Part shown: in pieces, positions 1 through 64,000 of the stretch
Layout: the number at the start of each line of letters is the position of its first letter
Numbering within the stretch: position 1 is the first letter of the stretch
Assembly: GCF_900182935.1 (NCBI RefSeq)
Contig: NZ_FXUE01000001.1
Span: forward strand, 496,001-560,000
Length of the DNA: 64,000 bases
Origin: Fibrobacter sp. UWB10
GTDB lineage: Bacteria > Fibrobacterota > Fibrobacteria > Fibrobacterales > Fibrobacteraceae
Direction of reading: 5' to 3'
Notes under the pieces: model-generated
Databases searched by the model: none
Told to the model about the DNA's origin: nothing
What the model saw: only the letters and a program-made list of their open reading frames with translations
Translations under genes and position numbers: made by a program

Positions 1-1427
1 ACAGAGGCGAGAGCCAAATCATCGAAATATTCGTTGTTGCCGTTGTAGGCCGGAGAAGACCAGCCGGCAGCTTCGGTATTATTCTTATAGGTCTTGCCTT
101 GTGCCATCGATTTTGCAAATTCATACATTTCCTTTGCAACCTTCAAACAGCTGTCGGCAAAAGCCATATACCGAGGATCATTAAAATCGGAATAAAGCTT
201 ACCCACAAGAGCAAGGCCCGCCGCCGTTTCACCGCCGATATTTGCACCGATTTCGCCAAGGCGCACGGTACGAGACATAGGACCACCACGGTCCGTCGCT
301 GCAGCAGAACCATCAACAGGCAGCAAGTCGCTATTTTCAGGACGGCCCCACCATCCGTGGTCAGAACCGAAGTTACCCACAGAAAGCGCCATATCGTCAA
401 TCACGCCCTTGGCACGTACATAAGCACGCAACACAAAGTCGGCGCCATGCTTTGCTTCACGCATCATGTCCGGAATAGCATCCCTATTGACGGTTTCGCC
501 ATGGTTAAAGGCATAATGGTCTTCGTCGGCATCGGCATTTGTAGCCGCAAGCACGGCCGCCACCATAAACGCATACATCTGGGTCTGGGATTCCTTCAGA
601 TGGTCGCCGCAGTCATAGTAACCACCCTGCAGGGTTCCGGCAAGAGCCGCATTATACTGGTCGCGTACATCAGCAGCACCCGTAACTACAGCACCAGCAC
701 CATCTTTCATGTGGCTTGCCGGGTGGAACCAGGAATCGCCATCGCCGCTACGGTTAATGCCATAGAACTTAAGGGCGGCATCCTTCACCATGGAGTACAC
801 CTTGTCACTCACAATGAAGGTACTGGAAATGTCGTTTCCTACCTTAATACGGAGTCGAGTCTCTGTAGGCACATTTCCGGGGATATTACCCACCTGGATA
901 ATGCCGGACTGTCCCGTAATATCGACTTGGTAACGCTTCTGGTCATTAGTAGCCGCATTGGTACCAGCGATGATTGTCCAGTCCGAAGAGGTCTGGAAAC
1001 CACTATTGGTAAAAGTCCCTGTCACCTTCGGGTCCAAAGAATTACCATCGGCATCAACCACTTCGAAAGAGCTTGCCGTACCCACATAGTAGAACTGCTT
1101 TTCAGGGTCGCTTTCCAAATAACCGGCCTGGTTAATACGAATAGGCGACATACGGTAGTTAATCGCATCCAAATAAGCTTGGTTCAAGGTATCGGGAATA
1201 TAAGCGTTCGGCACGTAAGAGGCAGGGGTGCGATTCTTGGGCACCATGTTGTGCTTCTTAGTTACCGTCGTATCATAATGGTTAAAGACAGTCGTATCCC
1301 AAGTCAGCGGATAAACCGGACGAATCAAGTCATATGGAGTAGGTTGTTCCTGACCTGTAGCAGCCATAGCAGACATGGCAGCCATCGCGATAATCACCGC
1401 AGAGACAAGACACTTCGTTTTAGGCAC
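1..1427 (-). CDS. GH9 family cellulase (endoglucanase), 3' end beyond window
   Basis: Secreted beta-1,4-glucanase of glycoside hydrolase family 9, acting on cellulose outside the cell. The frame begins at a GTG (1425-1427) seven bases after a strong AGGAGG ribosome site and runs off the left edge (about 475 residues visible). Residues 1-23 form a signal peptide ending ...MSAMA. An N-terminal Ig-like CelD_N domain follows (NQAGYLESDPEKQFYYVG region, about residues 90-185), then the catalytic domain with GYYDCGDH, whose Asp272 and Asp275 match the GH9 catalytic-base motif. The catalytic Glu would lie in the missing C-terminal part. A long open frame on the plus strand here is only the antisense shadow. 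Family assignment is firm; the exact substrate is inferred. Confidence 0.92.
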   Translation of the reverse strand, partial: MPKTKCLVSAVIIAMAAMSAMAATGQEQPTPYDLIRPVYPLTWDTTVFNHYDTTVTKKHNMVPKNRTPASYVPNAYIPDTLNQAYLDAINYRMSPIRINQAGYLESDPEKQFYYVGTASSFEVVDADGNSLDPKVTGTFTNSGFQTSSDWTIIAGTNAATNDQKRYQVDITGQSGIIQVGNIPGNVPTETRLRIKVGNDISSTFIVSDKVYSMVKDAALKFYGINRSGDGDSWFHPASHMKDGAGAVVTGAADVRDQYNAALAGTLQGGYYDCGDHLKESQTQMYAFMVAAVLAATNADADEDHYAFNHGETVNRDAIPDMMREAKHGADFVLRAYVRAKGVIDDMALSVGNFGSDHGWWGRPENSDLLPVDGSAAATDRGGPMSRTVRLGEIGANIGGETAAGLALVGKLYSDFNDPRYMAFADSCLKVAKEMYEFAKSMAQGKTYKNNTEAAGWSSPAYNGNNEYFDDLALAS

Positions 1428-1456
1428 AATAGCCTCCTTTGTATACAACCAAATGG

Positions 1457-1475
1457 CGGGTACAGCAGGTACCCG
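1457..1475. repeat. Perfect inverted repeat in GH9 5' leader
   Basis: CGGGTAC-agcag-GTACCCG, a perfect 7-bp inverted repeat with a 5-base spacer, about 30 bases upstream of the GH9 start codon. It could be an operator or an mRNA hairpin in the leader. No regulator is known from the sequence. Confidence 0.5.
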
Positions 1476-1677
1476 TTAAGCAAACGTCCAAATACACATT
1501 TTAAAAATAGATTTATTAGCCTAAAAGCGGTCGCGTAAAAAACAGAAAATGTTCCCTTTTTGCTCTCAAAAAAGGCAGAAATCAATGATTTGGAACACGC
1601 TGTTTCGTATAAAAGTTTTTAGTAAGAAATACGCAAAACAAGGTTTACAATTGTTTACGTAAGTAAGGCTAGAAGCC

Positions 1678-1732
1678 AATGTGAAATGCGTGATGTGAAA
1701 TGTTTAATCATTCATTTTTCATCTCACATTCC
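1678..1732. repeat. Dispersed AATGTGAGATG-type inverted repeat, copy 1
   Basis: Left arm AATGTGAAATGCGTGATGTG and right arm, read on the other strand, AATGTGAGATGAAAAATG. The same vocabulary of AATGTGAGATG/GTGATGTG words recurs at 16452-16489 and 63121-63200, always between genes. The rest of the gap 1428-1801 is AT-rich, with the GH9 leader on one side and a terminator on the other. Confidence 0.6.
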
Positions 1733-1735
1733 TAA

Positions 1736-1769
1736 TAAAAAAAGGCCGACACCCATAGGCATCGACCTT
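1736..1769 (-). terminator. Rho-independent terminator of the Ala/Pro-rich protein gene
   Basis: On the minus strand a stem AAGGTCGATGCC / GGGTGTCGGCCTT (with G-U pairs) around TAT is followed by a run of seven T. It lies 33 bases past the stop codon of the gene at 1802-2434. Confidence 0.75.
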
Positions 1770-1801
1770 CTTTTCCAAAGGATTTTGAATGAAACTTTAG
1801 A

Positions 1802-2434
1802 TTAGTCCTTGCCGGTGAAGATAATCACGAGCACGGATGCCACGAAGGCGGCAGACACGATCAGGAATTCCCACGGGTTTTCCATGATAGAGGTCTTGGC
1901 AGAACCAGCAGAACTGTTTTCGAGAGCAGCCTGTTCTTCGGCCTTGGCCTTAGCAGCAGCTTCGGCGGCCTTCTTTTCTTCTTCGGCCTTGGCGAGAGCG
2001 GCGCTGTCGACAGGGGTTTCTTCAGCCTTGGCTTCGAGCACTTCGGTCTTGGCGGTGTCGGCCGGAGCGGCTTCGGCAGCTACGGCTTCAGCAGCCGGGG
2101 CAGCAGAGTCGGCCGGAGCGGCAGCAGCTTCAGCAGGAGCAGCTTCGGCGGCCTTTGCAGAATCAGCAGCGGGGGCAGCTTCAGCAGCAGGAGCGGCAGC
2201 GGCTTCAGCCTTCGGGGCTTCAGCAGGAGCAGCGGCAGCAGCTTCGGCCTTCGGAGCTTCGGCGGCCGGCTGAGCAGCAGGTGCGGCAGCGGCGGCAGGA
2301 GCAGCGGCTTCAGCCTTCGGGGCTTCGGCAGCCGGAGCAGCCTTAGCAGCCGGAGCGGCAGCCTTGGCAGCGGGAGCTGCAAAAACAACAGCAGAGGCAA
2401 GCATGGTTGCCAGCATAAGATTCTTGATCTTCAT
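1802..2434 (-). CDS. Ala/Pro/Glu-rich exported protein with C-terminal membrane anchor
   Basis: No family recognised. The 210-residue protein starts with a signal peptide (MKIKNLMLATMLASAVVFA, Ala-X-Ala cleavage near 19-24), followed by about 130 residues of nearly pure Ala, Pro, Glu and Lys in imperfect APAAEAPKAEAA units. Then comes a charged helical stretch (AKAEEEKKAAEAAAKAKAEE) and a hydrophobic segment near the end (WEFLIVSAAFVASVLVIIFTG). This predicts an extended, perhaps periplasm-spanning rod held in the inner membrane by its C-terminus. An AGAGGA ribosome site precedes the ATG, and it is a single gene with its own terminator. The repetitive GC-rich DNA also produces several spurious open frames on both strands. 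Existence of the gene is well supported; function is unknown. Confidence 0.8.
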   Translation of the reverse strand: MKIKNLMLATMLASAVVFAAPAAKAAAPAAKAAPAAEAPKAEAAAPAAAAAPAAQPAAEAPKAEAAAAAPAEAPKAEAAAAPAAEAAPAADSAKAAEAAPAEAAAAPADSAAPAAEAVAAEAAPADTAKTEVLEAKAEETPVDSAALAKAEEEKKAAEAAAKAKAEEQAALENSSAGSAKTSIMENPWEFLIVSAAFVASVLVIIFTGKD

Positions 2435-2735
2435 AGTGTTCCTCTTTGATTTAAAACTTTTTACATGCTAAAAAATAGCACAAATCACACCTTTTTGTCC
2501 AAGAATTTATAAAAAAAGTTCAAATTGTCGCCTTTTTTTGTACTTTCATCGGCATTTTGAGAAATTAATCACACTTAAATGGGCAAGACCGCTCTATTTG
2601 GTCAAACTTTTAGACGAGAGAACGGGCTTCGCCCTACAGACGAAAGGCGAAAGAAATTTTAAATTGAACTGCAAAAATAGAACTTAGAGCTTGAGCTCTA
2701 CCAACTATTATCAACTAAACAACAGAGACACAATT
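2435..2735. other. Divergent intergenic region between Ala/Pro-rich gene and fumarase
   Basis: About 300 bases, AT-rich near 2460-2580, must hold both promoters. On the minus strand TTGGAC followed 19 bases later by TATTTT is a weak candidate for the Ala/Pro-rich gene. A small GGGCTTCGCCC hairpin lies near 2620. No gene is seen. Confidence 0.4.
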
Positions 2736-4373
2736 ATGGCATTCAAGTACGAAGCTACCGTGCAGCACGGTGAAGATACTACCGAATACGTAAACCTCGG
2801 CAAAGACGGCGTTTCCGTCGCCGAATTCGAAGGCAAGAAAATCCTCAAGGTTTCCAAGGAAGCTTTGACCAAGATTGCCCAGGCTGCTTTCGAAGAAGTT
2901 GAATTCTGCCTGCGTCCGGCCCACACGGCCAAGGTCGCCAAGATTCTCCAGGATCCGGAAGCTTCGGACAACGACAAGTTTGTCGCCCTCACCATGCTCA
3001 AGAACGCATGCGTTGCCGCCAAGGGCATTCTCCCCTTCTGCCAGGACACCGGTACGGCAATCTGTGTTGCCCACAAGGGCCAGCAGGTCTGGACTGGTTT
3101 TGACGACGCCGAAGCCATTTCGGAAGGCGTCTACAACGCTTACACCACCAAGAATCTTCGCTACAGCCAGATTGCTCCCTTGACCATGTACGAAGAAAAG
3201 AACACGGGTTGCAACCTCCCGGCTCAGATTGATATCCACGCCGAAGAAGGTGCCGAAATGAAGTTCTTGTTCGTCGCCAAGGGCGGTGGCTCTGCCAACA
3301 AGACTTACTACTGGCCTATGACCAAGGCGCTCCTCAACCCCAAGTCCTTGGAAAAGTTCCTCGCCGAAAAGGTGAAGACTCTCGGTACAGCCGCATGCCC
3401 TCCGTACCACCTCGCTATTGTGATTGGCGGTACCTCTGCCGAAATGAACACCCACATGGTGAAGCTCGCTAGCTGCGGCTACCTCGACGATATTCCGACC
3501 AGCGGTTCTGAAGGCGGCCGTATTTTCCGCGACCTCGAAATGGAAGAAAAGGTTCTCCACATTTGCCAGAAGACAGGCATTGGCGCCCAGTTCGGCGGCA
3601 AGTACCTGGTGCACGATGTTCGCGTGATTCGCGCTCCGCGTCATGCTGCAAGTTGCCCAGTTTCTATCGGCGTGAGCTGCTCTGCTGACCGTAACATCAA
3701 GGCCAAGATTGACGAAAACGGCCTCTGGCTCGAAAAGATGGAACACCATCCGGAAAACTACATCCCGGCAGGCAACGCTGTGAACCTCGCTCCGGCTGTT
3801 GAAATCGATCTCGACCGTCCGATGAAGGAAGTTCTCGCCGACCTCACCAAGTATCCGGTGAAGACGCGCCTCTCCCTCAAGGGCACGATGATTGTGGCTC
3901 GCGACATGGCCCACGCCAAGATTGCCGAAATCTTCGACAAGCAGGAACGCGGCGAAGAACTCACGGACGAAGAAAAGACCGTGCTCAAGGTTGTGTCTGA
4001 CCACCCGATTTACTACGCTGGTCCGGCCAAGACTCCGGCAGGCATGCCCACGGGTAGCTTCGGCCCGACGACCGCAAACCGCATGGACCCGTACGTGATG
4101 CGCTTCCAGAGCAAGGGTGCTTCGATGATCATGGTCGCTAAGGGCAACCGCAGCCAGGACGTGACCGACGCTTGCAAGAAGTACGGTGGATTCTTCCTCG
4201 GCTCTATCGGCGGTCCGGCTGCCATCCTCGCTGAACAGAACATTCTGTCCAACGACATCGTGGCCTTCCCGGAACTCGGCATGGAAGCCATCCGCAAGAT
4301 CACGATTAAGGACTTCCCCGCCTTCATCCTCGTAGATGACAAGGGCAACAACTTCTTCGAAGGCTTGATTTAG
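2736..4373 (+). CDS. fumA: Fumarate hydratase, class I (iron-sulfur)
   Basis: Interconverts fumarate and malate. In a succinate-forming anaerobe this probably runs from malate to fumarate in the reductive branch. It is 545 residues, matching E. coli FumA/FumB along its full length. The three cysteines that hold the [4Fe-4S] cluster are visible: Cys102 in PFCQDTGTA, Cys221 in GTAACPPYH and Cys315 in GVSCSADRN. The conserved KGGGSANKT and [12 protein letters not shown] blocks are also present. I chose the ATG at 2736 (MAFKYEA) rather than an upstream in-frame TTG at 2691, because the family starts here. No strong ribosome site is visible. It is monocistronic, with a strong terminator just downstream. 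Confidence 0.95.
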
Positions 4374-4402
4374 TCGGAAGTAAGAAGTAGACTGTAGACA
4401 GT

Positions 4403-4436
4403 AAAAATCCCGCCGATTTTCACCGGCGGGATTTTT
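4403..4436 (+). terminator. Rho-independent terminator of fumarase gene
   Basis: AAAAATCCCGCCG-attttca-CGGCGGGATTTTT: a perfect 13-bp stem and T run, 30 bases after the fumarase stop codon. The A/T tracts on both sides make it potentially bidirectional. Confidence 0.92.
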
Positions 4437-4502
4437 CTATTGTATTTTTGTCAAAAACGAATCGCTCTTTTTTTGCTTTTTGGCCCGAGAAAAGGTTATT
4501 TT

Positions 4503-5354
4503 ATGGGTATGCTCAACATTGACGAAATTAGCGATTACAGGGATTTGCTCAAGAATTATTATACCCAGCGCAAGCTGGATATGCCGCTGTATTCCTATAA
4601 AATGATGGGCCAAAAGCTCGGGCTCGACACGAGTCAGATTTTCCGAGTGCTGAACAAGGAACTGCACCTGCCGAACCGCAGCATTCCCTTGGCAAAAGAC
4701 TTGCTCGACCTGAAGGGCCGCAAAGGCGAACTTTTCGAAATCCTGGTAGCCGCCTCCAAGACCAAGTCCCCCGCCAAAAAAGACAAACTTTATAAAATGG
4801 CGCTCGCCTTGCAAGATGTGGACTTGCGCAAGCTGAGTGCAAGCGAATACCTGTTCCTAAGCAAGTGGTGGATTCCCGTGGTGCGCGCCCTGATTGAAAT
4901 GAACGGCGGGCATGCCGAAGTTTCGCACCTGGTCAAGCAGATTTCGCCGACGGTTTCCGAAGACCAAGTTCGCGAAGCCATAACCGTTTTGAAGGATTTA
5001 AAGCTCATTACGCCGCTTGCCTCGGAACGCTACGCCGCAACAACTGCTAACTTTACATCGGCAGGGTCAGCCACAAAGACCGCCGCCATCCGCAGCTACC
5101 AGAATCAACTTTTGGCGCTCGCGCAGAACTCCCTGATTGCAGTGGAACCTGCCAAGCGCAACATTTCTTCGCTGCTGGTGGGAGTCGATGAGGACTGCTT
5201 TGCCGACTTGAACGAAATGACTCTGGAGTTCAGGCGCCAGGTACAGCGTAGAGTGGCCGAGGTCAACAAGCCTACCCGCGCTATGCAATTTGTATTTGCG
5301 CTTTACCCGGTGGCTGACATTTCTAACGATCCACGAACCAAGAAAGAGGGGTAA
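4503..5354 (+). CDS. TIGR02147 family protein (regulator of lipoprotein pair 1)
   Basis: Member of the TIGR02147/DUF4423 family found in multiple copies in Fibrobacter. It starts with the hallmark YRDLLKNYYTQRK, followed by an HTH-like part (YSYKMMGQKLGLDTSQIFRV, about residues 31-50) and the DUF4423-type core (KWWIPVVRALIEM; HLVKQISPTVSEDQVREAI). A DNA-binding role is inferred from the family; no ligand is known. I chose the ATG at 4503 (MGMLNIDE); an upstream in-frame start would be a non-ATG codon overlapping the fumarase terminator. The stop is followed after three bases by a lipoprotein gene, the same arrangement as at 20884-23206. The two copies are clearly diverged. Confidence 0.85.
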   Translation: MGMLNIDEISDYRDLLKNYYTQRKLDMPLYSYKMMGQKLGLDTSQIFRVLNKELHLPNRSIPLAKDLLDLKGRKGELFEILVAASKTKSPAKKDKLYKMALALQDVDLRKLSASEYLFLSKWWIPVVRALIEMNGGHAEVSHLVKQISPTVSEDQVREAITVLKDLKLITPLASERYAATTANFTSAGSATKTAAIRSYQNQLLALAQNSLIAVEPAKRNISSLLVGVDEDCFADLNEMTLEFRRQVQRRVAEVNKPTRAMQFVFALYPVADISNDPRTKKEG

Positions 5355-5357
5355 AAC

Positions 5358-6569
5358 ATGAAACGACTGCTTTTGCTACTCGCGTGTTTCGCGCCCCTGG
5401 CCTTTTGGGCTTGCTCCGACAAAGAAGTCGCGGGCATTAGTACCGTTGAAACCGAGAACGCATTCTTGATTCAGATTGTCCGCGAAGATTCTTTACCCGC
5501 GGCACATGTGGTCGCCCGCATGCGCGCCGTAGACTTTGTCCGCGACATCGAAGACGATTCTTCCAAAGCTATTTTCTTCGAGGAATTCACGACCGATTCC
5601 TTGGGGCAAATCCGTATTGACAGCCTCGCCGTCGACGTCGCGACGATTGAAATTGTGGACGCCGGCGAAGGCCTGTTCACCAAGATTTCGGCCAAAGACA
5701 TTCAAGAAGGCGACTCCGTACAGTACGCCCTCGAAAAAACAGGCAGTCTGCGCGGCAAGGTTTACTTGCCCGACAGCGTGGACTTCGCCTGGGTGCAAGT
5801 GTACGGCACCGATCGCCTGGTTAAAACCGACAGCGAAGGCTTTTACGAAATGGATTCGCTGCCGCCGTACGAATACGACATGCGCGTGATCATTGGCGAC
5901 AGCGTTGTCGAACAGTCCACCAAAATCGATGCCGGCGAAGATGTTTCTGCAAACGTGCGCACCTTCGAGCCCGACTCGGTCAAGGTGCTGGATTTTGAAT
6001 CGGCAAGTGCCCAATTCACAATCAAGGAACTCGGCATCAGCGAAACGGGCTACATGTCTTCTACCGACACAAGCGTCAAGACGACTCCCGAAGTCGAAAT
6101 CATTCCCGAAACCCGCAAAGACCTCTCGGAATTCATTGTCGAAGCGGGCGCAGATCGCGAAGGGAACGCTATTTATTGGGAAACTTCGGCAGCCATGCGT
6201 GGTTCCTGGTCGTTCTACGGAATCTGGATTTGCAAGGAAGAATCGCCCTGCGACTTGTCCGCGACCGATTCTATCGTTTACTACGCTCGCGGCACAGGCG
6301 TCATCTCGATTATCCTGGAAACCTTGGGCGAATCAAACACAGAAGGCAAGACACTCGCCTACGACACGCTCAAGACCGACGAATGGCAGCGCCGAGTTAT
6401 AAAGCCCGAAAACTTCAAGCCGCGCGACGACAAGTACGGAAACCTCGGCTGGGAAGTCATCAGTCAAGCCGTAACGACGATTTCAATCGCCGCCTACGAC
6501 AGCACAGAATTCTGGATTGACGATGTCGTGTTCTACGGCATCAAGCCCAGCGATTTCATAGCCCGTTAG
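5358..6569 (+). CDS. Lipoprotein with regulatory-like repeat and carbohydrate-binding-like C-terminal domain
   Basis: Exported lipoprotein of 403 residues. The signal peptide MKRLLLLLACFAPLAFWAC ends in a lipobox with Cys19. Around residues 130-180 is a carboxypeptidase-regulatory-like beta fold (GSLRGKVYLPDS...TDSEGFYEMDSLPPYEYDM). The last 170 residues (from about 225) have the jelly-roll pattern of carbohydrate-binding/CIA30-like domains, ending ...TTISIAAYDSTEFWIDDVVFYG. It is translationally close to the upstream TIGR02147 gene (3-base gap), so both are probably expressed together. It overlaps the convergent rnc gene by 4 bases. A role at the cell surface, perhaps sugar binding, is inferred; no enzyme motif is seen. 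Confidence 0.8.
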   Translation: MKRLLLLLACFAPLAFWACSDKEVAGISTVETENAFLIQIVREDSLPAAHVVARMRAVDFVRDIEDDSSKAIFFEEFTTDSLGQIRIDSLAVDVATIEIVDAGEGLFTKISAKDIQEGDSVQYALEKTGSLRGKVYLPDSVDFAWVQVYGTDRLVKTDSEGFYEMDSLPPYEYDMRVIIGDSVVEQSTKIDAGEDVSANVRTFEPDSVKVLDFESASAQFTIKELGISETGYMSSTDTSVKTTPEVEIIPETRKDLSEFIVEAGADREGNAIYWETSAAMRGSWSFYGIWICKEESPCDLSATDSIVYYARGTGVISIILETLGESNTEGKTLAYDTLKTDEWQRRVIKPENFKPRDDKYGNLGWEVISQAVTTISIAAYDSTEFWIDDVVFYGIKPSDFIAR

Positions 6570-7384
6570 GGCAATCCGGCATGACGTTGTTTTTGCTTTT
6601 TAGGCTTGGGTTGTTCCGGGCCTTTTTCAGTTTCGGCCTTCGCAGCTTCGGCTAGCAGCATTTCGAGCGACACACGGGAAGCCTCCTGTTCGGCCTTCTT
6701 CTTGTTACCGCCCTGACCGCGACCATACACGCGACCGTCGACATGAACTTCGACCGTGAACACCTTCTGGTGTTCCGGACCCGATTCATCGACCACCACA
6801 TATTCCGGCACCGTACGGAGTTTGCCCTGCAAATATTCCAGCAGTTCACTCTTGTGGTTGATGAAGTCTTCGGCAGAAATAATTTCCTGCACGCGCGGGA
6901 AGTGGAACTTATTCAGGATGGCGCGGACTTCTTCGAGTCCACCGTCCAGGTAAACAGCACCGAGAACAGCTTCGTAGGCGTCGGCCAAGATGCTTTCCTT
7001 ACCGCGACCGCCGAGTTTTTCTTCGGCCTTGCCCACCTTCACGTATTCGCTCAGGCTCCATTCCTTGGACGACTGGGCGCAGGCATGTCCTGAAACGATG
7101 GCGCTCTTGCGCTTGGAAAGTTCACCTTCCGGATCGTCGGGATAAGTCTTGTAAAGGTATTCGGTGGTGAGCATGTTCAGCACGGAATCACCCAAAAATT
7201 CCAGGCGTTCGTTGTTGCTCACGTAGGGCAGGTCAGTACCTGTCAAGAATGAACGGTGCACCAGAGCGTGCGCCAAAAGTTCAGGATCCTTGAACCGGTA
7301 CCCGAGCTTCGCCTCAAGCCCGCCATCGGACTTCTGGCGAAACCAGAGTTTCAGCACTTTATGAAGTAGATTTTGATTTTCCAT
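6566..7384 (-). CDS. rnc: Ribonuclease III
   Basis: Double-strand-specific endoribonuclease for rRNA and mRNA processing. It is 272 residues. The signature NERLEFLGDSVL lies at 58-69 and carries catalytic acidic residues; a second acidic cluster is in LADAYEAVLGAVYLDGG. A double-stranded RNA-binding domain follows from about residue 175 (NHKSELLEYLQGK...GRGQGGNKKKAEQEAS). A basic tail (PKPKKQKQRHAGLP) extends beyond the usual length. It lies downstream of acpP, the common fabD-fabG-acpP-rnc order, but a terminator-like hairpin separates the two. Confidence 0.96.
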   Translation of the reverse strand: MENQNLLHKVLKLWFRQKSDGGLEAKLGYRFKDPELLAHALVHRSFLTGTDLPYVSNNERLEFLGDSVLNMLTTEYLYKTYPDDPEGELSKRKSAIVSGHACAQSSKEWSLSEYVKVGKAEEKLGGRGKESILADAYEAVLGAVYLDGGLEEVRAILNKFHFPRVQEIISAEDFINHKSELLEYLQGKLRTVPEYVVVDESGPEHQKVFTVEVHVDGRVYGRGQGGNKKKAEQEASRVSLEMLLAEAAKAETEKGPEQPKPKKQKQRHAGLP

Positions 7385-7393
7385 TAATCACCT

Positions 7394-7427
7394 TAAAAAA
7401 GAAAGGGCAACCCATTCCGGGCCACCC
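7394..7427 (-). terminator. Terminator or attenuator between acpP and rnc
   Basis: Minus-strand stem GGGTGGCCC / GGGTTGCCC with three G-U type pairs in the middle, loop GGAAT, followed by TTTCTTTTTT. It is probably leaky, letting some acpP transcripts reach rnc. Confidence 0.6.
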
Positions 7428-7458
7428 AGTCTAGTTTCTTATCGAAAGAGGCTAATAA

Positions 7459-7698
7459 TTAAGCCTTCTTAGCTTCGATGAAGGCAACCACGTCGGCAAC
7501 CTTGGCAAACTTTTCAGCATCGGAATCGAGGATTTCGACTTCGAATTCGTCTTCGAGGGCCATCACGAGTTCCACGCGGTCGAGGGAGTCGGCACCGAGG
7601 TCGTTACCGAATTCGGATTCCGGCTTCACATCTTCAGCCTTAACGCCGAGCTTGTCAACGATAACAGCGGTGACCTTCTTGAAAATTTCTTCGTTCAT
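7459..7698 (-). CDS. acpP: Acyl carrier protein
   Basis: Carries growing acyl chains on a phosphopantetheine arm in type II fatty-acid synthesis. It is 79 residues, strongly acidic, with the attachment motif [13 protein letters not shown] (Ser38). I chose the ATG at 7698 (MNEEIFKKV) because GGAG sits six bases before it; an ATG 12 bases further upstream would overlap this ribosome site. It lies downstream of fabG (51-base gap) on the same strand, in the usual operon order. Confidence 0.96.
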
Positions 7699-7749
7699 TG
7701 TAATCTCCATTTGGATTGATTGTTTGAGTTCAAATTTAGTAAAAAAAGC

Positions 7750-8490
7750 TTAGGCGTTCAACCCACCATCGACGCCAAGAATCTGGCCGGTGATGTAGCA
7801 GGCGTCGTCCGATGCCAAAAATGCGACTGCATTGGCCACATCTTCGGGTTTTCCGATACGTCCGAGCGGAATCTGGGCAGCATACTTTTCCTTGGTAGCG
7901 TCATCCATGGCAGCGGTCATGTCGGTACCGATAAAGCCCGGGGCAATGGCGTTCACGGTAATACCGCGAGAGGCAAATTCCATGGCGTTAGAACGGGTCA
8001 TACCGATAATGCCAGCCTTGGCAGCGGCATAGTTCGCCTGACCGGCCTGGCCGTGCAGGGCGTTAATGCTCGAAATGTTCACGACACGGCCGGTACGCTT
8101 GCCCATCATGGTGCGAGCGACAGCGCGAGTGCAAAGGAACACGGAACGCAGGTTGGTGGCAATCACGGCGTCGAAGTCTTCGTCCTTCATGCGCATCAAC
8201 AGACCATCGCGGGTAATACCGGCGTTGTTCACCAAAATGTCAACCGTGCCCATGTCAGCAATGATCTGCTTGAACACGTTCTGCACCGTTTCAGAGTCGG
8301 ACACGTTGCAAGCATAGCTCTTGACCTGCACCCCAAGTTCGGCGGAAAGTTTGGCGGCCAAATCTTCCTTGACCGAGGTGGAAAGGATGGCGACGTCAGC
8401 ACCTTCGCTGGCGAGCTTGGTTGCAATGGCAAGACCGATACCGCGAGAAGCGCCGGTCACGATTGCCTTTTTACCAGTAAGTTTACCCAT
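7750..8490 (-). CDS. fabG: 3-oxoacyl-[acyl-carrier-protein] reductase
   Basis: NADPH-dependent reduction of beta-ketoacyl-ACP, the first reductive step of chain elongation. It is 246 residues and a short-chain dehydrogenase. The cofactor glycine motif GASRGIGLA is at 13-21, NNAG at 88-91, and the catalytic residues are Ser140/141, Tyr154 and Lys158 in the QANYAAAKAG block. The C-terminus LGVDGGLNA is typical of FabG. It sits between fabD and acpP, 28 bases after fabD, so cotranscription is likely. Confidence 0.95.
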   Translation of the reverse strand: MGKLTGKKAIVTGASRGIGLAIATKLASEGADVAILSTSVKEDLAAKLSAELGVQVKSYACNVSDSETVQNVFKQIIADMGTVDILVNNAGITRDGLLMRMKDEDFDAVIATNLRSVFLCTRAVARTMMGKRTGRVVNISSINALHGQAGQANYAAAKAGIIGMTRSNAMEFASRGITVNAIAPGFIGTDMTAAMDDATKEKYAAQIPLGRIGKPEDVANAVAFLASDDACYITGQILGVDGGLNA

Positions 8491-8518
8491 AGTAGTTACC
8501 TGTGGTTAGTTGTTAAAA

Positions 8519-9439
8519 TTAGCCTTTCAGAGCCTGGAACGCTTCAATCGTTTCGACCGGAGTGACCTTCACATCGCGGCTGATCTTGCGCATCAGGCCC
8601 ATGAGCACCTTGCCGGAACCCACTTCGACACCCTGCGTCACGCCTAAGGACATAGCCTTGTTCATGCAGTCATTCCAACGGACCGGAGATACCAGTTGCT
8701 TCACCAAAAGTTCGGCAAGTTCGGCACCCTTCGTGACAGGTTCTGCAATCACGTTAGCAATCACGGGCTTTTCGACATCGTTAAACTTGGTCTTTGCAAT
8801 GGCTTCGGCAAGGCCAGCCTGAGCAAACTGCATGAGCGGGCTGTGGAAGGCGCCAGACACGGCGAGCGGGATGGCCTTGATACCGGCGGCACCGCAGTTT
8901 TCAACGAGTTTGTTCACGCCAGCGACCGCACCGGAAACTACGATCTGACCCGGGCAGTTGATGTTTGCCGGAACCACGGTACCAGCATCCTTCACGGCTT
9001 CGCAAAGTTCAAGAATCTTGGCTTCGTCCTGGCCCATGATAGCAGCCATGGCACCCGGATTCTTGGAACCGGCACTGGCCATGAGTTCACCACGGGTACG
9101 CACCAGGCGCAGACCTTCTTCAAAGCTGAAACCGCCGGCGGCGTAAATAGCGGAGTATTCACCGAGGGAGTGACCGGCCACATAGTCAAAAGCAAAGCCT
9201 TCGGACTTGAGAAGTTCCATGACCATAGCGGACACGGTAAAGAGGGCCGGCTGCGTGTTATCGGTGCTCTTCAAAACATCTTCGGGACCTTCGGCCATGA
9301 GCTTGGAAAGCGAGAAGCCGAGAATTTCGTCGGCCTGCTGCATGAGTTTCTTGGCCGGTTCAAAAGTAGAAGCGAGCGTCTGGCCCATGCCCACATACTG
9401 GGCACCCTGGCCGGGGAAAAGCAAAATCGTCTTAGACAT
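8519..9439 (-). CDS. fabD: Malonyl-CoA:ACP transacylase
   Basis: Loads malonyl groups from CoA to acyl carrier protein. The 306-residue protein starts MSKTILLFPGQGAQYVGMG, the classic FabD N-terminus. The nucleophile Ser91 lies in AGHSLGEYSA, and the partner His is in VSGAFHSPLM. The ATG at 9439 is preceded by AGAGG; a longer in-frame start at 9469 would add ten non-conserved residues. It is first gene of the fabD-fabG-acpP block. fabH, which usually precedes fabD, is not in the window. Confidence 0.95.
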   Translation of the reverse strand: MSKTILLFPGQGAQYVGMGQTLASTFEPAKKLMQQADEILGFSLSKLMAEGPEDVLKSTDNTQPALFTVSAMVMELLKSEGFAFDYVAGHSLGEYSAIYAAGGFSFEEGLRLVRTRGELMASAGSKNPGAMAAIMGQDEAKILELCEAVKDAGTVVPANINCPGQIVVSGAVAGVNKLVENCGAAGIKAIPLAVSGAFHSPLMQFAQAGLAEAIAKTKFNDVEKPVIANVIAEPVTKGAELAELLVKQLVSPVRWNDCMNKAMSLGVTQGVEVGSGKVLMGLMRKISRDVKVTPVETIEAFQALKG

Positions 9440-9607
9440 TATAGATAAACCTCTGCGGCTAGACCGCATTTTATTGTTTCGCGCTACAATTTAGAAAATA
9501 AGGGCAAGCGTCATTGAATCACTAGCCCCTGTATACAAGAAATTGTAAATATATGTTTTTTAGCACATTTTCATAATAAGCGAATTAATGAAAAATCTGT
9601 CTAAAAA

Positions 9608-9695
9608 AGGAGATCCCGTCCCCGTTCCGAGGATCATATCCCCTAAGCAGCAAAGCTGCAAGTGGCTATTGTCATCTACGTGCGGGAAGACAATC
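9608..9695. repeat. GGAGATC-type dispersed element, copy A
   Basis: A stretch from GGAGATCCCG to GCGGGAAGACAATC matches the reverse complement of 59527-59612: shared blocks are GGAGATC, CCCCGTTCCGAGGAT, TAAGCA, TGCAAGTG and GGGAAGACAAT. The fabD upstream gap 9440-9762 holds this repeat, the plsX terminator and about 120 AT-rich bases with the presumed fabD promoter; no gene is seen. Confidence 0.75.
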
Positions 9696-9699
9696 TAAT

Positions 9700-9726
9700 G
9701 AAAAAAGAACCCCGAGTTATCGGGGT
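9700..9726 (-). terminator. Rho-independent terminator of the yceD-rpmF-plsX operon
   Basis: Minus-strand ACCCCGA-taac-TCGGGGT stem followed by TTCTTTTTT, 37 bases after the plsX stop. It separates plsX transcription from fabD. Confidence 0.88.
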
Positions 9727-9762
9727 CCCTGAAACCTGGTTTCAATAAGCTAATTATCGAGC

Positions 9763-10746
9763 TTACTTTGCTTCGGAGGGTTCATCCTTGATAGCGAGCA
9801 GGCGTTCGTTGACGTTCTTCGAGACACCCTTTTCGGCGTACTTGGCAGCCACTTCCACAGCCTTTTCGATAGCGAGAGCATCGGAACGACCGTGAGCGAT
9901 AATGCCGGTACCGTTCAGGCCGAGCAGCAAGGCGCCACCCGTCATGCGGTAGTCCCACATTTCGTCGAAACGACGACCATTCGGGGTATCGATGACACCG
10001 AACATCTTCTTGTGCAGTTCGTAGAAGCCTTCGAGCATCTTCAGAACAACGTTGCCTGTAAAGCCAGAGGTCACCACCACGTCAGCAACACCTTCGATAA
10101 GCGTTTCGCCTTCGATGTTACCAATGAAGTTCACCGGGGCGGACTTCAGCAACTGGTGAGCTTCCTGCAGCACAGCCGGGCCCTTGTGTTCTTCTTCGCC
10201 CATATTGAGGAGGCCAACCTTCGGCTTTTCATAACCGAAGTAGGTCTCGGCGAAAGCGGAACCTGCAATGGCGAAATCCACCAAGGTAGCGGCGCGTTCG
10301 TCGACGTTAGCACCGGCATCGACCAAGATGATCGGACGGTCAGCGGTCGGAATCACGCAGCCGATAGGCGGACGGCTGAATTTGTCTGTAGTACGACCAA
10401 GAAGCATAAGGCAGCTGGCCATCATGGCGCCAGAGTTACCGGCACTCACGGAGGCATCTACCATGCCCTTCTTCTGCAAGGCAACGCAAGTCACCAAGCC
10501 GGAATGGGGCTTCTTCTTGAGGACTTCGACAGGATGTTCGTCCATGGCCACAGGATCCGGTGCATCGACCACGGAAATGCCTTTGCCAGCATAGCCAAGC
10601 TTTTCGAGCTTAGCCTTGACCTCGGCCTCCGGTCCGCACAGAACCACATGCAGGTTTTCGTTCTTGTTGACGGCGTTAACCGCACCTTCAATTACTACGT
10701 CTGGGGCGAAATCGCCACCGAGAGCATCAAGAGCAACTTTTACCAT
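9763..10746 (-). CDS. plsX: Phosphate acyltransferase PlsX
   Basis: Makes acyl-phosphate from acyl-ACP, the first step of phospholipid synthesis with PlsY. It is 327 residues, starting MVKVALDALGGDFAPD, the family signature. Further conserved blocks are SAGNSGAMMA, VDAGANVD and NMGEEEHKG. I chose the second of two nearby ATGs (10746), because AGGAG then lies six bases upstream; the ATG at 10752 would touch the ribosome site. It is downstream of rpmF in a conserved yceD-rpmF-plsX order. Confidence 0.95.
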   Translation of the reverse strand: MVKVALDALGGDFAPDVVIEGAVNAVNKNENLHVVLCGPEAEVKAKLEKLGYAGKGISVVDAPDPVAMDEHPVEVLKKKPHSGLVTCVALQKKGMVDASVSAGNSGAMMASCLMLLGRTTDKFSRPPIGCVIPTADRPIILVDAGANVDERAATLVDFAIAGSAFAETYFGYEKPKVGLLNMGEEEHKGPAVLQEAHQLLKSAPVNFIGNIEGETLIEGVADVVVTSGFTGNVVLKMLEGFYELHKKMFGVIDTPNGRRFDEMWDYRMTGGALLLGLNGTGIIAHGRSDALAIEKAVEVAAKYAEKGVSKNVNERLLAIKDEPSEAK

Positions 10747-10777
10747 GGACATCTCCTTACAACAGTAGAACCGTTAA

Positions 10778-10963
10778 TTATTCGGCATCCTTCATGTTGA
10801 TCACTTCGACACCATTGTAGTAGCCGCAAACCGGGCACACGCGGTGCGGGCGCTTCACGGAACCGCAATGATCGCAGGTAGCCATAGCGGGCACTTCCAT
10901 CTTCCAGTGGGTGCGGCGCTTGTCACGACGGGCGGTCGAGGTTTTTCTTTTAGGTACTGCCAT
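10778..10963 (-). CDS. rpmF: 50S ribosomal protein L32
   Basis: Small zinc-finger-type ribosomal protein of 61 residues. The N-terminus MAVPKRKTSTARRDKRR is diagnostic, and four cysteines in CDHCGS...CPVCGYYNG form the zinc ribbon. AGGAG lies six bases before the ATG. It is two bases downstream of the DUF177 gene, the usual partner. Confidence 0.97.
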   Translation of the reverse strand: MAVPKRKTSTARRDKRRTHWKMEVPAMATCDHCGSVKRPHRVCPVCGYYNGVEVINMKDAE

Positions 10964-10965
10964 TT

Positions 10966-11493
10966 TTAACTCCTATTTTCCATTTTGCTCTTAAGAGCCT
11001 TGAGTTTTTCCCAACGGGGGTCCATGGGTTTTTCGCCCGATTCGCCACCGTCGGCTTGATTGTTTGTTACAAAGATAAAATCTTCGTCAGGATTTTTCAC
11101 GGGTGCGACTGGTTCTTGCAATATAACCAGCTGTCGGACGCACTCGGAAACATCTACGAAGCTCTGCCCCTGGGGAATCTGGTAGGCAAAAACGTCAACA
11201 TCGTCTTCGTCCAGTTCCTGTTGAGCCACCTGGGTACGCGTCACCTCGATCACGACTTCGGTCGTAAAGGGGCGGTCGAACGGCTCCAGGGTGCGGGAGC
11301 AGGTCAGAGTTTGCACTCCGGAGATAGAACCAGTCACAAGGCACTTGCTTTCGCCTTCGGGGCTTACCAACACCTCGGCTACCAGGTCGCCCTTGAGGTG
11401 CAGTTCGTCGAAGATCTCGGGGGCATCGGAGCGGGACCAGACCACCCGGCGGTCTTCGGAATCAACAAGTTTTTGTGCGATATCTAATCTCAA
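10966..11493 (-). CDS. YceD/DUF177 family protein
   Basis: Family of unknown exact role, linked in E. coli and plants to 23S rRNA accumulation, and almost always encoded before rpmF as here. It is 175 residues. The signature core is CLVTGSISGVQTLTCSRTLEPFDRPF, with the conserved C-x-R, then EEDVDVFAY-like and CVRQLVILQEPVAP blocks. The start is unusual: the frame opens with TTG at 11493 and no clear ribosome site. The true start could differ by a few codons. Confidence 0.85.
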   Translation of the reverse strand: MRLDIAQKLVDSEDRRVVWSRSDAPEIFDELHLKGDLVAEVLVSPEGESKCLVTGSISGVQTLTCSRTLEPFDRPFTTEVVIEVTRTQVAQQELDEDDVDVFAYQIPQGQSFVDVSECVRQLVILQEPVAPVKNPDEDFIFVTNNQADGGESGEKPMDPRWEKLKALKSKMENRS

Positions 11494-11507
11494 AGTAGCC
11501 CAAATTT

Positions 11508-11552
11508 AGTAAAAACCGCGATACAAGTCAATGTTTGACGAATTTCGCGGTT
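11508..11552 (-). terminator. Probable terminator after efflux adaptor gene
   Basis: Minus-strand AACCGCGA ... TCGCGGTT with a 23-base loop, followed by TTTAC. It lies 12 bases past the adaptor stop. The long loop makes it a weaker case than the other terminators. Confidence 0.5.
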
Positions 11553-11563
11553 AAAGTTTGCGT

Positions 11564-12934
11564 TTACTTTTTCTTTTTGCCGGGGGGACCGGGCATGAAG
11601 GGGCTGCTGGCAGCGGACTTTTCCTTGGTGGTGCCGAGGGTTTCTTGGCTTACGACCACGGAGTCTCCTACGGAGAGGCCCTTGAGAATCTGGATGTTCA
11701 CGCCGTCACTAATGCCGGTCTTGACGGGGCGCGGGGCGGCCTTGCCGTCAATGCTGACCCAGACCATGCTGCCGGAGGGCTTCTTCGCGCCGCTACGCTT
11801 CTTGAATACGCCCTTGCCGCCCTTGCCGCCACCCGGCGGGCCGAATCCGCCGGGACCGCCCGGGGGCGGGCCGCCTGCGCCCATGTCGGGCGGCGGAGGC
11901 GGGAAGTCTCCCTTCGCAAATGCGCTGTCGCCTGCGAGCGAGTCGCGGCCCATGCGCGGCGGGCGCGGCATGTCCTTCGGGTCTGCCATCGGGGTCCCGT
12001 CTGCGGGAGTAAACTTGAGTGCCTTCACGGGAATCGCGATGGCGTCCTTCACCTCTTGCGTCACGATGGTGCAGGTCGCCGTCATGCCGGGCAAGAGCTT
12101 CTGTTCCGGGTTTTCGGCGGTAATCACGACGGTGTAAGTCACCACGTTGCTCGTGGTCGTCGGATTCAGGCGGACTTCTTGCACCGAGCCGTTGAAAGTT
12201 TCGTTCTGGAAAGCGTCTACGGTGAATGTAACGCGCTGGCCTTGCTTCACCTGACCGATGTCCGCTTCGTCTACGGCGGCCATCACCTTCATCTGGCTCA
12301 AGTCCTTGGCGATTACGAACAAAGTAGGAGTACTCATGGAGGCGGCCACCGTCTGGCCGACTTCTACCGCACGCTTTAAAACCACGCCGTCGATGGGGCT
12401 CTTGATGGTGGCGTAGCTCAAGTTGAGACGAGCCTGGTTGACTTCGTTCTGGCTGCGTTCTACGGAGAGCTTTGCCGAATTCATGTTGTATTCGGCAGTT
12501 TCCAGTTCCACAGCACTCGCAGAATGACTTTCGGAAAGTTTCTTGACGCGATTGTAGGTCGATTCCTTATACTTATAGTCGGTTTCGGCACTGCGGAAGG
12601 CGATTTCGGCCTGCGTGAGCGTGGCCTTGAGCTTGGACTTGTCGAGTTCGGCAATCACCTGGCCTTTTTTGACCTTGGAATTGAAGTCGACGTTGATTTT
12701 GGCGATGTCACCCGACACCTGCGTACCGACTTCCACCTGGTCGACGGGTTCCAGCGTACCGGTTGCCGAAATGGTGGTCGAAATCGTGGTCTGCACCACC
12801 TTGGTGCTTACGAGCGGGCCTGCGGCATTTTCGACCTTTGCGTCAAAAAAGAAAGTTTTCACCCCAAACCCGATACCCGCCAATACGGCAAGCACCACGA
12901 TAAATTTTATGATGAATTTGAGCAATCGTTTCAT
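11564..12934 (-). CDS. RND/MacA-type periplasmic adaptor subunit with Gly/Pro-rich insert
   Basis: Membrane fusion protein linking an inner-membrane transporter to an outer-membrane channel. An N-terminal membrane anchor (about 5-30) is followed by half a biotinyl-lipoyl domain (TLEPVDQVEVGTQVSGDIAK), a coiled-coil hairpin (about 95-165, LTQAEIAFRSAETDYKYKES), the second lipoyl half (SPIDGVVLKRAVEVGQTV) and a beta-barrel domain. Unusually, about 70 residues (330-395) of Pro/Gly-rich sequence (DFPPPPPDMGAGGPPPGGPG) interrupt the membrane-proximal domain. No MacB-like ABC protein or TolC lies next to it, so its partners must be encoded elsewhere, or upstream genes were lost. Confidence 0.88.
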   Translation of the reverse strand: MKRLLKFIIKFIVVLAVLAGIGFGVKTFFFDAKVENAAGPLVSTKVVQTTISTTISATGTLEPVDQVEVGTQVSGDIAKINVDFNSKVKKGQVIAELDKSKLKATLTQAEIAFRSAETDYKYKESTYNRVKKLSESHSASAVELETAEYNMNSAKLSVERSQNEVNQARLNLSYATIKSPIDGVVLKRAVEVGQTVAASMSTPTLFVIAKDLSQMKVMAAVDEADIGQVKQGQRVTFTVDAFQNETFNGSVQEVRLNPTTTSNVVTYTVVITAENPEQKLLPGMTATCTIVTQEVKDAIAIPVKALKFTPADGTPMADPKDMPRPPRMGRDSLAGDSAFAKGDFPPPPPDMGAGGPPPGGPGGFGPPGGGKGGKGVFKKRSGAKKPSGSMVWVSIDGKAAPRPVKTGISDGVNIQILKGLSVGDSVVVSQETLGTTKEKSAASSPFMPGPPGKKKK

Positions 12935-13050
12935 ACAACAGACCCAAAAATAAAAAGTATTACCGACGTTTTCGAAAATTTAGATGCGCAAGAACGACAA
13001 AAGGTTGCCTATTCGCAAGAGTTTATTCCCAATTTTTTATATTATGCTCA

Positions 13051-13092
13051 AGATCCTTCGACTACGCCCTACAGGCTACGCTCAGGATGACA
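13051..13092. repeat. REP-like palindrome (AGATCCTTCGACTACG...CTCAGGATGAC)
   Basis: Imperfect palindrome pairing CCTtcGACTACGCC with GGCTACGCTCAGG, in the 183-bp gap between the adaptor gene and the CDF gene. It is of the same type as common bacterial GATCCTTCGACT...CAGGATGAC elements. Confidence 0.65.
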
Positions 13093-13117
13093 CATCCGCC
13101 ATTCTTTCGTCTAGATT

Positions 13118-14020
13118 ATGACTCGTATTGCAAAAAAAGATGACAGTTCCGAGGTCCGCCGCGTTACGTGGGTGGGACTTGGCTGGAACGTGGTCTTGTC
13201 GGTAGGCAAGTTTTTTGCGGGTTATTTTGGCGGGTCTCAGGCACTTATTGCCGACGCCATTCACAGCGCGTCTGATTTTATTACGGATATTGCGATTATC
13301 GTCGGGTCACGTTTTTGGAATTCGCCGCCTGATGCAGAGCACCCGTATGGGCATAGGCGTTTCGAGACTCTGATTTCGGTCGGAATCGGGCTTGCGGTTT
13401 GCGCCGTGGGTCTCGGGCTAGGCTATAATGCGGTCGTGGCACTCAAAAATGGCGAGCAGTCGCACCCCGAATGGATTGCCGCGATTATGGCAGCCGTTTC
13501 GATTATCGTGAAAGAAGCTCTTTTCCGCTACACGCGGGCAAAGGGTCGCGCGATCCGCAGCGAAGCCGTCGAGGCAAACGCTTGGCACCACCGGAGCGAC
13601 GCCTATAGTTCTATTCCTGTTTTGGTCGCGGTCTTGTTCGGGATTCTTTGTCCGACGCTCTGGTTCGCAGACTCCGTAGGCGCAATTATCGTTTCTGTTT
13701 TCATTCTGCATTCGGGCTTTGAGATTGCATGGCCGGGAATCCACCGCGTGGCCGATGAAGGCGCAAGCGCCGAAGTGGCACAAAAGTTAAAAGATGTCGC
13801 ACTCGCCTGTCCGAATGTGATTAGCATTCACGGGTTCCGCACGCGTTACGTAGGGAGCGATTTGCATGTAGATTTGCATGTGGTCGTCCCCGCCGACATG
13901 ACGCTCTTGGCAGCACACGATTTAGCCGAAGAAGTAGAACGCCGTATTATTGAAGCGGGCGAAAACGTGGTCGATGCGCTTGTGCACATTGACCCCTATG
14001 ATGAAAGGAAAGTGAAATGA
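13118..14020 (+). CDS. Cation diffusion facilitator family transporter
   Basis: Inner-membrane exporter of divalent metals (Zn, Fe, Mn or similar) driven by protons. It is 300 residues with about six membrane segments. Metal-site motifs are visible: ADAIHSASD (45-53, TM2), HPYGHRRFE (75-83) and HHRSDAYSS (157-165, TM5, the usual HxxxD). The cytoplasmic C-terminal domain (from about 215) carries DLHVDLHVVVP. The metal cannot be told from sequence. Its stop overlaps the start of the peptidase gene (ATGA), so the two are translationally coupled. Confidence 0.92.
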   Translation: MTRIAKKDDSSEVRRVTWVGLGWNVVLSVGKFFAGYFGGSQALIADAIHSASDFITDIAIIVGSRFWNSPPDAEHPYGHRRFETLISVGIGLAVCAVGLGLGYNAVVALKNGEQSHPEWIAAIMAAVSIIVKEALFRYTRAKGRAIRSEAVEANAWHHRSDAYSSIPVLVAVLFGILCPTLWFADSVGAIIVSVFILHSGFEIAWPGIHRVADEGASAEVAQKLKDVALACPNVISIHGFRTRYVGSDLHVDLHVVVPADMTLLAAHDLAEEVERRIIEAGENVVDALVHIDPYDERKVK

Positions 14021-15492
14021 GAAGTTTCATGAAAAAAGTTTCAGGTGCAGTAGCTTGTATCGCAGGAGCATTGATGTTCGCGGCTCCGGCACAGGCCCAA
14101 GTCAATCTGACTGTACACAAGGAAGTTTTGCCCAACGGGCTCACGGTGCTTTTGCACCCGAACAAGCAGGCCCCTACAGTAAGTTGCCGCCTGTTTTACG
14201 TAACGGGCTCCGTGCACGAAGTTCCGGGAAAGTCGGGACTCGCCCACATTCTGGAACATGAACTTTTCAAGGGCACAAAGAAAGTCGGCATTACCGACAG
14301 CATTGCCGACGCCAAGTTTATGGCGACACAAGATAGCCTGCAGGCCTTGATCCGCCCGGCGATTTTGGCAGGTGACACCGCTAAGGTGAACAAGCTCACT
14401 GCCGAACATGATTCCGTGGTTAACGAGCACCGCAAGATTTTTGTGAAGGACGAACTTTGGAGCGCTTACCAAGCCGCCGGAGGCACAGGCTTGAACGCCT
14501 TTACTAGCGATCTCATGACCGCCTACATCGTGACTCTCCCGAAAAACAAGATTGAACTTTTCATGTGGCTCGAAGCAGACCGTATGCAGAACGCCGTACT
14601 GCGCGAGTTCTATTCCGAACGCATGGTCGTGCGCGAAGAACGCCGCATGCGCTACGACGACAAGCCGACCGGCCGATTCATCGAGACGCTCAACTCCATG
14701 ATTTACGAGGCATTCCCGTACCGCGTGCCGACTATCGGCTGGCCGAGCGACATCATGAACCTCACGCGTGAAATGGCCGACGAACATTACCGCAAGTATT
14801 ACAAGCCGCGCAATGCGATTCTGGTACTTGCAGGCGACCTCGACACGACCGCGACGATGGAAATGGTCAAGAAGTATTTTGGTCCGATTCCGACCGGCGA
14901 AGCATTCCCGCCGCTCACGATTCGCGATCCCGAACAAGCCGGCGAAAAGCGCCTGACTGTTACGCGCCCCGATGCTCCGAATATGTTTGCGTTGACCTTC
15001 AAGACTCCTGAAGTCGGCGACAGCATTCTTTACCCGCTCGACATTGCCGAGGGCGTTTTGAATGGCCGTTCCGGCAGACTTTACAAGCGCCTGGTGCAAG
15101 AAGAAAAACTTGCCGTGAGCGTGAGTGCAAGCAATAGCCCGAACAAGTACATTTCGGAATTCGGCGTCACCGTGAACATGCGCCCGGATGCCGACCCCGC
15201 GAAGGTCGAAAAAATCGTGTGGGAAGAACTTGAAAAACTCAAGACCGAACCTGTGACCGAACGCGACTTCCAGAAGGTCAAGAACCGCGCCTACGCGGGG
15301 CTCGTCCGCAGCCTGACTGACATGGAAAATGTAGCGACCATGCTTGCCTGGTATGAAATGTTCGGCGATTACCGCATCTTCTTGAATTGGGCGGATCAGC
15401 TCAATAAAGTTTCCGCCGCAGATGTTCAAGCCGCCGCACAGAAGACTTTCGTGAAAGAAAAGTCTGTCGCAGGTTTTTTGCTAAAGAAATAA
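14017..15492 (+). CDS. Secreted M16 family zinc metallopeptidase
   Basis: Insulinase-type peptidase with a signal peptide (MRSFMKKVSGAVACIAGALMFAAPAQAQ). It is periplasmic or exported. The inverted zinc motif HILEH is at 77-81 within SGLAHILEHELFKGTKK. The substrate-binding NAFTSDLMTAY block and YSERMVVREERRMR follow, then an inactive C-terminal M16 domain (PDAPNMFALTFKTP...). It is 491 residues, the length of a one-subunit bacterial M16B protein. The ATG overlaps the CDF stop, with AAGGA eight bases upstream. The link to metal transport may be accidental. Confidence 0.92.
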   Translation: MRSFMKKVSGAVACIAGALMFAAPAQAQVNLTVHKEVLPNGLTVLLHPNKQAPTVSCRLFYVTGSVHEVPGKSGLAHILEHELFKGTKKVGITDSIADAKFMATQDSLQALIRPAILAGDTAKVNKLTAEHDSVVNEHRKIFVKDELWSAYQAAGGTGLNAFTSDLMTAYIVTLPKNKIELFMWLEADRMQNAVLREFYSERMVVREERRMRYDDKPTGRFIETLNSMIYEAFPYRVPTIGWPSDIMNLTREMADEHYRKYYKPRNAILVLAGDLDTTATMEMVKKYFGPIPTGEAFPPLTIRDPEQAGEKRLTVTRPDAPNMFALTFKTPEVGDSILYPLDIAEGVLNGRSGRLYKRLVQEEKLAVSVSASNSPNKYISEFGVTVNMRPDADPAKVEKIVWEELEKLKTEPVTERDFQKVKNRAYAGLVRSLTDMENVATMLAWYEMFGDYRIFLNWADQLNKVSAADVQAAAQKTFVKEKSVAGFLLKK

Positions 15493-15515
15493 AAAATGCC
15501 GGATCTCGTCCGGCA
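15491..15515. terminator. Terminator between convergent genes
   Basis: TGCCGGA-tctcg-TCCGGCA stem. On the minus strand it is followed by six T and is a good terminator for the gene at 15521-16432. On the plus strand the T run is poor but it may still serve the M16 gene. Confidence 0.85.
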
Positions 15516-15520
15516 AAACT

Positions 15521-16432
15521 TTACTTCGCGAACTTCGCAATTTCAAGCCCGATTTCACGGGCTTTTTGCGGATTTTCGTTGTAGATAGCGTCAATTTTCT
15601 GACAGCCCAGTTCAAGCAGCTTGCGAGCCATCGACGAATCGCGTTTTTCGCGCAAGTCGCGGAGCGCAAGGTCAATCAGCTTGACATCGGCCTGAACCGG
15701 ATAGCCCTTCATGAATTCGTAGAACAGCTTGATTTGCTCGTTGTACTGTTCTTCGGTTTCGAGCGCAAGCAAGAACGGTATCACGCGCGTATTCAGGAGC
15801 TTGCCCAAATCACCCATGAAGGTATTCAGAGTCACACCCTTCGGGAAAAGTTCCTCGGAATCTTTCTGCAGGTCATCGGTGTCCACGAATTCGCCAGTTT
15901 CCAACTGCGAAAGCGCATCGTTCAAGAAATCCATTTCTTTTTTGCGGGCCTGTTCGCGGAAACGCGCCTGATAATAAATCGGGAGCGTCGTGAGGCAAAA
16001 GTGAGCCTGCCCCGCGCCAATAAATTCACCGATGTAATAGATGTCGGCGTCTTCGGCGAGAATGTCCTCTTCGCGGGTAAAGTTACCAATCTTCGCCGGA
16101 ATCGGGATGACTTCCATGCTCGAAAGTTCGTGCAGGCGTTCGCGCATCGATTCGACATCCATATCAGGCGGAAGGTCCACGCCGTCGGCTTGCATCGATT
16201 CTAGCATGTCGTTGATTTTATCATCGACAGCACGGTCAAGAGCCTTCTTGCTAGGTAAGCGCGGCGAGAACATGCGGAAATCGCCTTCGAGCGCCAAGAG
16301 ACCGTTCTTAATCATGTCATCGAACGGAGTGCCGCTATCCCGTTCATCGGGGTTCGGCAAAATCTTGGCGTAGGCAATCATGCGCCCGCACAGGTTATCG
16401 TCGTTTCCTTTTTTCTGCTCAATACCTAACAT
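15521..16432 (-). CDS. Hypothetical cytosolic protein
   Basis: No family recognised. It has 303 residues, no signal peptide and no membrane segment, is mostly helical by composition, and is acidic in the middle (TREEDILAEDADIYYIGEF). The C-terminal half (YPVQADVKLIDLALRDLREKR...) looks like a helical repeat. An in-frame ATG at 16495 was rejected, because those 21 residues are translated from a dispersed intergenic repeat. The ATG at 16432 has no clear ribosome site, and 16381 is an alternative. It is convergent with the M16 gene. Confidence 0.7.
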   Translation of the reverse strand: MLGIEQKKGNDDNLCGRMIAYAKILPNPDERDSGTPFDDMIKNGLLALEGDFRMFSPRLPSKKALDRAVDDKINDMLESMQADGVDLPPDMDVESMRERLHELSSMEVIPIPAKIGNFTREEDILAEDADIYYIGEFIGAGQAHFCLTTLPIYYQARFREQARKKEMDFLNDALSQLETGEFVDTDDLQKDSEELFPKGVTLNTFMGDLGKLLNTRVIPFLLALETEEQYNEQIKLFYEFMKGYPVQADVKLIDLALRDLREKRDSSMARKLLELGCQKIDAIYNENPQKAREIGLEIAKFAK

Positions 16433-16451
16433 ACGAGTGTGAATATAGAAA

Positions 16452-16489
16452 GATGTGCAATGTGTGATGTGGAATGTGAGATGTGACAA
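16452..16489. repeat. Dispersed AATGTGAGATG-type repeat, copy 2
   Basis: GTGCAATGTGTGATGTGGAATGTGAGATGTGA (split here as GTGCAATGTGTGATG and TGGAATGTGAGATGTGA) shares its words with 1678-1732 and 63121-63200. The following 90 bases contain another hairpin, CATTTGGTACTT ... AAAGTACAAATG. Confidence 0.6.
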
Positions 16490-16582
16490 ATGCAAAAAGC
16501 GAGCGCCGCGGTCAAGTTTACTTGAACATGGCCGAGCTTAGCATTTGGTACTTGAGCGTAGCGAAAGTACAAATGTGAGTTT

Positions 16583-16608
16583 TATAAAAAAGGGGCAAGT
16601 CTGCCCCT
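16583..16608 (-). terminator. Terminator of the pectin operon
   Basis: Minus-strand AGGGGCA-gact-TGCCCCT stem followed by TTTTTTATAA, 60 bases past the pectinesterase stop. A second GC hairpin, ACGGGGC-tcc-GCCCCGT at 16639-16655, lies between. Confidence 0.85.
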
Positions 16609-16668
16609 CGTTCACACTTCGTTGTTCACTACCCCATCGAACGGGGCTCCGCCCCGTAACGCCCCATT

Positions 16669-18789
16669 TTATTTCACGCGGATGATTTGCTGGCGGAGCA
16701 AGGAGCCGTCGCCGCGCTGCAGCAAGTACATGCCCGGCGCCAGATTTTCGGTGCTTACGCTTGGCCCCACGGATTCACGAATCAGTTGTCCCGTCAAGGT
16801 AAACAGGCGAGCGCGAGTGGTCGGAATGAGCTGTTGGCTCGGCGTAGCAAGCCCGCGAATCGCGGTCTTTTCATCCGCCTTAATCAGTTTCAGTTCCACC
16901 TGATCCAGATTCGGGCCATCGTTACCGCCTATGGTCGCAAACGTCATATAGCCTGCGCCCTCGGCGAGTTTCGCCTTGAACGAAAGCGTTTCCCAAGTCG
17001 TCCAATTCGTAGTTGCCGCAAAGGATAGCGACTCGGCACTCTTGCAGCCGTCAATGCCGGCGGTGCACACGCCCGGGGCTGCCGCCGCCAGGCTGCGTGC
17101 ATTGCCGCTACCGTTGGCGTAGCGCACAACAACTTCATACTCGCCCGCGACTTCAGCGTATACGGGCACTTGAATCATGCTCAAGTCGCCGGCTGCAAAG
17201 TTCACGAAGGCGGTTCCGTTAAAGCCCGCATTGTTGCTTTCGGCTGCGGCGTTCGTAATGATTCCGTCTTCCGCCTGGAACACGGTCGTTCCCTTGGCGG
17301 TAAAACTCGGAATGAGTTCGATATCGCCTGCCGCAACGATTTCAACCGCAGCCTTGCTCGCATCAATCCGGCTTGCGCTCTTGCCGCCCCAGCCCGCGAA
17401 TTCCCAGCCCGCATTCGGGACTGCGGTAAAGGTCGCCGTCTTGCCCTCGGCCACTTTGTCGCCGCTGAGGTTTGTCGTCACCTTGCCACCGATAGCATTG
17501 CCAAGCGTTACCTTGTAGTAAGTCACATTCGCTTCGACTGTTGCGACTTCGTTGGAATACGCGCCGAGGCCACCCATACTATTGGCCGCGCGCACCGTAA
17601 TCTTGGAGCCCGTGGCAACGCCTTCAAGCGAGAAACTCGGCGTAATCACGTTCGCCTTGTACTTGCCATTCACAAAGATGACCCAGGCACGAGCGTTATC
17701 GTCGTCGGCCCATACGATTTCGGCACCGTCCTGTTCGATTTTCGGAGCGTTCACCTGAGCAGTCAACTTGGTCGGATCCCAGTTGTCGCTACCCTTGAGC
17801 ACGTTCGAAAGCGTGTACTTGGCGGCATCGCTTGCATTCCACACCGTCTTGAGCGTCGCGGTAGAGCCATCTTTGCTGCCGTCAAAGTAGGTTCGACGTT
17901 TGCTCGTGTTCACCGCGTTCCCGTTGCCGTCTTTGCTGTTGTATTCGCCAAAGACCTTGGGCGCCGAATTCATGTTCTTTTGCCAGCCTTCGGCTGTGGG
18001 CTGCGCAATCATCTTGGTGTTCAAGAAAACTGTTCTTGCAGTTCCCCACGAACGCCCCAAGTAGAACGTGCCGTTAAAGCTGCTGTTCGTCACGGTGATT
18101 GTCGTGTTGTTGAACACGTAACCCCAATCGGTATTGTTCTGCGAGGCGGTAATGTAGCCGCCGCTACGGCGCATCACTAGGTTCGTTCCTTCAAAGAACA
18201 CATCGCCGTCACCGCAAATAAAGTCGACCGTACCTTCAATCTGTCCGTTTTCCCAATAGCTGCGGCCCTTCTTGTTGTTGTTCAGCTTGGTGTAATAGGT
18301 ATCCTGCGTACTCAGGAGCTTTACGTTCTTGTATACAAGCTTGTCGCCCACAGTCATGAGCGCGTCGTGGCGGCAGGCGCTGCCGCAGTTGGCTTCATTC
18401 CCGTAGTTTGCCTTGTTGTAAAGCGTAATGTCTTGCATGTACACGCTGTTTGCGCTCACCTTGAGAGTCGCGGTCACGCTAATGCCTTCGTTAATGGACT
18501 TGTTGTAAAGAACCGTCTTGTCGGCGCTCTGGCCCACAAGCGAAGTATTCGACGCCGTGAAAGTCGTCATCTGGTTGCTGTCGCCGGTAAGGCTTCCGAT
18601 GTTGTATTCGCCATCGGGGAAGAAGATAACGAAATGGTTCGATTCGCTCGCGCCCGAAGACGCAGCCTTGCTCATGGCCGCCTTAAAGTCGCCATCGACT
18701 CCAACCACGAAATCAATCTTCTTTTTTTCGACTGCGGAAACGGAGACTGCCAAGCCCAAAGCAGCACAAAGAATAGCCCTATTCAACAT
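16669..18789 (-). CDS. Secreted pectinesterase (CE8) with B-repeat and carbohydrate-binding module
   Basis: Removes methyl esters from pectin. It is 706 residues. Signal peptide 1-19; CE8 beta-helix about 20-330 with the diagnostic STQDTYYTK, GTVDFICGDGDVFFEG (catalytic Asp) and LGRSWG motifs; a linker fold 345-410; an InlB-type B-repeat about 415-480 (GGKVTTNLSG...GWEFAGWGG); a CBM35/CBM6-like module about 495-640 (TVFQAEDGI...DQVELKL); and a C-terminal tail resembling a sorting domain (RARLFTLTGQLIRES...APGMYLLQ...IIRVK). The upstream pectate lyase gene ends one base before, so this is an operon: demethylation and cleavage of the same polymer. The domain assignment of the CBM family is inferred. 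Confidence 0.93.
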   Translation of the reverse strand: MLNRAILCAALGLAVSVSAVEKKKIDFVVGVDGDFKAAMSKAASSGASESNHFVIFFPDGEYNIGSLTGDSNQMTTFTASNTSLVGQSADKTVLYNKSINEGISVTATLKVSANSVYMQDITLYNKANYGNEANCGSACRHDALMTVGDKLVYKNVKLLSTQDTYYTKLNNNKKGRSYWENGQIEGTVDFICGDGDVFFEGTNLVMRRSGGYITASQNNTDWGYVFNNTTITVTNSSFNGTFYLGRSWGTARTVFLNTKMIAQPTAEGWQKNMNSAPKVFGEYNSKDGNGNAVNTSKRRTYFDGSKDGSTATLKTVWNASDAAKYTLSNVLKGSDNWDPTKLTAQVNAPKIEQDGAEIVWADDDNARAWVIFVNGKYKANVITPSFSLEGVATGSKITVRAANSMGGLGAYSNEVATVEANVTYYKVTLGNAIGGKVTTNLSGDKVAEGKTATFTAVPNAGWEFAGWGGKSASRIDASKAAVEIVAAGDIELIPSFTAKGTTVFQAEDGIITNAAAESNNAGFNGTAFVNFAAGDLSMIQVPVYAEVAGEYEVVVRYANGSGNARSLAAAAPGVCTAGIDGCKSAESLSFAATTNWTTWETLSFKAKLAEGAGYMTFATIGGNDGPNLDQVELKLIKADEKTAIRGLATPSQQLIPTTRARLFTLTGQLIRESVGPSVSTENLAPGMYLLQRGDGSLLRQQIIRVK

Positions 18790-18790
18790 A

Positions 18791-20521
18791 TTACCTCGCT
18801 CCGTTCACGCGGAAGATTTTGCCGTTTTTACGCTGCAGATAAACGCCAGCACTTGCACCACCCACGCGACCAAAATCTACGTAGTAGCGGTCCGTTGCCA
18901 TTCCAGCCGGAAGCACCATGCGCGAGCCTATCGCGGTTTTGCCCGATTCACCTAAATCAACTTTGCCGGCATACAGGTCTGCACTCATCCAGCCGAGGTA
19001 ATCGATGTTTGCCATGCCGTCTTTCGAGGTGCTTGTGAATTTGAGTTCGCTGTAGCCCGTATCCAGTTCGATTTCTACCGACAGCGTTTTCCAAGAGGTC
19101 CAGGCACTGGTCGATTCCATACTGCCGTCGGCCAAGAGCGTCTTATCGCCCACACTGATGCTGTAACCGCGAGCGGAGCCGCCGCCATTTGCAAAACTGA
19201 TGTACAGCGTGTATTCGCCCGCCTTCGCAGCGGTCACGCCGTAAGTTACGTAGCTACCCGTTTCATTATCCACATTAGCATAGCCCTCACCGACAAAGCC
19301 CGTGTTGGTCGCTTCTTTAGCGCCCTTGATGTCTACAAAGTTCACGCCATCGATGGATGCTTTGCAGGTATCGCTCCCGCAAAGTACTGCCGGCGGCGGA
19401 GGCGGAACGTAGGTGCCAGACATCTTTTCAAGCGCTTCCAAATAAGCGGTTTCCGTCGAGAGAAGCGCACTGCCGTAGTCGCCCGCCCACTGATAACCCG
19501 TGCGGCGTTCTTCGCTAATTTTGGTAAAGTCCTGCGTCTTGGTGCTAGCCCCGTCGCGGTCGCAGAAGAAATAGTTGTCGTTGTTCACTTCGTAAAAGCG
19601 ATACCACAGCACGTTTCCATCGCGCTTGTCAAATGTACCCGCTTTCTTGTTAAAGTAAAGCCCCGTAACCTTAGTCTTCTTATACCAGGCAATAGCCCCC
19701 TTAACCGCCTTCTGGATCGCTTCGGTCTGTTCGGGCCAATTCATCAGGAACCACACAACGCCGGCAGATTCGCTCCCCGACTTAGATTCCAGTTCATAGG
19801 CGCGGGCCGGGCGCGGTGTATAATTTGCGGTATCATGCTGGGCGCACCAAACCGTCAAATTTCCATTGTTCACAATCTGCGCCTTGAGCAAGTATTGAAT
19901 TGCCTTGTCGAGTGCAGACTTCATCTTGCTGCGTGTCGCATCGTCAATGATATCGGAATCAAAAGGCGAAGTCTTGTTAGCGATATCCATCATAGTGACC
20001 ATAGCGCGCACCATGGCATTGTCGTTGAGCGTCACGTGGTCGCTGTAGTTACCGCGCTTGGGCCACACCTGCGGAAGCCCGCCCGTGGAGCGCTGCATGG
20101 TGAGAATAAAGTTCAGAGCCTTGTTAAAGCTTGTCTTAAAAGCAGCCTTGTAGTTGGAATTCGTTGTCTCCTTATACCGGAGAGCCAATAAACGCATTTC
20201 TTGGATGGTTGCATTGTTGTCGATAGTGCCTAAGTCGCCGCCATCTTTAGCTCGCCATTCCGACTTCTGCCCACCGGAATAGGCACTCTTGTACTTGTCG
20301 GCCATGGCCTTGTAAAAACCGCCGTTGCTAATTTGCCACGTGGTCATGTTGTAGACATACTGGTCTATATCCATGCCAGAAGCAGCACTCGTAAGCTCCG
20401 AATAGCCGCGGTAGCTGTTAACCCTCGAAACCGCCGTCGAAGGGGGAACGTAATCTGCCTGGGCCGCCACAAAAGACGCCCCGACCAAAAGACAAACGGT
20501 ATTAAAATTCCAAACACTCAT
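18791..20521 (-). CDS. Secreted pectate lyase (PL10) with carbohydrate-binding module
   Basis: Cleaves polygalacturonate by beta-elimination. It is 576 residues with signal peptide 1-21. The PL10 alpha-barrel catalytic domain spans about 30-385 (ISNGGFYKAMADKY; DNNATIQEMRLLAL; GGLPQVWPKRGNYSDHVTLND; RTGYQWAGDYGSALL). A proline linker (PPPPP) and a CBM-like domain about 390-520 follow; it shares the GEYTLYISFANGGGSARGY pattern with GEYEVVVRYANGSGNARSL of the pectinesterase. It ends in a short C-terminal sorting-like tail with YLQRKNGKIFRV. A GGGGGT ribosome site precedes the start. It is first gene of the pectin operon. Confidence 0.93.
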   Translation of the reverse strand: MSVWNFNTVCLLVGASFVAAQADYVPPSTAVSRVNSYRGYSELTSAASGMDIDQYVYNMTTWQISNGGFYKAMADKYKSAYSGGQKSEWRAKDGGDLGTIDNNATIQEMRLLALRYKETTNSNYKAAFKTSFNKALNFILTMQRSTGGLPQVWPKRGNYSDHVTLNDNAMVRAMVTMMDIANKTSPFDSDIIDDATRSKMKSALDKAIQYLLKAQIVNNGNLTVWCAQHDTANYTPRPARAYELESKSGSESAGVVWFLMNWPEQTEAIQKAVKGAIAWYKKTKVTGLYFNKKAGTFDKRDGNVLWYRFYEVNNDNYFFCDRDGASTKTQDFTKISEERRTGYQWAGDYGSALLSTETAYLEALEKMSGTYVPPPPPAVLCGSDTCKASIDGVNFVDIKGAKEATNTGFVGEGYANVDNETGSYVTYGVTAAKAGEYTLYISFANGGGSARGYSISVGDKTLLADGSMESTSAWTSWKTLSVEIELDTGYSELKFTSTSKDGMANIDYLGWMSADLYAGKVDLGESGKTAIGSRMVLPAGMATDRYYVDFGRVGGASAGVYLQRKNGKIFRVNGAR

Positions 20522-20883
20522 ACCCCCAATCTATATTATTTAAGGGATAAGCGGTAATCCAGCAAGCTTATTTTTAGTCCACATTTCCGCAAAAATCAAG
20601 GTTTTCGGCACAAAGAATGATAAAAATTTACAGAAATTGTAGTCAACAGTTATCCATAAGCAAAAAAAACTCGTAGACATAGATTATCATAGCCCCAAAA
20701 GAAGGAAGCAAGTGGTCACAAAAACAGCGGACGCTGGAACAGCTCACTATACAATACGTATCGTATCATAGAATCATAAAAATTTTATAAAATCACAAAA
20801 AATATCGAATTTTATCAAAATTTTCAATGTTTGTATAATAGAAAAGTATTGCACGGGTCAAATTTTAAATCTAATTTATAGGC
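20522..20883. promoter_or_regulatory. AT-rich divergent control region (pectin operon / TIGR02147 copy 2)
   Basis: The 362-bp gap has no gene. Toward the plus strand, TTTATC (20811-20816), a 17-base spacer and a perfect TATAAT (20834-20839) form a candidate promoter 45 bases before the TIGR02147 start. At 20747-20771 an inverted repeat CTATaCAATACG-TAT-CGTATcATAG may be an operator. On the minus strand TTGACT followed after 17 bases by TTATCA is a weak candidate for the pectin operon. All are pattern calls only. Confidence 0.45.
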
Positions 20884-21705
20884 ATGAAACCAATCACTGA
20901 ATATCAAGATTATCGAAAGTACATGCGCGATTACTACGAAGAACGTAAGCGCAGTTCTTTATTCTCTTGGCGTGAATTTTCCCGACTGGCGGGATTCACC
21001 TCACCCAACTACCTCCAGCTTGTTTGCGAAGGGAAAAGTAGAGTCAGCAAGAACGGAATCAATGGCGTTGCCGACGCCATGGAACTTGTCGGCGCCGACC
21101 GCGACTACTTTTGCGCCATGGTGCATTTCGGGGACGCCAAAAACGACGAAAAGAAAATGCAGGCCTTCAACGAAATGCAAAAAATCGCGAAGGAAAACCG
21201 CCTGCGCGTTGTAGACGGCGAAGCATTCAAGTATTTTGAATCATGGGTAAATCCCGTGGTGCGCGAACTCGCTCCGATTATGCCCGGAGCAAAACCGCTG
21301 GAACTTGCGCGCCAATGCTACCCCGTTGTAAGCGCCGCCGATGTCCGCTACGCATTGGACTTTATGCTTCACGCCGGTTTTCTGAAAAAAATCGGCGAAG
21401 ACACTTACGAACAGACCGAAAAAGTGGTCACGGGCTCTTCAGAAGCGATTCCCCTAGCGCTCCGTTCCATGAATCGACAAATGTCCAAGTTCGCAACTTC
21501 CGCCATTGACGATGTTCCACCCGAAAGTCGCCATATTACAGGCGTTACGCTCGGCATGTCCGAAAACACGTACCAGTGGCTAGTGCAAAAGCTTGAAGCG
21601 CTAAGGCAGCAAGTGGTCGCCATGGCCGCCAAAGAAAAAGAATACGACAAGGTTTATCGACTGAATTTACAATTGTTCCCGCTGACCAAGAGGAAGGAGG
21701 CTTAA
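20884..21705 (+). CDS. TIGR02147 family protein (regulator of lipoprotein pair 2)
   Basis: Second member of the Fibrobacter-type TIGR02147/DUF4423 family, 273 residues. It starts with MKPITEYQDYRKYMRDYYEERK, followed by the HTH-like FSWREFSRLAGFTSPNYLQLVCEGKSR (about 22-48). The core carries YFESWVNPVVRELAP and the ARQCYPVVSAADVRYALDFM helix. Compared with the copy at 4503 the order of motifs is the same but identity is low, so these are old paralogs. Only one base separates its stop from the next gene's start, whose ribosome site (AAGGAGG) lies inside this gene. A role in controlling or sensing for the partner lipoprotein is inferred from the repeated pairing. Confidence 0.87.
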   Translation: MKPITEYQDYRKYMRDYYEERKRSSLFSWREFSRLAGFTSPNYLQLVCEGKSRVSKNGINGVADAMELVGADRDYFCAMVHFGDAKNDEKKMQAFNEMQKIAKENRLRVVDGEAFKYFESWVNPVVRELAPIMPGAKPLELARQCYPVVSAADVRYALDFMLHAGFLKKIGEDTYEQTEKVVTGSSEAIPLALRSMNRQMSKFATSAIDDVPPESRHITGVTLGMSENTYQWLVQKLEALRQQVVAMAAKEKEYDKVYRLNLQLFPLTKRKEA

Positions 21706-21706
21706 C

Positions 21707-23206
21707 ATGAAAAATTTGTACAAAACTATTTTGGCAGGCATGACTGCCTTTGGGGCTGCTTGTTCAAACGAATCAAGCGTCGATCAAAGCGTTGCCGGCG
21801 CCACCACAGAACCGAGCACTTCGCCCACTGCAGAATTGACTGCTGAACAGAAAGCCATTTTGGCAAAGTCGTTCTACGCACTTGTGGACTCGTCGAACGT
21901 TGATCCAGAAAAAGGAATTCCTGACTCTAATCAGGCGGGTTATAATGATTACTTTAGCACATATTCTCTTGTCATAAAGGCCGAACAGAGATATAGTTAC
22001 CCAAGTAAAGATTCCCATAGAACTTGCGATGTTTTCCCATTTTCAATGGAAGCTGGCGAAAACCGGCCTGGCGTGGTTCGTGTTCAATATTACGATTCTG
22101 TAAAATATTTTTCGGGCGAGCAGCTTTTTGATATATGGCTTAATACCCAAGATTTTATGGGATTCAGATGGGGCGGTGCAACTCTCGTCATGGCAAAAAT
22201 TGTTCAAGTCGATAGTACCCCAGTTGTTCTAAAAACGGTAGGCAGCGATGTATTTTACGGTTATTGGGGGTATGGAGTTTCTTGTACTGATTACTTGAAT
22301 CAGTTTAAACAATCTTGCAATGAATCTAACGGATTGTTTAAGGATTTCGGTGAGGGATGTCGCAATATGCGGCTGAACTTGGCATGCGCCTCGTTTATCC
22401 CAGAAGGAATAAGTACGGAAGAATTCCTAGACTCCTCTATAACGGAATTTAAAAACGAATGTATAGAAGATTCCGTAAAATACGCTCCTTTTGACGATGA
22501 TAGTAAAAATTATAAGCACTGTTTTGATGAAGATGGATATTATCATAGTGAAATAGAGGATTGCCCTCCGATTGAAAATGAGTTTGATAAGGCAAAAGAC
22601 AGCTTGGATGAAGTATGGCGCGATTCGCTAACACATACATTGTATGATTATAGAGGCCAGTTTGCATGGGTTTATAGAAATCAGTCTGCATGGGACGACA
22701 TCCCTCACAAAGTAGATTTGATCAATCCTAAATTAACGTATAATCACGATGTAGTTGGTTATAACGAACTTCTAGAGAACGATGCAGCCAACGCATATCG
22801 TGAAGAAGGCGTTTATCGCTTGCCCGATTCCGTGTTTACGCGTCTCTTCCCCCAAACGGCAAGTAGGCCGTATAAGGAATACCATTATAAGCATAATCAA
22901 AATTTCAATGTTTATTATCTAGTCGTTGTGAAAGATGTTGGGGCGAAGGGACATATACTTTATGATATCGATAAAAACGGAATTTTCATTTCAGATATTG
23001 TAAAGAGTGGAACTTCTTGCCCAGAAGATTCGAGCGTTCACTATTCGGCATTTGTCGTTGTCGGTTCCGATGAGTGGGACGTCATTGGAACACCCATTGT
23101 AAAAACGACCTATGTAAGTGAAAACTGGAATTGCGATAAACCGGAAAGTCTTGAACAGATTGAACCATACGGTGAATGGAGCTATGTATATAAGTCGTCT
23201 TATTAA
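21707..23206 (+). CDS. Hypothetical lipoprotein (partner of TIGR02147 copy 2)
   Basis: Exported lipoprotein of 499 residues. The signal peptide MKNLYKTILAGMTAFGAAC ends in a lipobox with Cys19, followed by a Ser/Thr/Ala-rich linker (about 20-50). The rest has no recognised domain: Tyr- and Asp-rich, with several cysteines between about 190 and 285 (VSCTDYLNQFKQSC; CRNMRLNLAC) that could form disulfides. From about 21900 on, base composition is noticeably more AT-rich than the preceding gene. It shares no obvious similarity with the lipoprotein of pair 1 apart from the signal peptide and position. Confidence 0.75.
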   Translation: MKNLYKTILAGMTAFGAACSNESSVDQSVAGATTEPSTSPTAELTAEQKAILAKSFYALVDSSNVDPEKGIPDSNQAGYNDYFSTYSLVIKAEQRYSYPSKDSHRTCDVFPFSMEAGENRPGVVRVQYYDSVKYFSGEQLFDIWLNTQDFMGFRWGGATLVMAKIVQVDSTPVVLKTVGSDVFYGYWGYGVSCTDYLNQFKQSCNESNGLFKDFGEGCRNMRLNLACASFIPEGISTEEFLDSSITEFKNECIEDSVKYAPFDDDSKNYKHCFDEDGYYHSEIEDCPPIENEFDKAKDSLDEVWRDSLTHTLYDYRGQFAWVYRNQSAWDDIPHKVDLINPKLTYNHDVVGYNELLENDAANAYREEGVYRLPDSVFTRLFPQTASRPYKEYHYKHNQNFNVYYLVVVKDVGAKGHILYDIDKNGIFISDIVKSGTSCPEDSSVHYSAFVVVGSDEWDVIGTPIVKTTYVSENWNCDKPESLEQIEPYGEWSYVYKSSY

Positions 23207-23259
23207 GGTTCGCACCCGAGATATAGAACCAAGCTTTCATTAGCAATTTTCTATCTTAG

Positions 23260-25458
<2,199 letters not shown>

Positions 25459-25479
25459 TCGGCGTGCTGCAACGAGATT

Positions 25480-25514
25480 CGGTCTTATTTCCTCGCGAAA
25501 TAAGGCCGTTTTCT
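25480..25514 (+). terminator. Rho-independent terminator of icd
   Basis: CGGTCTTATTTC-ctcg-CGAAATAAGGCCG stem with one G-U pair, followed by TTTTCTT, 22 bases past the icd stop. Confidence 0.85.
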
Positions 25515-25590
25515 TATGTACACGCGAAATCACGAGTTCTTTTTCCGGCAAAAGCCTTTTGAATGTAAATTTACCTTGGAAGGTATTATT

Positions 25591-27618
25591 ATGAATTTCT
25601 CTAAAGTCGCTCTCTTTGCCGTTGCCGCCTACGGTTTTTCGCAGGCAGCCATTACGGGCAACGTCGTCGATGAATCGGGTGCACCCGTCAAGAACGCCGC
25701 CGTCACCGTCAGGACTCTCCCGAACCTACTCGCAAACGCCCGGACACTCACGAACGACAAGGGAGCCTTCAAGCTTGGCAACGCCAGGAAAGACCAAAGC
25801 ATCATCGTGCGCAAGGCGGGGTTCCTCCCCGAAACGCTCAGCGTAGTCGCAGGCCAAAAGAAATACGATAACATTACCTTAAAGCGCGACCCCATCGAAA
25901 ATAAAATCGACGAAATCATGGCGGGCATGACCATGGACGACATGATCGCCCAGATGACGCAAGCGAAAGTTCCCAAGCTCAACTGTGGCGAAGGCGTTTG
26001 CGGTTCCGCCCTCGAAGGCGGCGGTGCCTACACCGCCGATTTCTACAAGAGCGCCTGGAGTCAAAAAATCCCTGCCACCTACGGCAAAGACAACGTGCAT
26101 GGCGTCGCCGACGTAAAAGGGGCAACCATTTTCCCGCACAACATCGGCCTCGGTGCCACCCGCGACTCAGCGCTTGTACGCAGAATCGGGCAAGCCGTCG
26201 CCGAAGAAATGTGGGCCGCCCACATTGACTTGAATTTCGCACCCGCCATCACCGTACCGCAAGATGAACGCTGGGGCCGCGTCTACGAAGGCTTTGGCGA
26301 AGACCCCGAACTCGCCGTGAGCCTCGGCGCCGCATTCGTGCGCGGGCAACAAGGCGACCACAACGACGCTGAATGGCGCGTGATTACCACCATCAAGCAC
26401 TTTATCGGCGATGGTGCCACCAAAAAAGGATACGACCGCGGCAACGCCATTATCTCTAAAAAGGATCTCTACAAAAAATACCTGCCACCCTACGAAGCCG
26501 CCATCGAACAAGGCGCTTTGAGCGTCATGGCAAGCTTTAACCAAGTGAACGGCGTTCATCAGCATATCGATTCTGCCCTGCTCACAGGCGTTCTCAAGAC
26601 GGAACTCGCCTTTGACGGCTACGTGATTGCTGACTGGGAAGGCATCGAACATTCCACGACGCCAGGCGCTGCAGGCAACTACTTCGCCGGCGAAGTCACC
26701 GACATGTCTTCGAAAGACGCCATCCGCGCTTCCATTAACGCGGGCCTCGACATGGCCATGGTTCCGCAATCGGTACACAACTTTGTCAAGACCATGAAGG
26801 TGCTACTTGCCGAAGGGAACATTAGCGAAGACCGCATCAAGGATGCCTGCCGCAGAATATTGCGCGCCAAAATCCGCGCCGGCCGAATCGACAACCCCAA
26901 GGGCCCTGCCGCCTACGTAGGCGTTACCAAGAACATCGGCAGCAACGAACACCGTCAAATCGCCCGCGAAGCCGTTCAAAAAAGTCTCGTAATCCTCAAG
27001 AACAACAAGGTTCTTCCGCTGGATACCAACAGCAAAGTTTTTGTAACCGGCAGCCACGCCAACAATACCGGCCTGCAATGCGGCGCATGGACGCTAGGCT
27101 GGCAAGGCACCATGGAAGAAGTTCCGGGAGCCACCTCGATTCAAGCAGGGTTCGACGAAGTCGCAAAAGGCACGCGTGTGAATACCGCTGAAGAAGCCGG
27201 CACCATCGTGTACGTTGTCGGCGAAGTCCCCTACGCCGAATGGTTCGGCGACTACCGCGGCCATGATTTTAACAACAAAATCATCTTCAAAGAAGACCGC
27301 ACCGACATGTCTTTCAACAGCACCGACGAATATATTACGCAGATCAAGGCCTGGCAAAAAGCCGGCCACAAAGTCGCCGTCGTGCTCATCACCGGCCGAC
27401 CGCTCCCCATCACCTCGTTCATCAAGGCTGCCGACGCCTTTGTCGTGGCATGGCTCCCCGGCAGCGAAGGCGCAGGCGTTGCAGACGTACTCTTTGGCAA
27501 GGTAAAGCCCACCGGCAAACTCCCGCACACCTGGCCCAAAGACGCCAAGCAAATCCCGATTAACGTCGGTGACGGCAAAAAGGGACTATTCCCCTACGGC
27601 TACGGGTTGACATACTAA
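25591..27618 (+). CDS. Secreted GH3 family beta-glucosidase/glycosidase
   Basis: Hydrolyses terminal beta-linked sugars from oligosaccharides. It is 675 residues from the ATG at 25591, chosen because GGAAGG precedes it and a signal peptide (MNFSKVALFAVAAYGFSQAA) follows; upstream codons read through a terminator. An N-terminal carboxypeptidase-regulatory-like domain (about 20-95: ITGNVVDESGAPVKNAAVTV) is followed by the GH3 barrel (DERWGRVYEGFGEDPELA; IKHFIGDG; VMASFNQVNG; nucleophile Asp348 in YVIADWEGIE). The second alpha/beta domain ends GKLPHTWP...LFPYGYGLTY. No fibronectin-like third domain is present. The exact sugar specificity is unknown. Confidence 0.93.
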   Translation: MNFSKVALFAVAAYGFSQAAITGNVVDESGAPVKNAAVTVRTLPNLLANARTLTNDKGAFKLGNARKDQSIIVRKAGFLPETLSVVAGQKKYDNITLKRDPIENKIDEIMAGMTMDDMIAQMTQAKVPKLNCGEGVCGSALEGGGAYTADFYKSAWSQKIPATYGKDNVHGVADVKGATIFPHNIGLGATRDSALVRRIGQAVAEEMWAAHIDLNFAPAITVPQDERWGRVYEGFGEDPELAVSLGAAFVRGQQGDHNDAEWRVITTIKHFIGDGATKKGYDRGNAIISKKDLYKKYLPPYEAAIEQGALSVMASFNQVNGVHQHIDSALLTGVLKTELAFDGYVIADWEGIEHSTTPGAAGNYFAGEVTDMSSKDAIRASINAGLDMAMVPQSVHNFVKTMKVLLAEGNISEDRIKDACRRILRAKIRAGRIDNPKGPAAYVGVTKNIGSNEHRQIAREAVQKSLVILKNNKVLPLDTNSKVFVTGSHANNTGLQCGAWTLGWQGTMEEVPGATSIQAGFDEVAKGTRVNTAEEAGTIVYVVGEVPYAEWFGDYRGHDFNNKIIFKEDRTDMSFNSTDEYITQIKAWQKAGHKVAVVLITGRPLPITSFIKAADAFVVAWLPGSEGAGVADVLFGKVKPTGKLPHTWPKDAKQIPINVGDGKKGLFPYGYGLTY

Positions 27619-27637
27619 AAAGCTGAATACACCTAAT

Positions 27638-28771
27638 TTAAACCCCGAAGAATTCGTTCACTTTGCTGCAGACAAAGTCGATTTCTTCGGTTTTCAGACC
27701 AAAGAACATCGGCAGGCGCAGCAAGCGATTGCTTTCGCTGGTGGTGTACTTGTCTTCGCCGCTAAAGCGACCGTAGCGCAGGCCCGCAGGCGATGAATGC
27801 AGCGGCACGTAATGGAACACCGCCAGAATGCCGTTGTACACCAGGTATTTGAGGAGTGCCGTACGCGTTTGCAGGTCTTCGACCTTCAGGTAGAACATGT
27901 GTGCATTGTGTTTGCAATGTTCCGGAATGAACGGTAACTCAACCAAGCCCTTGCCGGCCAGCGGCTGCAAGCGTTCGCGGTAAGCGTTCCAGCTCGCCAT
28001 ACGATTGTCGTAAATTTCGTCGGCGCATTCCAGTTCCGCATAAAGGTAAGCGGCGTTGAGTTCGCTCGGCAAATAGCTGGAACCAAGCTCTACCCAAGTG
28101 TACTTGTCGACTTCGCCACGGTGGAACTGGCAGCGGTTCGTGCCCTTTTCGCGAATGATTTCGGCGCGGTCACAATACTTTTTGTCATTGATAAGCAGTG
28201 CGCCGCCCTCGCCCATGCTATAATTCTTGGTTTCGTGGTAGCTGTAGCAGCCAAAGTCGCCAAGCGTTCCGAGGGCCTTGCCCTTGTAGGTTGCCATCAT
28301 GCCTTGAGCGGCGTCTTCAACCACGAACAGGTTGTGGCGCTTTGCAATCTCGTTGATTTTATCCATCTCGCAAGCCACACCCGCGTAGTGCACCGGCACA
28401 ATCGCCTTCGTCTTTTCGGTGATGGCGGCCTCGATCAAACTTTCGTCCAGGTTCATGGTGTCGGGGCGAATGTCCACGAACACGCACTTAGCTCCCTGCG
28501 ACACGAACGCATCGGCCGTGCTCACGAACGTGAACGACGGCATAATCACCTCGTCGCCAGGCTGAATATCGCAAAGGCGCGCAGACATTTCAAGTGCATG
28601 CGTGCAACTTGTGGTCAGCAAAGCCTTCGCCGTACCGGTATGCTTTTCAAGCCAATCATGGCACATCAAGTTGTAAGTGCCATCACCACAAATACGGCCA
28701 CTTTCGACGGCCTGCTTCACATAATCGAGTTCGAGCCCCACGAACGGCGGCTTGTTGAATGGAATCTTCAT
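27638..28771 (-). CDS. wecE: dTDP-4-amino-4,6-dideoxygalactose transaminase
   Basis: PLP-dependent enzyme making the dTDP-4-amino sugar (Fuc4N precursor) for surface glycans. It is 377 residues, collinear with E. coli WecE/RffA: PFNKPPFVGLELDYVKQA, CGDGTYN, PGDEVIMPSFTFVSTADAFV, PVHYAGVACEMD, and the PLP-binding Lys182 in SYHETKNYSMGEGGA. It lies on the minus strand, divergent from the ATP-grasp gene (52-bp gap), at the left end of the polysaccharide region. The base composition is like the housekeeping genes, so it may belong to the stable part of the locus. Confidence 0.95.
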   Translation of the reverse strand: MKIPFNKPPFVGLELDYVKQAVESGRICGDGTYNLMCHDWLEKHTGTAKALLTTSCTHALEMSARLCDIQPGDEVIMPSFTFVSTADAFVSQGAKCVFVDIRPDTMNLDESLIEAAITEKTKAIVPVHYAGVACEMDKINEIAKRHNLFVVEDAAQGMMATYKGKALGTLGDFGCYSYHETKNYSMGEGGALLINDKKYCDRAEIIREKGTNRCQFHRGEVDKYTWVELGSSYLPSELNAAYLYAELECADEIYDNRMASWNAYRERLQPLAGKGLVELPFIPEHCKHNAHMFYLKVEDLQTRTALLKYLVYNGILAVFHYVPLHSSPAGLRYGRFSGEDKYTTSESNRLLRLPMFFGLKTEEIDFVCSKVNEFFGV

Positions 28772-28823
28772 AACGCAGAAAATATATATTTTTCGGGCAT
28801 AAAAAAGATATATTGTTTACACC

Positions 28824-30068
28824 ATGAGTTTTAAAAAGAAAATGTTGCTTCTCGGCGGCGGCCATGCCGAAATTCCGCTGATCCAGGCCGCGCAAAGTTT
28901 GGGCTGGTACGTGATTACCACGGGGAACGCCCGCGAAGGATTGGGCCACCCTTACGCCGACAAGAACGTTTTTGCAGACTTCAGCGACAAAGACGCCATG
29001 CTGGAACTCGCCAAGAGCGAGGGCGTTCAAGCAGTTTGCTCCGGTTGCAACGATTTCGCCTTGCTTTCGACCGTGTACGTTTGCGAAAAGTTGGGACTCC
29101 CCGGCCACGACAGCTACGCCACAAGCCTCGAAATTCACCACAAGGACAAGTACCGCGCTCTCGCTACTAGACTTGGCATCCCAACACCGCGCGCACTCGT
29201 TGTTAGAAGTGACGCCGATTTCGAAACCGCGATCGCACAACTCACCTTCCCGATTATCGTGAAGCCCGTCGACTTGACTGGCGGCAAAGGCATTCATCGC
29301 GCCGCAAACGTCGACGAAGCCCGGGTCGCTTACAAAGACGCCTGCAGCCGCACACGCCAAGACCACATCGTAGTCGAAGAATTCGTGCAAGGTTCAAACC
29401 ACGGTTTCTCCGCTATGCTCGTGAATGGCAAAGTTGCATTCGCCTTCTCCGACAACGAGCAGTACTACATCAACAAGTACATGGTCTCGGGCGCAAATTC
29501 GCCGAGCACCTCCAGCGACAAGACTCTCGCTATGCTCCGCGAATACAGTGAACGCATCGCGCAAGAATTGCACCTGGTCGACGGCATTCTGCACATCCAG
29601 TACATCGAACGGGCCGACGGCACGCCCGTTATCATCGAAATCTGTCGCCGCCCGCCCGGAGATTTGTACATCAAGTTCGTGAAATACGCGACAGGCATCG
29701 ACTACCCAAAATTCATCGTCCTAGCCGAAACAGGCGAAGACATTTCCGACATCGCCGACGTACCCACCCAAGGATTCTGGCTGCGTCACTGCATTATGGC
29801 CGACTGCCAGGCCGGCGACACGCTTGTAACCAGCGACGCCTCCCCTGCCAGCGACAAACTATGCGAAGGCATTGTCCGCGACGTTACCTTTGCGCCTGAA
29901 ATTCAAGGCAACATCGTCGAAAAATTCTTGTGGTACAAGCCCGGCGAAGTCGTTGCAGACAAACTCACCTACAAGGCAGGAATCGTCTTCTTTAAGTTCA
30001 ACACTCTCGCCGAGATGCAAGACAAAACCGCACGCATGACCGAACTCGCGAAAATAGTGGTAGAATAA
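28824..30068 (+). CDS. ATP-grasp domain protein
   Basis: Ligase-fold enzyme that joins a carboxylate and an amine or similar group using ATP; the substrate is unknown. It is 414 residues. An N-terminal Rossmann-like part (KKMLLLGGGHAEIPLIQAAQSLG) is followed by the ATP-grasp core (IIVKPVDLTGGKGIHRA; DHIVVEEFVQGSNHGFSAML; metal-binding end VIIEICRRPPGDLYIKF). It resembles carbamoyl-phosphate-synthase-like ATP-grasp proteins of sugar-modification clusters. Genes at 30124 and 31264 follow on the same strand, so an aminoacyl or formyl decoration of the wecE product is a possible role (inference). Confidence 0.85.
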   Translation: MSFKKKMLLLGGGHAEIPLIQAAQSLGWYVITTGNAREGLGHPYADKNVFADFSDKDAMLELAKSEGVQAVCSGCNDFALLSTVYVCEKLGLPGHDSYATSLEIHHKDKYRALATRLGIPTPRALVVRSDADFETAIAQLTFPIIVKPVDLTGGKGIHRAANVDEARVAYKDACSRTRQDHIVVEEFVQGSNHGFSAMLVNGKVAFAFSDNEQYYINKYMVSGANSPSTSSDKTLAMLREYSERIAQELHLVDGILHIQYIERADGTPVIIEICRRPPGDLYIKFVKYATGIDYPKFIVLAETGEDISDIADVPTQGFWLRHCIMADCQAGDTLVTSDASPASDKLCEGIVRDVTFAPEIQGNIVEKFLWYKPGEVVADKLTYKAGIVFFKFNTLAEMQDKTARMTELAKIVVE

Positions 30069-30123
30069 AGATTTTTTAACAGAGCCCGCGCATTCCGCCA
30101 TAAATTATCCTATATTCCAAGGT

Positions 30124-31263
30124 ATGAAGAAGGATCCTTATCAGATTGCGTTTATCGGGGGCGGAATCAATTCAGCCATCGGCGAAGTCCACAAGGCTGC
30201 AAGCCAAATGGACGGCCATTTTGAACTTGTAGCGGGCGCATTCAGCACCCACGCCGAAACTAACCAAAAAACCGCCCGCACCTGGGGCGTCGCAGACGAA
30301 CGCACCTACGCCGACTACCACGAACTTTTGAAAGCCGAAAATGGCAAACTCGACGCCGTCGTAGTGCTCGCGCCGACCGATTACCACAAAGACATCGTGA
30401 TTGACGCACTGAATGCCGGGTTCCCTGTGATTTGCGAAAAGTCGCTCGCCACCAGCGTGGCCGAAGGCGAAGCCATCGCAAAAGTCGTCGCTGACACCAA
30501 AGGATTCTTCTGCACCACCTACAACTACACCGGCTACCCCATGGTGCGAGAACTCAAGCAGTTCATCGCCGACGGCAAACTCGGTAAAATCCAGCAGGTG
30601 CAAGTCGAAATGCCGCAAGAAGGCTTTATGCGCCTGGGCACCAACAACGAGCCGCCCAAACCGCAAAGCTGGCGACTCAAGGACACCGTGATTCCGAAAA
30701 TCTCGCTGGATCTCGGCAGCCACCTGCACAACATGATTTACTTTTTGACCGGCGAACGCCCCGAACACATCGTGGCCGACCAGACCACCTTCGGGCTTTT
30801 CCCGCAGATCGTCGATAACGTGGGCGCCCTCGTGCAATACACAAACAATGTTCGCGCCCAAATCTGGTTCAGCAAAACCGCACTCGGCAACCGCAACGGC
30901 CTGCGCATCCGCGTGTACGGCAGCGAAGGCAGCGCCGAATGGTTCCAGCTAGAACCCGAAACGCTTAAGACCTGCGACCTGCGAGGCAACGTAAGCCTGC
31001 GCGACCGCACCGGCGACGTCAAAATTGCAAACCAGCAACGCTACAACCGCTTTAAAGCCGGCCATCCCGCCGGATTTATCGAAGCTTTCGCGAACTACTA
31101 CAAAGACATCGCCGACTGCCTCGGCCAATATTTCGCAACCGGAAGCTTTACAAGCCAGTATGTATGCGGCATTCACACCTCGCTGGAAGGCCTCGCCATG
31201 ATGCAGGCTGCCGCAAAGTCTGCACAAAGTAACAAGTGGGAATCCGTTCAGCAAAGGTTTTAA
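30124..31263 (+). CDS. Gfo/Idh/MocA family oxidoreductase
   Basis: NAD(P)-dependent sugar oxidoreductase, 379 residues. The Rossmann start reads YQIAFIGGGINSAIGEVHKAA; the signature VICEKSLATSVAEGEAI (EKP-like motif with Ser for Pro) lies near 100-115. The C-terminal domain includes KISLDLGSHLHNMIYFLTGE, where the Asp/His pair is typical of the active site. It is directly followed, without a gap, by the glycosyltransferase gene, so the two are coupled. The substrate is probably a nucleotide sugar, but this cannot be decided from sequence. Confidence 0.88.
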   Translation: MKKDPYQIAFIGGGINSAIGEVHKAASQMDGHFELVAGAFSTHAETNQKTARTWGVADERTYADYHELLKAENGKLDAVVVLAPTDYHKDIVIDALNAGFPVICEKSLATSVAEGEAIAKVVADTKGFFCTTYNYTGYPMVRELKQFIADGKLGKIQQVQVEMPQEGFMRLGTNNEPPKPQSWRLKDTVIPKISLDLGSHLHNMIYFLTGERPEHIVADQTTFGLFPQIVDNVGALVQYTNNVRAQIWFSKTALGNRNGLRIRVYGSEGSAEWFQLEPETLKTCDLRGNVSLRDRTGDVKIANQQRYNRFKAGHPAGFIEAFANYYKDIADCLGQYFATGSFTSQYVCGIHTSLEGLAMMQAAAKSAQSNKWESVQQRF

Positions 31264-32184
31264 ATGAAACTCTCTTTTGTAATTCCCTGTTACCGTAGCG
31301 AGAACACCATCGAAACCGTGGTGCAAGAAATCCGCGAAACCGTAGCCACGCGCCCCGGCACCGACTACGAAATCGTGCTAGTGAACGACTGCAGCCCCGA
31401 TGGCGTATGGCAAGTTATCAAGAAGCTCGCCGCAGCCGACAACAAGATTAAAGGAATCTGCCTCGCCAAGAACTTCGGGCAACACAGCGCCCTAATGGCA
31501 GGCTACGGCCAAGCCACCGGCGACTACATCATCAGCCTCGATGACGACGGCCAAACCCCCGCCAGCGAAAGTTTCAAGCTTGTAGACAAACTAGAAGAAG
31601 GCTACGACGTCGTTTACGGTTACTACCAGCATTCGGCACAGCACCTGTTCCGCCGTTTTGGCACCTGGGTCAACAAGAAAATGGCCGAAGCTATCATTGG
31701 TCAACCCAAGACGCTCCGCACAACGAGTTTCTTTATTATGCGCAAGTTCATCGTCGATGAAATCGTGCGCTACCCTAACCCATTCGCCTATATTAGCGGG
31801 CTCGTTTTCCGCGCCACCAAGAACCTTGGCAACGTCGAAGTACAACACCGCCGCCGTCTCGAAGGCCGCTCCGGCTACACGCTCGCAGGCCTTATCGGGC
31901 TCTGGATCAACGGCTTTACCGCATTCTCCGTCAAGCCGCTCCGCGCTGCGACTTTTATTGGCGTTATCTGCGCCCTCGTAGGTTTTCTCGCAGGCCTCTA
32001 CGTCGTTTACCAGAAATTCCTCAATCCCGAAATTCCCGTAGGCTACACCAGCATGCTCGCCACCCTACTATTTATCGGAGGCATGATTATGCTGTTGCTC
32101 GGACTCATCGGCGAATACGTGGGCCGCATCTACATCAGCATCAACCAGTCGCCGCAATACGTGGTGCGGGAACGAACGTTTTAG
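31264..32184 (+). CDS. Glycosyltransferase family 2, polyprenyl-phosphate type (GtrB/ArnC-like)
   Basis: Transfers a sugar to a polyprenyl phosphate at the inner membrane face. It is 306 residues. The GT-A domain starts LSFVIPCYRSENTIETVVQEI and carries LVNDCSPDG and the metal motif SLDDDGQTP. Two C-terminal membrane segments (about 228-255, 263-290) end in IGEYVGRIYISINQSPQYVVRER, the hallmark of the GtrB/ArnC group. It starts right after the oxidoreductase stop codon. Confidence 0.92.
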   Translation: MKLSFVIPCYRSENTIETVVQEIRETVATRPGTDYEIVLVNDCSPDGVWQVIKKLAAADNKIKGICLAKNFGQHSALMAGYGQATGDYIISLDDDGQTPASESFKLVDKLEEGYDVVYGYYQHSAQHLFRRFGTWVNKKMAEAIIGQPKTLRTTSFFIMRKFIVDEIVRYPNPFAYISGLVFRATKNLGNVEVQHRRRLEGRSGYTLAGLIGLWINGFTAFSVKPLRAATFIGVICALVGFLAGLYVVYQKFLNPEIPVGYTSMLATLLFIGGMIMLLLGLIGEYVGRIYISINQSPQYVVRERTF

Positions 32185-32193
32185 GTAAAGCAA

Positions 32194-33054
32194 ATGGCAG
32201 CGACGCAGACAAGCGAATGGACCACCGTCATCAAGCCCAAATCGAGTTTACTCGAAGTGGACTTTGGCGAACTTTGGCAGTACCGCGATTTGTACCGCAT
32301 GTTCGTGAAGCGCGATATTGTCACTTGGTACAAGCAAACCATTCTCGGCCCGCTGTGGTTCTTTATCCAGCCCATCATGACCACCATCATGTTTATGGTC
32401 GTGTTCGGCGGCATCGCTAAAATCAGCACCGACGGGCTCCCGCAACCGCTCTTTTACCTCGCGGGCATTTGCCTGTGGACCTATTTTTCGGAATGCCTGA
32501 ACCAGACCAGCAAAACATTCATCGAAAACGCGAACATGTTCGGCAAGGTGTATTTTCCGCGACTCGTCGTGCCGCTGGCAACCGTTACCAGCAACCTGGT
32601 GCGACTCAGCATTCAAATGGGGCTATTCCTGATTGTATTTGCGTACTACCTGATTTTCACTGACGCCCCAGTGCACCCGAACATTTACCTGCTGCTCACA
32701 CCCGTACTGATCGCGCTCATCGCAGCGCTCGCACTCGGCTTTGGTGTGCTATTCAGCAGCCTCACCACCAAATACCGCGACCTCACATTCTTGCTCACGT
32801 TTATCGTGCAACTATGGATGTACGCCACTCCGGTAATCTATCCGCTCAGCACCATCGAAGATCCGCGCCTGAAAATGCTCATGCAAGCAAACCCGCTCAC
32901 CAGCATTATGGAAACCTTCAAGTTCGGCATGCTCGGCGTGGGCGAATTCAGCTGGGCAGCCCTCGGCTACACAGCCGGCTTCGCCGCCTTCATCCTCGCA
33001 CTTGGCATTGTCGTATTTAACAAAATCCAGCGCACCTTCATGGATACAGTGTAA
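32194..33054 (+). CDS. wzm: ABC transporter permease for polysaccharide export (Wzm type)
   Basis: Membrane subunit of the ABC exporter that moves lipid-linked polysaccharide across the inner membrane. It is 286 residues with about six membrane segments in the ABC-2 fold. Typical motifs are RDIVTWYKQTILGPLWFFIQPI near the start, FYLAGICLWTYFSECLN and LWMYATPVIYPLS. Its ATPase partner (36772-38001) is not adjacent, as is usual, but lies 3.7 kb downstream, past a zinc-finger membrane protein and a minus-strand hipBA/RhuM insertion. Confidence 0.92.
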   Translation: MAATQTSEWTTVIKPKSSLLEVDFGELWQYRDLYRMFVKRDIVTWYKQTILGPLWFFIQPIMTTIMFMVVFGGIAKISTDGLPQPLFYLAGICLWTYFSECLNQTSKTFIENANMFGKVYFPRLVVPLATVTSNLVRLSIQMGLFLIVFAYYLIFTDAPVHPNIYLLLTPVLIALIAALALGFGVLFSSLTTKYRDLTFLLTFIVQLWMYATPVIYPLSTIEDPRLKMLMQANPLTSIMETFKFGMLGVGEFSWAALGYTAGFAAFILALGIVVFNKIQRTFMDTV

Positions 33055-33900
33055 ATGGCGCGCTCCAAGACACATAAAGTTACGCTGCAATACAAGAATT
33101 GCCCGCGCACAGAAGACGAGCAAGAAATCCGGGCATCGTACAAATGCAACGAATGCAAAGGAAAAGGCAAGACCTTTGGCATAATCAGAAAATGCATCTC
33201 TTGTGACGGCACAAGCATCATCAACCTGGTAGACTGTCCCGACTGCCTAGGGACCGGCGTCAGTGCAAAAAAAGGAATCTGCAGCAGCTGCAAAGGAGAA
33301 AAGGTTGTCACCCAGCTCAAAGCCCACGATATCGCTTTAGAAAAGAATTGGTGCACTAAATTTAAAGAGAACCCCGTAAAAGCGCTCACCTGGCCCATAA
33401 TCAACATCGTGCTCATTGCATTGTGTTCTAGAACAGCGTGGCTCTATTTAAGCACAGGTTTTGTTCCCGACAAATTTATCGACTGCGTATGCATGTACGC
33501 CCCATTGATTGCCTGGTTCTTCCTCATTTTCAATTGTATTTCGATCTTTAGGGGCTCCCGATATGATCCAGAAAGGAGAATGCTCCGGACCGTAGGGTTG
33601 GGAATCATCGGTGTCGGCCTCTTAGTCTCGCTCATTGCCGGGCCGCTTTCCTGTGAAAAAAATGAATTGGTTGTAGCCCAAGCGACGGAACATTTCAATA
33701 AGTACAGTAAAGGCGACAATATAATATGCACTACGATCAACCTCAAAAAAAGAGAACGTTTTTTCACATACTACGGTGACGCAATACTTACCACTGGAGA
33801 CTCAATACCCGTCAAAATAGTCGTACACACCATGAACCATTACAGCTACCTTTACATGGAATCAATCATTCCCAAGCACATATCTGATTCTTGGAAATAG
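33055..33900 (+). CDS. Membrane protein with DnaJ-like zinc-finger motifs
   Basis: No full-length family recognised. It is 281 residues, starting immediately after the wzm stop. The N-terminal 90 residues carry paired Cys motifs like the DnaJ zinc domain: CNECKGKGK (31-39), CISCDGTS (47-54), CPDCLGTG (61-68), CSSCKGEK (76-83). About three membrane segments follow (110-130, 145-165, 180-200), then an 80-residue soluble tail. It may be a membrane chaperone or scaffold; nothing proves a link to the exporter except the tight junction. Its 3' end overlaps hipA on the other strand by 39 bases. Confidence 0.75.
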   Translation: MARSKTHKVTLQYKNCPRTEDEQEIRASYKCNECKGKGKTFGIIRKCISCDGTSIINLVDCPDCLGTGVSAKKGICSSCKGEKVVTQLKAHDIALEKNWCTKFKENPVKALTWPIINIVLIALCSRTAWLYLSTGFVPDKFIDCVCMYAPLIAWFFLIFNCISIFRGSRYDPERRMLRTVGLGIIGVGLLVSLIAGPLSCEKNELVVAQATEHFNKYSKGDNIICTTINLKKRERFFTYYGDAILTTGDSIPVKIVVHTMNHYSYLYMESIIPKHISDSWK

Positions 33901-35199
33901 GCGGATGCCATTCGACGTAAGCAATTCGCGCGAAATCTCTTCGCGATGGTTTTCGCGAACGCCGCAGTCCTTTGCAATCTCGTTCCAACAAGCAACAGCA
34001 TTTTCGACTTGGTCTATAATTCCCGCGTACTTGCGGATTCCGACGCGTTCCGCCACCGCTTTAAGATCATCGCGCGAGACATTCTCTTGTTTCATATTCA
34101 CTGACATCTGGTGGCGATTTATCCAGCGACTCCTCGGGTTGTTGGCATAGCACAAGTCATATGCGGGAGCAAGTTTCCAGATACCGGATTCATCCATCAA
34201 GAAGGAAATGTTCTTGGTGTGGTCGTCATTGTTTTTTGCCAACACATTGAACACCATGCAACGGAATATGTCTTCGTCGGCCTTGGCATCGAGCCCGAGT
34301 TTGCGCATTACAGCAAAGGCATCCTCGTATGAATGACGTGCGTCTCGATCCAAGTGGGCCAAGGCCGCAAGCGTTTGCATGTGCAGTTTAGACCCGTCAC
34401 ATTTGCGATCAAAACGCTTGGTCATAAAGTGGCAACCGCAGCTATCTTCCAGAATGCGGCTTTCGCTCATGCGGATTCCAGCCCGTAACGCCATCTTGTA
34501 ATAAGCGTATTCAACATTGCCGATCCCGCGGGGGATTTCGGTAATGCTATCATGTTCTCGATAACTTACACCGTCAAACTTGAGCAGCCAATATTCGAAC
34601 CCTTTTGGCGCAGGCACCTGGCCACTACGCACCTCACCCGTGGATTCGTTATAGGCAATAATCGCTTTGGGTTTTGCACCACCAGCAGAAGTTCCAACTC
34701 GTAAAATATCGTACAAAGTCTTATCCTGTTGGACAAGCTTTTCCCGGAATTTTTCGCGGTCCCGAAAAACACTCTCGGCCAGTTTTACGAGATCGCCCAC
34801 AAAAATTTCTGTAGATTCGTCTAGTCCCAGCGTAGACAAGCTAGGTTCAAATTCCAAGGCGCCCATAGAACGCTTGCCGACATAGCACAGGCGTTCCAGC
34901 GGAGTCACCGTCTCTAGCGGTCGTCCCATGGTCTGGAACCATTCCGATATAATCTGGTCACCGAACCTATCCGGGAGCGAATCCGCAATGAGTCCTGGGA
35001 GTCCGCGAAAGCAGTTGTTCCTATTCTCGGCAAAAGAGAAAACACCCTTTGCCACGGGCATCTTTATCGGGGATACCGGCAACGGATTGCGGACAAAATT
35101 GGGTTCATATTCAAAATAGGCAACACCCCGCGAGGTATCCCACGACAACGCCCCGATAGGCTTGCCCCACAAACGCACGTTTACGACAAGTTCGCTCAT
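33862..35199 (-). CDS. hipA: HipA family serine/threonine kinase toxin
   Basis: Kinase-type toxin of a type II toxin-antitoxin pair; E. coli HipA phosphorylates glutamyl-tRNA synthetase and causes persistence. It is 445 residues. The N-terminal HipA domain (VNVRLWGKPIGALSWD) and LPGLIADSLPDRFG are followed by the ATP-binding GTSAGGAKPKAI and the kinase core FNVLAKNNDDHTKNISFLMD (catalytic Asp) and KLAPAYDLCY (metal Asp). Its start overlaps hipB by 4 bases (ATGA). The pair sits inverted inside the polysaccharide export operon. Confidence 0.93.
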   Translation of the reverse strand: MSELVVNVRLWGKPIGALSWDTSRGVAYFEYEPNFVRNPLPVSPIKMPVAKGVFSFAENRNNCFRGLPGLIADSLPDRFGDQIISEWFQTMGRPLETVTPLERLCYVGKRSMGALEFEPSLSTLGLDESTEIFVGDLVKLAESVFRDREKFREKLVQQDKTLYDILRVGTSAGGAKPKAIIAYNESTGEVRSGQVPAPKGFEYWLLKFDGVSYREHDSITEIPRGIGNVEYAYYKMALRAGIRMSESRILEDSCGCHFMTKRFDRKCDGSKLHMQTLAALAHLDRDARHSYEDAFAVMRKLGLDAKADEDIFRCMVFNVLAKNNDDHTKNISFLMDESGIWKLAPAYDLCYANNPRSRWINRHQMSVNMKQENVSRDDLKAVAERVGIRKYAGIIDQVENAVACWNEIAKDCGVRENHREEISRELLTSNGIRLFPRIRYVLGND

Positions 35200-35501
35200 T
35201 TGGCATTGCTCCGTTTAATACGCTGAATCTTGCCGCCCTGCAACTTGCGCAACAAGAGTGGACTTACGGGGGGCTCAGGCAAAAGCTGCTCTACATTTTC
35301 AAGCATGCCTAGGGAACGCAGCACACTTAAAAGGATTTGTACGGACACGGCGCCTCCGCGTTCCATCTTGGCAATTGTACCTACGCCCACGCCGGCAGAC
35401 TCAGCCAGTTCAGACTGCATAAGCCCTTTACGCAGGCGGTATTCCTTGAGCCTTGAGCCCATTTCCTTCAAAATGGAGGGTGTAGTCATTTCGTTCCACA
35501 T
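35196..35501 (-). CDS. hipB: HipB-type HTH antitoxin
   Basis: XRE-family DNA-binding antitoxin, 101 residues. The helix-turn-helix is at about 17-60 (LKEYRLRKGLMQSELAESAGVGVGTIAKMERG). It should bind and neutralise the HipA kinase and repress its own promoter; an inverted repeat 18 bases upstream fits this. The start at 35501 has no clear ribosome site; the ATG at 35489 is an alternative. Confidence 0.9.
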   Translation of the reverse strand: MWNEMTTPSILKEMGSRLKEYRLRKGLMQSELAESAGVGVGTIAKMERGGAVSVQILLSVLRSLGMLENVEQLLPEPPVSPLLLRKLQGGKIQRIKRSNAK

Positions 35502-35518
35502 GGTTAGTAATATACATA

Positions 35519-35544
35519 ATAATCATCGCAAAAATGACGATTAT
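35519..35544. promoter_or_regulatory. Putative HipB operator
   Basis: Inverted half-sites ATAATCATC and, on the other strand, ATAATCGTC, separated by eight bases, just upstream of hipB. Position and symmetry fit an autoregulatory operator. Confidence 0.55.
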
Positions 35545-35634
35545 CGTAAAAAAATTAGATAAAACACTTTTTTGTGATAGTTATAACAACTACATACGCA
35601 ATCTTTTACTCATTTCATGACCATCATTACCTCC

Positions 35635-35658
35635 CTGCGAACAAGCGTGAAACCGCAG
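35635..35658. repeat. Conserved-loop hairpin, copy 1 (3' side of RhuM gene)
   Basis: CTGCG-aacaagcgtgaaac-CGCAG. The loop AACAxGCxTGAAA recurs in the hairpin at 36606-36631 on the other side of the RhuM gene, while the stem bases differ. Confidence 0.5.
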
Positions 35659-35701
35659 TGTTTTGAAATTTTGAGCACTAGAACATTTAATTAAATTCGA
35701 G

Positions 35702-36592
35702 TCACTTCACCATCGCGAGCACCTGTTCCTTAGTAATAAAGTTCAGCACTGAAAATGCAGTCATCTGGTTCCCAAGATCCTTGAACGACGCCCCCACGTG
35801 ATAAACCACGTCATCAACGATGACAAAACGGTCGTGAACCTCGCGCATATTTTCCAAGCGAACTATCGGGAATTGCCTATTCAAGCGAGCCTCCTCTTCC
35901 CTCATGGCATGGGTTATTCTGGCAGAATAGATGGTCGCCTTCACCCCTTCGGCTCGTTTTGCCATAAGAGAAAGAACCATGTCATTGGCAAACGGATCAA
36001 TGATGACAAGTTCCTTTTTTGCAGACCGCACCAATTGCATAGCAAACTCGTAACCGCTCCAATGCGCATGCGCCGGCAACAAACCCTCACTTGGAGGCAA
36101 GTTCGCTTTTACGAAGAAATCCACCTGTTTTTCAAGATTCATTATGCGAGAATCATGACTTTCAAGTTTATTTTCATGTGAGATTAACCGTTGGTTAATG
36201 CTAAAGCCCCTAAGCATATGCTCTTTAAGCACCTGGTTGGCCCAACGGCGAAATCGAGTACCACAAATAGAATTAACCCTGTAACCAACGGAAATAATCA
36301 TATCCAAGTTGTAAAAGGGCTGCATTCGTTTAATAGCTCTTCCGCCCTCCATGCGAACCTGTGCAATTTTTGCACAGGTTGACTTTTCGTCTAATTCCTG
36401 CGTTTGGAATATGTTGCGGATGTGTCTATTAATGGATGTTCTGTCCGTAGAGAACAACTCCGCCATCTGTGCCTGCGTGAGCCAGACAGTCTCATTTTCA
36501 ACCCGAACCTCAATGTGGAATTCTCCGCCCTCCGGCTGGTACACGATGATTTCGTTCTTCTCGGCAACCGGCAACGCCTCTTTTTCGCTCAT
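35702..36592 (-). CDS. RhuM family protein with C-terminal phospholipase-D-like region
   Basis: It is 296 residues. The N-terminal part (about 15-150) is the RhuM/virulence-protein domain: VRVENETVWLTQAQMAELF, TDRTSINRHIRNIF, NLDMIISVGYRVNS, RFRRWANQVLKEHMLRGF. It is probably DNA-binding. From about residue 190 a different fold follows (KKELVIIDPFANDMVLSLMAKR ... REVHDRFVIVDDVVYHVGASFKDLG), similar to the HxK/HxR core of phospholipase-D-like nucleases with HDRF in place of HxK. RhuM genes are common on islands and next to toxin or defence genes. The function of the fusion is unknown. It is a single gene on the minus strand beside hipBA, flanked by two similar hairpins. Confidence 0.82.
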   Translation of the reverse strand: MSEKEALPVAEKNEIIVYQPEGGEFHIEVRVENETVWLTQAQMAELFSTDRTSINRHIRNIFQTQELDEKSTCAKIAQVRMEGGRAIKRMQPFYNLDMIISVGYRVNSICGTRFRRWANQVLKEHMLRGFSINQRLISHENKLESHDSRIMNLEKQVDFFVKANLPPSEGLLPAHAHWSGYEFAMQLVRSAKKELVIIDPFANDMVLSLMAKRAEGVKATIYSARITHAMREEEARLNRQFPIVRLENMREVHDRFVIVDDVVYHVGASFKDLGNQMTAFSVLNFITKEQVLAMVK

Positions 36593-36605
36593 TTTTCACT
36601 CCTCC

Positions 36606-36631
36606 CCGCAAACAGGCTTGAAATTGCGGGT
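36606..36631. repeat. Conserved-loop hairpin, copy 2 (5' side of RhuM gene)
   Basis: CCCGCAA-acaggcttgaaa-TTGCGGG, 14 bases upstream of the RhuM start codon. Compare 35635-35658: the loop is similar and both stems are preserved with different bases. Confidence 0.5.
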
Positions 36632-36771
36632 CTTCAATCGCTTTTCGCGAGTGCCATCTACTCACTTGTGCACTAAATATAATTTCTCAGGGCATCTTTG
36701 TCAATAGGTGCGCGACAATTTTTTTGAACAGCCCTCCCGGCAGCCCCTTTTAATCTATATTACTCAACAAG

Positions 36772-38001
36772 ATGACCGCGATCGAGTTCGAAAACATCAG
36801 CAAGCAGTATCGCCTGGGGCTAGTGAGCACCGGAACGCTCAGCCACGACCTGAACAGGTTCTGGCAGACCAAGGTGCTGCGCCGCGAGGACCCTTACCTC
36901 AAGGTGGGCGAAGTCAACGACCGCGCGCACAAGGGCGCAAGCGACTACGTGTGGGCCCTGAAGGACATCAACTTCAAGGTGGAGCAGGGCGACGTCGTGG
37001 GAATCATCGGGCGTAACGGCGCCGGCAAGAGCACGCTCCTCAAGTTGCTCAGCCGCGTGACCGCCCCCACCACCGGCACCATCCGCGCGCGGGGCCGCAT
37101 CGCGAGCCTCCTCGAAGTGGGCACCGGATTCCACCCGGAAATGACCGGCCGCGAGAACATCTACATGAACGGCGCCATCATGGGCATGAGCCGCGCCGAG
37201 ATTACCCGCAAGCTCGACGAAATCGTGGACTTCAGCGGCTGCGAACGCTACCTGGACACCCCCGTGAAACGCTACAGCAGCGGCATGACCGTACGTCTCG
37301 GGTTCGCCATCGCGGCACACCTGGAACCCGAAATATTGGTGGTGGACGAAGTGCTTGCCGTGGGCGACGCCGAATTCCAGAAAAAAGCCATCGGCAAGAT
37401 GCAGGACGTAAGCCGCGGCGAGGGCAGAACCGTGCTGTTCGTAAGCCACAATATGGGGAGCATGCGTCAACTCTGCAAGATTGGAATTTTATTAAATCAA
37501 GGGCAAATCTCTTATTCTGGTAGCATTGAAGAAACCATTTCTTTTTATCTGGCCTCTGAAACAAACCAGCATTCATACCAAGCAAGTCCATCTAATGCAA
37601 AAAATATACGCATTCAATCAGTACAGCTCCTTAATCAAGACGAAATACCATGTGATCATTTTCAGCATACGGACGAAATTCTAATAGATATAAAGATAAA
37701 ATCAACAATAAGTGCTCCAGAAACATTTTTGCTCATATCCATATTAGATTATCAAAACAGAAAGATATTCTCTGCGGAGACCCCTATTTTCGACACAAAA
37801 AGGCTGAAGATTCATTCTCCGTTTCTTACACGTGGTCATTATTCTATTCAAACAATCATCTATCGCCCCGCCGTTACCGTATACGAACAAATAGATAAAA
37901 TCTGCAGTTTTGATATTGTTGATGCAGGCTCTGAATTTGCAAAATTAGAAACCTTTGATTACGGATGTGTCTTTGGATCTTATGATTGGATTGATAAATA
38001 A
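36772..38001 (+). CDS. wzt: ABC transporter ATPase for polysaccharide export (Wzt type), mosaic gene
   Basis: ATPase subunit of the Wzm/Wzt exporter, 409 residues. The nucleotide-binding domain spans 1-235: Walker A GRNGAGKST at 80-88, signature RYSSGMT at 168-173, Walker B EILVVDEVLAVGDAEF from 187, switch His in VSHNMGSMRQL. From about 270 a Wzt C-terminal beta domain follows, which in known systems recognises the sugar cap. Base composition changes sharply near 37480 (codon 237): GC-rich before, strongly AT-rich after. The gene is thus a recombinant of a local ATPase half and an imported C-terminal half. It lies 3.7 kb from wzm. Confidence 0.93.
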   Translation: MTAIEFENISKQYRLGLVSTGTLSHDLNRFWQTKVLRREDPYLKVGEVNDRAHKGASDYVWALKDINFKVEQGDVVGIIGRNGAGKSTLLKLLSRVTAPTTGTIRARGRIASLLEVGTGFHPEMTGRENIYMNGAIMGMSRAEITRKLDEIVDFSGCERYLDTPVKRYSSGMTVRLGFAIAAHLEPEILVVDEVLAVGDAEFQKKAIGKMQDVSRGEGRTVLFVSHNMGSMRQLCKIGILLNQGQISYSGSIEETISFYLASETNQHSYQASPSNAKNIRIQSVQLLNQDEIPCDHFQHTDEILIDIKIKSTISAPETFLLISILDYQNRKIFSAETPIFDTKRLKIHSPFLTRGHYSIQTIIYRPAVTVYEQIDKICSFDIVDAGSEFAKLETFDYGCVFGSYDWIDK

Positions 38002-38599
38002 AATTTTTGGACGAAAGCCTAAAAAAGAAGAAACTAAAACGACTTTATATACAAAGGACGTTTTAGGATTCCAATACGCTATTGGAGACTTTACATATGG
38101 GATTCCAACAATTATGCATTGGGGCGAAAAGGCTACATTGAAAATCGGAAAATTTTGTTCCATTGCAAAGGATGTTACCATTTTTTTGGGTGGTAATCAC
38201 AGAACCGATTGGGTCTCAACGTACCCATTCAATGTCTTGAATGAGCTGTTCCCTAATGCACGTGATATTACAGGGCATCCTGGTACGAAAGGCGATGTGA
38301 TTATTGACAATGACGTTTGGATTGGTTGGGGAGCAACAATTCTCTCTGGGGTTACCATTGGAAACGGGGCTGTTGTTGCGGCAAAAGCTGTTGTAACAAA
38401 AGATGTCCCGCCTTATGCGGTTGTTGCAGGAAATCCCGCTCAGATAGTAAAATACCGTTTTTCAACAGAAACAATTAATTCGTTACAAAAAATACAATGG
38501 TGGAATTGGCCTATAGAAAAAATCAATTGCAATGTTAGGAAAATTTGCAATAGAGATATGGACACTTTCATCAAGGAGCATCTCAATGACTCCATTTAA
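37982..38599 (+). CDS. Hexapeptide-repeat acetyltransferase (CatB-like)
   Basis: O- or N-acetyltransferase of the xenobiotic/CatB branch, probably decorating a surface sugar with acetyl-CoA. It is 205 residues from the ATG at 37982, which overlaps the end of wzt by 20 bases. The left-handed beta-helix is visible as hexapeptide turns (ATLKIGKFCSIAKDVTIFLG; VIIDNDVWIGWGATILSGVTIGNGAVVAAKAVVTKDVPPYAVVAGNPAQIV), the last being the family signature. The catalytic His would be in GGNHRTDWVSTYPF. It is AT-rich, part of the imported cassette. Confidence 0.9.
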   Translation: MIGLINKIFGRKPKKEETKTTLYTKDVLGFQYAIGDFTYGIPTIMHWGEKATLKIGKFCSIAKDVTIFLGGNHRTDWVSTYPFNVLNELFPNARDITGHPGTKGDVIIDNDVWIGWGATILSGVTIGNGAVVAAKAVVTKDVPPYAVVAGNPAQIVKYRFSTETINSLQKIQWWNWPIEKINCNVRKICNRDMDTFIKEHLNDSI

Positions 38600-39569
38600 T
38601 TTTGTGAAAAAAGCATTTTCAAATTTCATCTGTAATTTACACACATTGTTCAAATACAACAATGAGCAAGACTGCATTAAGGTAATTCAAACTCAGAATA
38701 AGATTATTTGTAATTTACAAGAAGATATACTTTCCGTAAGAAAAGAAATCGTTGAAATATACTTTGACACACATAAGGATGAAGCTGATCAATATCGCAA
38801 TGAACTTAGGTATTTGAAGAATGTGCATACAATGGTCCCATTCTTATACCCACAAACAAAAAAAATAAATCCACCCGTTTCAGGATACGACGAGAAATAC
38901 AAACTTTCCTTTGTTATTCACAACAACAATCGTTTGTATTTTCCTAAAGGTTGGTCTCCAGAGACAGCTAGTAATGCATATCGTAATTATATTGAACGAG
39001 AGAATTTACTTGGCGGAGGATATACAGAAAAAGCGCCTCATCAATATGTAACAGAATCCTTCCATGTGGAACAAGACGATATTATTGTAGACGCAGGCTG
39101 CGCTGAAGCTCTTTTTGCACTTGATTCTGTTGAAAAAGCCAAACATGTATATTTACTGGAAGCTGATGCTATTTGGCTTAAACCCTTACAGGTAACATTC
39201 GCTCCTTATAAAGACAAAGTTACAATCATTCAAAAATTTTTAAGCGGCGAAAAATCTGAGAACACAGTAACACTTGATAGTCTTTTTGACAAGTTTAGCG
39301 AAGAATCATTCTTTATAAAAATGGATATTGAGGGGGCAGAAGAATCGGTCATTCAAGGAAGCAAGGATTTTCTCACATCTCAAAATAAAATTAAACTTGC
39401 TTGTTGTACATACCATAAAGCTCGCCACGCAGAAACGATATCATCTCTACTAGAAGATATGGACTATCATTTTGAATTTTCGGATGGTTATATGCTATTC
39501 CCTTGGGACAAGCATCAACAGCCTCCATATTTTAGGAAAGGCTTGATTAGGGCTGTTCGCTCTATTTAA
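38586..39569 (+). CDS. FkbM family methyltransferase
   Basis: S-adenosylmethionine-dependent O-methyltransferase, often acting on glycans. It is 327 residues. I chose the ATG at 38586 (MTPFNFVKKAF), preceded by AAGGAG; it overlaps the acetyltransferase stop. The N-terminal 85 residues contain a coiled-coil-like region. The methyltransferase fold begins near IIVDAGCAEALFALDSVEKA (SAM motif, here without the usual glycines at the second and third position), with VYLLEADAIWLKPLQ and FIKMDIEGAEESVIQGSKDF, typical of FkbM. It could cap the chain recognised by the Wzt C-terminal domain (inference). Confidence 0.85.
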   Translation: MTPFNFVKKAFSNFICNLHTLFKYNNEQDCIKVIQTQNKIICNLQEDILSVRKEIVEIYFDTHKDEADQYRNELRYLKNVHTMVPFLYPQTKKINPPVSGYDEKYKLSFVIHNNNRLYFPKGWSPETASNAYRNYIERENLLGGGYTEKAPHQYVTESFHVEQDDIIVDAGCAEALFALDSVEKAKHVYLLEADAIWLKPLQVTFAPYKDKVTIIQKFLSGEKSENTVTLDSLFDKFSEESFFIKMDIEGAEESVIQGSKDFLTSQNKIKLACCTYHKARHAETISSLLEDMDYHFEFSDGYMLFPWDKHQQPPYFRKGLIRAVRSI

Positions 39570-40680
39570 CCAATCTAAAAGGCAGTGTTAAAACTTTTAC
39601 GCAGACGTCACAAAGATCAAAAAGCCAACGTCCTCTTTTTGATCGATATAGGTTATAAAAAAAAACGTATAACCAAGATTGTTCATAACCATTTTCTACA
39701 TCTCCAAATCCGAGTTTTAACAAAAACCTAAATAACCAATAGTTATTATTAAACGACCACAAAAAAAGATTGTCCAATTTGCTCAATTTGAATGGATAGT
39801 TGCAAAACAAATTCATTTTTCTAAACTTGTCAAAATCTTTTTTTGAAGCAAGATTCACGCGATTGACTAAAAAACAAAAACTTTTCTTTAAAATTTTAAC
39901 GCATCTTCTTTCGCTCCCGTTTTGCGGGGCAAAGAAATTCTTTAAACAATCATATTCCAAATCAAAAAGGATTTGCAACTGCTCGACAACATTACTAGAT
40001 GCTTTTAACTTCGAAACAGAACCAGATGAATTAGAGTACAAATAATGATTATAATATACTCCAGAATTAAATACATATTTTTGCTTTACCCGGGACATTA
40101 AAGCTAAGTTAAAGCAAATATCTTCCATTCCATGATTAAAAATAGAATCAAACGTTAAATCAGAAACAATATCTCTTTTATAAAAGTGATTCCAAACATC
40201 GATAAAATTCTCATTTAAACGAACGTCTAAATACTTATAAGGCAAATCTTCAGCTAAAACAGAACCATTTTTTAGTCGTTGCTCTACTACAAGATTATTC
40301 GACTCTGTATAAATTCTATTAATGGAAAATTGCAACACATCCGCCTTCTCTTTTTCTATCAGTTCGTAATTATCGCGTAGTAAATGAGGCAAATATTCAT
40401 CATCATGATCGCAAAAAGTAATGTATTTTCCTTTCGCAATCTTCAATCCGGCGTTTCTCGCAGCCGAAGTCCCTGCATTTTCTTGATGAATTACGTGAAT
40501 TCTAGAATCTTCTTTTGCATATTCATCACAAATAATCCCGCTACTATCTGTGGAACCATCGTCTACAAGAATGAGTTCAAAAGAATCAAAATCTTGAGAA
40601 AGAACACTCTCTATAGCAAAACGGACCCTGTTTTTGGAATTATACACAGGCATTATAATACTTACTGCAACGAACGCCAT
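39562..40680 (-). CDS. Glycosyltransferase family 2
   Basis: GT-A type glycosyltransferase, 372 residues. The start VSIIMPVYNSKNRVRFAIESVLSQ, LILVDDGSTDSSG, NAGTSAARNAGLKIAKGKYITFCDHDDEY (DxD-like metal motif) are all canonical. The C-terminal 150 residues are unusual, rich in Phe, Asn and Lys. It is on the minus strand, overlapping the convergent methyltransferase gene by 8 bases. Sugar and acceptor are unknown. Strongly AT-rich. Confidence 0.9.
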   Translation of the reverse strand: MAFVAVSIIMPVYNSKNRVRFAIESVLSQDFDSFELILVDDGSTDSSGIICDEYAKEDSRIHVIHQENAGTSAARNAGLKIAKGKYITFCDHDDEYLPHLLRDNYELIEKEKADVLQFSINRIYTESNNLVVEQRLKNGSVLAEDLPYKYLDVRLNENFIDVWNHFYKRDIVSDLTFDSIFNHGMEDICFNLALMSRVKQKYVFNSGVYYNHYLYSNSSGSVSKLKASSNVVEQLQILFDLEYDCLKNFFAPQNGSERRCVKILKKSFCFLVNRVNLASKKDFDKFRKMNLFCNYPFKLSKLDNLFLWSFNNNYWLFRFLLKLGFGDVENGYEQSWLYVFFYNLYRSKRGRWLFDLCDVCVKVLTLPFRLVK

Positions 40681-40694
40681 GTTACGATTTCCCT

Positions 40695-41816
40695 TTATTT
40701 TTTTTGAAAAAAGCGATACAAGTCTTTTTTTTCAAAAATGTCTTTTTTTAAACGCGCTACAACATCATTCACCAATTTGCCCTCATCTAATTTTTTGTTT
40801 CTTGTTTTTTTTAAGAAGGGGAAACATTTCTTTTCAAATAAATATTCTCCCTTTACATTGGTTTTATACAAAACATCACCAGACGTCTTAGATTTGATTT
40901 CTGTAAAAACACGTTTAAAATTTATTTTTTCAACAAAAATATCTAATTTCATCTCATTTTCTTCATAAATAAAATTGTACGTCAAATAAACATACTCCCC
41001 TTCACTACCAAAGGATGCCTTTGACGCATCTACAAAATTTAGTACAGATAACCGACTTTTAATTTTTTCCAAAAGAAGATATTCATTTTTATACAATTTT
41101 ATTAAAGTACGTTCGTCAATCCATTTTGCTTCAGGATCTTTGTTTTTTAAAGTATCGCTTTTAATGAGCCTGAATGTTCCATCTCTAAGACAAAGTACCA
41201 ATAAAATAAAACATAATATTACGGACCAAATTAAATGGCAAGGATATTTTAAAATTTGCAACATTACACAATGGTTTGCAAAAGACAAAGACATGGCCCA
41301 TAAAGCTACATAGCCTATTATGATATTAATTCTTGATGGTGAAAAGGCTCCACCTTTAAAACTATGAAGAGATGTGTCAAATTTGTGTTTGCCTTTTTGT
41401 GGATAAAATGGGAGATTGTCGTATTGAAATGCAATATATTTTTTTAAAATGTTGTTTTTTGACATTTCTTTTTCAATTGCGCGAATGGCTGTTTCGTATA
41501 CCTCGACCCATGCTTTAGACGCCTTTGCCAAACAAATCCAAAGACGAGAAAAAGCAACACCCAAAAGAGCTATCAACATAGCAAATATATGGCATTTCCA
41601 GCTTTCTTCATCAAAATAGATTAGCTGGTTATCTTTATCAAAGAAAGCTTTTGAAAAAAAAGCACCATATCCCGTAAAGCAAAGAATTAGAAACGCCCCC
41701 AAGAAAACCGATCGTTGCCAAAGATTTTTTATTTCAAAGTCTCGACAGCGCCAATACTGTTCATACAAATCCCTTAAAACAAGTCTATCTGCAGGCCTTC
41801 CATCATTATCTTTCAT
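40695..41816 (-). CDS. Membrane protein, possibly RipA-like
   Basis: It is 373 residues with four hydrophobic segments (about 35-58, 75-95, 170-190, 200-220) and a long charged C-terminal half. The N-terminus RDLYEQYWRCRDFEIKNLWQRSVFLGAFLILCFTGYG recalls the RipA family of bacterial membrane proteins (from memory, not verified). The C-terminal half contains repeated VYLTYNFIYEENEMKL and KSKTSGDVLYKT stretches of unknown fold. It is encoded with glycosyltransferases on both sides but has no glycan enzyme motif. Function unknown. Confidence 0.65.
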   Translation of the reverse strand: MKDNDGRPADRLVLRDLYEQYWRCRDFEIKNLWQRSVFLGAFLILCFTGYGAFFSKAFFDKDNQLIYFDEESWKCHIFAMLIALLGVAFSRLWICLAKASKAWVEVYETAIRAIEKEMSKNNILKKYIAFQYDNLPFYPQKGKHKFDTSLHSFKGGAFSPSRINIIIGYVALWAMSLSFANHCVMLQILKYPCHLIWSVILCFILLVLCLRDGTFRLIKSDTLKNKDPEAKWIDERTLIKLYKNEYLLLEKIKSRLSVLNFVDASKASFGSEGEYVYLTYNFIYEENEMKLDIFVEKINFKRVFTEIKSKTSGDVLYKTNVKGEYLFEKKCFPFLKKTRNKKLDEGKLVNDVVARLKKDIFEKKDLYRFFQKK

Positions 41817-41823
41817 ACAACCC

Positions 41824-42792
41824 CTATTTGCTCAACCAATGTAAAGAAATAAATTGAACAAGTTTTTCTAGAAAGTAAAAAGTTCCTTTTTCTTTTCTAC
41901 ATCTATACAAATCAGCTATAAATCCAAACAAAGCCGTATCACGAAATTCTTTTTCCGAGTTTCCATATACGCCCAAGGTTCTTTCAAATGCCGTCAACGG
42001 TTTGCTTATTATTTTTAGAATGGATTCATTCAACCCATTTTCTTTTATTTCATTCCAGAAATCTTTTTTTTGAAATAAGTATGGCGATTCAAAGTAATCG
42101 CTCTGCCATCCCGTAAAAAAATGGATTATTTTGGCATCAAAAAAATATTCCCAAGACCGGCTTATCTGCACATTATACGTATCCGGTAAAAGAGCAAAAG
42201 CATCGCCAATCTGTTTTATAGCACAATTCAACGAAGGCATATCAATGAAATACCCGCTTGTAGAAGTCTCCAACCATTTTTTATGCCATAAATCAAAGAA
42301 GGTTCTTGATACCTCTGAATCCCTTGAGAAAAGAACTCCTCCATTTACATATTTTTCGACGCCAGGATTACAGTTCACCTTCTTGAATTCTTCTTCTATT
42401 CCCTTTTTTAAGGGATGTTCTGTCAACAAGCAGTGCCCGTCCAAGACACCCATTACGTCTTGCGTAAAATCGGCAACATCAACAGGTGCATTCCACACCG
42501 TATCTGCATCAACATATAAGAAGTCCCCTTCGACATATTTTCTCATAGAGGTTTTTATGTAGCGTGACCTTGCTATAGCAGGGACACTTTCCTCCACAGG
42601 AACAACGATATACTCATTTACATATTTTTTTATTCGCTCTAATTCCGAGATAAAGCCCTTATCAGTCAAGCAGTCGACTAACAATGTAACAAAGGCATCT
42701 GGCCGAACATTTTTTAATGAAGCCATAGACACCAATGTTTGCTCGCAATAAAACCCATTTTTCGAGCCAACTAGGACATATAAATACTTCAT
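41824..42792 (-). CDS. Glycosyltransferase, GT8/nucleotide-diphospho-sugar transferase-like
   Basis: It is 322 residues. The N-terminal fold YLYVLVGSKNGFYCEQTLVSMASLKN is followed by a metal-binding FLYVDADTVWNAP (DxD, about 89-101) and KYVNGGVLFSRDSEV, the pattern of GT8-like transferases. Later WEYFFDAKIIHFFTG fits the C-terminal His of this fold. It is encoded 7 bases before the membrane protein gene on the same strand, so the two are probably cotranscribed. The substrate is unknown. Confidence 0.82.
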   Translation of the reverse strand: MKYLYVLVGSKNGFYCEQTLVSMASLKNVRPDAFVTLLVDCLTDKGFISELERIKKYVNEYIVVPVEESVPAIARSRYIKTSMRKYVEGDFLYVDADTVWNAPVDVADFTQDVMGVLDGHCLLTEHPLKKGIEEEFKKVNCNPGVEKYVNGGVLFSRDSEVSRTFFDLWHKKWLETSTSGYFIDMPSLNCAIKQIGDAFALLPDTYNVQISRSWEYFFDAKIIHFFTGWQSDYFESPYLFQKKDFWNEIKENGLNESILKIISKPLTAFERTLGVYGNSEKEFRDTALFGFIADLYRCRKEKGTFYFLEKLVQFISLHWLSK

Positions 42793-42835
42793 TTTTCCTC
42801 AACACATTGTATATTTATAAATAATAATAATTATT

Positions 42836-43870
42836 ATGATTAAAGTTTCCGTCATTGTCCCCGTTTACAAAGTCCCGTTGGAATACCTTCGAGCCTGTTT
42901 AGACTCCTTGACAGCCCAAACAATGCAGGAATGCGAATTCATCTTGGTTTCAGACGGAGCTCCAGAAGCAGAATGTTCTGTTTGCGAAGAATTCTCCGCC
43001 AAGGATTCCCGATTCAAGTTTTTCAGGCGAGAACATTCCGGCGTTTCTGCAACGAGAAATTATGGCATAGAGTATGCACAAGGAGAGTTCCTAACCTTTG
43101 TTGACAGCGATGATTGGATAGCCAAAGATTCATGCGATATTGCCTACAACTATGCAAAACGCAACAACAGTGACATTGTCCTATGGGAGGCCGCACAGGA
43201 CCTTAATGGTTGTCAAAAATATGGTTTTTTTTCAAGCACCCCCATAAACATCTTATCTGAAAAACAAATAGATTCTATTATCAGCAATATTATTTATACT
43301 ACAGCAAAAAAATACTATAGTGCATCTTTAGTATGCTGTAAACTTTTCAAAAAAAATCTCATTATCCAGAATAACATTCGCTATCCAGAATCACTGATAA
43401 TGAGTGAAGACAGAATATTTAACATATCTGCCTACAAACATTCAAAAAAAATATCCTATCTAAATAGCATAATGTATTTTTATAGAATCCATAATCAATC
43501 TGCATCACACAGATACATACCACATGCATTTGAACAATATAGCGCGTTCATCAAACTATTAGACAAAGACACAAGAAAAAAAAACATCAACGCAATTAAC
43601 AATGAAATAGTAAGATCGTTTTTTTTAAGTTGGCAAACATATTACTTGCACAATGAAAACAAAGCATCATTTAAAAGTAAAGTCAATGAAATAAAAGATG
43701 TTATAAAAACATATTTTTTTCAACAGGCTTTGAAAAAAAAATTCCACGAATTTCCTCAAATAATTCAAATCGAAATTTTTTGTTTCAAGCACAATATTTT
43801 TTTCCCAATATACATTCATAGTTTAAAAGCCTTATTAAAGAAGCATATCATCCGAGATCAATCAACATGA
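42836..43870 (+). CDS. Glycosyltransferase family 2
   Basis: It is 344 residues with canonical GT2 blocks: VSVIVPVYKVPLEYLRACLDSLTAQTM, FILVSDGAPE, EHSGVSATRNYGIEYAQGEFLTFVDSDDWI (SDD metal motif). The first 130 codons are less AT-rich than the remainder, where runs of A and T dominate. It overlaps the next gene by 4 bases (ATGA), so the two are coupled. It is divergent from the GT8-like gene, with only 43 bases between start codons. Confidence 0.9.
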   Translation: MIKVSVIVPVYKVPLEYLRACLDSLTAQTMQECEFILVSDGAPEAECSVCEEFSAKDSRFKFFRREHSGVSATRNYGIEYAQGEFLTFVDSDDWIAKDSCDIAYNYAKRNNSDIVLWEAAQDLNGCQKYGFFSSTPINILSEKQIDSIISNIIYTTAKKYYSASLVCCKLFKKNLIIQNNIRYPESLIMSEDRIFNISAYKHSKKISYLNSIMYFYRIHNQSASHRYIPHAFEQYSAFIKLLDKDTRKKNINAINNEIVRSFFLSWQTYYLHNENKASFKSKVNEIKDVIKTYFFQQALKKKFHEFPQIIQIEIFCFKHNIFFPIYIHSLKALLKKHIIRDQST

Positions 43871-44829
43871 TTACCTTCCGTTTGCAAAACCTAATAATCG
43901 CAATGAAACAACATTCTTGGCAAGCAATTATTGGGCGTTCAAAAGAAATCTTAAAAGGGATTTTGTACAAGTCTCACTCACTTCCAAACTTAACCGTGGA
44001 AGGAAATGATAAGCAGCAAATTCATCAAATATCAATTGTTGCTATTGTAAAAAATGAAGCATTATACATTCGTGAATGGATAGAATATCATCTAATCATC
44101 GGCGTAGAACACTTTTACATTTACGACAACGAATCCAGCGATGACCTTCGATCTATATTGGACTCTTACATAAAAAAAGGAATTGTTTCATACATTTTTT
44201 GTCCAGGAACAACAATGCAAATGCCCGCATATAACGACGCATCCGTCCGATTTAAAAAAAATAATCGCTGGATCGGATTTATCGACATTGATGAATTTGT
44301 CGTCATAAACCCCAAATACTATAGAAATTTAAAAGAAGTATTGACACATTTCGAACCATACGACATGCTTGGCATAAATTGGTGTATGTATGATTGTAAT
44401 GGGAAAAAAAATAAACCAACAAGTGGATACGTGATTTCTAACTATACCCGTAGATTCGACAACGACAACAATCCTTTAAACAGGCATTTAAAATGTTTTG
44501 TCAAACCCAATGCAATTAAAGTAATTTTAACACCACACTACATGCATCTATTTCGAGGGAAAAAAGCAGTTAATGAAAACGAAGAAAAATTAATCACTCC
44601 GTTTCCTCCCCAAAACTCATTAAATAAAATTAGAATTAATCACTATTTTTCCAAAAGTGAAGAGGAATATGTAAAAAAAATTTCTCGGGGACGTTCTGAC
44701 ATAGCTCAGAAAAGATCATTCAATCGCAATGCTTTTGACTTTTCTTACGAAAAAACAAAAGAAAATGATATCGATATGCAAAAATACATAGACATTCTAA
44801 AAAACAGAATCCCCGACACTTATAGGTAA
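43867..44829 (+). CDS. Glycosyltransferase family 92 (DUF23) protein
   Basis: It is 320 residues. Signature blocks of GT92: VAIVKNEALYIREWIEYHLIIGVEHFYIYDNESSD, the metal motif WIGFIDIDEFVV (DxD), and the C-terminal INHYFSKSEEEYVKKISRGRSD. This family adds galactose or related sugars to glycans. Start overlaps the upstream GT2 stop. Four bases separate it from the next GT2 gene. Confidence 0.9.
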   Translation: MITFRLQNLIIAMKQHSWQAIIGRSKEILKGILYKSHSLPNLTVEGNDKQQIHQISIVAIVKNEALYIREWIEYHLIIGVEHFYIYDNESSDDLRSILDSYIKKGIVSYIFCPGTTMQMPAYNDASVRFKKNNRWIGFIDIDEFVVINPKYYRNLKEVLTHFEPYDMLGINWCMYDCNGKKNKPTSGYVISNYTRRFDNDNNPLNRHLKCFVKPNAIKVILTPHYMHLFRGKKAVNENEEKLITPFPPQNSLNKIRINHYFSKSEEEYVKKISRGRSDIAQKRSFNRNAFDFSYEKTKENDIDMQKYIDILKNRIPDTYR

Positions 44830-44833
44830 ACAA

Positions 44834-45778
44834 ATGATGATTTCCATAGCAATGACATCGTATAACGGGGAAAAATTTATTTCTGAACAGATATCATCAA
44901 TTCTTTCACAAACGATTGAAGATTTCGAGTTAATCATATGTGACGATTGTTCCACAGATCACACATTGTCAATCCTTAAAGAATACAAAGAAAAAGATTC
45001 TCGCATCAAAATTGTACAAAATAAAAAACAATTGGGATTTCTAAAAAATTTTGAACAAGCCATATCCCTGTGCACAGGAGATTATATCGCCTGCTGTGAT
45101 CAAGACGACATCTGGACAAATAATCATCTAGAATACTTGCTGAACAATATAGGAAAAAACGATTGCATTGGAGCAAACGGCATTATTATCGACAAACTTG
45201 GAAAAAAAATCGGATCAACCGTAAAGGAATCACTTTCTGTAGAATATGAGCCAAGCAATTCGGACTCCTTATTCAAGCACGAGTGTTTCTACAACCTTAT
45301 TCAAGGAACAGCATGTCTTTTTAAAAAGACATTGCTTTCGTCAATTTTACCATTTCCAGATGGCATTAAATTTCACGATCATTGGATTGCTCTAAACGCC
45401 GCCATGCAAAATGGATGTAAATACACATCAGACATAATCCTCCTTTATAGGACACACAGCCAAAACGTGACAGGGTTCAGAAAATTCAATTTAGTTCACT
45501 CTTTAAAAACGGCCTTTCAAGCAAATAAATATCGGCATCATATATACAGACATAACATCGCCATGCTTACATTCATAAAGCGCAAAAACACCTACAATGA
45601 TGTTTATATAAATAATGCTTTAGCATTCTTCGAGAATCTTTCTTCCGACAAGCATAGAACGCAATCTGTCCTATTTTACATAAAAAACTATAACGAAATT
45701 GCCCTTTGTCCCCGAAAAAAATGGAAACTATTTCTATATCGAGTTTTTTGTCTTTCTCTTTTTGGAATCATGCTTTAA
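44834..45778 (+). CDS. Glycosyltransferase family 2
   Basis: It is 314 residues. ISIAMTSYNGEKFISEQISSILSQTI, LIICDDCSTDHT, KQLGFLKNFEQAISLCTGDYIACCDQDDIW (QDD motif) mark a rhamnosyl- or similar GT2 transferase. The gene ends at 45778 and overlaps the convergent GT2 gene's 3' end by 45 bases. That is a long antisense overlap, and suggests the two gene groups were joined by recombination. Confidence 0.9.
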   Translation: MMISIAMTSYNGEKFISEQISSILSQTIEDFELIICDDCSTDHTLSILKEYKEKDSRIKIVQNKKQLGFLKNFEQAISLCTGDYIACCDQDDIWTNNHLEYLLNNIGKNDCIGANGIIIDKLGKKIGSTVKESLSVEYEPSNSDSLFKHECFYNLIQGTACLFKKTLLSSILPFPDGIKFHDHWIALNAAMQNGCKYTSDIILLYRTHSQNVTGFRKFNLVHSLKTAFQANKYRHHIYRHNIAMLTFIKRKNTYNDVYINNALAFFENLSSDKHRTQSVLFYIKNYNEIALCPRKKWKLFLYRVFCLSLFGIML

Positions 45779-46633
45779 ACGACAAAATAAATCATACAAC
45801 CAAAATTCAAATTTTGTATATGCAAACCACAACTTAGCGAACGCCATCTGTAACGCACTCGCTTTTTTATATCTTTTCAAAAACAATTCTGCACTCTTCA
45901 ATAGTATTGCATGTTGTTGCGACCATCGGCGATACGTCTTAGATATAGAAACATGGTGATTATGAATATAAGCGCAATCTAAGCGTAAAACTGTCTTAAG
46001 ACCAGCTTCATCAAATTTCTGTCCCAAAACAGGTTCCTCATAATAAAGAAAGAATTCCTCATCGTACATGCCATACTTTAGCATTTTTTTCAAATCAACC
46101 ATCAACATTGAACCAGGAACAGCAAATACAGGAACAAAATCTTTACCCTTAAAATATTTCTTTGGATAGAAACGGATCTTTAGCCACACTTCAAAAAATA
46201 AGCTCGTTGCTAGTATGTATTGCAAGGTGGAACAATTTTTCCAAGCGCAATCAGGCGAATTAGACTGTCTAGCCGAGACTACAGCAACCGAAGAATCTTC
46301 CTGCAAAGTCTGCAAAAAGTTTTCCACACAATCTTCATCAAATTGCACATCTGGATTCGCGATAATTGAATAATCTGCATTTAAAATGTCAGAAGAATAT
46401 CGTAATCCAAAGTTGTTTCCAGCACCATACCCACCATTCCTAGGCGTTTGAATCACATGTACTTTGTCGTTCTTATAATTTTGCAACTGTTCCCAGGAAT
46501 CATCTGTCGAGCAATTATCTACAATCACGATATAATCCAGTAGGGCATAATCTTTTATACTTTCCACTAGACCTATTGTCGTGGGAGCATCATTGTAATT
46601 AAGAATCACACAGGACAATATTCTATTAGCCAT
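45734..46633 (-). CDS. Glycosyltransferase family 2 (rhamnosyltransferase-like)
   Basis: It is 299 residues with SCVILNYNDAPTTIGLVESI, IVIVDNCSTDDSWEQL, RNGGYGAGNNFGLRYS and the metal motif SIIANPDVQFDED, typical of the WcaA/rhamnosyl branch of GT2. The C-terminal FFLYYEEPVLGQKFDEAGLKTV is also characteristic. It overlaps the upstream GT4 gene by 8 bases (coupled). Confidence 0.9.
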   Translation of the reverse strand: MANRILSCVILNYNDAPTTIGLVESIKDYALLDYIVIVDNCSTDDSWEQLQNYKNDKVHVIQTPRNGGYGAGNNFGLRYSSDILNADYSIIANPDVQFDEDCVENFLQTLQEDSSVAVVSARQSNSPDCAWKNCSTLQYILATSLFFEVWLKIRFYPKKYFKGKDFVPVFAVPGSMLMVDLKKMLKYGMYDEEFFLYYEEPVLGQKFDEAGLKTVLRLDCAYIHNHHVSISKTYRRWSQQHAILLKSAELFLKRYKKASALQMAFAKLWFAYTKFEFWLYDLFCRLKHDSKKRKTKNSI

Positions 46634-47708
46634 TGATGCATTCCTTATACATTTTACTTAAATGGCTGTAAGTATTGTTAATATTATATTGTGGCAAAAG
46701 TACCGAATTCGGCCTTTTTCCTACACAAAATGCTCGTTCTAGAGAATTTTTCCAAGAATCGGAATTAAATCCTTTTATCAGTACACATTGTTCAGACAAA
46801 ACCACTTCCCGAGTCACATTTTCACTCACTATACACGGCAATCCTGCATATTGAGCTTCAACAAGTGTAAGCGGCAAGCCCTCCCACAGAGACGGGAAAG
46901 CAAATACATCCATCACACTATAGAACGGAGCAGGATCTTTTTGCAGACCAGCAAAGATTACGAAGTTTGACAAGCCAAGCGATTTAACTTTTTGTTCAAT
47001 CCGTTCCTGCAACGGGCCATCGCCCAGCAATAGCAGTTTCGCGTTTGCCATCTGTTTATGGAGATCCGCGAACATATCTATCAAAAACTCATGATTTTTC
47101 TGCGGATAGAATCTTCCCACATGCCCTATCACAAAATCGTTCTCTGCAATTCCATATTTCGCACGAATCTCTCGGCGAGCAGCTTCGTTAAACTTAAATC
47201 GTTCCGGGTCGATTGCGTTGGGGAGAATCGTCACCTTACCTTTCTTTACAGCGTTATGCCCCCAGGCATTGATGGCGGCGGCTTCGCCGCAAGCCAACCA
47301 ATGGGTAGCAAAGAGTTTGCAGGGAACGCGCATTATAGCACAAAGGATGTTATTTCCATATGACTGGTGATGATGGGCAAATCTTTTTTTGACTCCAGCG
47401 AGCATAGCCAAAAAGCACACGTAGCTGTTCATGAACCAGTCCAAATGACCATGCACAACATCGTAATGCCCCTTTCTAAAGATTCGGAACATATTCCATA
47501 TGTGTTTCAGTGGATGATGAACCTTATCGGGAATCTGGATGCAGTTGATTCCAGCCTCATTAAAGCGTTCTAATATTTGTGGGTTTGGTTCGTACTGGTA
47601 CAGCAAATCAAAATGAATGTCACGCATACGAGAACAATAATTCAGAACAACCTGCTCCGAACCGCCGCCTACAATCCCATGCAGCACCTGACAAACGCGA
47701 ACACTCAT
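46626..47708 (-). CDS. Glycosyltransferase family 4
   Basis: GT-B retaining glycosyltransferase, 360 residues. The N-terminal VCQVLHGIVGGGSEQVVLNYC is the acceptor-side glycine loop. The C-terminal domain shows FVIGHVGRFYPQKNHEFLIDMF, LLLGDGPLQERIEQKV and the nucleotide-sugar motif FAFPSLWEGLPLTLVEAQYAGLPCI (E-x7-E). It is divergent from the membrane protein at 47735 with only 26 bases between start codons, so the two promoters must overlap the coding regions or each other. Confidence 0.93.
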   Translation of the reverse strand: MSVRVCQVLHGIVGGGSEQVVLNYCSRMRDIHFDLLYQYEPNPQILERFNEAGINCIQIPDKVHHPLKHIWNMFRIFRKGHYDVVHGHLDWFMNSYVCFLAMLAGVKKRFAHHHQSYGNNILCAIMRVPCKLFATHWLACGEAAAINAWGHNAVKKGKVTILPNAIDPERFKFNEAARREIRAKYGIAENDFVIGHVGRFYPQKNHEFLIDMFADLHKQMANAKLLLLGDGPLQERIEQKVKSLGLSNFVIFAGLQKDPAPFYSVMDVFAFPSLWEGLPLTLVEAQYAGLPCIVSENVTREVVLSEQCVLIKGFNSDSWKNSLERAFCVGKRPNSVLLPQYNINNTYSHLSKMYKECING

Positions 47709-47734
47709 AACAGAAATAAATATATATTTTCTAT

Positions 47735-49414
47735 ATGCTTTTTAAACGAGCTCTAGCATATTCAGTCGTTATCAACCTATTCTTTTTAGGTTTGTGCCTC
47801 ATTTTTGGCGATCTCAAATTCGGGGCGATTGACGACTACTTTATTGCAGCCCGACTCACTGGCGCCCTGGGTACAGAATACAATCCCCACCTAATTTTCG
47901 TAAATGCCATCTACGGCTACGCTCTCTTGCCTCTTTACCACCTTTTCCCAAAAATTGGATGGTACTATATTGGAGAAATATTCTCTGTTTTTCTCTCTTT
48001 CACTGTAATCGGCTATGTATTATTGCAACGGTGCGGAGAACGCTGGGGAGTTATTCTTGCAACCCTGTTTACAGCGCTTTTTGCAAGCGATTTTTACCTA
48101 GTTGTACAATTCACACAATGTGCATCTATTTTGAGTGCAGCGGGAATGTTACTATTCGCACATGGGGTGATAACGCAACCAAGGCACAAACTTCCGTTTA
48201 TTTTAGGTGTAATCCTAATGCTATGGGGTTCCGTTATGCGCTGGCAGGCGTTCCTGATGGGGATGCCATTCTTCTGCTTGGGGATGTTGTTCATCCTAAA
48301 AGAATGTTGGAAAGCCAAATGGCATGTAATTGTAGGTCTTGGAGTTCTTTTCACAGGCGCATTCGCAGCGCACCATTTTGACCAGCAAATTTACCATTCC
48401 TCAGTTTATGCAGATTTCGTCAAATTTCAAAGTCCACGTGTAGCCTTAGGAGACAACGGAAATTACAACCAAAATGCTGTTTACGAAGACGCTGAAGAGT
48501 TAGGACTATCAGGTAAAGATTACCAAATGCTCAAAAAATGGGTTCTATACGACACCGAGGTATTTGCTGTAGACAGTCTCAAGCGCTATACCGACATTAT
48601 CCAATCATACCGCGATCCAAATCCGACACAACTTGTACCCCGTAATTTGCTAAAAGCTTTAAGCAAATCTATTCATTCGCCACTTTTTTGGACATGGTTT
48701 ATTCTGTGCTTGATTACATATTCAACCAATCCAAAGAAATTCCTATACCTATGGGCATCTCTCATCCTAACACTCGCGTTCATAGCATATTTGCTAGCCA
48801 TGGGCAGGCTCGTATATCGCGTCGAAAGCGGATTCTGGCTATATGCCGCAGTTCTCACCATCCCACTATATGGCAAACTCAAATTTACTATTTCGCACAA
48901 GCTAGTTTATGCGATTCTCGCCATCATTGCATGCGCCAACATATATGCATACGCAACCTCTGGCGAAATGGTGCGAGATCCAAGTAGCGGCAGCATGCGC
49001 ACTCTAGCAATCGAAGACACGACCGATTATGTTCAAGTTTTCAACTATATTGACAGCCAACCCGATAAAATGTTCCTACTTTCGATGAACGCGTTTATGC
49101 GATTCAGCCATCATCGGAACCCGCCTTATTTGGCGGAGTCTAGCGGAATCTATAGAAATACAGTTTCTTTTGGTTACTGGACTCCTTACTTACCAGAAGT
49201 AAAAGAAGCCTTAAACAGTTACGGAATCAGCAATCCCATTAAAGATATTGTTCACGACAATGTTATCGTTTTAAACGAGTCAAATCTCGCCGACTTTTTG
49301 CAACGGCATTATTACGACAGCGTCACTGTAGACACGCTCAAACAAATCGGAGAAATGACTTTCTATAAATACAGGCTTGTCAATGTCAACAATACACAGG
49401 AGAACAAACAATGA
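47735..49414 (+). CDS. Large membrane protein, possible GT-C-type glycosyltransferase
   Basis: No family recognised with confidence. It is 559 residues with about ten to eleven membrane segments in the first 400 residues and a soluble C-terminal part (about 420-559). The early loop FGAIDDYFIAARLTGALGTEYNP carries paired acidic residues after the first membrane segment, as in GT-C transferases that use polyprenyl-linked sugars, and the fold pattern fits (inference). It overlaps the next gene by 4 bases (coupled). Confidence 0.7.
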   Translation: MLFKRALAYSVVINLFFLGLCLIFGDLKFGAIDDYFIAARLTGALGTEYNPHLIFVNAIYGYALLPLYHLFPKIGWYYIGEIFSVFLSFTVIGYVLLQRCGERWGVILATLFTALFASDFYLVVQFTQCASILSAAGMLLFAHGVITQPRHKLPFILGVILMLWGSVMRWQAFLMGMPFFCLGMLFILKECWKAKWHVIVGLGVLFTGAFAAHHFDQQIYHSSVYADFVKFQSPRVALGDNGNYNQNAVYEDAEELGLSGKDYQMLKKWVLYDTEVFAVDSLKRYTDIIQSYRDPNPTQLVPRNLLKALSKSIHSPLFWTWFILCLITYSTNPKKFLYLWASLILTLAFIAYLLAMGRLVYRVESGFWLYAAVLTIPLYGKLKFTISHKLVYAILAIIACANIYAYATSGEMVRDPSSGSMRTLAIEDTTDYVQVFNYIDSQPDKMFLLSMNAFMRFSHHRNPPYLAESSGIYRNTVSFGYWTPYLPEVKEALNSYGISNPIKDIVHDNVIVLNESNLADFLQRHYYDSVTVDTLKQIGEMTFYKYRLVNVNNTQENKQ

Positions 49415-50619
49415 AAAGACTCCTGTACCCACTGATAGCAAGCGCCCTCATAACAATTGTGCCTTTCTTGCTCACTTTCGAGAAGGGCCAAGACATTGTC
49501 CGAGGACTCTTTGGCTATGAGTATTTCGCATTATTACTATTTATCATTTTAGTCAAAAACAAAGTATCCAAAAATTTTTTGAGGATTATTTTACTCATCC
49601 TACTAACCGGAACTCTGTTCATTATTTCTTGGATAGACTTACATAATTTATTGGCAATAAAAGAATGGAATACCAGCTGGTATGGGATTATCCCATTCAT
49701 CACCACGGGTCTTTCCTTAGCAATAGTAAGTCCACTCAAACCATTCAAATTCAATACCATCTGCTTTATTCTATTCGTCGCCCTAATATTGCATCTAGAA
49801 ACATACAACCGTTATGCGGCACAACCCCTAGCACAATTTCCGACTATAGACTACCTTGAACGAATTGCACCTAAGCCTGTTCAGCGTAATGATGTTACCG
49901 AAGAATTCCGCAAGAAATACACTGTCACAGACTCTGTCACCATCACACGAGATTTTGTAGATACGACACGAAACAATGTAATCATTCTTGTGGAAAGCTG
50001 GGGCGTACCATTAGACATTCAACGTTTTGAAAAGCAATTAGTGGTTTTCAAAGGAATCACGAATACGACTGGCATACACAATCGCATGTACAGCCGAACT
50101 CGCACCGCCGAACGCGAAGACTTGATCAAAGCAATCACTCGCGATTCAATCACCAAGCAAAAGGATACATTATTTTTACCCAATGTATTTAACGATCTAG
50201 GTTATCAAACCGCATTTCTATTCGGCGGCGATAGCCTAGAACATTACCGATTTAAATACATAAAAAACATCGGCTTTAATGAAGACATTTACGGCAACGG
50301 TTTAAATGACCAAACAATGATTTCAAAGATTAACAGCATTATTGCAGACTCAACGCAAAAGCACTTTGTTGCTTGGACAACTGCAGACACAAAATTTCCA
50401 ATAACAGAATTTCAGGACATATATAATAGCAACGTAGATTCAATCTATTCCGTCTACACCGTTAAGTTACAAAACACACTTGCACAAATTGCGGAACTCG
50501 CACACAAGTACCCTACAACACGATTCATTATCCAAGGTGATCACAACCCCATCCTCTCCCCAATAGAATTTCAGAAAAAATTCTACAAGCGCTGGGTACC
50601 CTATATTATATTAAACTAA
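49411..50619 (+). CDS. Membrane protein with alkaline-phosphatase/sulfatase-like domain
   Basis: It is 402 residues. Four to five membrane segments lie in the first 135 residues; a periplasmic domain follows from about 185, NNVIILVESWGVPLDIQRFE, resembling the metal-site strand of LtaS/OpgB-type phosphoglycerol and phosphoethanolamine transferases. FIIQGDHNPILSP near the end supplies the usual Asp-His metal pair. A candidate nucleophile Thr lies in RMYSRTRTAERED. Shorter than typical members, so perhaps a reduced variant. It is coupled to the upstream membrane protein and is last gene of the AT-rich glycan block. Confidence 0.68.
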   Translation: MKRLLYPLIASALITIVPFLLTFEKGQDIVRGLFGYEYFALLLFIILVKNKVSKNFLRIILLILLTGTLFIISWIDLHNLLAIKEWNTSWYGIIPFITTGLSLAIVSPLKPFKFNTICFILFVALILHLETYNRYAAQPLAQFPTIDYLERIAPKPVQRNDVTEEFRKKYTVTDSVTITRDFVDTTRNNVIILVESWGVPLDIQRFEKQLVVFKGITNTTGIHNRMYSRTRTAEREDLIKAITRDSITKQKDTLFLPNVFNDLGYQTAFLFGGDSLEHYRFKYIKNIGFNEDIYGNGLNDQTMISKINSIIADSTQKHFVAWTTADTKFPITEFQDIYNSNVDSIYSVYTVKLQNTLAQIAELAHKYPTTRFIIQGDHNPILSPIEFQKKFYKRWVPYIILN

Positions 50620-50706
50620 AAAAATTTTCTTTTTTTTCTCCAGATTATTTTAATTTGAGCTTTCCCTCTAAAACAAGGGTTTTTATCATACTCATCTGGA
50701 GAAACA

Positions 50707-51549
50707 ATGCTATTCTTTAACACTGCACTCAAATATCTTAACCTTGAAAAATACAAGGAAAATCTTGCCCCCACAACTATACGTACCTATTACTGGAATC
50801 TAAAAAAAATCACAGATTTCAATCCAGAAATTCACTGCGAAGATATTGACGAATCTTTTATTCGTAATTATAAATCATTCTTACAACAAAAGGGCGATAA
50901 ACCGAATACCGTTGCCAAGGCATTATCCGTATTCAGAATTTTTACTAGAAAAATGCTCATTGACAAGCTATTAAAAACAGACCCTTTCGAGAACATCAAA
51001 ATTGGACGAGTTTACTCAAAACGGAGTTTCCTTACAACTAACGAACTTAAGCATCTGTATCTAAATTATCTAGACAACAAGCATTCTCTCACAGAAACAG
51101 AACAGAATGTTATGAATGTATTCCTATTCAGTTGCTTTACCGGCCTACGATACAGCGACCTTCTTTCACTCGACGCATCGGAAATTTTCGATTGGAAAAT
51201 CCGCAAACAAACCCACAAAACAGGAGAACCCGTATATATTCCTATCCCCATCCAAGCACGATTGCTCTTGCCCGAGAAATTATCACAAGGTCGAATTTTT
51301 AAAGTGGTAGAAAATTCACATTTTAACAGAACTCTTCGCAGAGTCGCCCCAAAACTAGGTTATCACAAATACATCCATTGCCACTTGGCTAGACACACTT
51401 TTGCAACAACCTGCATTTCACTCGGAATATCTTTACCATCGACCAGCAAATTACTAGGCCATCGCAATGTCGAAACAACTCTTATTTATGCAAAATTCGT
51501 TGACACATTTCTTGACAAAGAAATGAAAAAATTCAATAAATTGCGATAA
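50707..51549 (+). CDS. Tyrosine recombinase (XerC/D-like integrase)
   Basis: Site-specific recombinase, 280 residues. An N-terminal SAM-like core-binding domain spans about 1-95 (LAPTTIRTYYWNLKKI). The catalytic domain shows all key residues: Arg148 in FTGLRYSD, probable Lys171, His226-x-x-Arg229 in HLARHTFATT, His252 in LLGHRNVETT and the nucleophile Tyr261 in TLIYAKF. The gene looks intact. It ends 36 bases before the 21-bp inverted repeat at the start of the silent pilin cassette and points toward it. The most economical idea is that it inverts the pilin segment; it could instead be a remnant of an integrated element. Confidence 0.92.
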   Translation: MLFFNTALKYLNLEKYKENLAPTTIRTYYWNLKKITDFNPEIHCEDIDESFIRNYKSFLQQKGDKPNTVAKALSVFRIFTRKMLIDKLLKTDPFENIKIGRVYSKRSFLTTNELKHLYLNYLDNKHSLTETEQNVMNVFLFSCFTGLRYSDLLSLDASEIFDWKIRKQTHKTGEPVYIPIPIQARLLLPEKLSQGRIFKVVENSHFNRTLRRVAPKLGYHKYIHCHLARHTFATTCISLGISLPSTSKLLGHRNVETTLIYAKFVDTFLDKEMKKFNKLR

Positions 51550-51577
51550 ATCATCCGCAGCAGAATTTAACCATTAG

Positions 51578-51954
51578 CAGGAAACTACGTGAAGTTGCAG
51601 CAGGCTTATATTTCTGAAGCTGTTGCTATTGGATCTTGGGCCGTTATTGGTTATAAGGGTCCTGGTGACAATACGAATGCTACTGGTGCTACCGGTGGTG
51701 CAACGTCTAAAACAAATAATTTCAGCTACAAAGACGCAACTGGATATACCAACAACACCGCTGCTTTGGACGCCACTGGAAAGACTGGTTTTACAGCCCA
51801 CAACGAAGCTAAGTTGAACGATTGCGTACAGGGTGACCACTGGACCATTACGGTTAAAGCCGGATCTGCTGCTGGTGAAGCAACTTTCACTCCGAGCACG
51901 CTTTCTCAGGACTGCTTGCAGCTCACTCCGAACTTCGCTCAGATTGGCAAGTAA
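51578..51954 (+). pseudogene. Silent 3' pilin cassette (leaderless)
   Basis: About 120 codons homologous to residues 46-174 of the complete pilin at 53827-54351, lacking the prepilin leader, the N-terminal helix and any ribosome site. Homology starts at GCAGGAAACTACGTGAAG and continues to the stop. Shared blocks are YVKLQQAYISEAVA, IGYKGPGDNT, AKLNDC and C-x-LTPNF-x-x-IGK; the two conserved cysteines frame a variable region. An upstream in-frame stop (51569) prevents read-in; the only start would be the GTG at 51589. Most differences within the shared first block are silent, so the copy is under protein-level selection rather than decaying. It has its own terminator. Confidence 0.85.
51585..51605 (+). 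repeat. 21-bp inverted repeat, left copy (candidate recombination site)
   Basis: CTACGTGAAGTTGCAGCAGG plus one further C, identical to the reverse complement of 54191-54211. It lies at the left edge of the cassette homology and codes YVKLQQA in the pilin frame. Confidence 0.9.
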
Positions 51955-51975
51955 GGTTTAGCCAAGTGAATCTTT

Positions 51976-52003
51976 AAAAGGGACTCCATTCGGAGTCCCT
52001 TTT
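51976..52003. terminator. Bidirectional terminator of pilin cassette and phosphotransferase-like gene
   Basis: AAAAGGGACTCC-attc-GGAGTCCCTTTT, a perfect 12-bp stem with T runs on both strands, 22 bases after the cassette stop and 40 bases after the stop of the convergent gene at 52043. Confidence 0.92.
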
Positions 52004-52042
52004 CTATTTTATTAAGATTAGATATAATGCATCTACAGATGG

Positions 52043-53722
52043 CTATTCTTCCTTATTCTGTTTTTTTATTAGTAAGTAACTTTCGTACATTAAGTGATTA
52101 GACATTTTTCTTATTTCTTTGTTGAGAGAGTCCAACCCGATGCATTCTATAAGCGTTTTTTTGCCGCCAAAAAGGTCCGTTCCAAACCCAAGCCGCTCTC
52201 CATCGATATTGAAATTGATTGAACTGAGAATGGTTGGGAACATATCAATGTCTGAATAAAGCCGATTTTCGTTAGAAACAGGAACCTTTGAAGGATTTAT
52301 AAAAAAGTTGACCCATTTTCTGTCTGTGGCGCCCTTAACTAAACGATTCCCAGGAAAAAGATGATCTCCAAAAACAACGATGGATGTGTTGCCATAGAAT
52401 GCTTTTGTTCTTAATGTATCCAGAAATTTGTTTAATTCCCTGGATACGCACCGTGCAGATGCTTTTAGTCTTTCGTCTTCGTTTTTCTCGTCGTTGATTT
52501 TTATGCAATCAGGGTCGTATAGTCCACTTGGAGCGTGGGTATCTATGGTGAAAAATGTCAGCGAAAAAGGTTCTGAGATGGTGTCGAGAATTTGATGGGC
52601 AAAAATAAAGGTTTCTTTGTCTTGAACAGTCTTGTATCCTTGTTTTCTTATAAGATCTGCGGTATCCAAATCCAATCTTTGTATCAAATCATCCGGACCA
52701 TAAATTTCGTCTATTTTTTGATCTATTGCGAATTGTCGGAATTGTTTGTAAAGACCCGAATTTCCTTGAAAGAAAATTTGTTTGTAATCGTACTCGTTTA
52801 AAATTTTATAAATGCTCTTATAATGATGCAGTATAGGAGTCTTTGAATAAATAGTAATATTAGGAATTCCTAAAGATCTGCTATGCATGGAGGGGAATGT
52901 GGATGTCGAACCTATGGCGTCTAGTCCGCCGCCAATATTTTTTTTGTTTTTTCCGAAACTCAGATTTTGCAAGGCGAGTTCTGTAATTTCTGGAATAAGA
53001 TTGGTATCTTGATTGCCCCCATGAATTCTGTCTGCGAAAGATGTTTCTAGCGATTCCAAGTATATGAGAATCAAGTTCCGCTTATGCTGGGGAGGTGTGA
53101 TTATGACAGAATCCGGATTGACATAATTTTCGACAAAGAATTTTGAATATGCCGTATTTTTTTCGGGCTCGTTATTTAAAATATGTATGTAGTCGGATAT
53201 GGGAATGTTATAGAAAACAGGAATGATTGCTGCAATGATATATATTCCTACAGGAACCAGTCTTTTTTTTGTGTTATTTAAAACGACGTAAAGGAAAATT
53301 GCAATAACAATTGTTATTACAAGTGCTTGGGGAATAGTGGTTGTCAGATATTGTCGAACCATTGAATAAGCGAAGTCGTCAAAGGGTTCTTGCAGTGTAA
53401 GCAACACCGTATTCGCGTCTTTAAGTGGAAATGTGCTTAAGGCCCAAACAAAGCCTGTCCTAAAAAGGACTGCCAAAAAGAGAGGCGCGATAACGAGTGG
53501 TATGTGTGAAGGTTTGAAATAATCCTTCTTTTGAAAATGCTTTGTGCGCCAATTTAAAATAATCAGCGCCAAGAAGGACAGTATATATTCCGGAGACGCG
53601 AAAAAGGGAGATATTTCTAAAAAATAGTGTTCAATTATAAAGATAAGACATATGGCAATCGCCGCAATTTTCAAAAAAAACAGAATTGGTCTTGAAATGC
53701 TATGCATATTTGAGAATTTCAT
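52043..53722 (-). CDS. Membrane-anchored sulfatase/phosphoglycerol-transferase-like protein
   Basis: It is 559 residues. Five membrane segments lie in the first 190 residues, then a periplasmic alkaline-phosphatase-superfamily domain: NLILIYLESLETSFADR (metal-binding Glu), a candidate nucleophile Thr/Ser in AIGSTSTFPSMHSRS, FSLTFFTIDTHAPSGLYDPD and VVFGDHLFPGNRL (Asp-His metal site). This is the build of LtaS/OpgB and phosphoethanolamine transferases, which move phospholipid head groups to surface polymers or proteins. It lies wholly inside the 2.6-kb segment bounded by the 21-bp inverted repeats, downstream of the pilin. A pilin-modifying role is a tempting inference. Confidence 0.85.
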   Translation of the reverse strand: MKFSNMHSISRPILFFLKIAAIAICLIFIIEHYFLEISPFFASPEYILSFLALIILNWRTKHFQKKDYFKPSHIPLVIAPLFLAVLFRTGFVWALSTFPLKDANTVLLTLQEPFDDFAYSMVRQYLTTTIPQALVITIVIAIFLYVVLNNTKKRLVPVGIYIIAAIIPVFYNIPISDYIHILNNEPEKNTAYSKFFVENYVNPDSVIITPPQHKRNLILIYLESLETSFADRIHGGNQDTNLIPEITELALQNLSFGKNKKNIGGGLDAIGSTSTFPSMHSRSLGIPNITIYSKTPILHHYKSIYKILNEYDYKQIFFQGNSGLYKQFRQFAIDQKIDEIYGPDDLIQRLDLDTADLIRKQGYKTVQDKETFIFAHQILDTISEPFSLTFFTIDTHAPSGLYDPDCIKINDEKNEDERLKASARCVSRELNKFLDTLRTKAFYGNTSIVVFGDHLFPGNRLVKGATDRKWVNFFINPSKVPVSNENRLYSDIDMFPTILSSINFNIDGERLGFGTDLFGGKKTLIECIGLDSLNKEIRKMSNHLMYESYLLIKKQNKEE

Positions 53723-53767
53723 GATATAGGATAATATAGATTTTATGCGTGATTCAGTGGATGATGC

Positions 53768-53805
53768 AAAAAAAAAGAGCCGCCCCTTTTGGGATGGCTC
53801 TTTTT
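53768..53805 (-). terminator. Terminator of the type IV pilin gene
   Basis: Minus-strand AAAAAGAGCCATCCC-aaaa-GGGGCGGCTCTTTTTTTTT stem (one G-U/mismatch) with a long T run, just past the pilin stop. Confidence 0.9.
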
Positions 53806-53826
53806 GCTTAACAAATGTCTAAGCTA

Positions 53827-54351
53827 TTACTTACCGATCTTGTCGAAGTTCGGGGTAAGTTCCGTGCAATTGGTTGTAGCTGTGAAAGTAGCATCACCTT
53901 CGGAAGAAGTAGACTTCTTAACGGTAACTTTCCAGTTAAAGTTAGAAGAAGATGCATCACCACTCTTAGCTGCGCAATCGTTCAGCTTGGCCTGATTTGC
54001 AACAACGAAACCCACGACTTCATCAGTGCCTAAAGTTGTCGTATTATTCGTGTAAGTGGCACCATCCGCATATTTGAAGTTTGTTGTTCCAGACTTGTCA
54101 CCGCCAGTTGCAGTGCCCTTGGTGTTGTCGCCCGGGCCCTTGTAGCCGATAATCTGCCAGTTACCAACAGCGACTGCTTCAGAAATGTAGGCCTGCTGCA
54201 ACTTCACGTAGGTACCGGCGGCAGGGCCGACTTCGGAAGCCTTGGACTTAGCGATCATGCCGAACAGTTTCGGTACTGCGACGGCGGCCAAGATGCCCAT
54301 GATCACGATCACGACCATCAATTCGATAAGGGTAAAACCTTGCTTTTTCAT
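53827..54351 (-). CDS. Type IV pilin (major pilin candidate)
   Basis: It is 174 residues. A short prepilin leader MKKQG is followed by FTLIELMVVIVIMGILAAVAVPKLFG: cleavage between Gly5 and Phe6, Glu at mature position 5, one long hydrophobic helix. The globular part shares blocks with the silent cassette and has a conserved Cys pair (LNDC ... NCTELTPNF) likely to form the D-region disulfide. AAGGAG lies six bases before the ATG. The 21-bp inverted repeat (54191-54211) codes residues 48-54, the hinge between helix and head. The gene appears strongly expressed (good ribosome site, strong terminator). Confidence 0.92.
   Translation of the reverse strand: MKKQGFTLIELMVVIVIMGILAAVAVPKLFGMIAKSKASEVGPAAGTYVKLQQAYISEAVAVGNWQIIGYKGPGDNTKGTATGGDKSGTTNFKYADGATYTNNTTTLGTDEVVGFVVANQAKLNDCAAKSGDASSSNFNWKVTVKKSTSSEGDATFTATTNCTELTPNFDKIGK
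54191..54211 (-). repeat. 21-bp inverted repeat, right copy (inside the pilin gene)
   Basis: Reads CTACGTGAAGTTGCAGCAGG plus C on the minus strand, identical to 51585-51605 and in the same codon phase. Recombination between the two copies inverts 2,627 bp. Confidence 0.9.
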
Positions 54352-54730
54352 AGTGTACTCCTTGTTGATTTGTTACACACTTGTTTGAGCGTTATTGCTC
54401 GTTTACGTCCCTAATATACAACTTATTTTTTCGAAAAGCAATAGGTTTGTCAAAATTTTTTGCATTTTTGTCAAACTTTTTTCTCAGTTTTGTCTCGTTT
54501 TCGTCACAAAAAATTACTTTGTTCAAAAACAAGCATTTCCCAGAAACCGCTTTTTTAGTCAAATTTCGCCGTATTTAAGTTACAAATTTGATGTAGTATA
54601 TATACAAAAATATTTCATAAATGGGGGCGGCTTGGCAAAAAAAATGTAAAATTTTTATTCCAACTTGGATTAAAAAAGATAAAAACCCGGATTTTTATTA
54701 CCTTTCTTAGTGAGGAACAAGGAGGGTCCC
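54352..54730. promoter_or_regulatory. AT-rich divergent control region of the pilin gene and 54731 gene
   Basis: 379 bases without a gene. On the minus strand two TTTGACAAA words (54438-54480 region) and a TATATT about 60 bases before the pilin ribosome site may be promoter parts, but the spacing is not a standard sigma-70 one (29 bases). A small CGAGCAATAACGCTC inverted repeat lies in the pilin leader near 54390-54404. Toward the plus strand, AGGAGGG precedes the 54731 start. Confidence 0.45.
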
Positions 54731-55546
54731 ATGAAAAAAGTTCTGTTAGGATTGCTCGCGTTTGCGGGTTTTGCCACAGCAAACACATGCACAAAGGCGT
54801 TCTACGAGATTCACGCCTTCAACTTTTTAACTATAAAAGACTCGCCGCACTTGGATTCTATCTATTATAGGGAGCAGCCCAATCCTGAAGAACTCCACGA
54901 GTGGTACCAGAAGTACTACTATCAAGATGGTCTAATTCAACGGTCAGTGTTCAAGTTTAGAGACAACGATCCGGTCGAGAACCGTTTTTATCTGACTGCT
55001 GACGAGTCAGTCCTTACCAAGACCGGTCGCGAGCTGTTGCTGTCAGACTCTGTTGCAGGCGACACGGTCTATTTCTTCCAGAAAATGTACAACGACGGCA
55101 AGCTCGTGCAGACAGTTGTCCATAAGACCGCAGACCTTTATGCATCTGAAGACGATTACGACCCAACCAGCGGCAGGCGCACCTTCGCCGAATATTACTT
55201 CCAGAATGACACACTGGTATCAAAGACGCTCTACGATTACACAGCAGGAACCCCGACAACTGCGACAATCTATTATGTGGGCGAGCCCGGAGACGAATAC
55301 AAATGTGCAGAATACATGGGCGACTCTCTTACAAACAACATAACCTACAAGAAAATGACTACTGGTTTCTCCGTCGCGATTTTCAATGACACGTACCTGC
55401 GTGAATATATCATGGAAGTTCCGGAGACGCACACCACCGCACTCAAGAAACAGCCCGCCCAAAGCAACCGCCGCCCAGTCAAAATTTCTCCACGCGCTCG
55501 CTACTTCGACCTCCTCGGCCGATACAAACGTGCAAAAATCAAGTAG
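54731..55546 (+). CDS. Exported hypothetical protein with C-terminal sorting-like tail
   Basis: It is 271 residues. The ATG at 54731 was chosen because AGGAGGG lies four bases upstream. Signal peptide MKKVLLGLLAFAGFATA; the mature part has repeated YYFQNDTLVSKTLYDYT / KYYYQDGLIQRSVFKFR / KMYNDGKLVQTVVHKT-like strands of about 50-residue period, similar in spirit to antitoxin-component YwqK/MORN-like repeats. The end PRARYFDLLGRYKRAKIK looks like the short basic C-terminal tail of Bacteroidota/Fibrobacter exported proteins. No enzyme motif. It is divergent from the pilin gene, so a link to pili is possible but unproven. Confidence 0.75.
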   Translation: MKKVLLGLLAFAGFATANTCTKAFYEIHAFNFLTIKDSPHLDSIYYREQPNPEELHEWYQKYYYQDGLIQRSVFKFRDNDPVENRFYLTADESVLTKTGRELLLSDSVAGDTVYFFQKMYNDGKLVQTVVHKTADLYASEDDYDPTSGRRTFAEYYFQNDTLVSKTLYDYTAGTPTTATIYYVGEPGDEYKCAEYMGDSLTNNITYKKMTTGFSVAIFNDTYLREYIMEVPETHTTALKKQPAQSNRRPVKISPRARYFDLLGRYKRAKIK

Positions 55547-55576
55547 GTCTCTCCCTTCAGCCCTATCGAATACAAA

Positions 55577-55598
55577 AGCCCGGCTGTTGTGCCGGGCT
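55577..55598 (-). terminator. Hairpin terminator after small gene 55620
   Basis: AGCCCGGC-acaaca-GCCGGGCT followed by TTTTG on the minus strand; it can also serve the convergent gene ending at 55546. Confidence 0.75.
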
Positions 55599-55619
55599 AT
55601 AAAAGTTGGTTTTAAGGAA

Positions 55620-55796
55620 TTAAGCGTTCTCGAGTTCCATGTTTTTCTTGAGATCAAGAATCCAATATAAGGGTATTTCCGTAATTTCTGCAACATCTTT
55701 GGGAGACATGCTCCTTGCTAGCATATTCTTAGCGACACGTTCCCGTTCTCTGAATTGATACATGGCCTTGTCAATTGACTTCATATCTTCTGTCAT
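55620..55796 (-). CDS. Small protein resembling the C-terminal tail of Rpn-type nucleases
   Basis: It is 58 residues from the ATG at 55796, which has GAGG six bases upstream. The sequence MTEDMKSIDKAMYQFRERER...AKNMLARSMSPKDVAEITEIP resembles the helical tail found at the end of Rpn/PD-(D/E)XK family proteins (AKxMLAxxMxxxDIAEITGL pattern). Probably a fragment or a stand-alone tail gene. The following hairpin is similar to that after the remnant at 55977. Confidence 0.55.
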   Translation of the reverse strand: MTEDMKSIDKAMYQFRERERVAKNMLARSMSPKDVAEITEIPLYWILDLKKNMELENA

Positions 55797-55925
55797 AAGA
55801 TACCTCGAACTAAAGTTTCTCTTCATAAACATTAATCAAGTCGATTTTTGCATTTATTTCATTATAGCAATATACTCCATCGCAATTATTTGCGCAACAA
55901 ACCAAACTTTCCTTTATAAAACAGT

Positions 55926-55949
55926 AAAACCCAGCTTTTGCCGGGTTTT
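55926..55949 (-). terminator. Hairpin terminator after Rpn remnant
   Basis: Minus-strand AAAACCCGGC-aaaa-GCTGGGTTTT stem. The sequence on its coding side (TTTAAAAGTCGATTTTAAG) is nearly the same as beside the hairpin at 55577-55598. Confidence 0.7.
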
Positions 55950-55976
55950 AAAAGTCGATTTTAAGAAATCGAAACG

Positions 55977-56464
55977 TTATTTCAGAGCAAGCATTGCCGA
56001 AATAATTTCATCCGAAACATTATGGGAACGAAGAAAATCAGCTCGTTTGGAATCGCGAGCAGCATTGTCAGCGTCATTCTTTTCGCGTTCCTGTTGGACG
56101 CCCTTTTCCATGCCCCTCGCTTGGCCCTTGAGGTAGGCTTCGGCTTCGAGAACCTCGTATTCATGATGGTCGAACATGTTTGCCTCCAGTGCTTTCAAAA
56201 GTTCAGGGTTCACACGGCTTACGCGCAGATTTTAATATACCTATTTTTCCGCGAAATGGGAAGGGCGTTCCCCGACTTGACTTCGTATTCGAGGTCGATG
56301 ATTTCATGGTCCAGCTGGAGCAGGCTGTTAAGCACATCGCGGATGGTGTCCTTGTCGTCCATCAGGATGCGGAATGTCGCCGCATATTTGGGCAGCAGGA
56401 ATTCTTCGCCCTGTTCGTTCGTGACGATGTATTTTTTTGTCGAATGATTGGTATTAGCAGACAT
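55977..56464 (-). pseudogene. Rpn/PD-(D/E)XK transposase-nuclease remnant
   Basis: The N-terminal 81 residues (ATG 56464, AAGGA upstream) read ...EFLLPKYAATFRILMDDKDTIRDVLNSLLQLDHEIIDLEYE, the start of recombination-promoting nuclease family proteins, then stop at 56219. In another frame 55977-56213 reads LLKALEANMFDHHEYEVLEAEAYLKGQARGMEKG...DEIISAMLALK, the helical C-terminal tail of the same family. The catalytic middle (about 150 residues expected) is missing. Best explained as internal deletion with frame change. Family call from motif memory. Confidence 0.6.
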
Positions 56465-56692
56465 GTATTTTCCTTTCATGTTAAGTTGTGGAGCACTCCC
56501 TCCTTCCTAACACGCTTTTTTCAGCCATTTGAATACCATTTTTTTGTAAAACTTTTGTAAAAACGGCAAAGTAGTCCCATATTCCAAGTTGGAGTAAGAA
56601 AAATGTCACTTTTTTTGACTATCGTCACAGACGCGTGTAAAAAAATGTTTTATATTTAAGTCGTTGAGCCTCAGTAAGAAGGAGGTTTTTCC

Positions 56693-57490
56693 ATGTTGGC
56701 TGAAATTTTAAAGAAAATAAGCACCCCCCGAACCAATAGGAAGGCCGGTTTTACAATTATTGAATTGATGGTGGTCATTATTATTGTGAACCTGCTTTCA
56801 GGCGTCGCCGTGCCAAAACTCACTGACTATATCGAAAGAACCAGACAAAAGATCGACTTGTTAAAGCTCTATGACCTACGCGACGGTCTGAACAGAGCCC
56901 TATACGAAGGCGACATACTTAATATAGACGAATCGGCCACTTGCAGCGGTAGACAAAACAGCAAAGGAAACTTAAGCAAATGGTTAGCTAGCAAAGATGG
57001 TGTAACGTTATTCATCATCGAACTGCATGACATTCTCCCGGCCAATTTTCAACCCGACAACAAAAACAGAATTTCAGACAACCAAAACATGTGCGGTCTG
57101 CTTACAAGCGATGGCTTTTGGAGTCAGGCCCTTAGAGACGCAGGCTTCGACGCCGTAGCCAACATTCTTATCGACAGGCAAACGGGCAAATACAAAAAAG
57201 ACAAAGGTTACACCGCCTACGAAGTAAAAATCAACGGCCAAAACTGGTGGAGAACATTCCCCACAAAGCCGCTTTTTGTCAGTAAAGCTATGAACGGAGA
57301 CTCAGACGCAGCAAAGACCGGAGTCGGCGGGCAAAACAGATACAACTTTAAGATCAGATGGACGAACGGAAACGAGAGCAGTCATTTTCTTGAAGTTTTC
57401 ATCCAAGCCGCACAAGGCTCTAATAAAGGGAAACCGTTCACAACGCGCCAGGGAGTCTGTTTTTCGACTGAACAACGTCTCTGCAATTAA
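56693..57490 (+). CDS. Prepilin-like protein (type IV pilin / pseudopilin N-terminus)
   Basis: It is 265 residues. A 19-residue basic leader (MLAEILKKISTPRTNRKAG) precedes FTIIELMVVIIIVNLLSGVAVPKLTDYI: Gly-Phe cleavage site, Glu at mature position 5, hydrophobic helix. An Asn inside the helix (IIVNLLSG) is unusual. The large head (about 200 residues) has cysteines near residues 84, 146, 259 and 264 and no sequence similarity to the pilin at 53827. AAGGAGG lies nine bases before the ATG. It may be a minor pilin or a secretion pseudopilin; it stands alone and has its own terminator. Confidence 0.85.
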   Translation: MLAEILKKISTPRTNRKAGFTIIELMVVIIIVNLLSGVAVPKLTDYIERTRQKIDLLKLYDLRDGLNRALYEGDILNIDESATCSGRQNSKGNLSKWLASKDGVTLFIIELHDILPANFQPDNKNRISDNQNMCGLLTSDGFWSQALRDAGFDAVANILIDRQTGKYKKDKGYTAYEVKINGQNWWRTFPTKPLFVSKAMNGDSDAAKTGVGGQNRYNFKIRWTNGNESSHFLEVFIQAAQGSNKGKPFTTRQGVCFSTEQRLCN

Positions 57491-57496
57491 TAGCGT

Positions 57497-57532
57497 GGTC
57501 GCCCCTAAACAGAACGGGCGGCCTTTCTTTTT
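57497..57532 (+). terminator. Terminator of prepilin-like gene
   Basis: GGTCGCCC-ctaaacagaac-GGGCGGCC with one G-U pair, followed by TTTCTTTTT. Confidence 0.82.
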
Positions 57533-57549
57533 ACTACTTTATAGTCACT

Positions 57550-57906
57550 ATGAGTGAAAACTGTCTTTTCTGCAAAATCATCAAGGGTGAAATCCCTTCC
57601 AAGAAAATCTACGAAGACGACGACGTGTTCGCCTTCTACGACATTGCCCCGCAGGCCCCGGTACACTTTCTGGTAGTGCCCAAGCGCCACATTTCAACCA
57701 TCATGGACATGCAGCCGACTGACTGCGAACTGGTGGGCAAGATGCTTTACCGCGCACAAATTATCGCCAAGGAACTCGGCATCGAAGAATCGGGCGCACG
57801 CTTTGTGTTCAACTGCAAGGCCGACGCGGGCCAGACGGTGTTCCACATCCACCTGCACGTGCTTGGTGGCCAGGTCATGGGCTGGCCTCCGTTCCCCAAG
57901 GCATAA
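57550..57906 (+). CDS. hinT: HIT family protein (HinT-like purine nucleoside phosphoramidase)
   Basis: Hydrolyses AMP-linked substrates such as adenosine phosphoramidates. It is 118 residues, the usual size. It begins NCLFCKIIKGEIPSKKIYEDD, the HinT-type start with a Cys pair, and ends with the histidine triad H99-I-H101-L-H103 in TVFHIHLHVLGG. Housekeeping-type base composition. Confidence 0.94.
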   Translation: MSENCLFCKIIKGEIPSKKIYEDDDVFAFYDIAPQAPVHFLVVPKRHISTIMDMQPTDCELVGKMLYRAQIIAKELGIEESGARFVFNCKADAGQTVFHIHLHVLGGQVMGWPPFPKA

Positions 57907-57918
57907 CACATTCCCCAC

Positions 57919-58015
57919 AGTCATCCCGGCGTAAGCCGGGATCTCCTCTTCTAGCTAAGAAAAATTCTTTTTTAGAAGGCATCAAAGGAGGTCCCGGGTC
58001 AAGCCCGGGAAGACA
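57919..58015. repeat. Composite palindromic element (GTCATCCCGG ... CCGGGAAGAC)
   Basis: Two head-to-head palindromes: CCCGGCGTAAGCCGGG followed by ATCTCC, and, inverted, GGAGGTCCCGGGTCAAGCCCGGG followed by AAGAC. Between them TTCTA...TAGAA forms a further inverted repeat. It shares the GGAG(A/G)TC and GGGAAGAC ends with the elements at 9608 and 59527. It could terminate hinT transcription. Confidence 0.75.
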
Positions 58016-58027
58016 TTTCTGCAACAA

Positions 58028-58804
58028 ATGATCAAAACTCAGGCGATAGTGCTGCACCGGTTTGCGTATAGCGACTCGAGCTTTATCGTGAAAGCGCTCA
58101 CGGAAGAGTGCGGCGTGGTGAGTTTTATTATCAAGGGAGCAAAGCGCAAGGAGTCCCCTTTTAAGGGGGCGCTTGACCCGCTCGCCCTTTCAGAGGTGGT
58201 ATTCCGGCAGAACCCGGCCAAGGAATTGCAGTTCATTAAAGAGGCATCGATTATCGACTGGCACGGTGAATTGCGGAATTCCCTGTTGAACCTGGCGGTT
58301 GCACAAGTAATGGCCGAGATTGTGCTGCGGTATGCGCCACCGGCCACTCCGATTCCCGAGGAGTTCGCCTTGCTAAAGCAAGCGCTTGCGGAGTTCGACT
58401 CCCCCGCTGCAGGTGCTACGGGTGCCGACTCGGTATTCAGCCGCTGGTTGCTCAATATTTGCGACTTGTGGGGCTACCACCTGGAACTAGGCGTGTGCAG
58501 CCGCTGCGAAAAGGTGCTTACGGAACCCGCAGCGGACTTTTTCCCGGAATCGGGCGCGCTCATTTGCAAGCAGTGCCAGGGTGTACAGAGCGCACGTGCC
58601 CGCGCAGAGACATTGCAGGGGCTCTGGGAACTGAATTTAATGCAAAACAACCCCGAGCAGGTGCCACAAAAACTCACGGGTCGCGATTTTGTGGAGAACG
58701 CTTTGCTATCTTATCTGCGCAATCACATCGGATTCCTGAAAGAAATCCATTCCCTTTCATGGCTACAGGAGGTTCGTAAATTATGCTCAGCCCAATCGAC
58801 ATAA
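58028..58804 (+). CDS. recO: DNA repair protein RecO
   Basis: Recombination mediator that loads RecA with RecF/RecR. It is 258 residues. N-terminal OB fold: KTQAIVLHRFAYSDSSFIVKALTEECGVVSFIIKGAKRKES. C-terminal helical domain with zinc cysteines Cys157, Cys160, Cys180 and Cys183 (CSRCEK...CKQCQ). Its 3' end overlaps panB by 22 bases. Confidence 0.93.
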   Translation: MIKTQAIVLHRFAYSDSSFIVKALTEECGVVSFIIKGAKRKESPFKGALDPLALSEVVFRQNPAKELQFIKEASIIDWHGELRNSLLNLAVAQVMAEIVLRYAPPATPIPEEFALLKQALAEFDSPAAGATGADSVFSRWLLNICDLWGYHLELGVCSRCEKVLTEPAADFFPESGALICKQCQGVQSARARAETLQGLWELNLMQNNPEQVPQKLTGRDFVENALLSYLRNHIGFLKEIHSLSWLQEVRKLCSAQST

Positions 58805-59526
58805 AGAACAAGAAAGCTAAAGGCGAAAAAGTTTCAATGATTACTGCCTACGACTACGCTTTTGCACAGATGGCAGAGGCGGCAGGCGTGGACCAGATTC
58901 TGGTAGGCGATAGCCTTGCAAACACCATGCTCGGCTACAAGAGCACCCGCGAAATCGGCATGAACGAGATGCTGATTTTTGTGTCGGCGGTGTGCCGCGG
59001 CGCCCCCAACACCCACGTGGTAGCCGACATGCCCTACTTGAGCGACAAGGACCCGCAAACAGCCTACGATAACGCTCGCCGCTTTATGGACGTGGGAGCT
59101 TCTTGCGTCAAGATCGAGGGCACTCCCGCTGGCGTGCACGAATACTTGCTGAGCCACGACATTCCTATTTGCGCGCACCTCGGACTTTTGCCGCAGACTG
59201 CCGAAAACTTTAAGCAGAAGGGCCGTACCGAAGAAGAAGCGGTCGCAATCATCGAGGCGGCCAAATACGTAGACAGCTTGGGTTGCTTCGAGATAGTGCT
59301 GGAGCACATTCCCGAAGAGCTGGGCACCAAAATTACCGGCATGGTGAATGCGGTGACGATCGGCATTGGCGGCGGAAAGTTCACCGACGGTCAGGTGTTG
59401 GTGATGCACGACGCGCTCGGCATGCACCCGCGCAAGCTGCCCCCGTTTGCAACGAAGTTCGTCGACATGTACAGCCTGGGTGTCGAAGGCTTCAAGAAGT
59501 ACATCGAGAGCGTAAAATCGCTCTAA
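58783..59526 (+). CDS. panB: 3-methyl-2-oxobutanoate hydroxymethyltransferase
   Basis: First committed step of pantothenate synthesis: adds a hydroxymethyl group from methylene-tetrahydrofolate to ketoisovalerate. It is 247 residues, slightly short for the family (about 264). Blocks: KISMITAYDY-like KVSMITAYDYAFA, LVGDSLANTMLGY (metal Asp), VVADMPYLS, VKIEGTPAG, CAHLGLLPQ, IGIGGGKFTDGQVLVMHDALGM. The start lies inside recO with AGGAGG upstream, so the two are coupled. Confidence 0.95.
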   Translation: MLSPIDIKNKKAKGEKVSMITAYDYAFAQMAEAAGVDQILVGDSLANTMLGYKSTREIGMNEMLIFVSAVCRGAPNTHVVADMPYLSDKDPQTAYDNARRFMDVGASCVKIEGTPAGVHEYLLSHDIPICAHLGLLPQTAENFKQKGRTEEEAVAIIEAAKYVDSLGCFEIVLEHIPEELGTKITGMVNAVTIGIGGGKFTDGQVLVMHDALGMHPRKLPPFATKFVDMYSLGVEGFKKYIESVKSL

Positions 59527-59612
59527 TTGTCTTCCCGGCCGAAGCGGGTTAGTGGGCACTTGCAATTTATTGCTTATGTGCCCACAATCCTCGGAACGGG
59601 GAGATCTCCTCT
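59527..59612. repeat. GGAGATC-type dispersed element, copy B
   Basis: Inverse orientation of the element at 9608-9695. Inside it GTGGGCAC ... GTGCCCAC forms a perfect 8-bp inverted repeat around an 18-base spacer. The gap 59527-59880 holds, in order, this element, the panB terminator, two tandem promoters and a leader hairpin. Confidence 0.75.
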
Positions 59613-59649
59613 TGTCTTCATATTGTCTCGCTAACAAAAAAATGCGCGC

Positions 59650-59680
59650 GAAGCGGTGCATGAGCACCGCTTCTTTTTTT
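59650..59680 (+). terminator. Terminator of recO-panB
   Basis: GAAGCGGTGC-atga-GCACCGCTTC followed by seven T. Confidence 0.92.
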
Positions 59681-59691
59681 CAATAAACATC

Positions 59692-59720
59692 TTGACAGTC
59701 TCCAAAAAGGAATTTATATT
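59692..59720 (+). promoter_or_regulatory. Sigma-70-type promoter P1 upstream of NYN gene
   Basis: TTGACA (59692-59697), 17-base spacer, TATATT (59715-59720). The predicted transcript would begin near an AGTGC-acaaaaaa-GCACT hairpin (59724-59742). Confidence 0.7.
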
Positions 59721-59758
59721 TATAGTGCACAAAAAAGCACTTATACAAACATAAACCA

Positions 59759-59787
59759 TTGACAAGACTAAAGGAATAATGTATATT
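59759..59787 (+). promoter_or_regulatory. Sigma-70-type promoter P2 upstream of NYN gene
   Basis: TTGACA (59759-59764), 17-base spacer, TATATT (59782-59787): same boxes and spacing as P1, 67 bases downstream of it and about 90 bases before the ATG. Confidence 0.7.
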
Positions 59788-59810
59788 GGCAACAGATAAT
59801 GACCGAAAAA

Positions 59811-59857
59811 AGGGTTTATATTAAACACGCAAGTGTCCCTTGAGTAGGTCTTTTTTT
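59811..59857 (+). promoter_or_regulatory. Leader hairpin followed by T run (possible attenuator)
   Basis: AGGG-tttatattaa-ACAC-gcaa-GTGT-CCCT nested stems, then ten bases and TTTTTTT, ending 24 bases before the NYN start codon. It could attenuate or release a short RNA of about 65 bases from P2. Confidence 0.4.
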
Positions 59858-59880
59858 GTGCCCTTATTAATGGAGGGTAT

Positions 59881-60508
59881 ATGGAAACGGCAGTAATGAT
59901 TGATGGAGCCTTTCTAAGGAAAAAATTTCATTCCAAATTCAAAAAAGATATAACTCCTACAGACGTTCAAACCTTTACACACAGCATCCTTCAAAAATCT
60001 GGGCTGGGCAACAATTCTTTCAGGGCATATTTCTACGACTGTAGTCCATGTACAGCCAAGACTTCGTTGCCCGTGACAAATAGAGCTTTTCTTTTTGATT
60101 CCCAACCTCAATATCAAAAGGGTCTTGATTTATTGTCAGGCATTTCCCAATTAGATTTTTTCGCAGTAAGACTTGGCCAACTTCAATTTTCCGGCTGGTC
60201 TCTGAAAAAAAAAGTGCTATACACAGCCCACCCCTTACACAGACGACTGTTTCGTTCCAAACCTTTCTCAAAAGGGTGTAGATATAAAGATTGGCCTAGA
60301 TATGGCTTGGATTGGATACCAAAACATAGCCAAACATATCGTTTTAGTAACCGGTGACAGCGATTTCATCCCAGCCATCAAAGTTGCTCGTAAAAGCGGA
60401 GTTTTCGTCTGGCTCTACACATTAGCTCATAACGTAAAGGCCGAATTGAAAATGAACGCCGACGTTTCAAAATCAGATGATCTTCGGAGCTTAATGCAAA
60501 GTTCGTAG
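59881..60508 (+). pseudogene. NYN-domain (LabA/DUF88-like) protein gene with frameshift
   Basis: NYN/PIN-fold RNase-like protein. The first frame (59881 to about 60230) reads METAVMIDGAFLRKKFHSK (metal Asp) ... KGLDLLSG ... FFAVRLGQLQFSGWSLKKKVLYT. The second frame (+1) continues TPYTDDCFVPNLSQKGVDIKIGLDMAWIGYQ and HIVLVTGDSDFIPAIKVARKSG, the rest of the same domain with the conserved TGDSDF. Joined, the product is about 209 residues. The shift must occur between 60205 and 60230, where an A9 run (60205-60213) and a C-rich stretch lie. Both halves are well conserved, so the frameshift is recent, a sequencing error, or bypassed by slippage. GGAGGG precedes the ATG. Confidence 0.8.
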
Positions 60509-60586
60509 TAAAAATCGTGCGACAGAATCCTAACGCATTGATTAACAAGCATTTCCAAAATTACATATAAATTAAAAATTCATTTT

Positions 60587-60623
60587 TATGAAGTGAACAT
60601 CATCACTTCATAATCTTTTTTTT
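60587..60623 (+). terminator. Terminator after NYN gene
   Basis: TATGAAGTGA-acatca-TCACTTCATA, perfect 10-bp stem, then ATC and nine T. It lies 79 bases after the stop. Confidence 0.9.
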
Positions 60624-60664
60624 GTAAAAAAACAACTTTTTTTTAATTTTTTTTGAAAAAGGTG

Positions 60665-60692
60665 TTGATTATTTGTGAAAATAAGTTATTTT
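60665..60692 (+). promoter_or_regulatory. Candidate promoter of AAKKP-repeat gene
   Basis: TTGATT (60665-60670), 16-base spacer, TATTTT (60687-60692), about 40 bases before the start. The whole stretch 60540-60720 is very AT-rich, so chance matches are likely. Confidence 0.35.
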
Positions 60693-60733
60693 ATACACAG
60701 CTAATTCACAACATAACCATAAGGAAGAAAAAA

Positions 60734-61042
60734 ATGGCTACTACAAAGACTGCAAAGAAGCCGGCTGCTAAGAAGCCCGCTGCTAAGAAACCCGCTGCCG
60801 CTAAGAAGCCGGCCGCTGCTAAGAAGCCCGCTGCTGCAAAGAAGCCGGCTGCTAAGAAGCCCGCCGCAAAGAAGCCGGCTGCCGCTAAGAAGCCCGCTGC
60901 TGCAAAGAAGCCGGCCGCTGCTAAGAAGCCCGCTGCTGCAAAGAAGCCGGCTGCTAAGAAGCCCGCCGCAAAGAAGCCGGCTGCCGCAAAGAAGCCGGTT
61001 GCTAAGAAGCCGGCCGCTAAGAAGCCCGCTGCTAAGAAGTAA
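60734..61042 (+). CDS. Histone-H1-like Lys/Ala/Pro-repeat protein
   Basis: It is 102 residues, almost entirely tandem AAKKP or AAAKKP units (about 18 copies) after MATTKTAKKP. Composition is Ala, Lys and Pro only, strongly basic, like the C-terminal tail of eukaryotic histone H1 and bacterial H1-like proteins; it probably binds DNA or RNA without sequence preference. I chose the ATG at 60734, preceded by AAGGAAG; upstream in-frame codons are in an AT-rich non-coding leader. The repeat DNA is GC-rich and can change length by slippage. Strong terminator downstream. Confidence 0.88.
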   Translation: MATTKTAKKPAAKKPAAKKPAAAKKPAAAKKPAAAKKPAAKKPAAKKPAAAKKPAAAKKPAAAKKPAAAKKPAAKKPAAKKPAAAKKPVAKKPAAKKPAAKK

Positions 61043-61066
61043 TCTTCTAGATACTCCTTTGATAAT

Positions 61067-61098
61067 GAACCCTGGACTCGTTCCAGGGTTCTTTTTTT
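61067..61098 (+). terminator. Terminator of AAKKP-repeat gene
   Basis: GAACCCTGGA-ctcg-TTCCAGGGTTC with a perfect 10-bp stem, followed by seven T. Confidence 0.93.
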
Positions 61099-61131
61099 AT
61101 ATGCAGAGGCGCCGTTTTCTATTTTTGGGCT

Positions 61132-61548
61132 ATGATTTCAGAAAAAGACCTCGCCGAACTCGAAAAAATTCCCTTTGAACAGCGCATTGAACGCGTCGAA
61201 AAACTTTTAGAAGGCAAAAGCGAGCCCCGCGCCTTTGAGCTCGGGCTTTTGCTCGCCTTAAAGATGGGGCAAGAGATCCGCGAAGGCAAGGAACTCGGAA
61301 GCGAATCCGGCGACTTAGTCGCCAGCTGGAGCGGAAAGCACCCGGATTCAGTCGTGGAAGAAGCGATTGCGTTCGCGAAAGAATTCCTGATGAACCCGGC
61401 CAAGATTGCAGACGGAATCAAGCGGGGGGTTGCTAAGCAGGCGGCAAGTGCCGATGCTGATAGTCATCAGCATGACAATCAAGAGGCAGGAGCTGATGCT
61501 GACCTTCGTCAGCATGACAGGGAAAGCAACGAGGCGCAGAATGGATAA
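61132..61548 (+). CDS. Hypothetical protein with palindromic-repeat-encoded tail
   Basis: No family recognised. It is 138 residues. Residues 1-105 are helical and charged (ISEKDLAELEKIPFEQRIERVEKLLEGKSEPRAFELGLLL). The last 30 residues are encoded by two palindromic repeat units (ADADSHQHDNQEAGADADLRQHDRES), so the repeats seem to have been inserted near the 3' end in frame. It overlaps the Ppx/GppA gene by 8 bases, and the two are likely coupled. Confidence 0.7.
   Translation: MISEKDLAELEKIPFEQRIERVEKLLEGKSEPRAFELGLLLALKMGQEIREGKELGSESGDLVASWSGKHPDSVVEEAIAFAKEFLMNPAKIADGIKRGVAKQAASADADSHQHDNQEAGADADLRQHDRESNEAQNG
61453..61476. repeat. In-gene palindromic unit 1
   Basis: GATGCTGAT-agtc-ATCAGCAT then GAC. 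Unit 2 at 61495 has the same arms but a C-G pair where this one has T-A. Confidence 0.75.
61495..61518. repeat. In-gene palindromic unit 2
   Basis: GATGCTGAC-cttc-GTCAGCAT then GAC, 42 bases after unit 1. The pair change relative to unit 1 is compensatory. Confidence 0.75.
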
Positions 61549-62413
61549 CAAGCTGATTGCGACGGTTGATATCGGGAGCCACAGCTGCATTCTGTTGATT
61601 GCGGCGTTTGAGGAGGGGGTGCTGGTTCCCAAGCTCCAGAAGGTGGAAGTCTGCCGCCTGGGCGAAGACATTTACGAACATGGTGCCATCACCGAGAAGC
61701 GAATCAAGGAACTCGAAGCCATCATGACGAAGTTCCGCATGGACTTGCATGCGCTAGGCGCAAACCTCAAGGCCGCGGTAATGACGGAAGCCATGCGCAA
61801 CGCCGAGAACCCGGACGAAGTGATTGCCGCAGTCGAACGTGCTCTCTGGGTCAAGCCGCGAATCATCAGCGGCGAAGAAGAAGGCAAACTCACCTACCGC
61901 TCGGTCAAGGAATGGCACGGCGAAGGCCTCGTGACAATTGACATCGGTGGCGGTTCCACGGAACTCAGCAACGGCGACAACACGTTCTCAATTCCGGTGG
62001 GCGCCCTCAAGATGTTCAAGGCCATGGGTCCGATCCCTGGCCCGGAATACAAGAAGTTTGTGAAGGAAACCTTCAAGGAAGTCAGTTTCAAGGGCATGAC
62101 CAAGAAGCCGGTGTACTTGATTGGCGGCACGGGCACAGCGCTGGCCATGGTTTACCTGAACAAGCAACAGTTTGACTACAAGGCCATCGAAGGTTTGGAG
62201 CTTTCGATTAGCGACCTAGATGCCGTGACAACAAAAATTTCGAACCTGTCCAAGGAACTGCGCGCTATGCTCCCGGGCCTTGAAAACGGTCGCCACGAAG
62301 TCATTATTTGCGGGCTTTTCTGGCTCAAGTCGCTCTTGGAAAAACTCCGCGTCGAAACATTTAAAATTAGCACAGCCGGTTTAAGATTCGGGTTGCTTTA
62401 TGAGAATCAATAA
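61541..62413 (+). CDS. Ppx/GppA-family phosphatase
   Basis: Exopolyphosphatase or pppGpp phosphatase of the ASKHA fold. It is 290 residues, so it is a short form with only the two N-terminal ATPase-like domains. Start MDNKLIATVDIGSHSCILLIAAF; second phosphate motif VTIDIGGGSTELSNG; later LIGGTGTALAMVYL. The ATG at 61541 overlaps the upstream gene by 8 bases; the longer frame upstream is non-homologous. Its 3' end overlaps the pseudouridine synthase gene by 14 bases. Which substrate it takes cannot be decided. Confidence 0.9.
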   Translation: MDNKLIATVDIGSHSCILLIAAFEEGVLVPKLQKVEVCRLGEDIYEHGAITEKRIKELEAIMTKFRMDLHALGANLKAAVMTEAMRNAENPDEVIAAVERALWVKPRIISGEEEGKLTYRSVKEWHGEGLVTIDIGGGSTELSNGDNTFSIPVGALKMFKAMGPIPGPEYKKFVKETFKEVSFKGMTKKPVYLIGGTGTALAMVYLNKQQFDYKAIEGLELSISDLDAVTTKISNLSKELRAMLPGLENGRHEVIICGLFWLKSLLEKLRVETFKISTAGLRFGLLYENQ

Positions 62414-63122
62414 ATTCATTTCTCTCTGTGGAATTGCGAGCCGCCGCGCCGCCGACACCTTGATTGAAGAAGGTCGCGTGCAGGTGAATGGCGAGACAAT
62501 CAAGGACCTCGGTCACCAGGTCGACGAAAACGCCGACGAAATTCTGGTGGACGGCAAGCCCGCCAAGCTCCCCCGCAAAACAACGACCATCATGTTCCAC
62601 AAGCCGGCCGGTTGCGTGTGCACCAAGACCGACCCGCAGGGCCGCCGCACCGTATACGATTACCTGCCGCCAGCATACCAAAGCTTAAAGTATGTAGGCC
62701 GCCTCGACTTGCAGAGCCGCGGACTGTTGCTGTTTACCGACGACGGCGAACTGCTTCATCGACTCACGCACCCGAGTTATGAAATTCCGCGCAGCTACTA
62801 CGTGTGGACGGACCGCCCGTTGAGCGAACACTCCGCGCAAAAACTGGTGGACGGCGTAGACATTCGCGAAGAAGGCGAAGAACAAGAAGAAATCGCATTC
62901 GCCACCGACATCTATTTGGAAAAGGGTTTCGCCGAACTCGTGCTGATTGAAGGCAAGAACCGCGAAATCCGCCGCATGATGCGCGCCGTGGGCTACGAGA
63001 TTCGCGACTTGAAGCGCGTGAGCTACTGCAAGCTGACCTTGGGCGACTTGCCCGCCGGCGAATTCCGCGAACTCACCGCAGATGAGATGAACAAACTGAG
63101 GCAAGCGGTTCACGTAAAATAA
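62400..63122 (+). CDS. Pseudouridine synthase, RsuA/RluB family
   Basis: Modifies a uridine in rRNA. It is 240 residues. N-terminal S4 RNA-binding domain (MRINKFISLCGIASRRAADTLIEEGRVQVNG), then the catalytic domain with KYVGRLDLQSRGLLLFTDDG (catalytic Asp103) and the C-terminal VLIEGKNREIRRMMRAVG typical of RluB/RsuA. Whether it acts on 16S or 23S rRNA is not clear; the K-N-R-E-I-R-R-M block leans to RluB. Confidence 0.93.
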   Translation: MRINKFISLCGIASRRAADTLIEEGRVQVNGETIKDLGHQVDENADEILVDGKPAKLPRKTTTIMFHKPAGCVCTKTDPQGRRTVYDYLPPAYQSLKYVGRLDLQSRGLLLFTDDGELLHRLTHPSYEIPRSYYVWTDRPLSEHSAQKLVDGVDIREEGEEQEEIAFATDIYLEKGFAELVLIEGKNREIRRMMRAVGYEIRDLKRVSYCKLTLGDLPAGEFRELTADEMNKLRQAVHVK

Positions 63123-63200
63123 TGTGAGATGTGTGATGAGGAATGTGAAATGAAAAACAGATCATATCTAATCTCACATTACACATTTCACATCACTCAT
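63121..63200. repeat. Dispersed AATGTGAGATG-type inverted repeat, copy 3
   Basis: Left arm AATGTGAGATGTGTGATG + AGGAATGTGAAATG; right arm on the other strand ATGAGTGATGTGAAATG + TGTAATGTGAGATT. This is the longest of the three copies and could fold into a long imperfect hairpin after the pseudouridine synthase stop. Confidence 0.65.
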
Positions 63201-63226
63201 TTATTAACCAGTAACGAATAACTCTT

Positions 63227-64000
63227 ATGTCAAGGACTCTCTACATCGGTGATGTGCATGGTTGTGCCGACGAACTCGAGCGCATTGTAGACGCATTCGG
63301 TTTTGTGCGCGGCAAAGACACACTGTATCAGACCGGCGACATTATCAACAAAGGCCCCGACATGCTGCGGGCCCTGCAGTTCGTGAAGGATAACGGAATC
63401 CTCACAGTGCGCGGCAACCACGAAGAGCATTTGATTCGTGCGCTGGAACTGCCCGAAAGTGGCTGGACCGAAAAGCAACGCGCCCGATTCGCCAAACTCC
63501 CGATGGATATTTGGCACGCCATCGCCGCCGAAGTAAGCACTTGGCCCCTGTGGCGCGACACCCCACACGCACTGCTGGTTCATGCCGGCTTGGAACCTGG
63601 CAAGGTCAGACTAGAGGACATGGATCGAGAAGTTCTTTTGTCTGTAAGAAAATGGAACGATCGCCCGTGGTTTGAACAAATTAACTGGCCAAAAACTGTT
63701 GTATTCGGACATTGGGCCAAGATGGGATTCGTAAACAAGCCTGGATTTATCGGGCTTGACGCAGGTTGCGTTTACGGTAAAAAGCTGATGGGCTGGTGTC
63801 CTGAAGAAGACAAATTCTACGAAGTGCCTGCCGCCCGCGAATACACTCCGGTTAAGGATAAAGCGAAAACCGCCATCGATGCGCCCTGCATTGTGCCGGG
63901 AGACCAGTTGCCCGAATCTAAGCAACCAAAATCTTTCGAAGACATCAAGGCAAAAATTGCAAGCGGCGACATCGCACTTGCCGACGACAGCGAACACGCC
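63227..64000 (+). CDS. Metallophosphoesterase, PrpE/ApaH-like, 3' end beyond window
   Basis: Calcineurin-type Ser/Thr phosphatase or dinucleoside polyphosphatase. The visible 258 residues carry the full metal core: YIGDVHGCADEL, TGDIINKGPD, VRGNHEEHLI, LLVHAGLEPG and VFGHWAKMG. The stretch after residue 195 (EEDKFYEVPAAREYTPVKDKAK...) is a charged extension that runs off the window, so the protein is longer than ApaH cores. The start ATG at 63227 follows the dispersed repeat; no strong ribosome site. Confidence 0.9.
   Translation, partial: MSRTLYIGDVHGCADELERIVDAFGFVRGKDTLYQTGDIINKGPDMLRALQFVKDNGILTVRGNHEEHLIRALELPESGWTEKQRARFAKLPMDIWHAIAAEVSTWPLWRDTPHALLVHAGLEPGKVRLEDMDREVLLSVRKWNDRPWFEQINWPKTVVFGHWAKMGFVNKPGFIGLDAGCVYGKKLMGWCPEEDKFYEVPAAREYTPVKDKAKTAIDAPCIVPGDQLPESKQPKSFEDIKAKIASGDIALADDSEHA

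Follow-up and report, generated by a model that had tools for sequence, protein, structure and literature searches.

Organisation of the locus

The window analysed here, a 64,000-nucleotide stretch of the genome of Fibrobacter sp. UWB10, contains a tyrosine recombinase gene next to two pieces of pilin coding sequence on opposite strands, one belonging to a complete gene and the other lacking the N-terminal part (Table 1). Both pieces carry the 21-bp sequence CTACGTGAAGTTGCAGCAGGC, in inverted orientation to each other. Exact copies of this sequence occur only twice in the 3.48-Mb genome, the next best match having three mismatches, and 0.01 repeats of 21 bp would be expected by chance in a scan of the window. 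The two pilin pieces are, in addition, 74% identical over 121 nt, and at that level of identity an exact 21-bp run is expected with a probability of about 0.05. Because both copies of the repeat lie in homologous pilin coding DNA, the window alone is no proof of a recombination site, and it is the comparative data that supply it.

Table 1. Features of the pilin locus and its surroundings, in window coordinates.
Feature	Position	Strand	Remarks
Two membrane-protein genes, families F5 and F2	47735..50619	+	Upstream of recombinase; recur at these loci
Tyrosine recombinase gene, 280 aa	50707..51549	+	Outside predicted invertible segment, aimed at segment
Predicted invertible segment, 2,627 bp	51585..54211	.	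Between inverted sites
Left predicted recombination site, CTACGTGAAGTTGCAGCAGGC	51585..51605	+	Exact 21-bp repeat
Silent C-terminal pilin cassette	51585..51954	+	Lacks leader and N-terminal helix; site in same reading frame
Intrinsic terminator	51976..52003	+	Directly 3' of silent cassette
LtaS/phosphoglycerol-transferase-like sulfatase-fold membrane protein	52043..53722	-	Inside invertible segment
C-terminal pilin cassette now joined	53827..54211	-	Part of complete pilin gene
Complete type IV pilin gene, 174 aa	53827..54351	-	54212-54351 constant (leader, most of helix alpha-1)
Right predicted recombination site, inverted copy of CTACGTGAAGTTGCAGCAGGC	54191..54211	-	Within pilin gene, codons 47-54

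The recombinase carries a Pfam Phage_integrase domain (PF00589, 1.1e-14) and a SAM-like N-terminal domain, and its predicted fold matches XerA, IntI4, lambda Int and XerH in Foldseek. R148, K171, H226, R229, H252 and Y261 are invariant in an alignment of 36 recombinase homologs, which gives the full R-K-H-R-H-Y set. The initial annotation had called the gene an intact tyrosine recombinase on the basis of R148, H226/R229, H252 and Y261; all of these residues are present as stated, and both the Pfam match and the invariance agree with that call. By its catalytic set and the fold of its catalytic domain, the protein belongs to the tyrosine recombinase superfamily. Nineteen residues follow Y261, and the final helix of the structure model comprises residues 267-278. 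The stop codon (ending at 51549) and the left repeat (beginning at 51585) are separated by 35 bp, a correction of the 36 bp given before. The GC content of the recombinase and LtaS-like genes is about 36.5%, below that of the two pilin pieces (48-49%) and of the window as a whole (47.7%), which suggests a foreign origin of these two genes.

The complete pilin matches PF07963 and TIGR02532, the prepilin N-terminal motif. Its AlphaFold model (mean pLDDT 85) has a long N-terminal helix (residues 8-59), and the best Foldseek matches of this model are Neisseria pilins, with a probability of 0.99 but an E value of 0.02. With prepilin motif and pilin fold together, the protein is a type IV pilin. Since the site codons fall near the end of the long helix in the model, a swap at this point would be predicted to exchange essentially the entire globular head. 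When the segment between the repeats is inverted in silico, the constant part and the silent cassette are joined in frame and encode a pilin of 169 aa.

A sigma-70 scan near the pilin gene returned about as many sites as in shuffled sequence, and we claim no promoter there. An operon of the pilin and the downstream LtaS-like gene was considered, but the case for it is weak, as most cassettes have their own terminator and the next gene on the same strand varies. The F5 and F2 membrane-protein genes, which have no Pfam match, recur as a pair at many pilin loci, some of which have more than a single copy, and may possibly encode pilin or glycan modification enzymes. Elsewhere in the window (60750-61039) lies a tandem array of 15-18 bp units with a higher period of 84 bp, which is also found in a genome of the same species (G094).

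Recombinase homologs and cassette arrays in related genomes

Our search covered 111 genomes of the family, and matches with an E value of 1e-40 or lower came from 43. Close homologs of the recombinase (49-100% identity) are encoded in about 42 of these Fibrobacteraceae genomes, and a phylum-wide search returned no further homologs beyond this family set. At 19 of 44 aligned loci the recombinase shares its locus with a complete pilin gene, and cassettes lacking the N-terminal part are present in both orientations at nearly all of these; a single one of the 19 (L066) is without a silent cassette within the stretch read. The largest array, in a single-contig genome (G102), holds nine silent cassettes in both orientations, F. 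intestinalis ATCC 43854 (G097) has eight C-terminal pilin copies, and such a locus is found even where the recombinase is just 52% identical (G109). The silent cassettes of these relatives are promoterless C-terminal pilin pieces beside one complete pilin gene, which begin in frame exactly at the site and are preceded by DNA that differs between cassettes. The relatives therefore display the defining layout of a shufflon (several segments, sites in both orientations, alternative C-termini), while the window has two sites and one segment.

At least two standard sites were present in 23 of the 43 recombinase-positive genomes and in none of the 68 negative ones (Fisher 3e-12, without correction for phylogeny). 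Several genomes have an array with the same sites although their recombinase is on a different contig or separated from the array by hundreds of kilobases, so that the enzyme presumably acts in trans there. The initial annotation had proposed that the recombinase may act on the 21-bp sites in cis. Sequence comparison strongly supports such action through the 19 linked loci, the distribution of sites over the 43 and 68 genomes, and the position of breakpoints at the sites (see below), whereas a restriction to cis does not agree with the remote recombinases. The search that it had suggested, for homologs beside partial pilin genes, yielded the 19 linked loci and not a consistent placement beside unrelated genes.

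We considered whether one recombinase clade is strictly tied to pilin loci and rejected this, as the tree needs at least six changes between adjacent and remote positions, meaning that linkage was repeatedly gained or lost. In one clade (L083-L096) the recombinase is remote from the pilin array, and its surroundings, which include a B12-binding/radical-SAM protein, are conserved. In another genome (G083, L006 8001-8834 and downstream) the recombinase is followed by copies of a repeated unit starting AACAGGGCGGTAGGTCGCCGCCTGAGATAAA. Toxin-antitoxin-type genes (AbiEi/AbiEii, HipA) and genes for a DUF4143 ATPase and DUF3990 recur between cassettes (L077, L098, L080, L081, L082 and L103).

A silent cassette was not seen in about ten recombinase-positive genomes, most of which are incomplete. 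G094 has neither the recombinase nor a silent cassette, and a genome that likewise has no recombinase (G093, L164 5486-10014) retains one silent cassette with the intact-looking site TACGTGAAGTTGCAACAGGC and an expressed pilin gene with the drifted site TACGTAAAGCTC; this looks like a decaying system.

If the switching is real, it could also be the work of another recombinase of the genome, with the studied one a passenger. The source genome does encode further tyrosine recombinases, including distant ones (24-26% identity), and linkage to the pilin has been lost in several relatives; however, the studied family occupies pilin loci (19 of 44 copies) and its presence tracks that of the sites, it being the sole family tested in this way. 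We regard a passenger role as improbable.

Site architecture and rearrangement between genomes

An information profile over 79 silent cassettes gives the conserved block TACGTGAAGTTGCAG[GC]ANGC, with weak conservation of the few bases to its left. The site thus consists of a core, TACGTGAAG, a conserved right side (TTGCAGSANGC) and a variable left side, with about 20 bp conserved in all; some genomes carry the variants TACGTGCATATGCAG or TACATCAAGTTGCAG. A two-armed site of the Xer/dif type was rejected, because the aligned sites show no clear dyad and are conserved on one side. The earlier remark that the repeat has no clear Xer-like pair of arms is thereby confirmed, and the site resembles the asymmetric sfx sites of Rci instead. 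The initial annotation had also pointed to GCAGG on both sides of the left repeat as a possible part of the real site. The motif is indeed present on both sides, but its right copy is inside the repeat, and we reject it as a component of the functional site since other silent cassettes are without it. The left copy matches the pilin codons GCAGGAACC, which in several relatives likewise stand before the cassette nearest the recombinase.

The clearest rearrangements are seen between two genomes of the Fibrobacter intestinalis group (G097 and G098). At four places the 100 bp flanking a cassette are 100% identical in both genomes, yet the cassettes joined to these flanks are only 37-52% identical. 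The switch from flank to cassette falls inside TACGTGAAG. Kilobase blocks of 94-98% identity are permuted and inverted between these genomes, with their ends at sites, and over 100 nt a silent cassette of G098 is 98% identical to one that G097 expresses. The same discordance of flank and cassette was observed in three further pairs (G054/G024, G053/G051 and G025/G035). Between the window and a sister species (G056) both outer flanks are kept and all DNA between the sites is replaced as a block, and similarity between the window and the recombinase-free G094 stops at the site. Judging from these comparisons, DNA is rearranged between species with breakpoints at the sites.

One assembly (G060) halts at the array. 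Its contig C4 overlaps the reverse of C7, and C7 the reverse of C1, the overlap being exactly 95 bp in each case. Neither 95-mer occurs elsewhere in the genome, and each begins at AACC, which is the longest suffix common to the two alternative left flanks. From the contigs alone we infer that the reads of this one culture probably held both orientations of a 7.9-kb segment, since a de Bruijn assembly would break a unique sequence in this way if both junctions were among the reads.

RecA-dependent homologous recombination or gene conversion as at Neisseria pilE/pilS, with the recombinase uninvolved, might account for exchange among the cassettes, which share short homology at the site and as silent partial pilins resemble pilS. 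However, the breakpoints are confined to one word of about 9-15 bp rather than scattered across the homology, cassettes were moved with their flanking blocks and inverted rather than copied, and multi-site arrays exist only alongside the recombinase. We therefore give this explanation very little weight.

Selection on the silent cassettes

Open reading frames of at least 85 codons are retained in 79 of the 80 silent cassettes with full downstream sequence, a count in which the site filter drops cassettes with a stop among the first residues, such as one in G102. The ten closest pairs of silent cassettes have a median dN/dS of 0.31. On this sequence evidence the silent cassettes are under purifying selection. 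A terminator-like hairpin follows the stop codon within 110 nt in 53 of 61 silent cassettes, compared with 48 of 300 random stretches. The expressed pilins keep the codons TAC GTG AAG TTG CAG in 19 of 25 recombinase-positive genomes and in 4 of 17 negative ones (P 0.001, phylogeny ignored); in two of these four (G019 and G049) contigs end exactly at the site.

These observations bear on a simpler account, in which the 21-bp repeat only reflects conservation of the pilin codons, the partial pilin is a duplicate in decay and the neighbouring recombinase has nothing to do with either. Its main asset is that the repeat does lie in homologous coding DNA, where the probability of a 21-bp run is the modest value given above. 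Silent cassettes that are open and under purifying selection do not fit a decaying duplicate, though, nor does a cassette homology that begins exactly at the site with unrelated DNA upstream. The choice among synonymous codons at the site is largely constant only in genomes with the recombinase, the association between site and recombinase persists when the latter is remote, and the block rearrangements at sites in G097 and G098 contradict this account, to which we attach a very slim probability.

Least credible of all is that the gene encodes a XerC/XerD housekeeping enzyme or the integrase of a mobile element. This is suggested by the top NCBIfam matches (XerC, XerD and XerA-like) and by structural matches to XerA, XerH and phage integrases, but is opposed by a score of 90.4 bits against an equivalog cut-off of 335, by the presence of the gene in less than half of the family genomes (about 42 of 111), and, short of a systematic search for attachment sites, by the lack of element boundaries noted around it.

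A proposed pilin shufflon

We propose that the window very probably holds a two-cassette chromosomal type IV pilin shufflon, in which the recombinase inverts the 2.6 kb between the sites. The enzyme would bind the asymmetric site of about 20 bp, pair the two inverted copies, and cut and rejoin the DNA at both, so that the intervening 2.6 kb flips. This would exchange the C-terminal cassette, with its own stop and terminator, on the sole complete N-terminal pilin part. The same enzyme family would serve up to nine silent cassettes in the relatives, in cis or in trans. Catalysis of the inversion by this recombinase, its occurrence in the strain of the window and an effect on pilus adhesion or recognition are what we infer from these comparisons.

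The C-terminal domain of Rci, the shufflon recombinase of R64, is thought to restrict reactions to inversion. The enzyme of the window is without this domain, and sites in direct repeat in the large arrays should allow deletion, a point that counts against the shufflon reading, as do the recombinase-positive genomes without a visible silent cassette, the lack of both elements in G094 and the silent cassette of the recombinase-free G093. The toxin-antitoxin-type (AbiEii, HipA), DUF4143 and DUF3990 genes between cassettes might, hypothetically, select against such deletion. More tentatively, and with somewhat more doubt than confidence, we suggest a family-wide shufflon that would diversify a type IV pilin in cellulose degraders of the rumen and gut through a compact Xer-like recombinase acting on asymmetric sites in cis or in trans. 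Modules consisting of a complete C-terminus and its terminator would pass from species to species together with the membrane enzymes that match them, and toxin-antitoxin genes would guard the array from deletion.

Type IV pili of Fibrobacter are held to aid attachment to cellulose (PMC6851124, PMC4668043, PMC3079729). The pilin FSU_2567 of F. succinogenes S85 has been reported as absent from cellulolysis-deficient mutants (PMC6851124), and adherence-deficient Fibrobacter mutants with missing pilins have been reported (PMC3079729). Through the proposed switch the cell could alter the fibre that it probably uses for holding plant material. If this is true, a reversible exchange of pilin heads would mean that the cells of an isogenic culture differ in how they adhere and recognise surfaces, and possibly in their sensitivity to phages; it would also make genome assembly and work with mutants more difficult in the Fibrobacter group. 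The system would further provide a small recombinase for asymmetric sites of the Rci kind that does not need the extra domain of Rci. We found no description of pilin inversion in Fibrobacter in the open-access literature, and absence there is no proof of novelty.

Comparison with known systems

Silent partial pilins that recombine into one expression locus are also known from Neisseria pilE/pilS, where sequence is copied by RecA-dependent gene conversion (PMC11868660). In Fibrobacter, in contrast, blocks of DNA change place and orientation at one short site that is always the same. The vpma shufflon of Mycoplasma agalactiae, a chromosomal multi-inversion system with a XerC-like tyrosine recombinase (PMC11868660), resembles the Fibrobacter system in its chromosomal location and Xer-like tyrosine recombinase. 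It differs in switching the promoter joining of lipoprotein genes rather than pilin C-termini.

The two-cassette form found in the window has the same plan as the pilin inversion of Moraxella. In Moraxella bovis and M. lacunata, an invertible segment of about 2 kb with a partial silent pilin and a junction within the pilin gene was reportedly described by Marrs in 1988 (cited in PMC11868660). Moraxella Piv belongs with the DEDD recombinases of the IS110 group, whereas the Fibrobacter enzyme is a tyrosine recombinase, and arrays in relatives of the latter reach nine cassettes. The initial annotation had anticipated this difference in enzyme class, which Pfam and Foldseek bear out.

In layout the Fibrobacter system resembles the R64/IncI2 shufflon (Rci, sfx, PilV), with which it shares a tyrosine recombinase, one constant N-terminal pilin part and several C-terminal cassettes in both orientations. 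In the sfx sites of R64 the core and right part, about 19 bp, are conserved, whereas the left arm varies (PMC11852207). When the 79 silent cassettes are set against this published description, the Fibrobacter site is likewise asymmetric, conserved in its core and right side and variable to the left. However, the Fibrobacter system is chromosomal, uses another site sequence and is apparently capable of acting in trans, and its arrays hold toxin-antitoxin and membrane-enzyme genes between the cassettes. The Fibrobacter pilin retains the entire conserved N-terminus of a prepilin and has the look of a major type IVa pilin, not of PilV. The recombinases differ as well, since the Fibrobacter enzyme stops 19 aa past its catalytic tyrosine (Y261) and the extra C-terminal domain of Rci is therefore absent. 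Having no such domain and not being a DEDD enzyme, it is a member of neither the R64 Rci nor the Moraxella Piv family.

Follow-up and report, generated by a model that had tools for sequence, protein, structure and literature searches.

In a gut bacterium of the Fibrobacter type, two inverted copies of a 21-bp sequence enclose a single gene, which encodes an LtaS/OpgB-type membrane transferase and lies directly behind the type IV pilin-like gene that contains one of these copies (Table 1; the window refers to the whole stretch of DNA analyzed, 64,000 nucleotides in length). We tentatively conclude that this arrangement represents a pilin-accessory cassette carried on a site-specific DNA switch, with an enzyme whose action would be linked to the pilin and whose expression would be switched along with it. 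Inversion of pilin genes and pilin-linked modifying enzymes are known from different bacteria and are apparently joined in this locus, so that both could change in one flip. The flip may alter the decoration of the pilus or that of adjacent surface sugars. Pilin proteins of Fibrobacter have been proposed to help hold cellulose fibres (parts of PMC3079729 and PMC4668043). If a broader and more tentative form of our reading is true, then pilus sequence and pilus chemistry would constitute one heritable switch unit across the Fibrobacteraceae.

Table 1. Positions of the pilin-transferase segment and associated features in the window.
Feature	Position	Strand	Basis or remark
Membrane protein P559, outside the segment	47735..49414	+	559 aa; family with GT-C glycosyltransferase-like predicted fold
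P402, outside the segment	49411..50619	+	402 aa; relative of PF00884 membrane-protein family
Tyrosine recombinase, presumed invertase	50707..51549	+	280 aa; PF00589, XerC/D-like
Inferred invertible segment	51585..54211		Between two inverted site copies
Recombination site copy 1	51585..51605	+	21-bp exact core; start of silent cassette
Silent pilin cassette	51586..51954	+	Variable part only; without promoter, signal or N-terminus
Terminator hairpin	51976..52003	+	3' of silent cassette
LtaS/OpgB-type membrane transferase	52043..53722	-	559 aa; PF00884, predicted fold; E223, T275, H396, D453 and H454 presumptively catalytic
Terminator/attenuator hairpin with T tract	53773..53804	-	Between pilin and transferase; dG -19.0 kcal/mol
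Expressed type IV pilin-like protein	53827..54351	-	174 aa; N_methyl PF07963
Recombination site copy 2	54191..54211	-	Within expressed pilin gene, about codon 47

The transferase reading frame is intact (559 codons), and PF00884 is the sole Pfam family found in its product (E 4.4e-15). The best NCBIfam match is to phosphoglycerol transferase I/OpgB (5.9e-22), but the protein scores 78 bits against the cut-off of 572 for the OpgB equivalog NF009027 and is thus not classed as OpgB itself. It also matches LtaS structures in sequence (2.9e-8), and an AlphaFold2 model (pLDDT 86.8) aligns best with VP1736, LtaS and LtaP (Z 27.4-28.6), as compared to EptC (Z 22.8) and other phosphoethanolamine transferases (Z 20.5). 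Hydropathy and the model together indicate that about five transmembrane helices precede an extracytoplasmic PF00884 catalytic domain. Residues E223, T275, H396, D453 and H454 do not vary across the full set of 29 aligned sequences, nor do cysteines C406 and C425. The metal and nucleophile roles of the five former residues are presumed from those of LtaS, with T275 only a putative nucleophile because pairwise alignments to LtaS are ambiguous near the threonine. A dead enzyme was ruled out, as the presumptive active-site residues are intact, and a plain LPS phosphoethanolamine transferase was set aside as less likely, as both fold and sequence point toward LtaS/OpgB. The LtaS/OpgB/phosphoethanolamine-transferase build that had been claimed from a sequence-only reading of this DNA holds, with the predicted fold nearer to the LtaS/OpgB side than to the phosphoethanolamine side. 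A phosphoglycerol modification (+154 Da) would be the better fit to the predicted fold, with phosphoethanolamine (+123 Da) less likely.

Members of the family to which this transferase belongs (here called SULF) tend to be located near pilins. Among 51 matches of at least 83 bits, obtained after dropping the second fragment of one broken gene, 28 have a pilin or pilin cassette at a distance of 8 kb or less and 19 have one at 3 kb or less. In contrast, among 20 loci of a 700-aa paralogue with the same fold, chosen from the matches listed, none has one at 8 kb or less (Fisher p = 4e-6). Given the shared ancestry of the genomes and a glycan cluster that adjoins the pilin locus, this result constitutes linkage but does not prove function. 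In a phylogeny of 86 proteins with the SULF fold, the label for proximity to a pilin (12 rows) requires 5 changes, at least 4 of which are forced by well-supported branches. The window transferase belongs to a clade of eight in which only one other member is near a pilin (G041, where a gene fragment separates it from the preceding pilin cassette). Of the remaining members, three adjoin a Wzt-type O-antigen exporter gene, two (G060 and G034) are in or beside glycan or glycosyltransferase clusters and one (G110) is with neither a Wzt/glycan cluster nor a pilin cassette. The sequence-only reading had named homologs that are always linked to LPS genes as evidence against its proposal. This pattern is half present, as five of the seven other clade members are by Wzt or glycan genes and the closest orthologues (60-69%) are mostly within O-antigen/glycan clusters, but the G041 member is by a pilin cassette and more distant SULF subfamilies sit directly behind pilins in several genomes.

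These glycan-associated relatives favor the strongest alternative, which is that the transferase was recruited from the neighboring O-antigen-like cluster and decorates that surface glycan instead of the pilin, possibly while still switching with the pilin. The window itself contains a glycan cluster upstream (28800-47700) that includes the ABC exporter genes Wzm (32194-33054) and Wzt (36772-38001) as well as GT2/GT4 genes, and the proximity of the transferase to a pilin may therefore partly mirror this neighborhood. Additionally, the transferase is akin in fold to GacH, which its structure title names as a phosphoglycerol transferase and which has a surface polysaccharide as its substrate. 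A glycan target alone would nevertheless leave unexplained the occurrence of several SULF subfamilies, and of the GT-C-like family, right behind pilins with a similar hairpin, and we consider it unlikely, while still the most serious of the alternatives.

Several other features of the neighborhood were observed. A HipA gene (33862-35199) is present within the glycan cluster, and the P559/P402 pair (47735-50619) lies beside the recombinase, with related pairs found near many family pilins and sometimes directly behind them. P402 has no direct Pfam match; a member of its family in G055 matches PF00884. The same-species genome G094 exhibits 93% identity to the window up to position 54178, just past site copy 2, beyond which synteny is lost until ~37 kb save for scattered matches; ~36.7-54.2 kb is largely replaced. 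Neither a recombinase of the window family (at E 1e-20) nor a close SULF orthologue was found in G094.

The position directly behind the pilin is occupied by comparable enzymes in many Fibrobacteraceae. Our survey covered the best pilin place of each genome for which it had been fetched, in all 67 places in 66 genomes out of 101 with a pilin match, including two long ORFs that are maybe not pilins and one partial cassette at a contig edge. At 21 of the 67 places the pilin is immediately followed on its own strand by a gene for a SULF (8), a GT-C-like P559 (8) or a P402 family member (5), as compared to 3 of 67 that have such a gene in the opposite direction. Enrichment directly after the pilin relative to nearby glycosyltransferases was not significant (21/116 vs 2/21, p = 0.53). 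Among 22 co-directional pilin-enzyme pairs in the fetched loci, 18 contain a hairpin with a T tract, and in 12 the two genes are separated by no more than 67 nt, which leaves little room for a further promoter; the pairs in G088 and G062 have an identical hairpin, and the 22 are thus not all independent. For example, G084 contains a pilin, a co-directional transferase from another SULF subfamily, an opposite silent cassette and a recombinase. Window-like layouts also occur in G056, with a GT-C-like protein and a P402-family protein as the transferases, and with a P402-family protein in G061, where the recombinase is farther off beyond more genes, and in G055, where no recombinase is present within the fetched stretch. 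Similar genes run in the same direction as the silent cassette in G040 and come after silent cassettes in G035 and G041, as would be expected of the OFF state.

Not every such interval contains an enzyme, which is relevant to a second alternative in which the transferase is passive cargo, either a spacer or a hitchhiker between cassettes that is transcribed from its own promoter with no tie to the state of the pilin. Among 18 tail-to-tail intervals that include a full pilin, 9 are free of cargo ORFs and 3 contain cargo of other types (PDDEXK_2, HipA, DUF3990 and Mrr-like); a hand count gives transferases in 6 of these 18 and in 2 of 14 head-to-head intervals. A rule that transferases are tail-to-tail only and toxin-antitoxin genes head-to-head only was considered and is not clean. 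Comparable intervals that are empty, or that hold AbiEi/AbiEii, HipA, DUF3990, DUF4143-AAA or PDDEXK_2, are what passive cargo would predict, as is absence of the enzyme beside the closest pilin allele (G020, 80%), which has no SULF-family gene and just a distant paralogue. On the pilin tree, none of the three alleles closest to that of the window has such an enzyme directly behind it, which weakens a strict pairing of the window allele with its transferase. Enzyme labels do cluster on the pilin tree (15 changes vs a shuffled mean of 19.2, with 0 of 200 shuffles as low), a pattern that relatedness alone can explain. Against passive cargo, 5 of the 6 tail-to-tail intervals that hold a transferase have it on the same strand as the full pilin, the slot behind the pilin is biased 21 to 3 toward the same strand and many of the pilin-enzyme gaps are too short for a promoter. 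On balance passive cargo appears quite improbable, though more probable than gene conversion as discussed below.

Within the window, the transferase starts 104 nt after the pilin stop codon on the same strand. The intervening hairpin was found by separate folding and is absent from the list produced by the promoter scan. That scan was uninformative, as promoter-like sites were no more common than in shuffled sequences (14 vs 15.6). The transferase could have its own, possibly weak, promoter in the AT-rich stretch of ~40 nt before its ATG, which would also accommodate passive cargo. Linked expression of pilin and transferase, which had earlier been suggested with a "perhaps", is plausible given this short distance, the attenuator-like hairpin and the recurrence of the architecture in relatives.

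The segment itself has the anatomy of a site-specific switch. The full and partial pilins share the exact 21-bp core in inverted orientation, and the recombinase, in which we find the R-K-HxxR-H-Y residues that we take to be the motif of such enzymes, ends ~35 nt 5' of the site at the silent cassette. A simulated flip at the core gives an in-frame pilin of 169 aa instead of 174 aa and moves the transferase to the plus strand (52074-53753), downstream of the recombinase and the newly silent cassette. The earlier claims that the transferase is the sole gene inside the segment, that it flips with the pilin and that it then follows the recombinase are thus borne out, the latter two in computed geometry. 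At 58 places in fetched loci with a recombinase-family gene, the window among them, similarity of silent cassettes to full pilins begins at or within a few bases of one point, with the sequence upstream of the site unrelated between them. This constant boundary indicates that the site is more than conserved coding sequence, and the 58 sites in relatives and the window rule out a chance inverted repeat. Two or more site copies are present at 26 Fibrobacteraceae loci in 25 genomes, with 17 of the 26 having three to nine sites and the window locus having two. A scan of genome contigs yielded one relative. Our literature search did not find pilin inversion in Fibrobacter, an absence that proves little as subscription journals were mostly outside its coverage. 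A third alternative, in which RecA-type gene conversion would draw on the silent cassette as it does on the pilS cassettes of Neisseria, accords with that cassette's lack of a promoter and N-terminus and with homology that extends past the 21-bp core, but is highly improbable given the same-family recombinase adjacent in many such loci, the short shared core with unrelated upstream sequence and the inverted and multi-cassette arrangements.

Additional observations were made at recombinase and pilin loci. At L066 (G102), L071 (G053), L072 (G097), L073 (G098), L061 (G020), L060 (G076) and L172 (G028), the pilin sites number four to nine in a shufflon-like array, and between the cassettes are toxin-antitoxin- or defence-like genes (AbiEi/AbiEii, HipA-like, DUF3990 and DUF4143-AAA). 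Close recombinase homologues (49-72% identity) are present with no pilin cassette in the fetched stretch at L057-L059, L062, L074, L078 and L081-L085. Proteins of 678-730 aa with no convincing Pfam match are found near pilins at L106 (8509-12652), L076 (9196-11313), L060 (2385-4577) and L154 (12637-14715).

For the linked switch that we favor, anatomy and relatives suggest that the tyrosine recombinase would invert the segment at the sites within the pilin gene. In the current orientation pilin variant A would be expressed from a promoter and N-terminus located outside of the segment, and transcription that passes the pilin terminator may provide low-level expression of the transferase. After inversion variant B would be expressed, and the transferase would be reversed, with the recombinase and the silenced cassette A in front of it, a computed geometry in which it would presumably be off or expressed at the level of the recombinase. 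The transferase most likely takes a head group of the phosphoglycerol type from a membrane lipid, as putative donor, and passes it to the pilin or a pilin glycan, as putative acceptor. With expression and head-group transfer coupled to orientation in this manner, one flip would alter pilus sequence and decoration together. The idea of a linked switch of pilin and modification, first raised by the sequence-only reading, gains from the layout and flip geometry and loses from the closest orthologues being mostly in O-antigen/glycan clusters. Its foundation in anatomy is good, as a Pseudomonas-like accessory layout is situated on an invertible segment. More tentative still is the broader proposal that one inversion swaps the variable part of the pilin and toggles a dedicated modifier, either LtaS/OpgB-type or GT-C-like, which would be exchangeable between genomes while the unit remains heritable across the Fibrobacteraceae.

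The closest known counterpart in layout is the pilin-accessory cassettes of P. aeruginosa (pilA with tfpO, tfpW or tfpX/Y/Z), in which a membrane gene is directly 3' of the pilin behind a rho-independent terminator that is thought to attenuate its expression (part of PMC11841053). The same source describes, in part, glycosylation of the pilin by TfpO and TfpW and evasion of pilus phages by Pseudomonas as a result of pilin glycosylation (PMC11841053). As in these cassettes, the window transferase is on the same strand directly behind the pilin with a terminator between them, and one of the alternative enzymes in Fibrobacteraceae has a GT-C-like predicted fold. Unlike P. aeruginosa, the window accessory enzyme is of the PF00884 LtaS/OpgB type, is on an inferred invertible segment and is a putative pilin modifier.

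Inversion in Moraxella is catalyzed by Piv, an IS110/DEDD-type recombinase, whereas the window recombinase is of the tyrosine type (PF00589). The Moraxella invertible segment contains a further gene, tfpB, for which our literature search found no report of this location. The window resembles Moraxella in having inverted repeats in a pilin and a partial pilin that are in-frame after a computed inversion, and differs in that Fibrobacteraceae relatives hold up to nine sites. In Moraxella bovis, the C-terminal portion of the pilin is exchanged by means of inverted repeats, which enables a strain to express two pilins (in part of PMC9585708). The R64 shufflon (Rci, pilV) places several C-terminal cassettes behind one constant N-terminus (in part of PMC11852207). 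Fibrobacter and R64 both pair a tyrosine recombinase with cassettes for the C-terminus of a type IV pilus protein, but Rci targets the plasmid tip adhesin PilV while the Fibrobacter target is a small chromosomal pilin, transferases or toxin-antitoxin-like genes lie between Fibrobacteraceae cassettes and the window has two sites where an R64-type shufflon has three or more cassettes.

In Neisseria, PptA and PptB add phosphocholine or phosphoglycerol to pilin and PptA phase-varies (part of PMC3656113). However, pptA varies by means of an internal G tract and not by an inversion shared with the pilin, and the predicted fold of the window transferase is nearer to LtaS/OpgB than to EptA/EptC. Pilin inversion, C-terminal shufflons, pilin-linked accessory enzymes and phase-variable phospho-forms of pilin are thus each known separately, while the apparent combination of pilin inversion with an accessory enzyme would be new.
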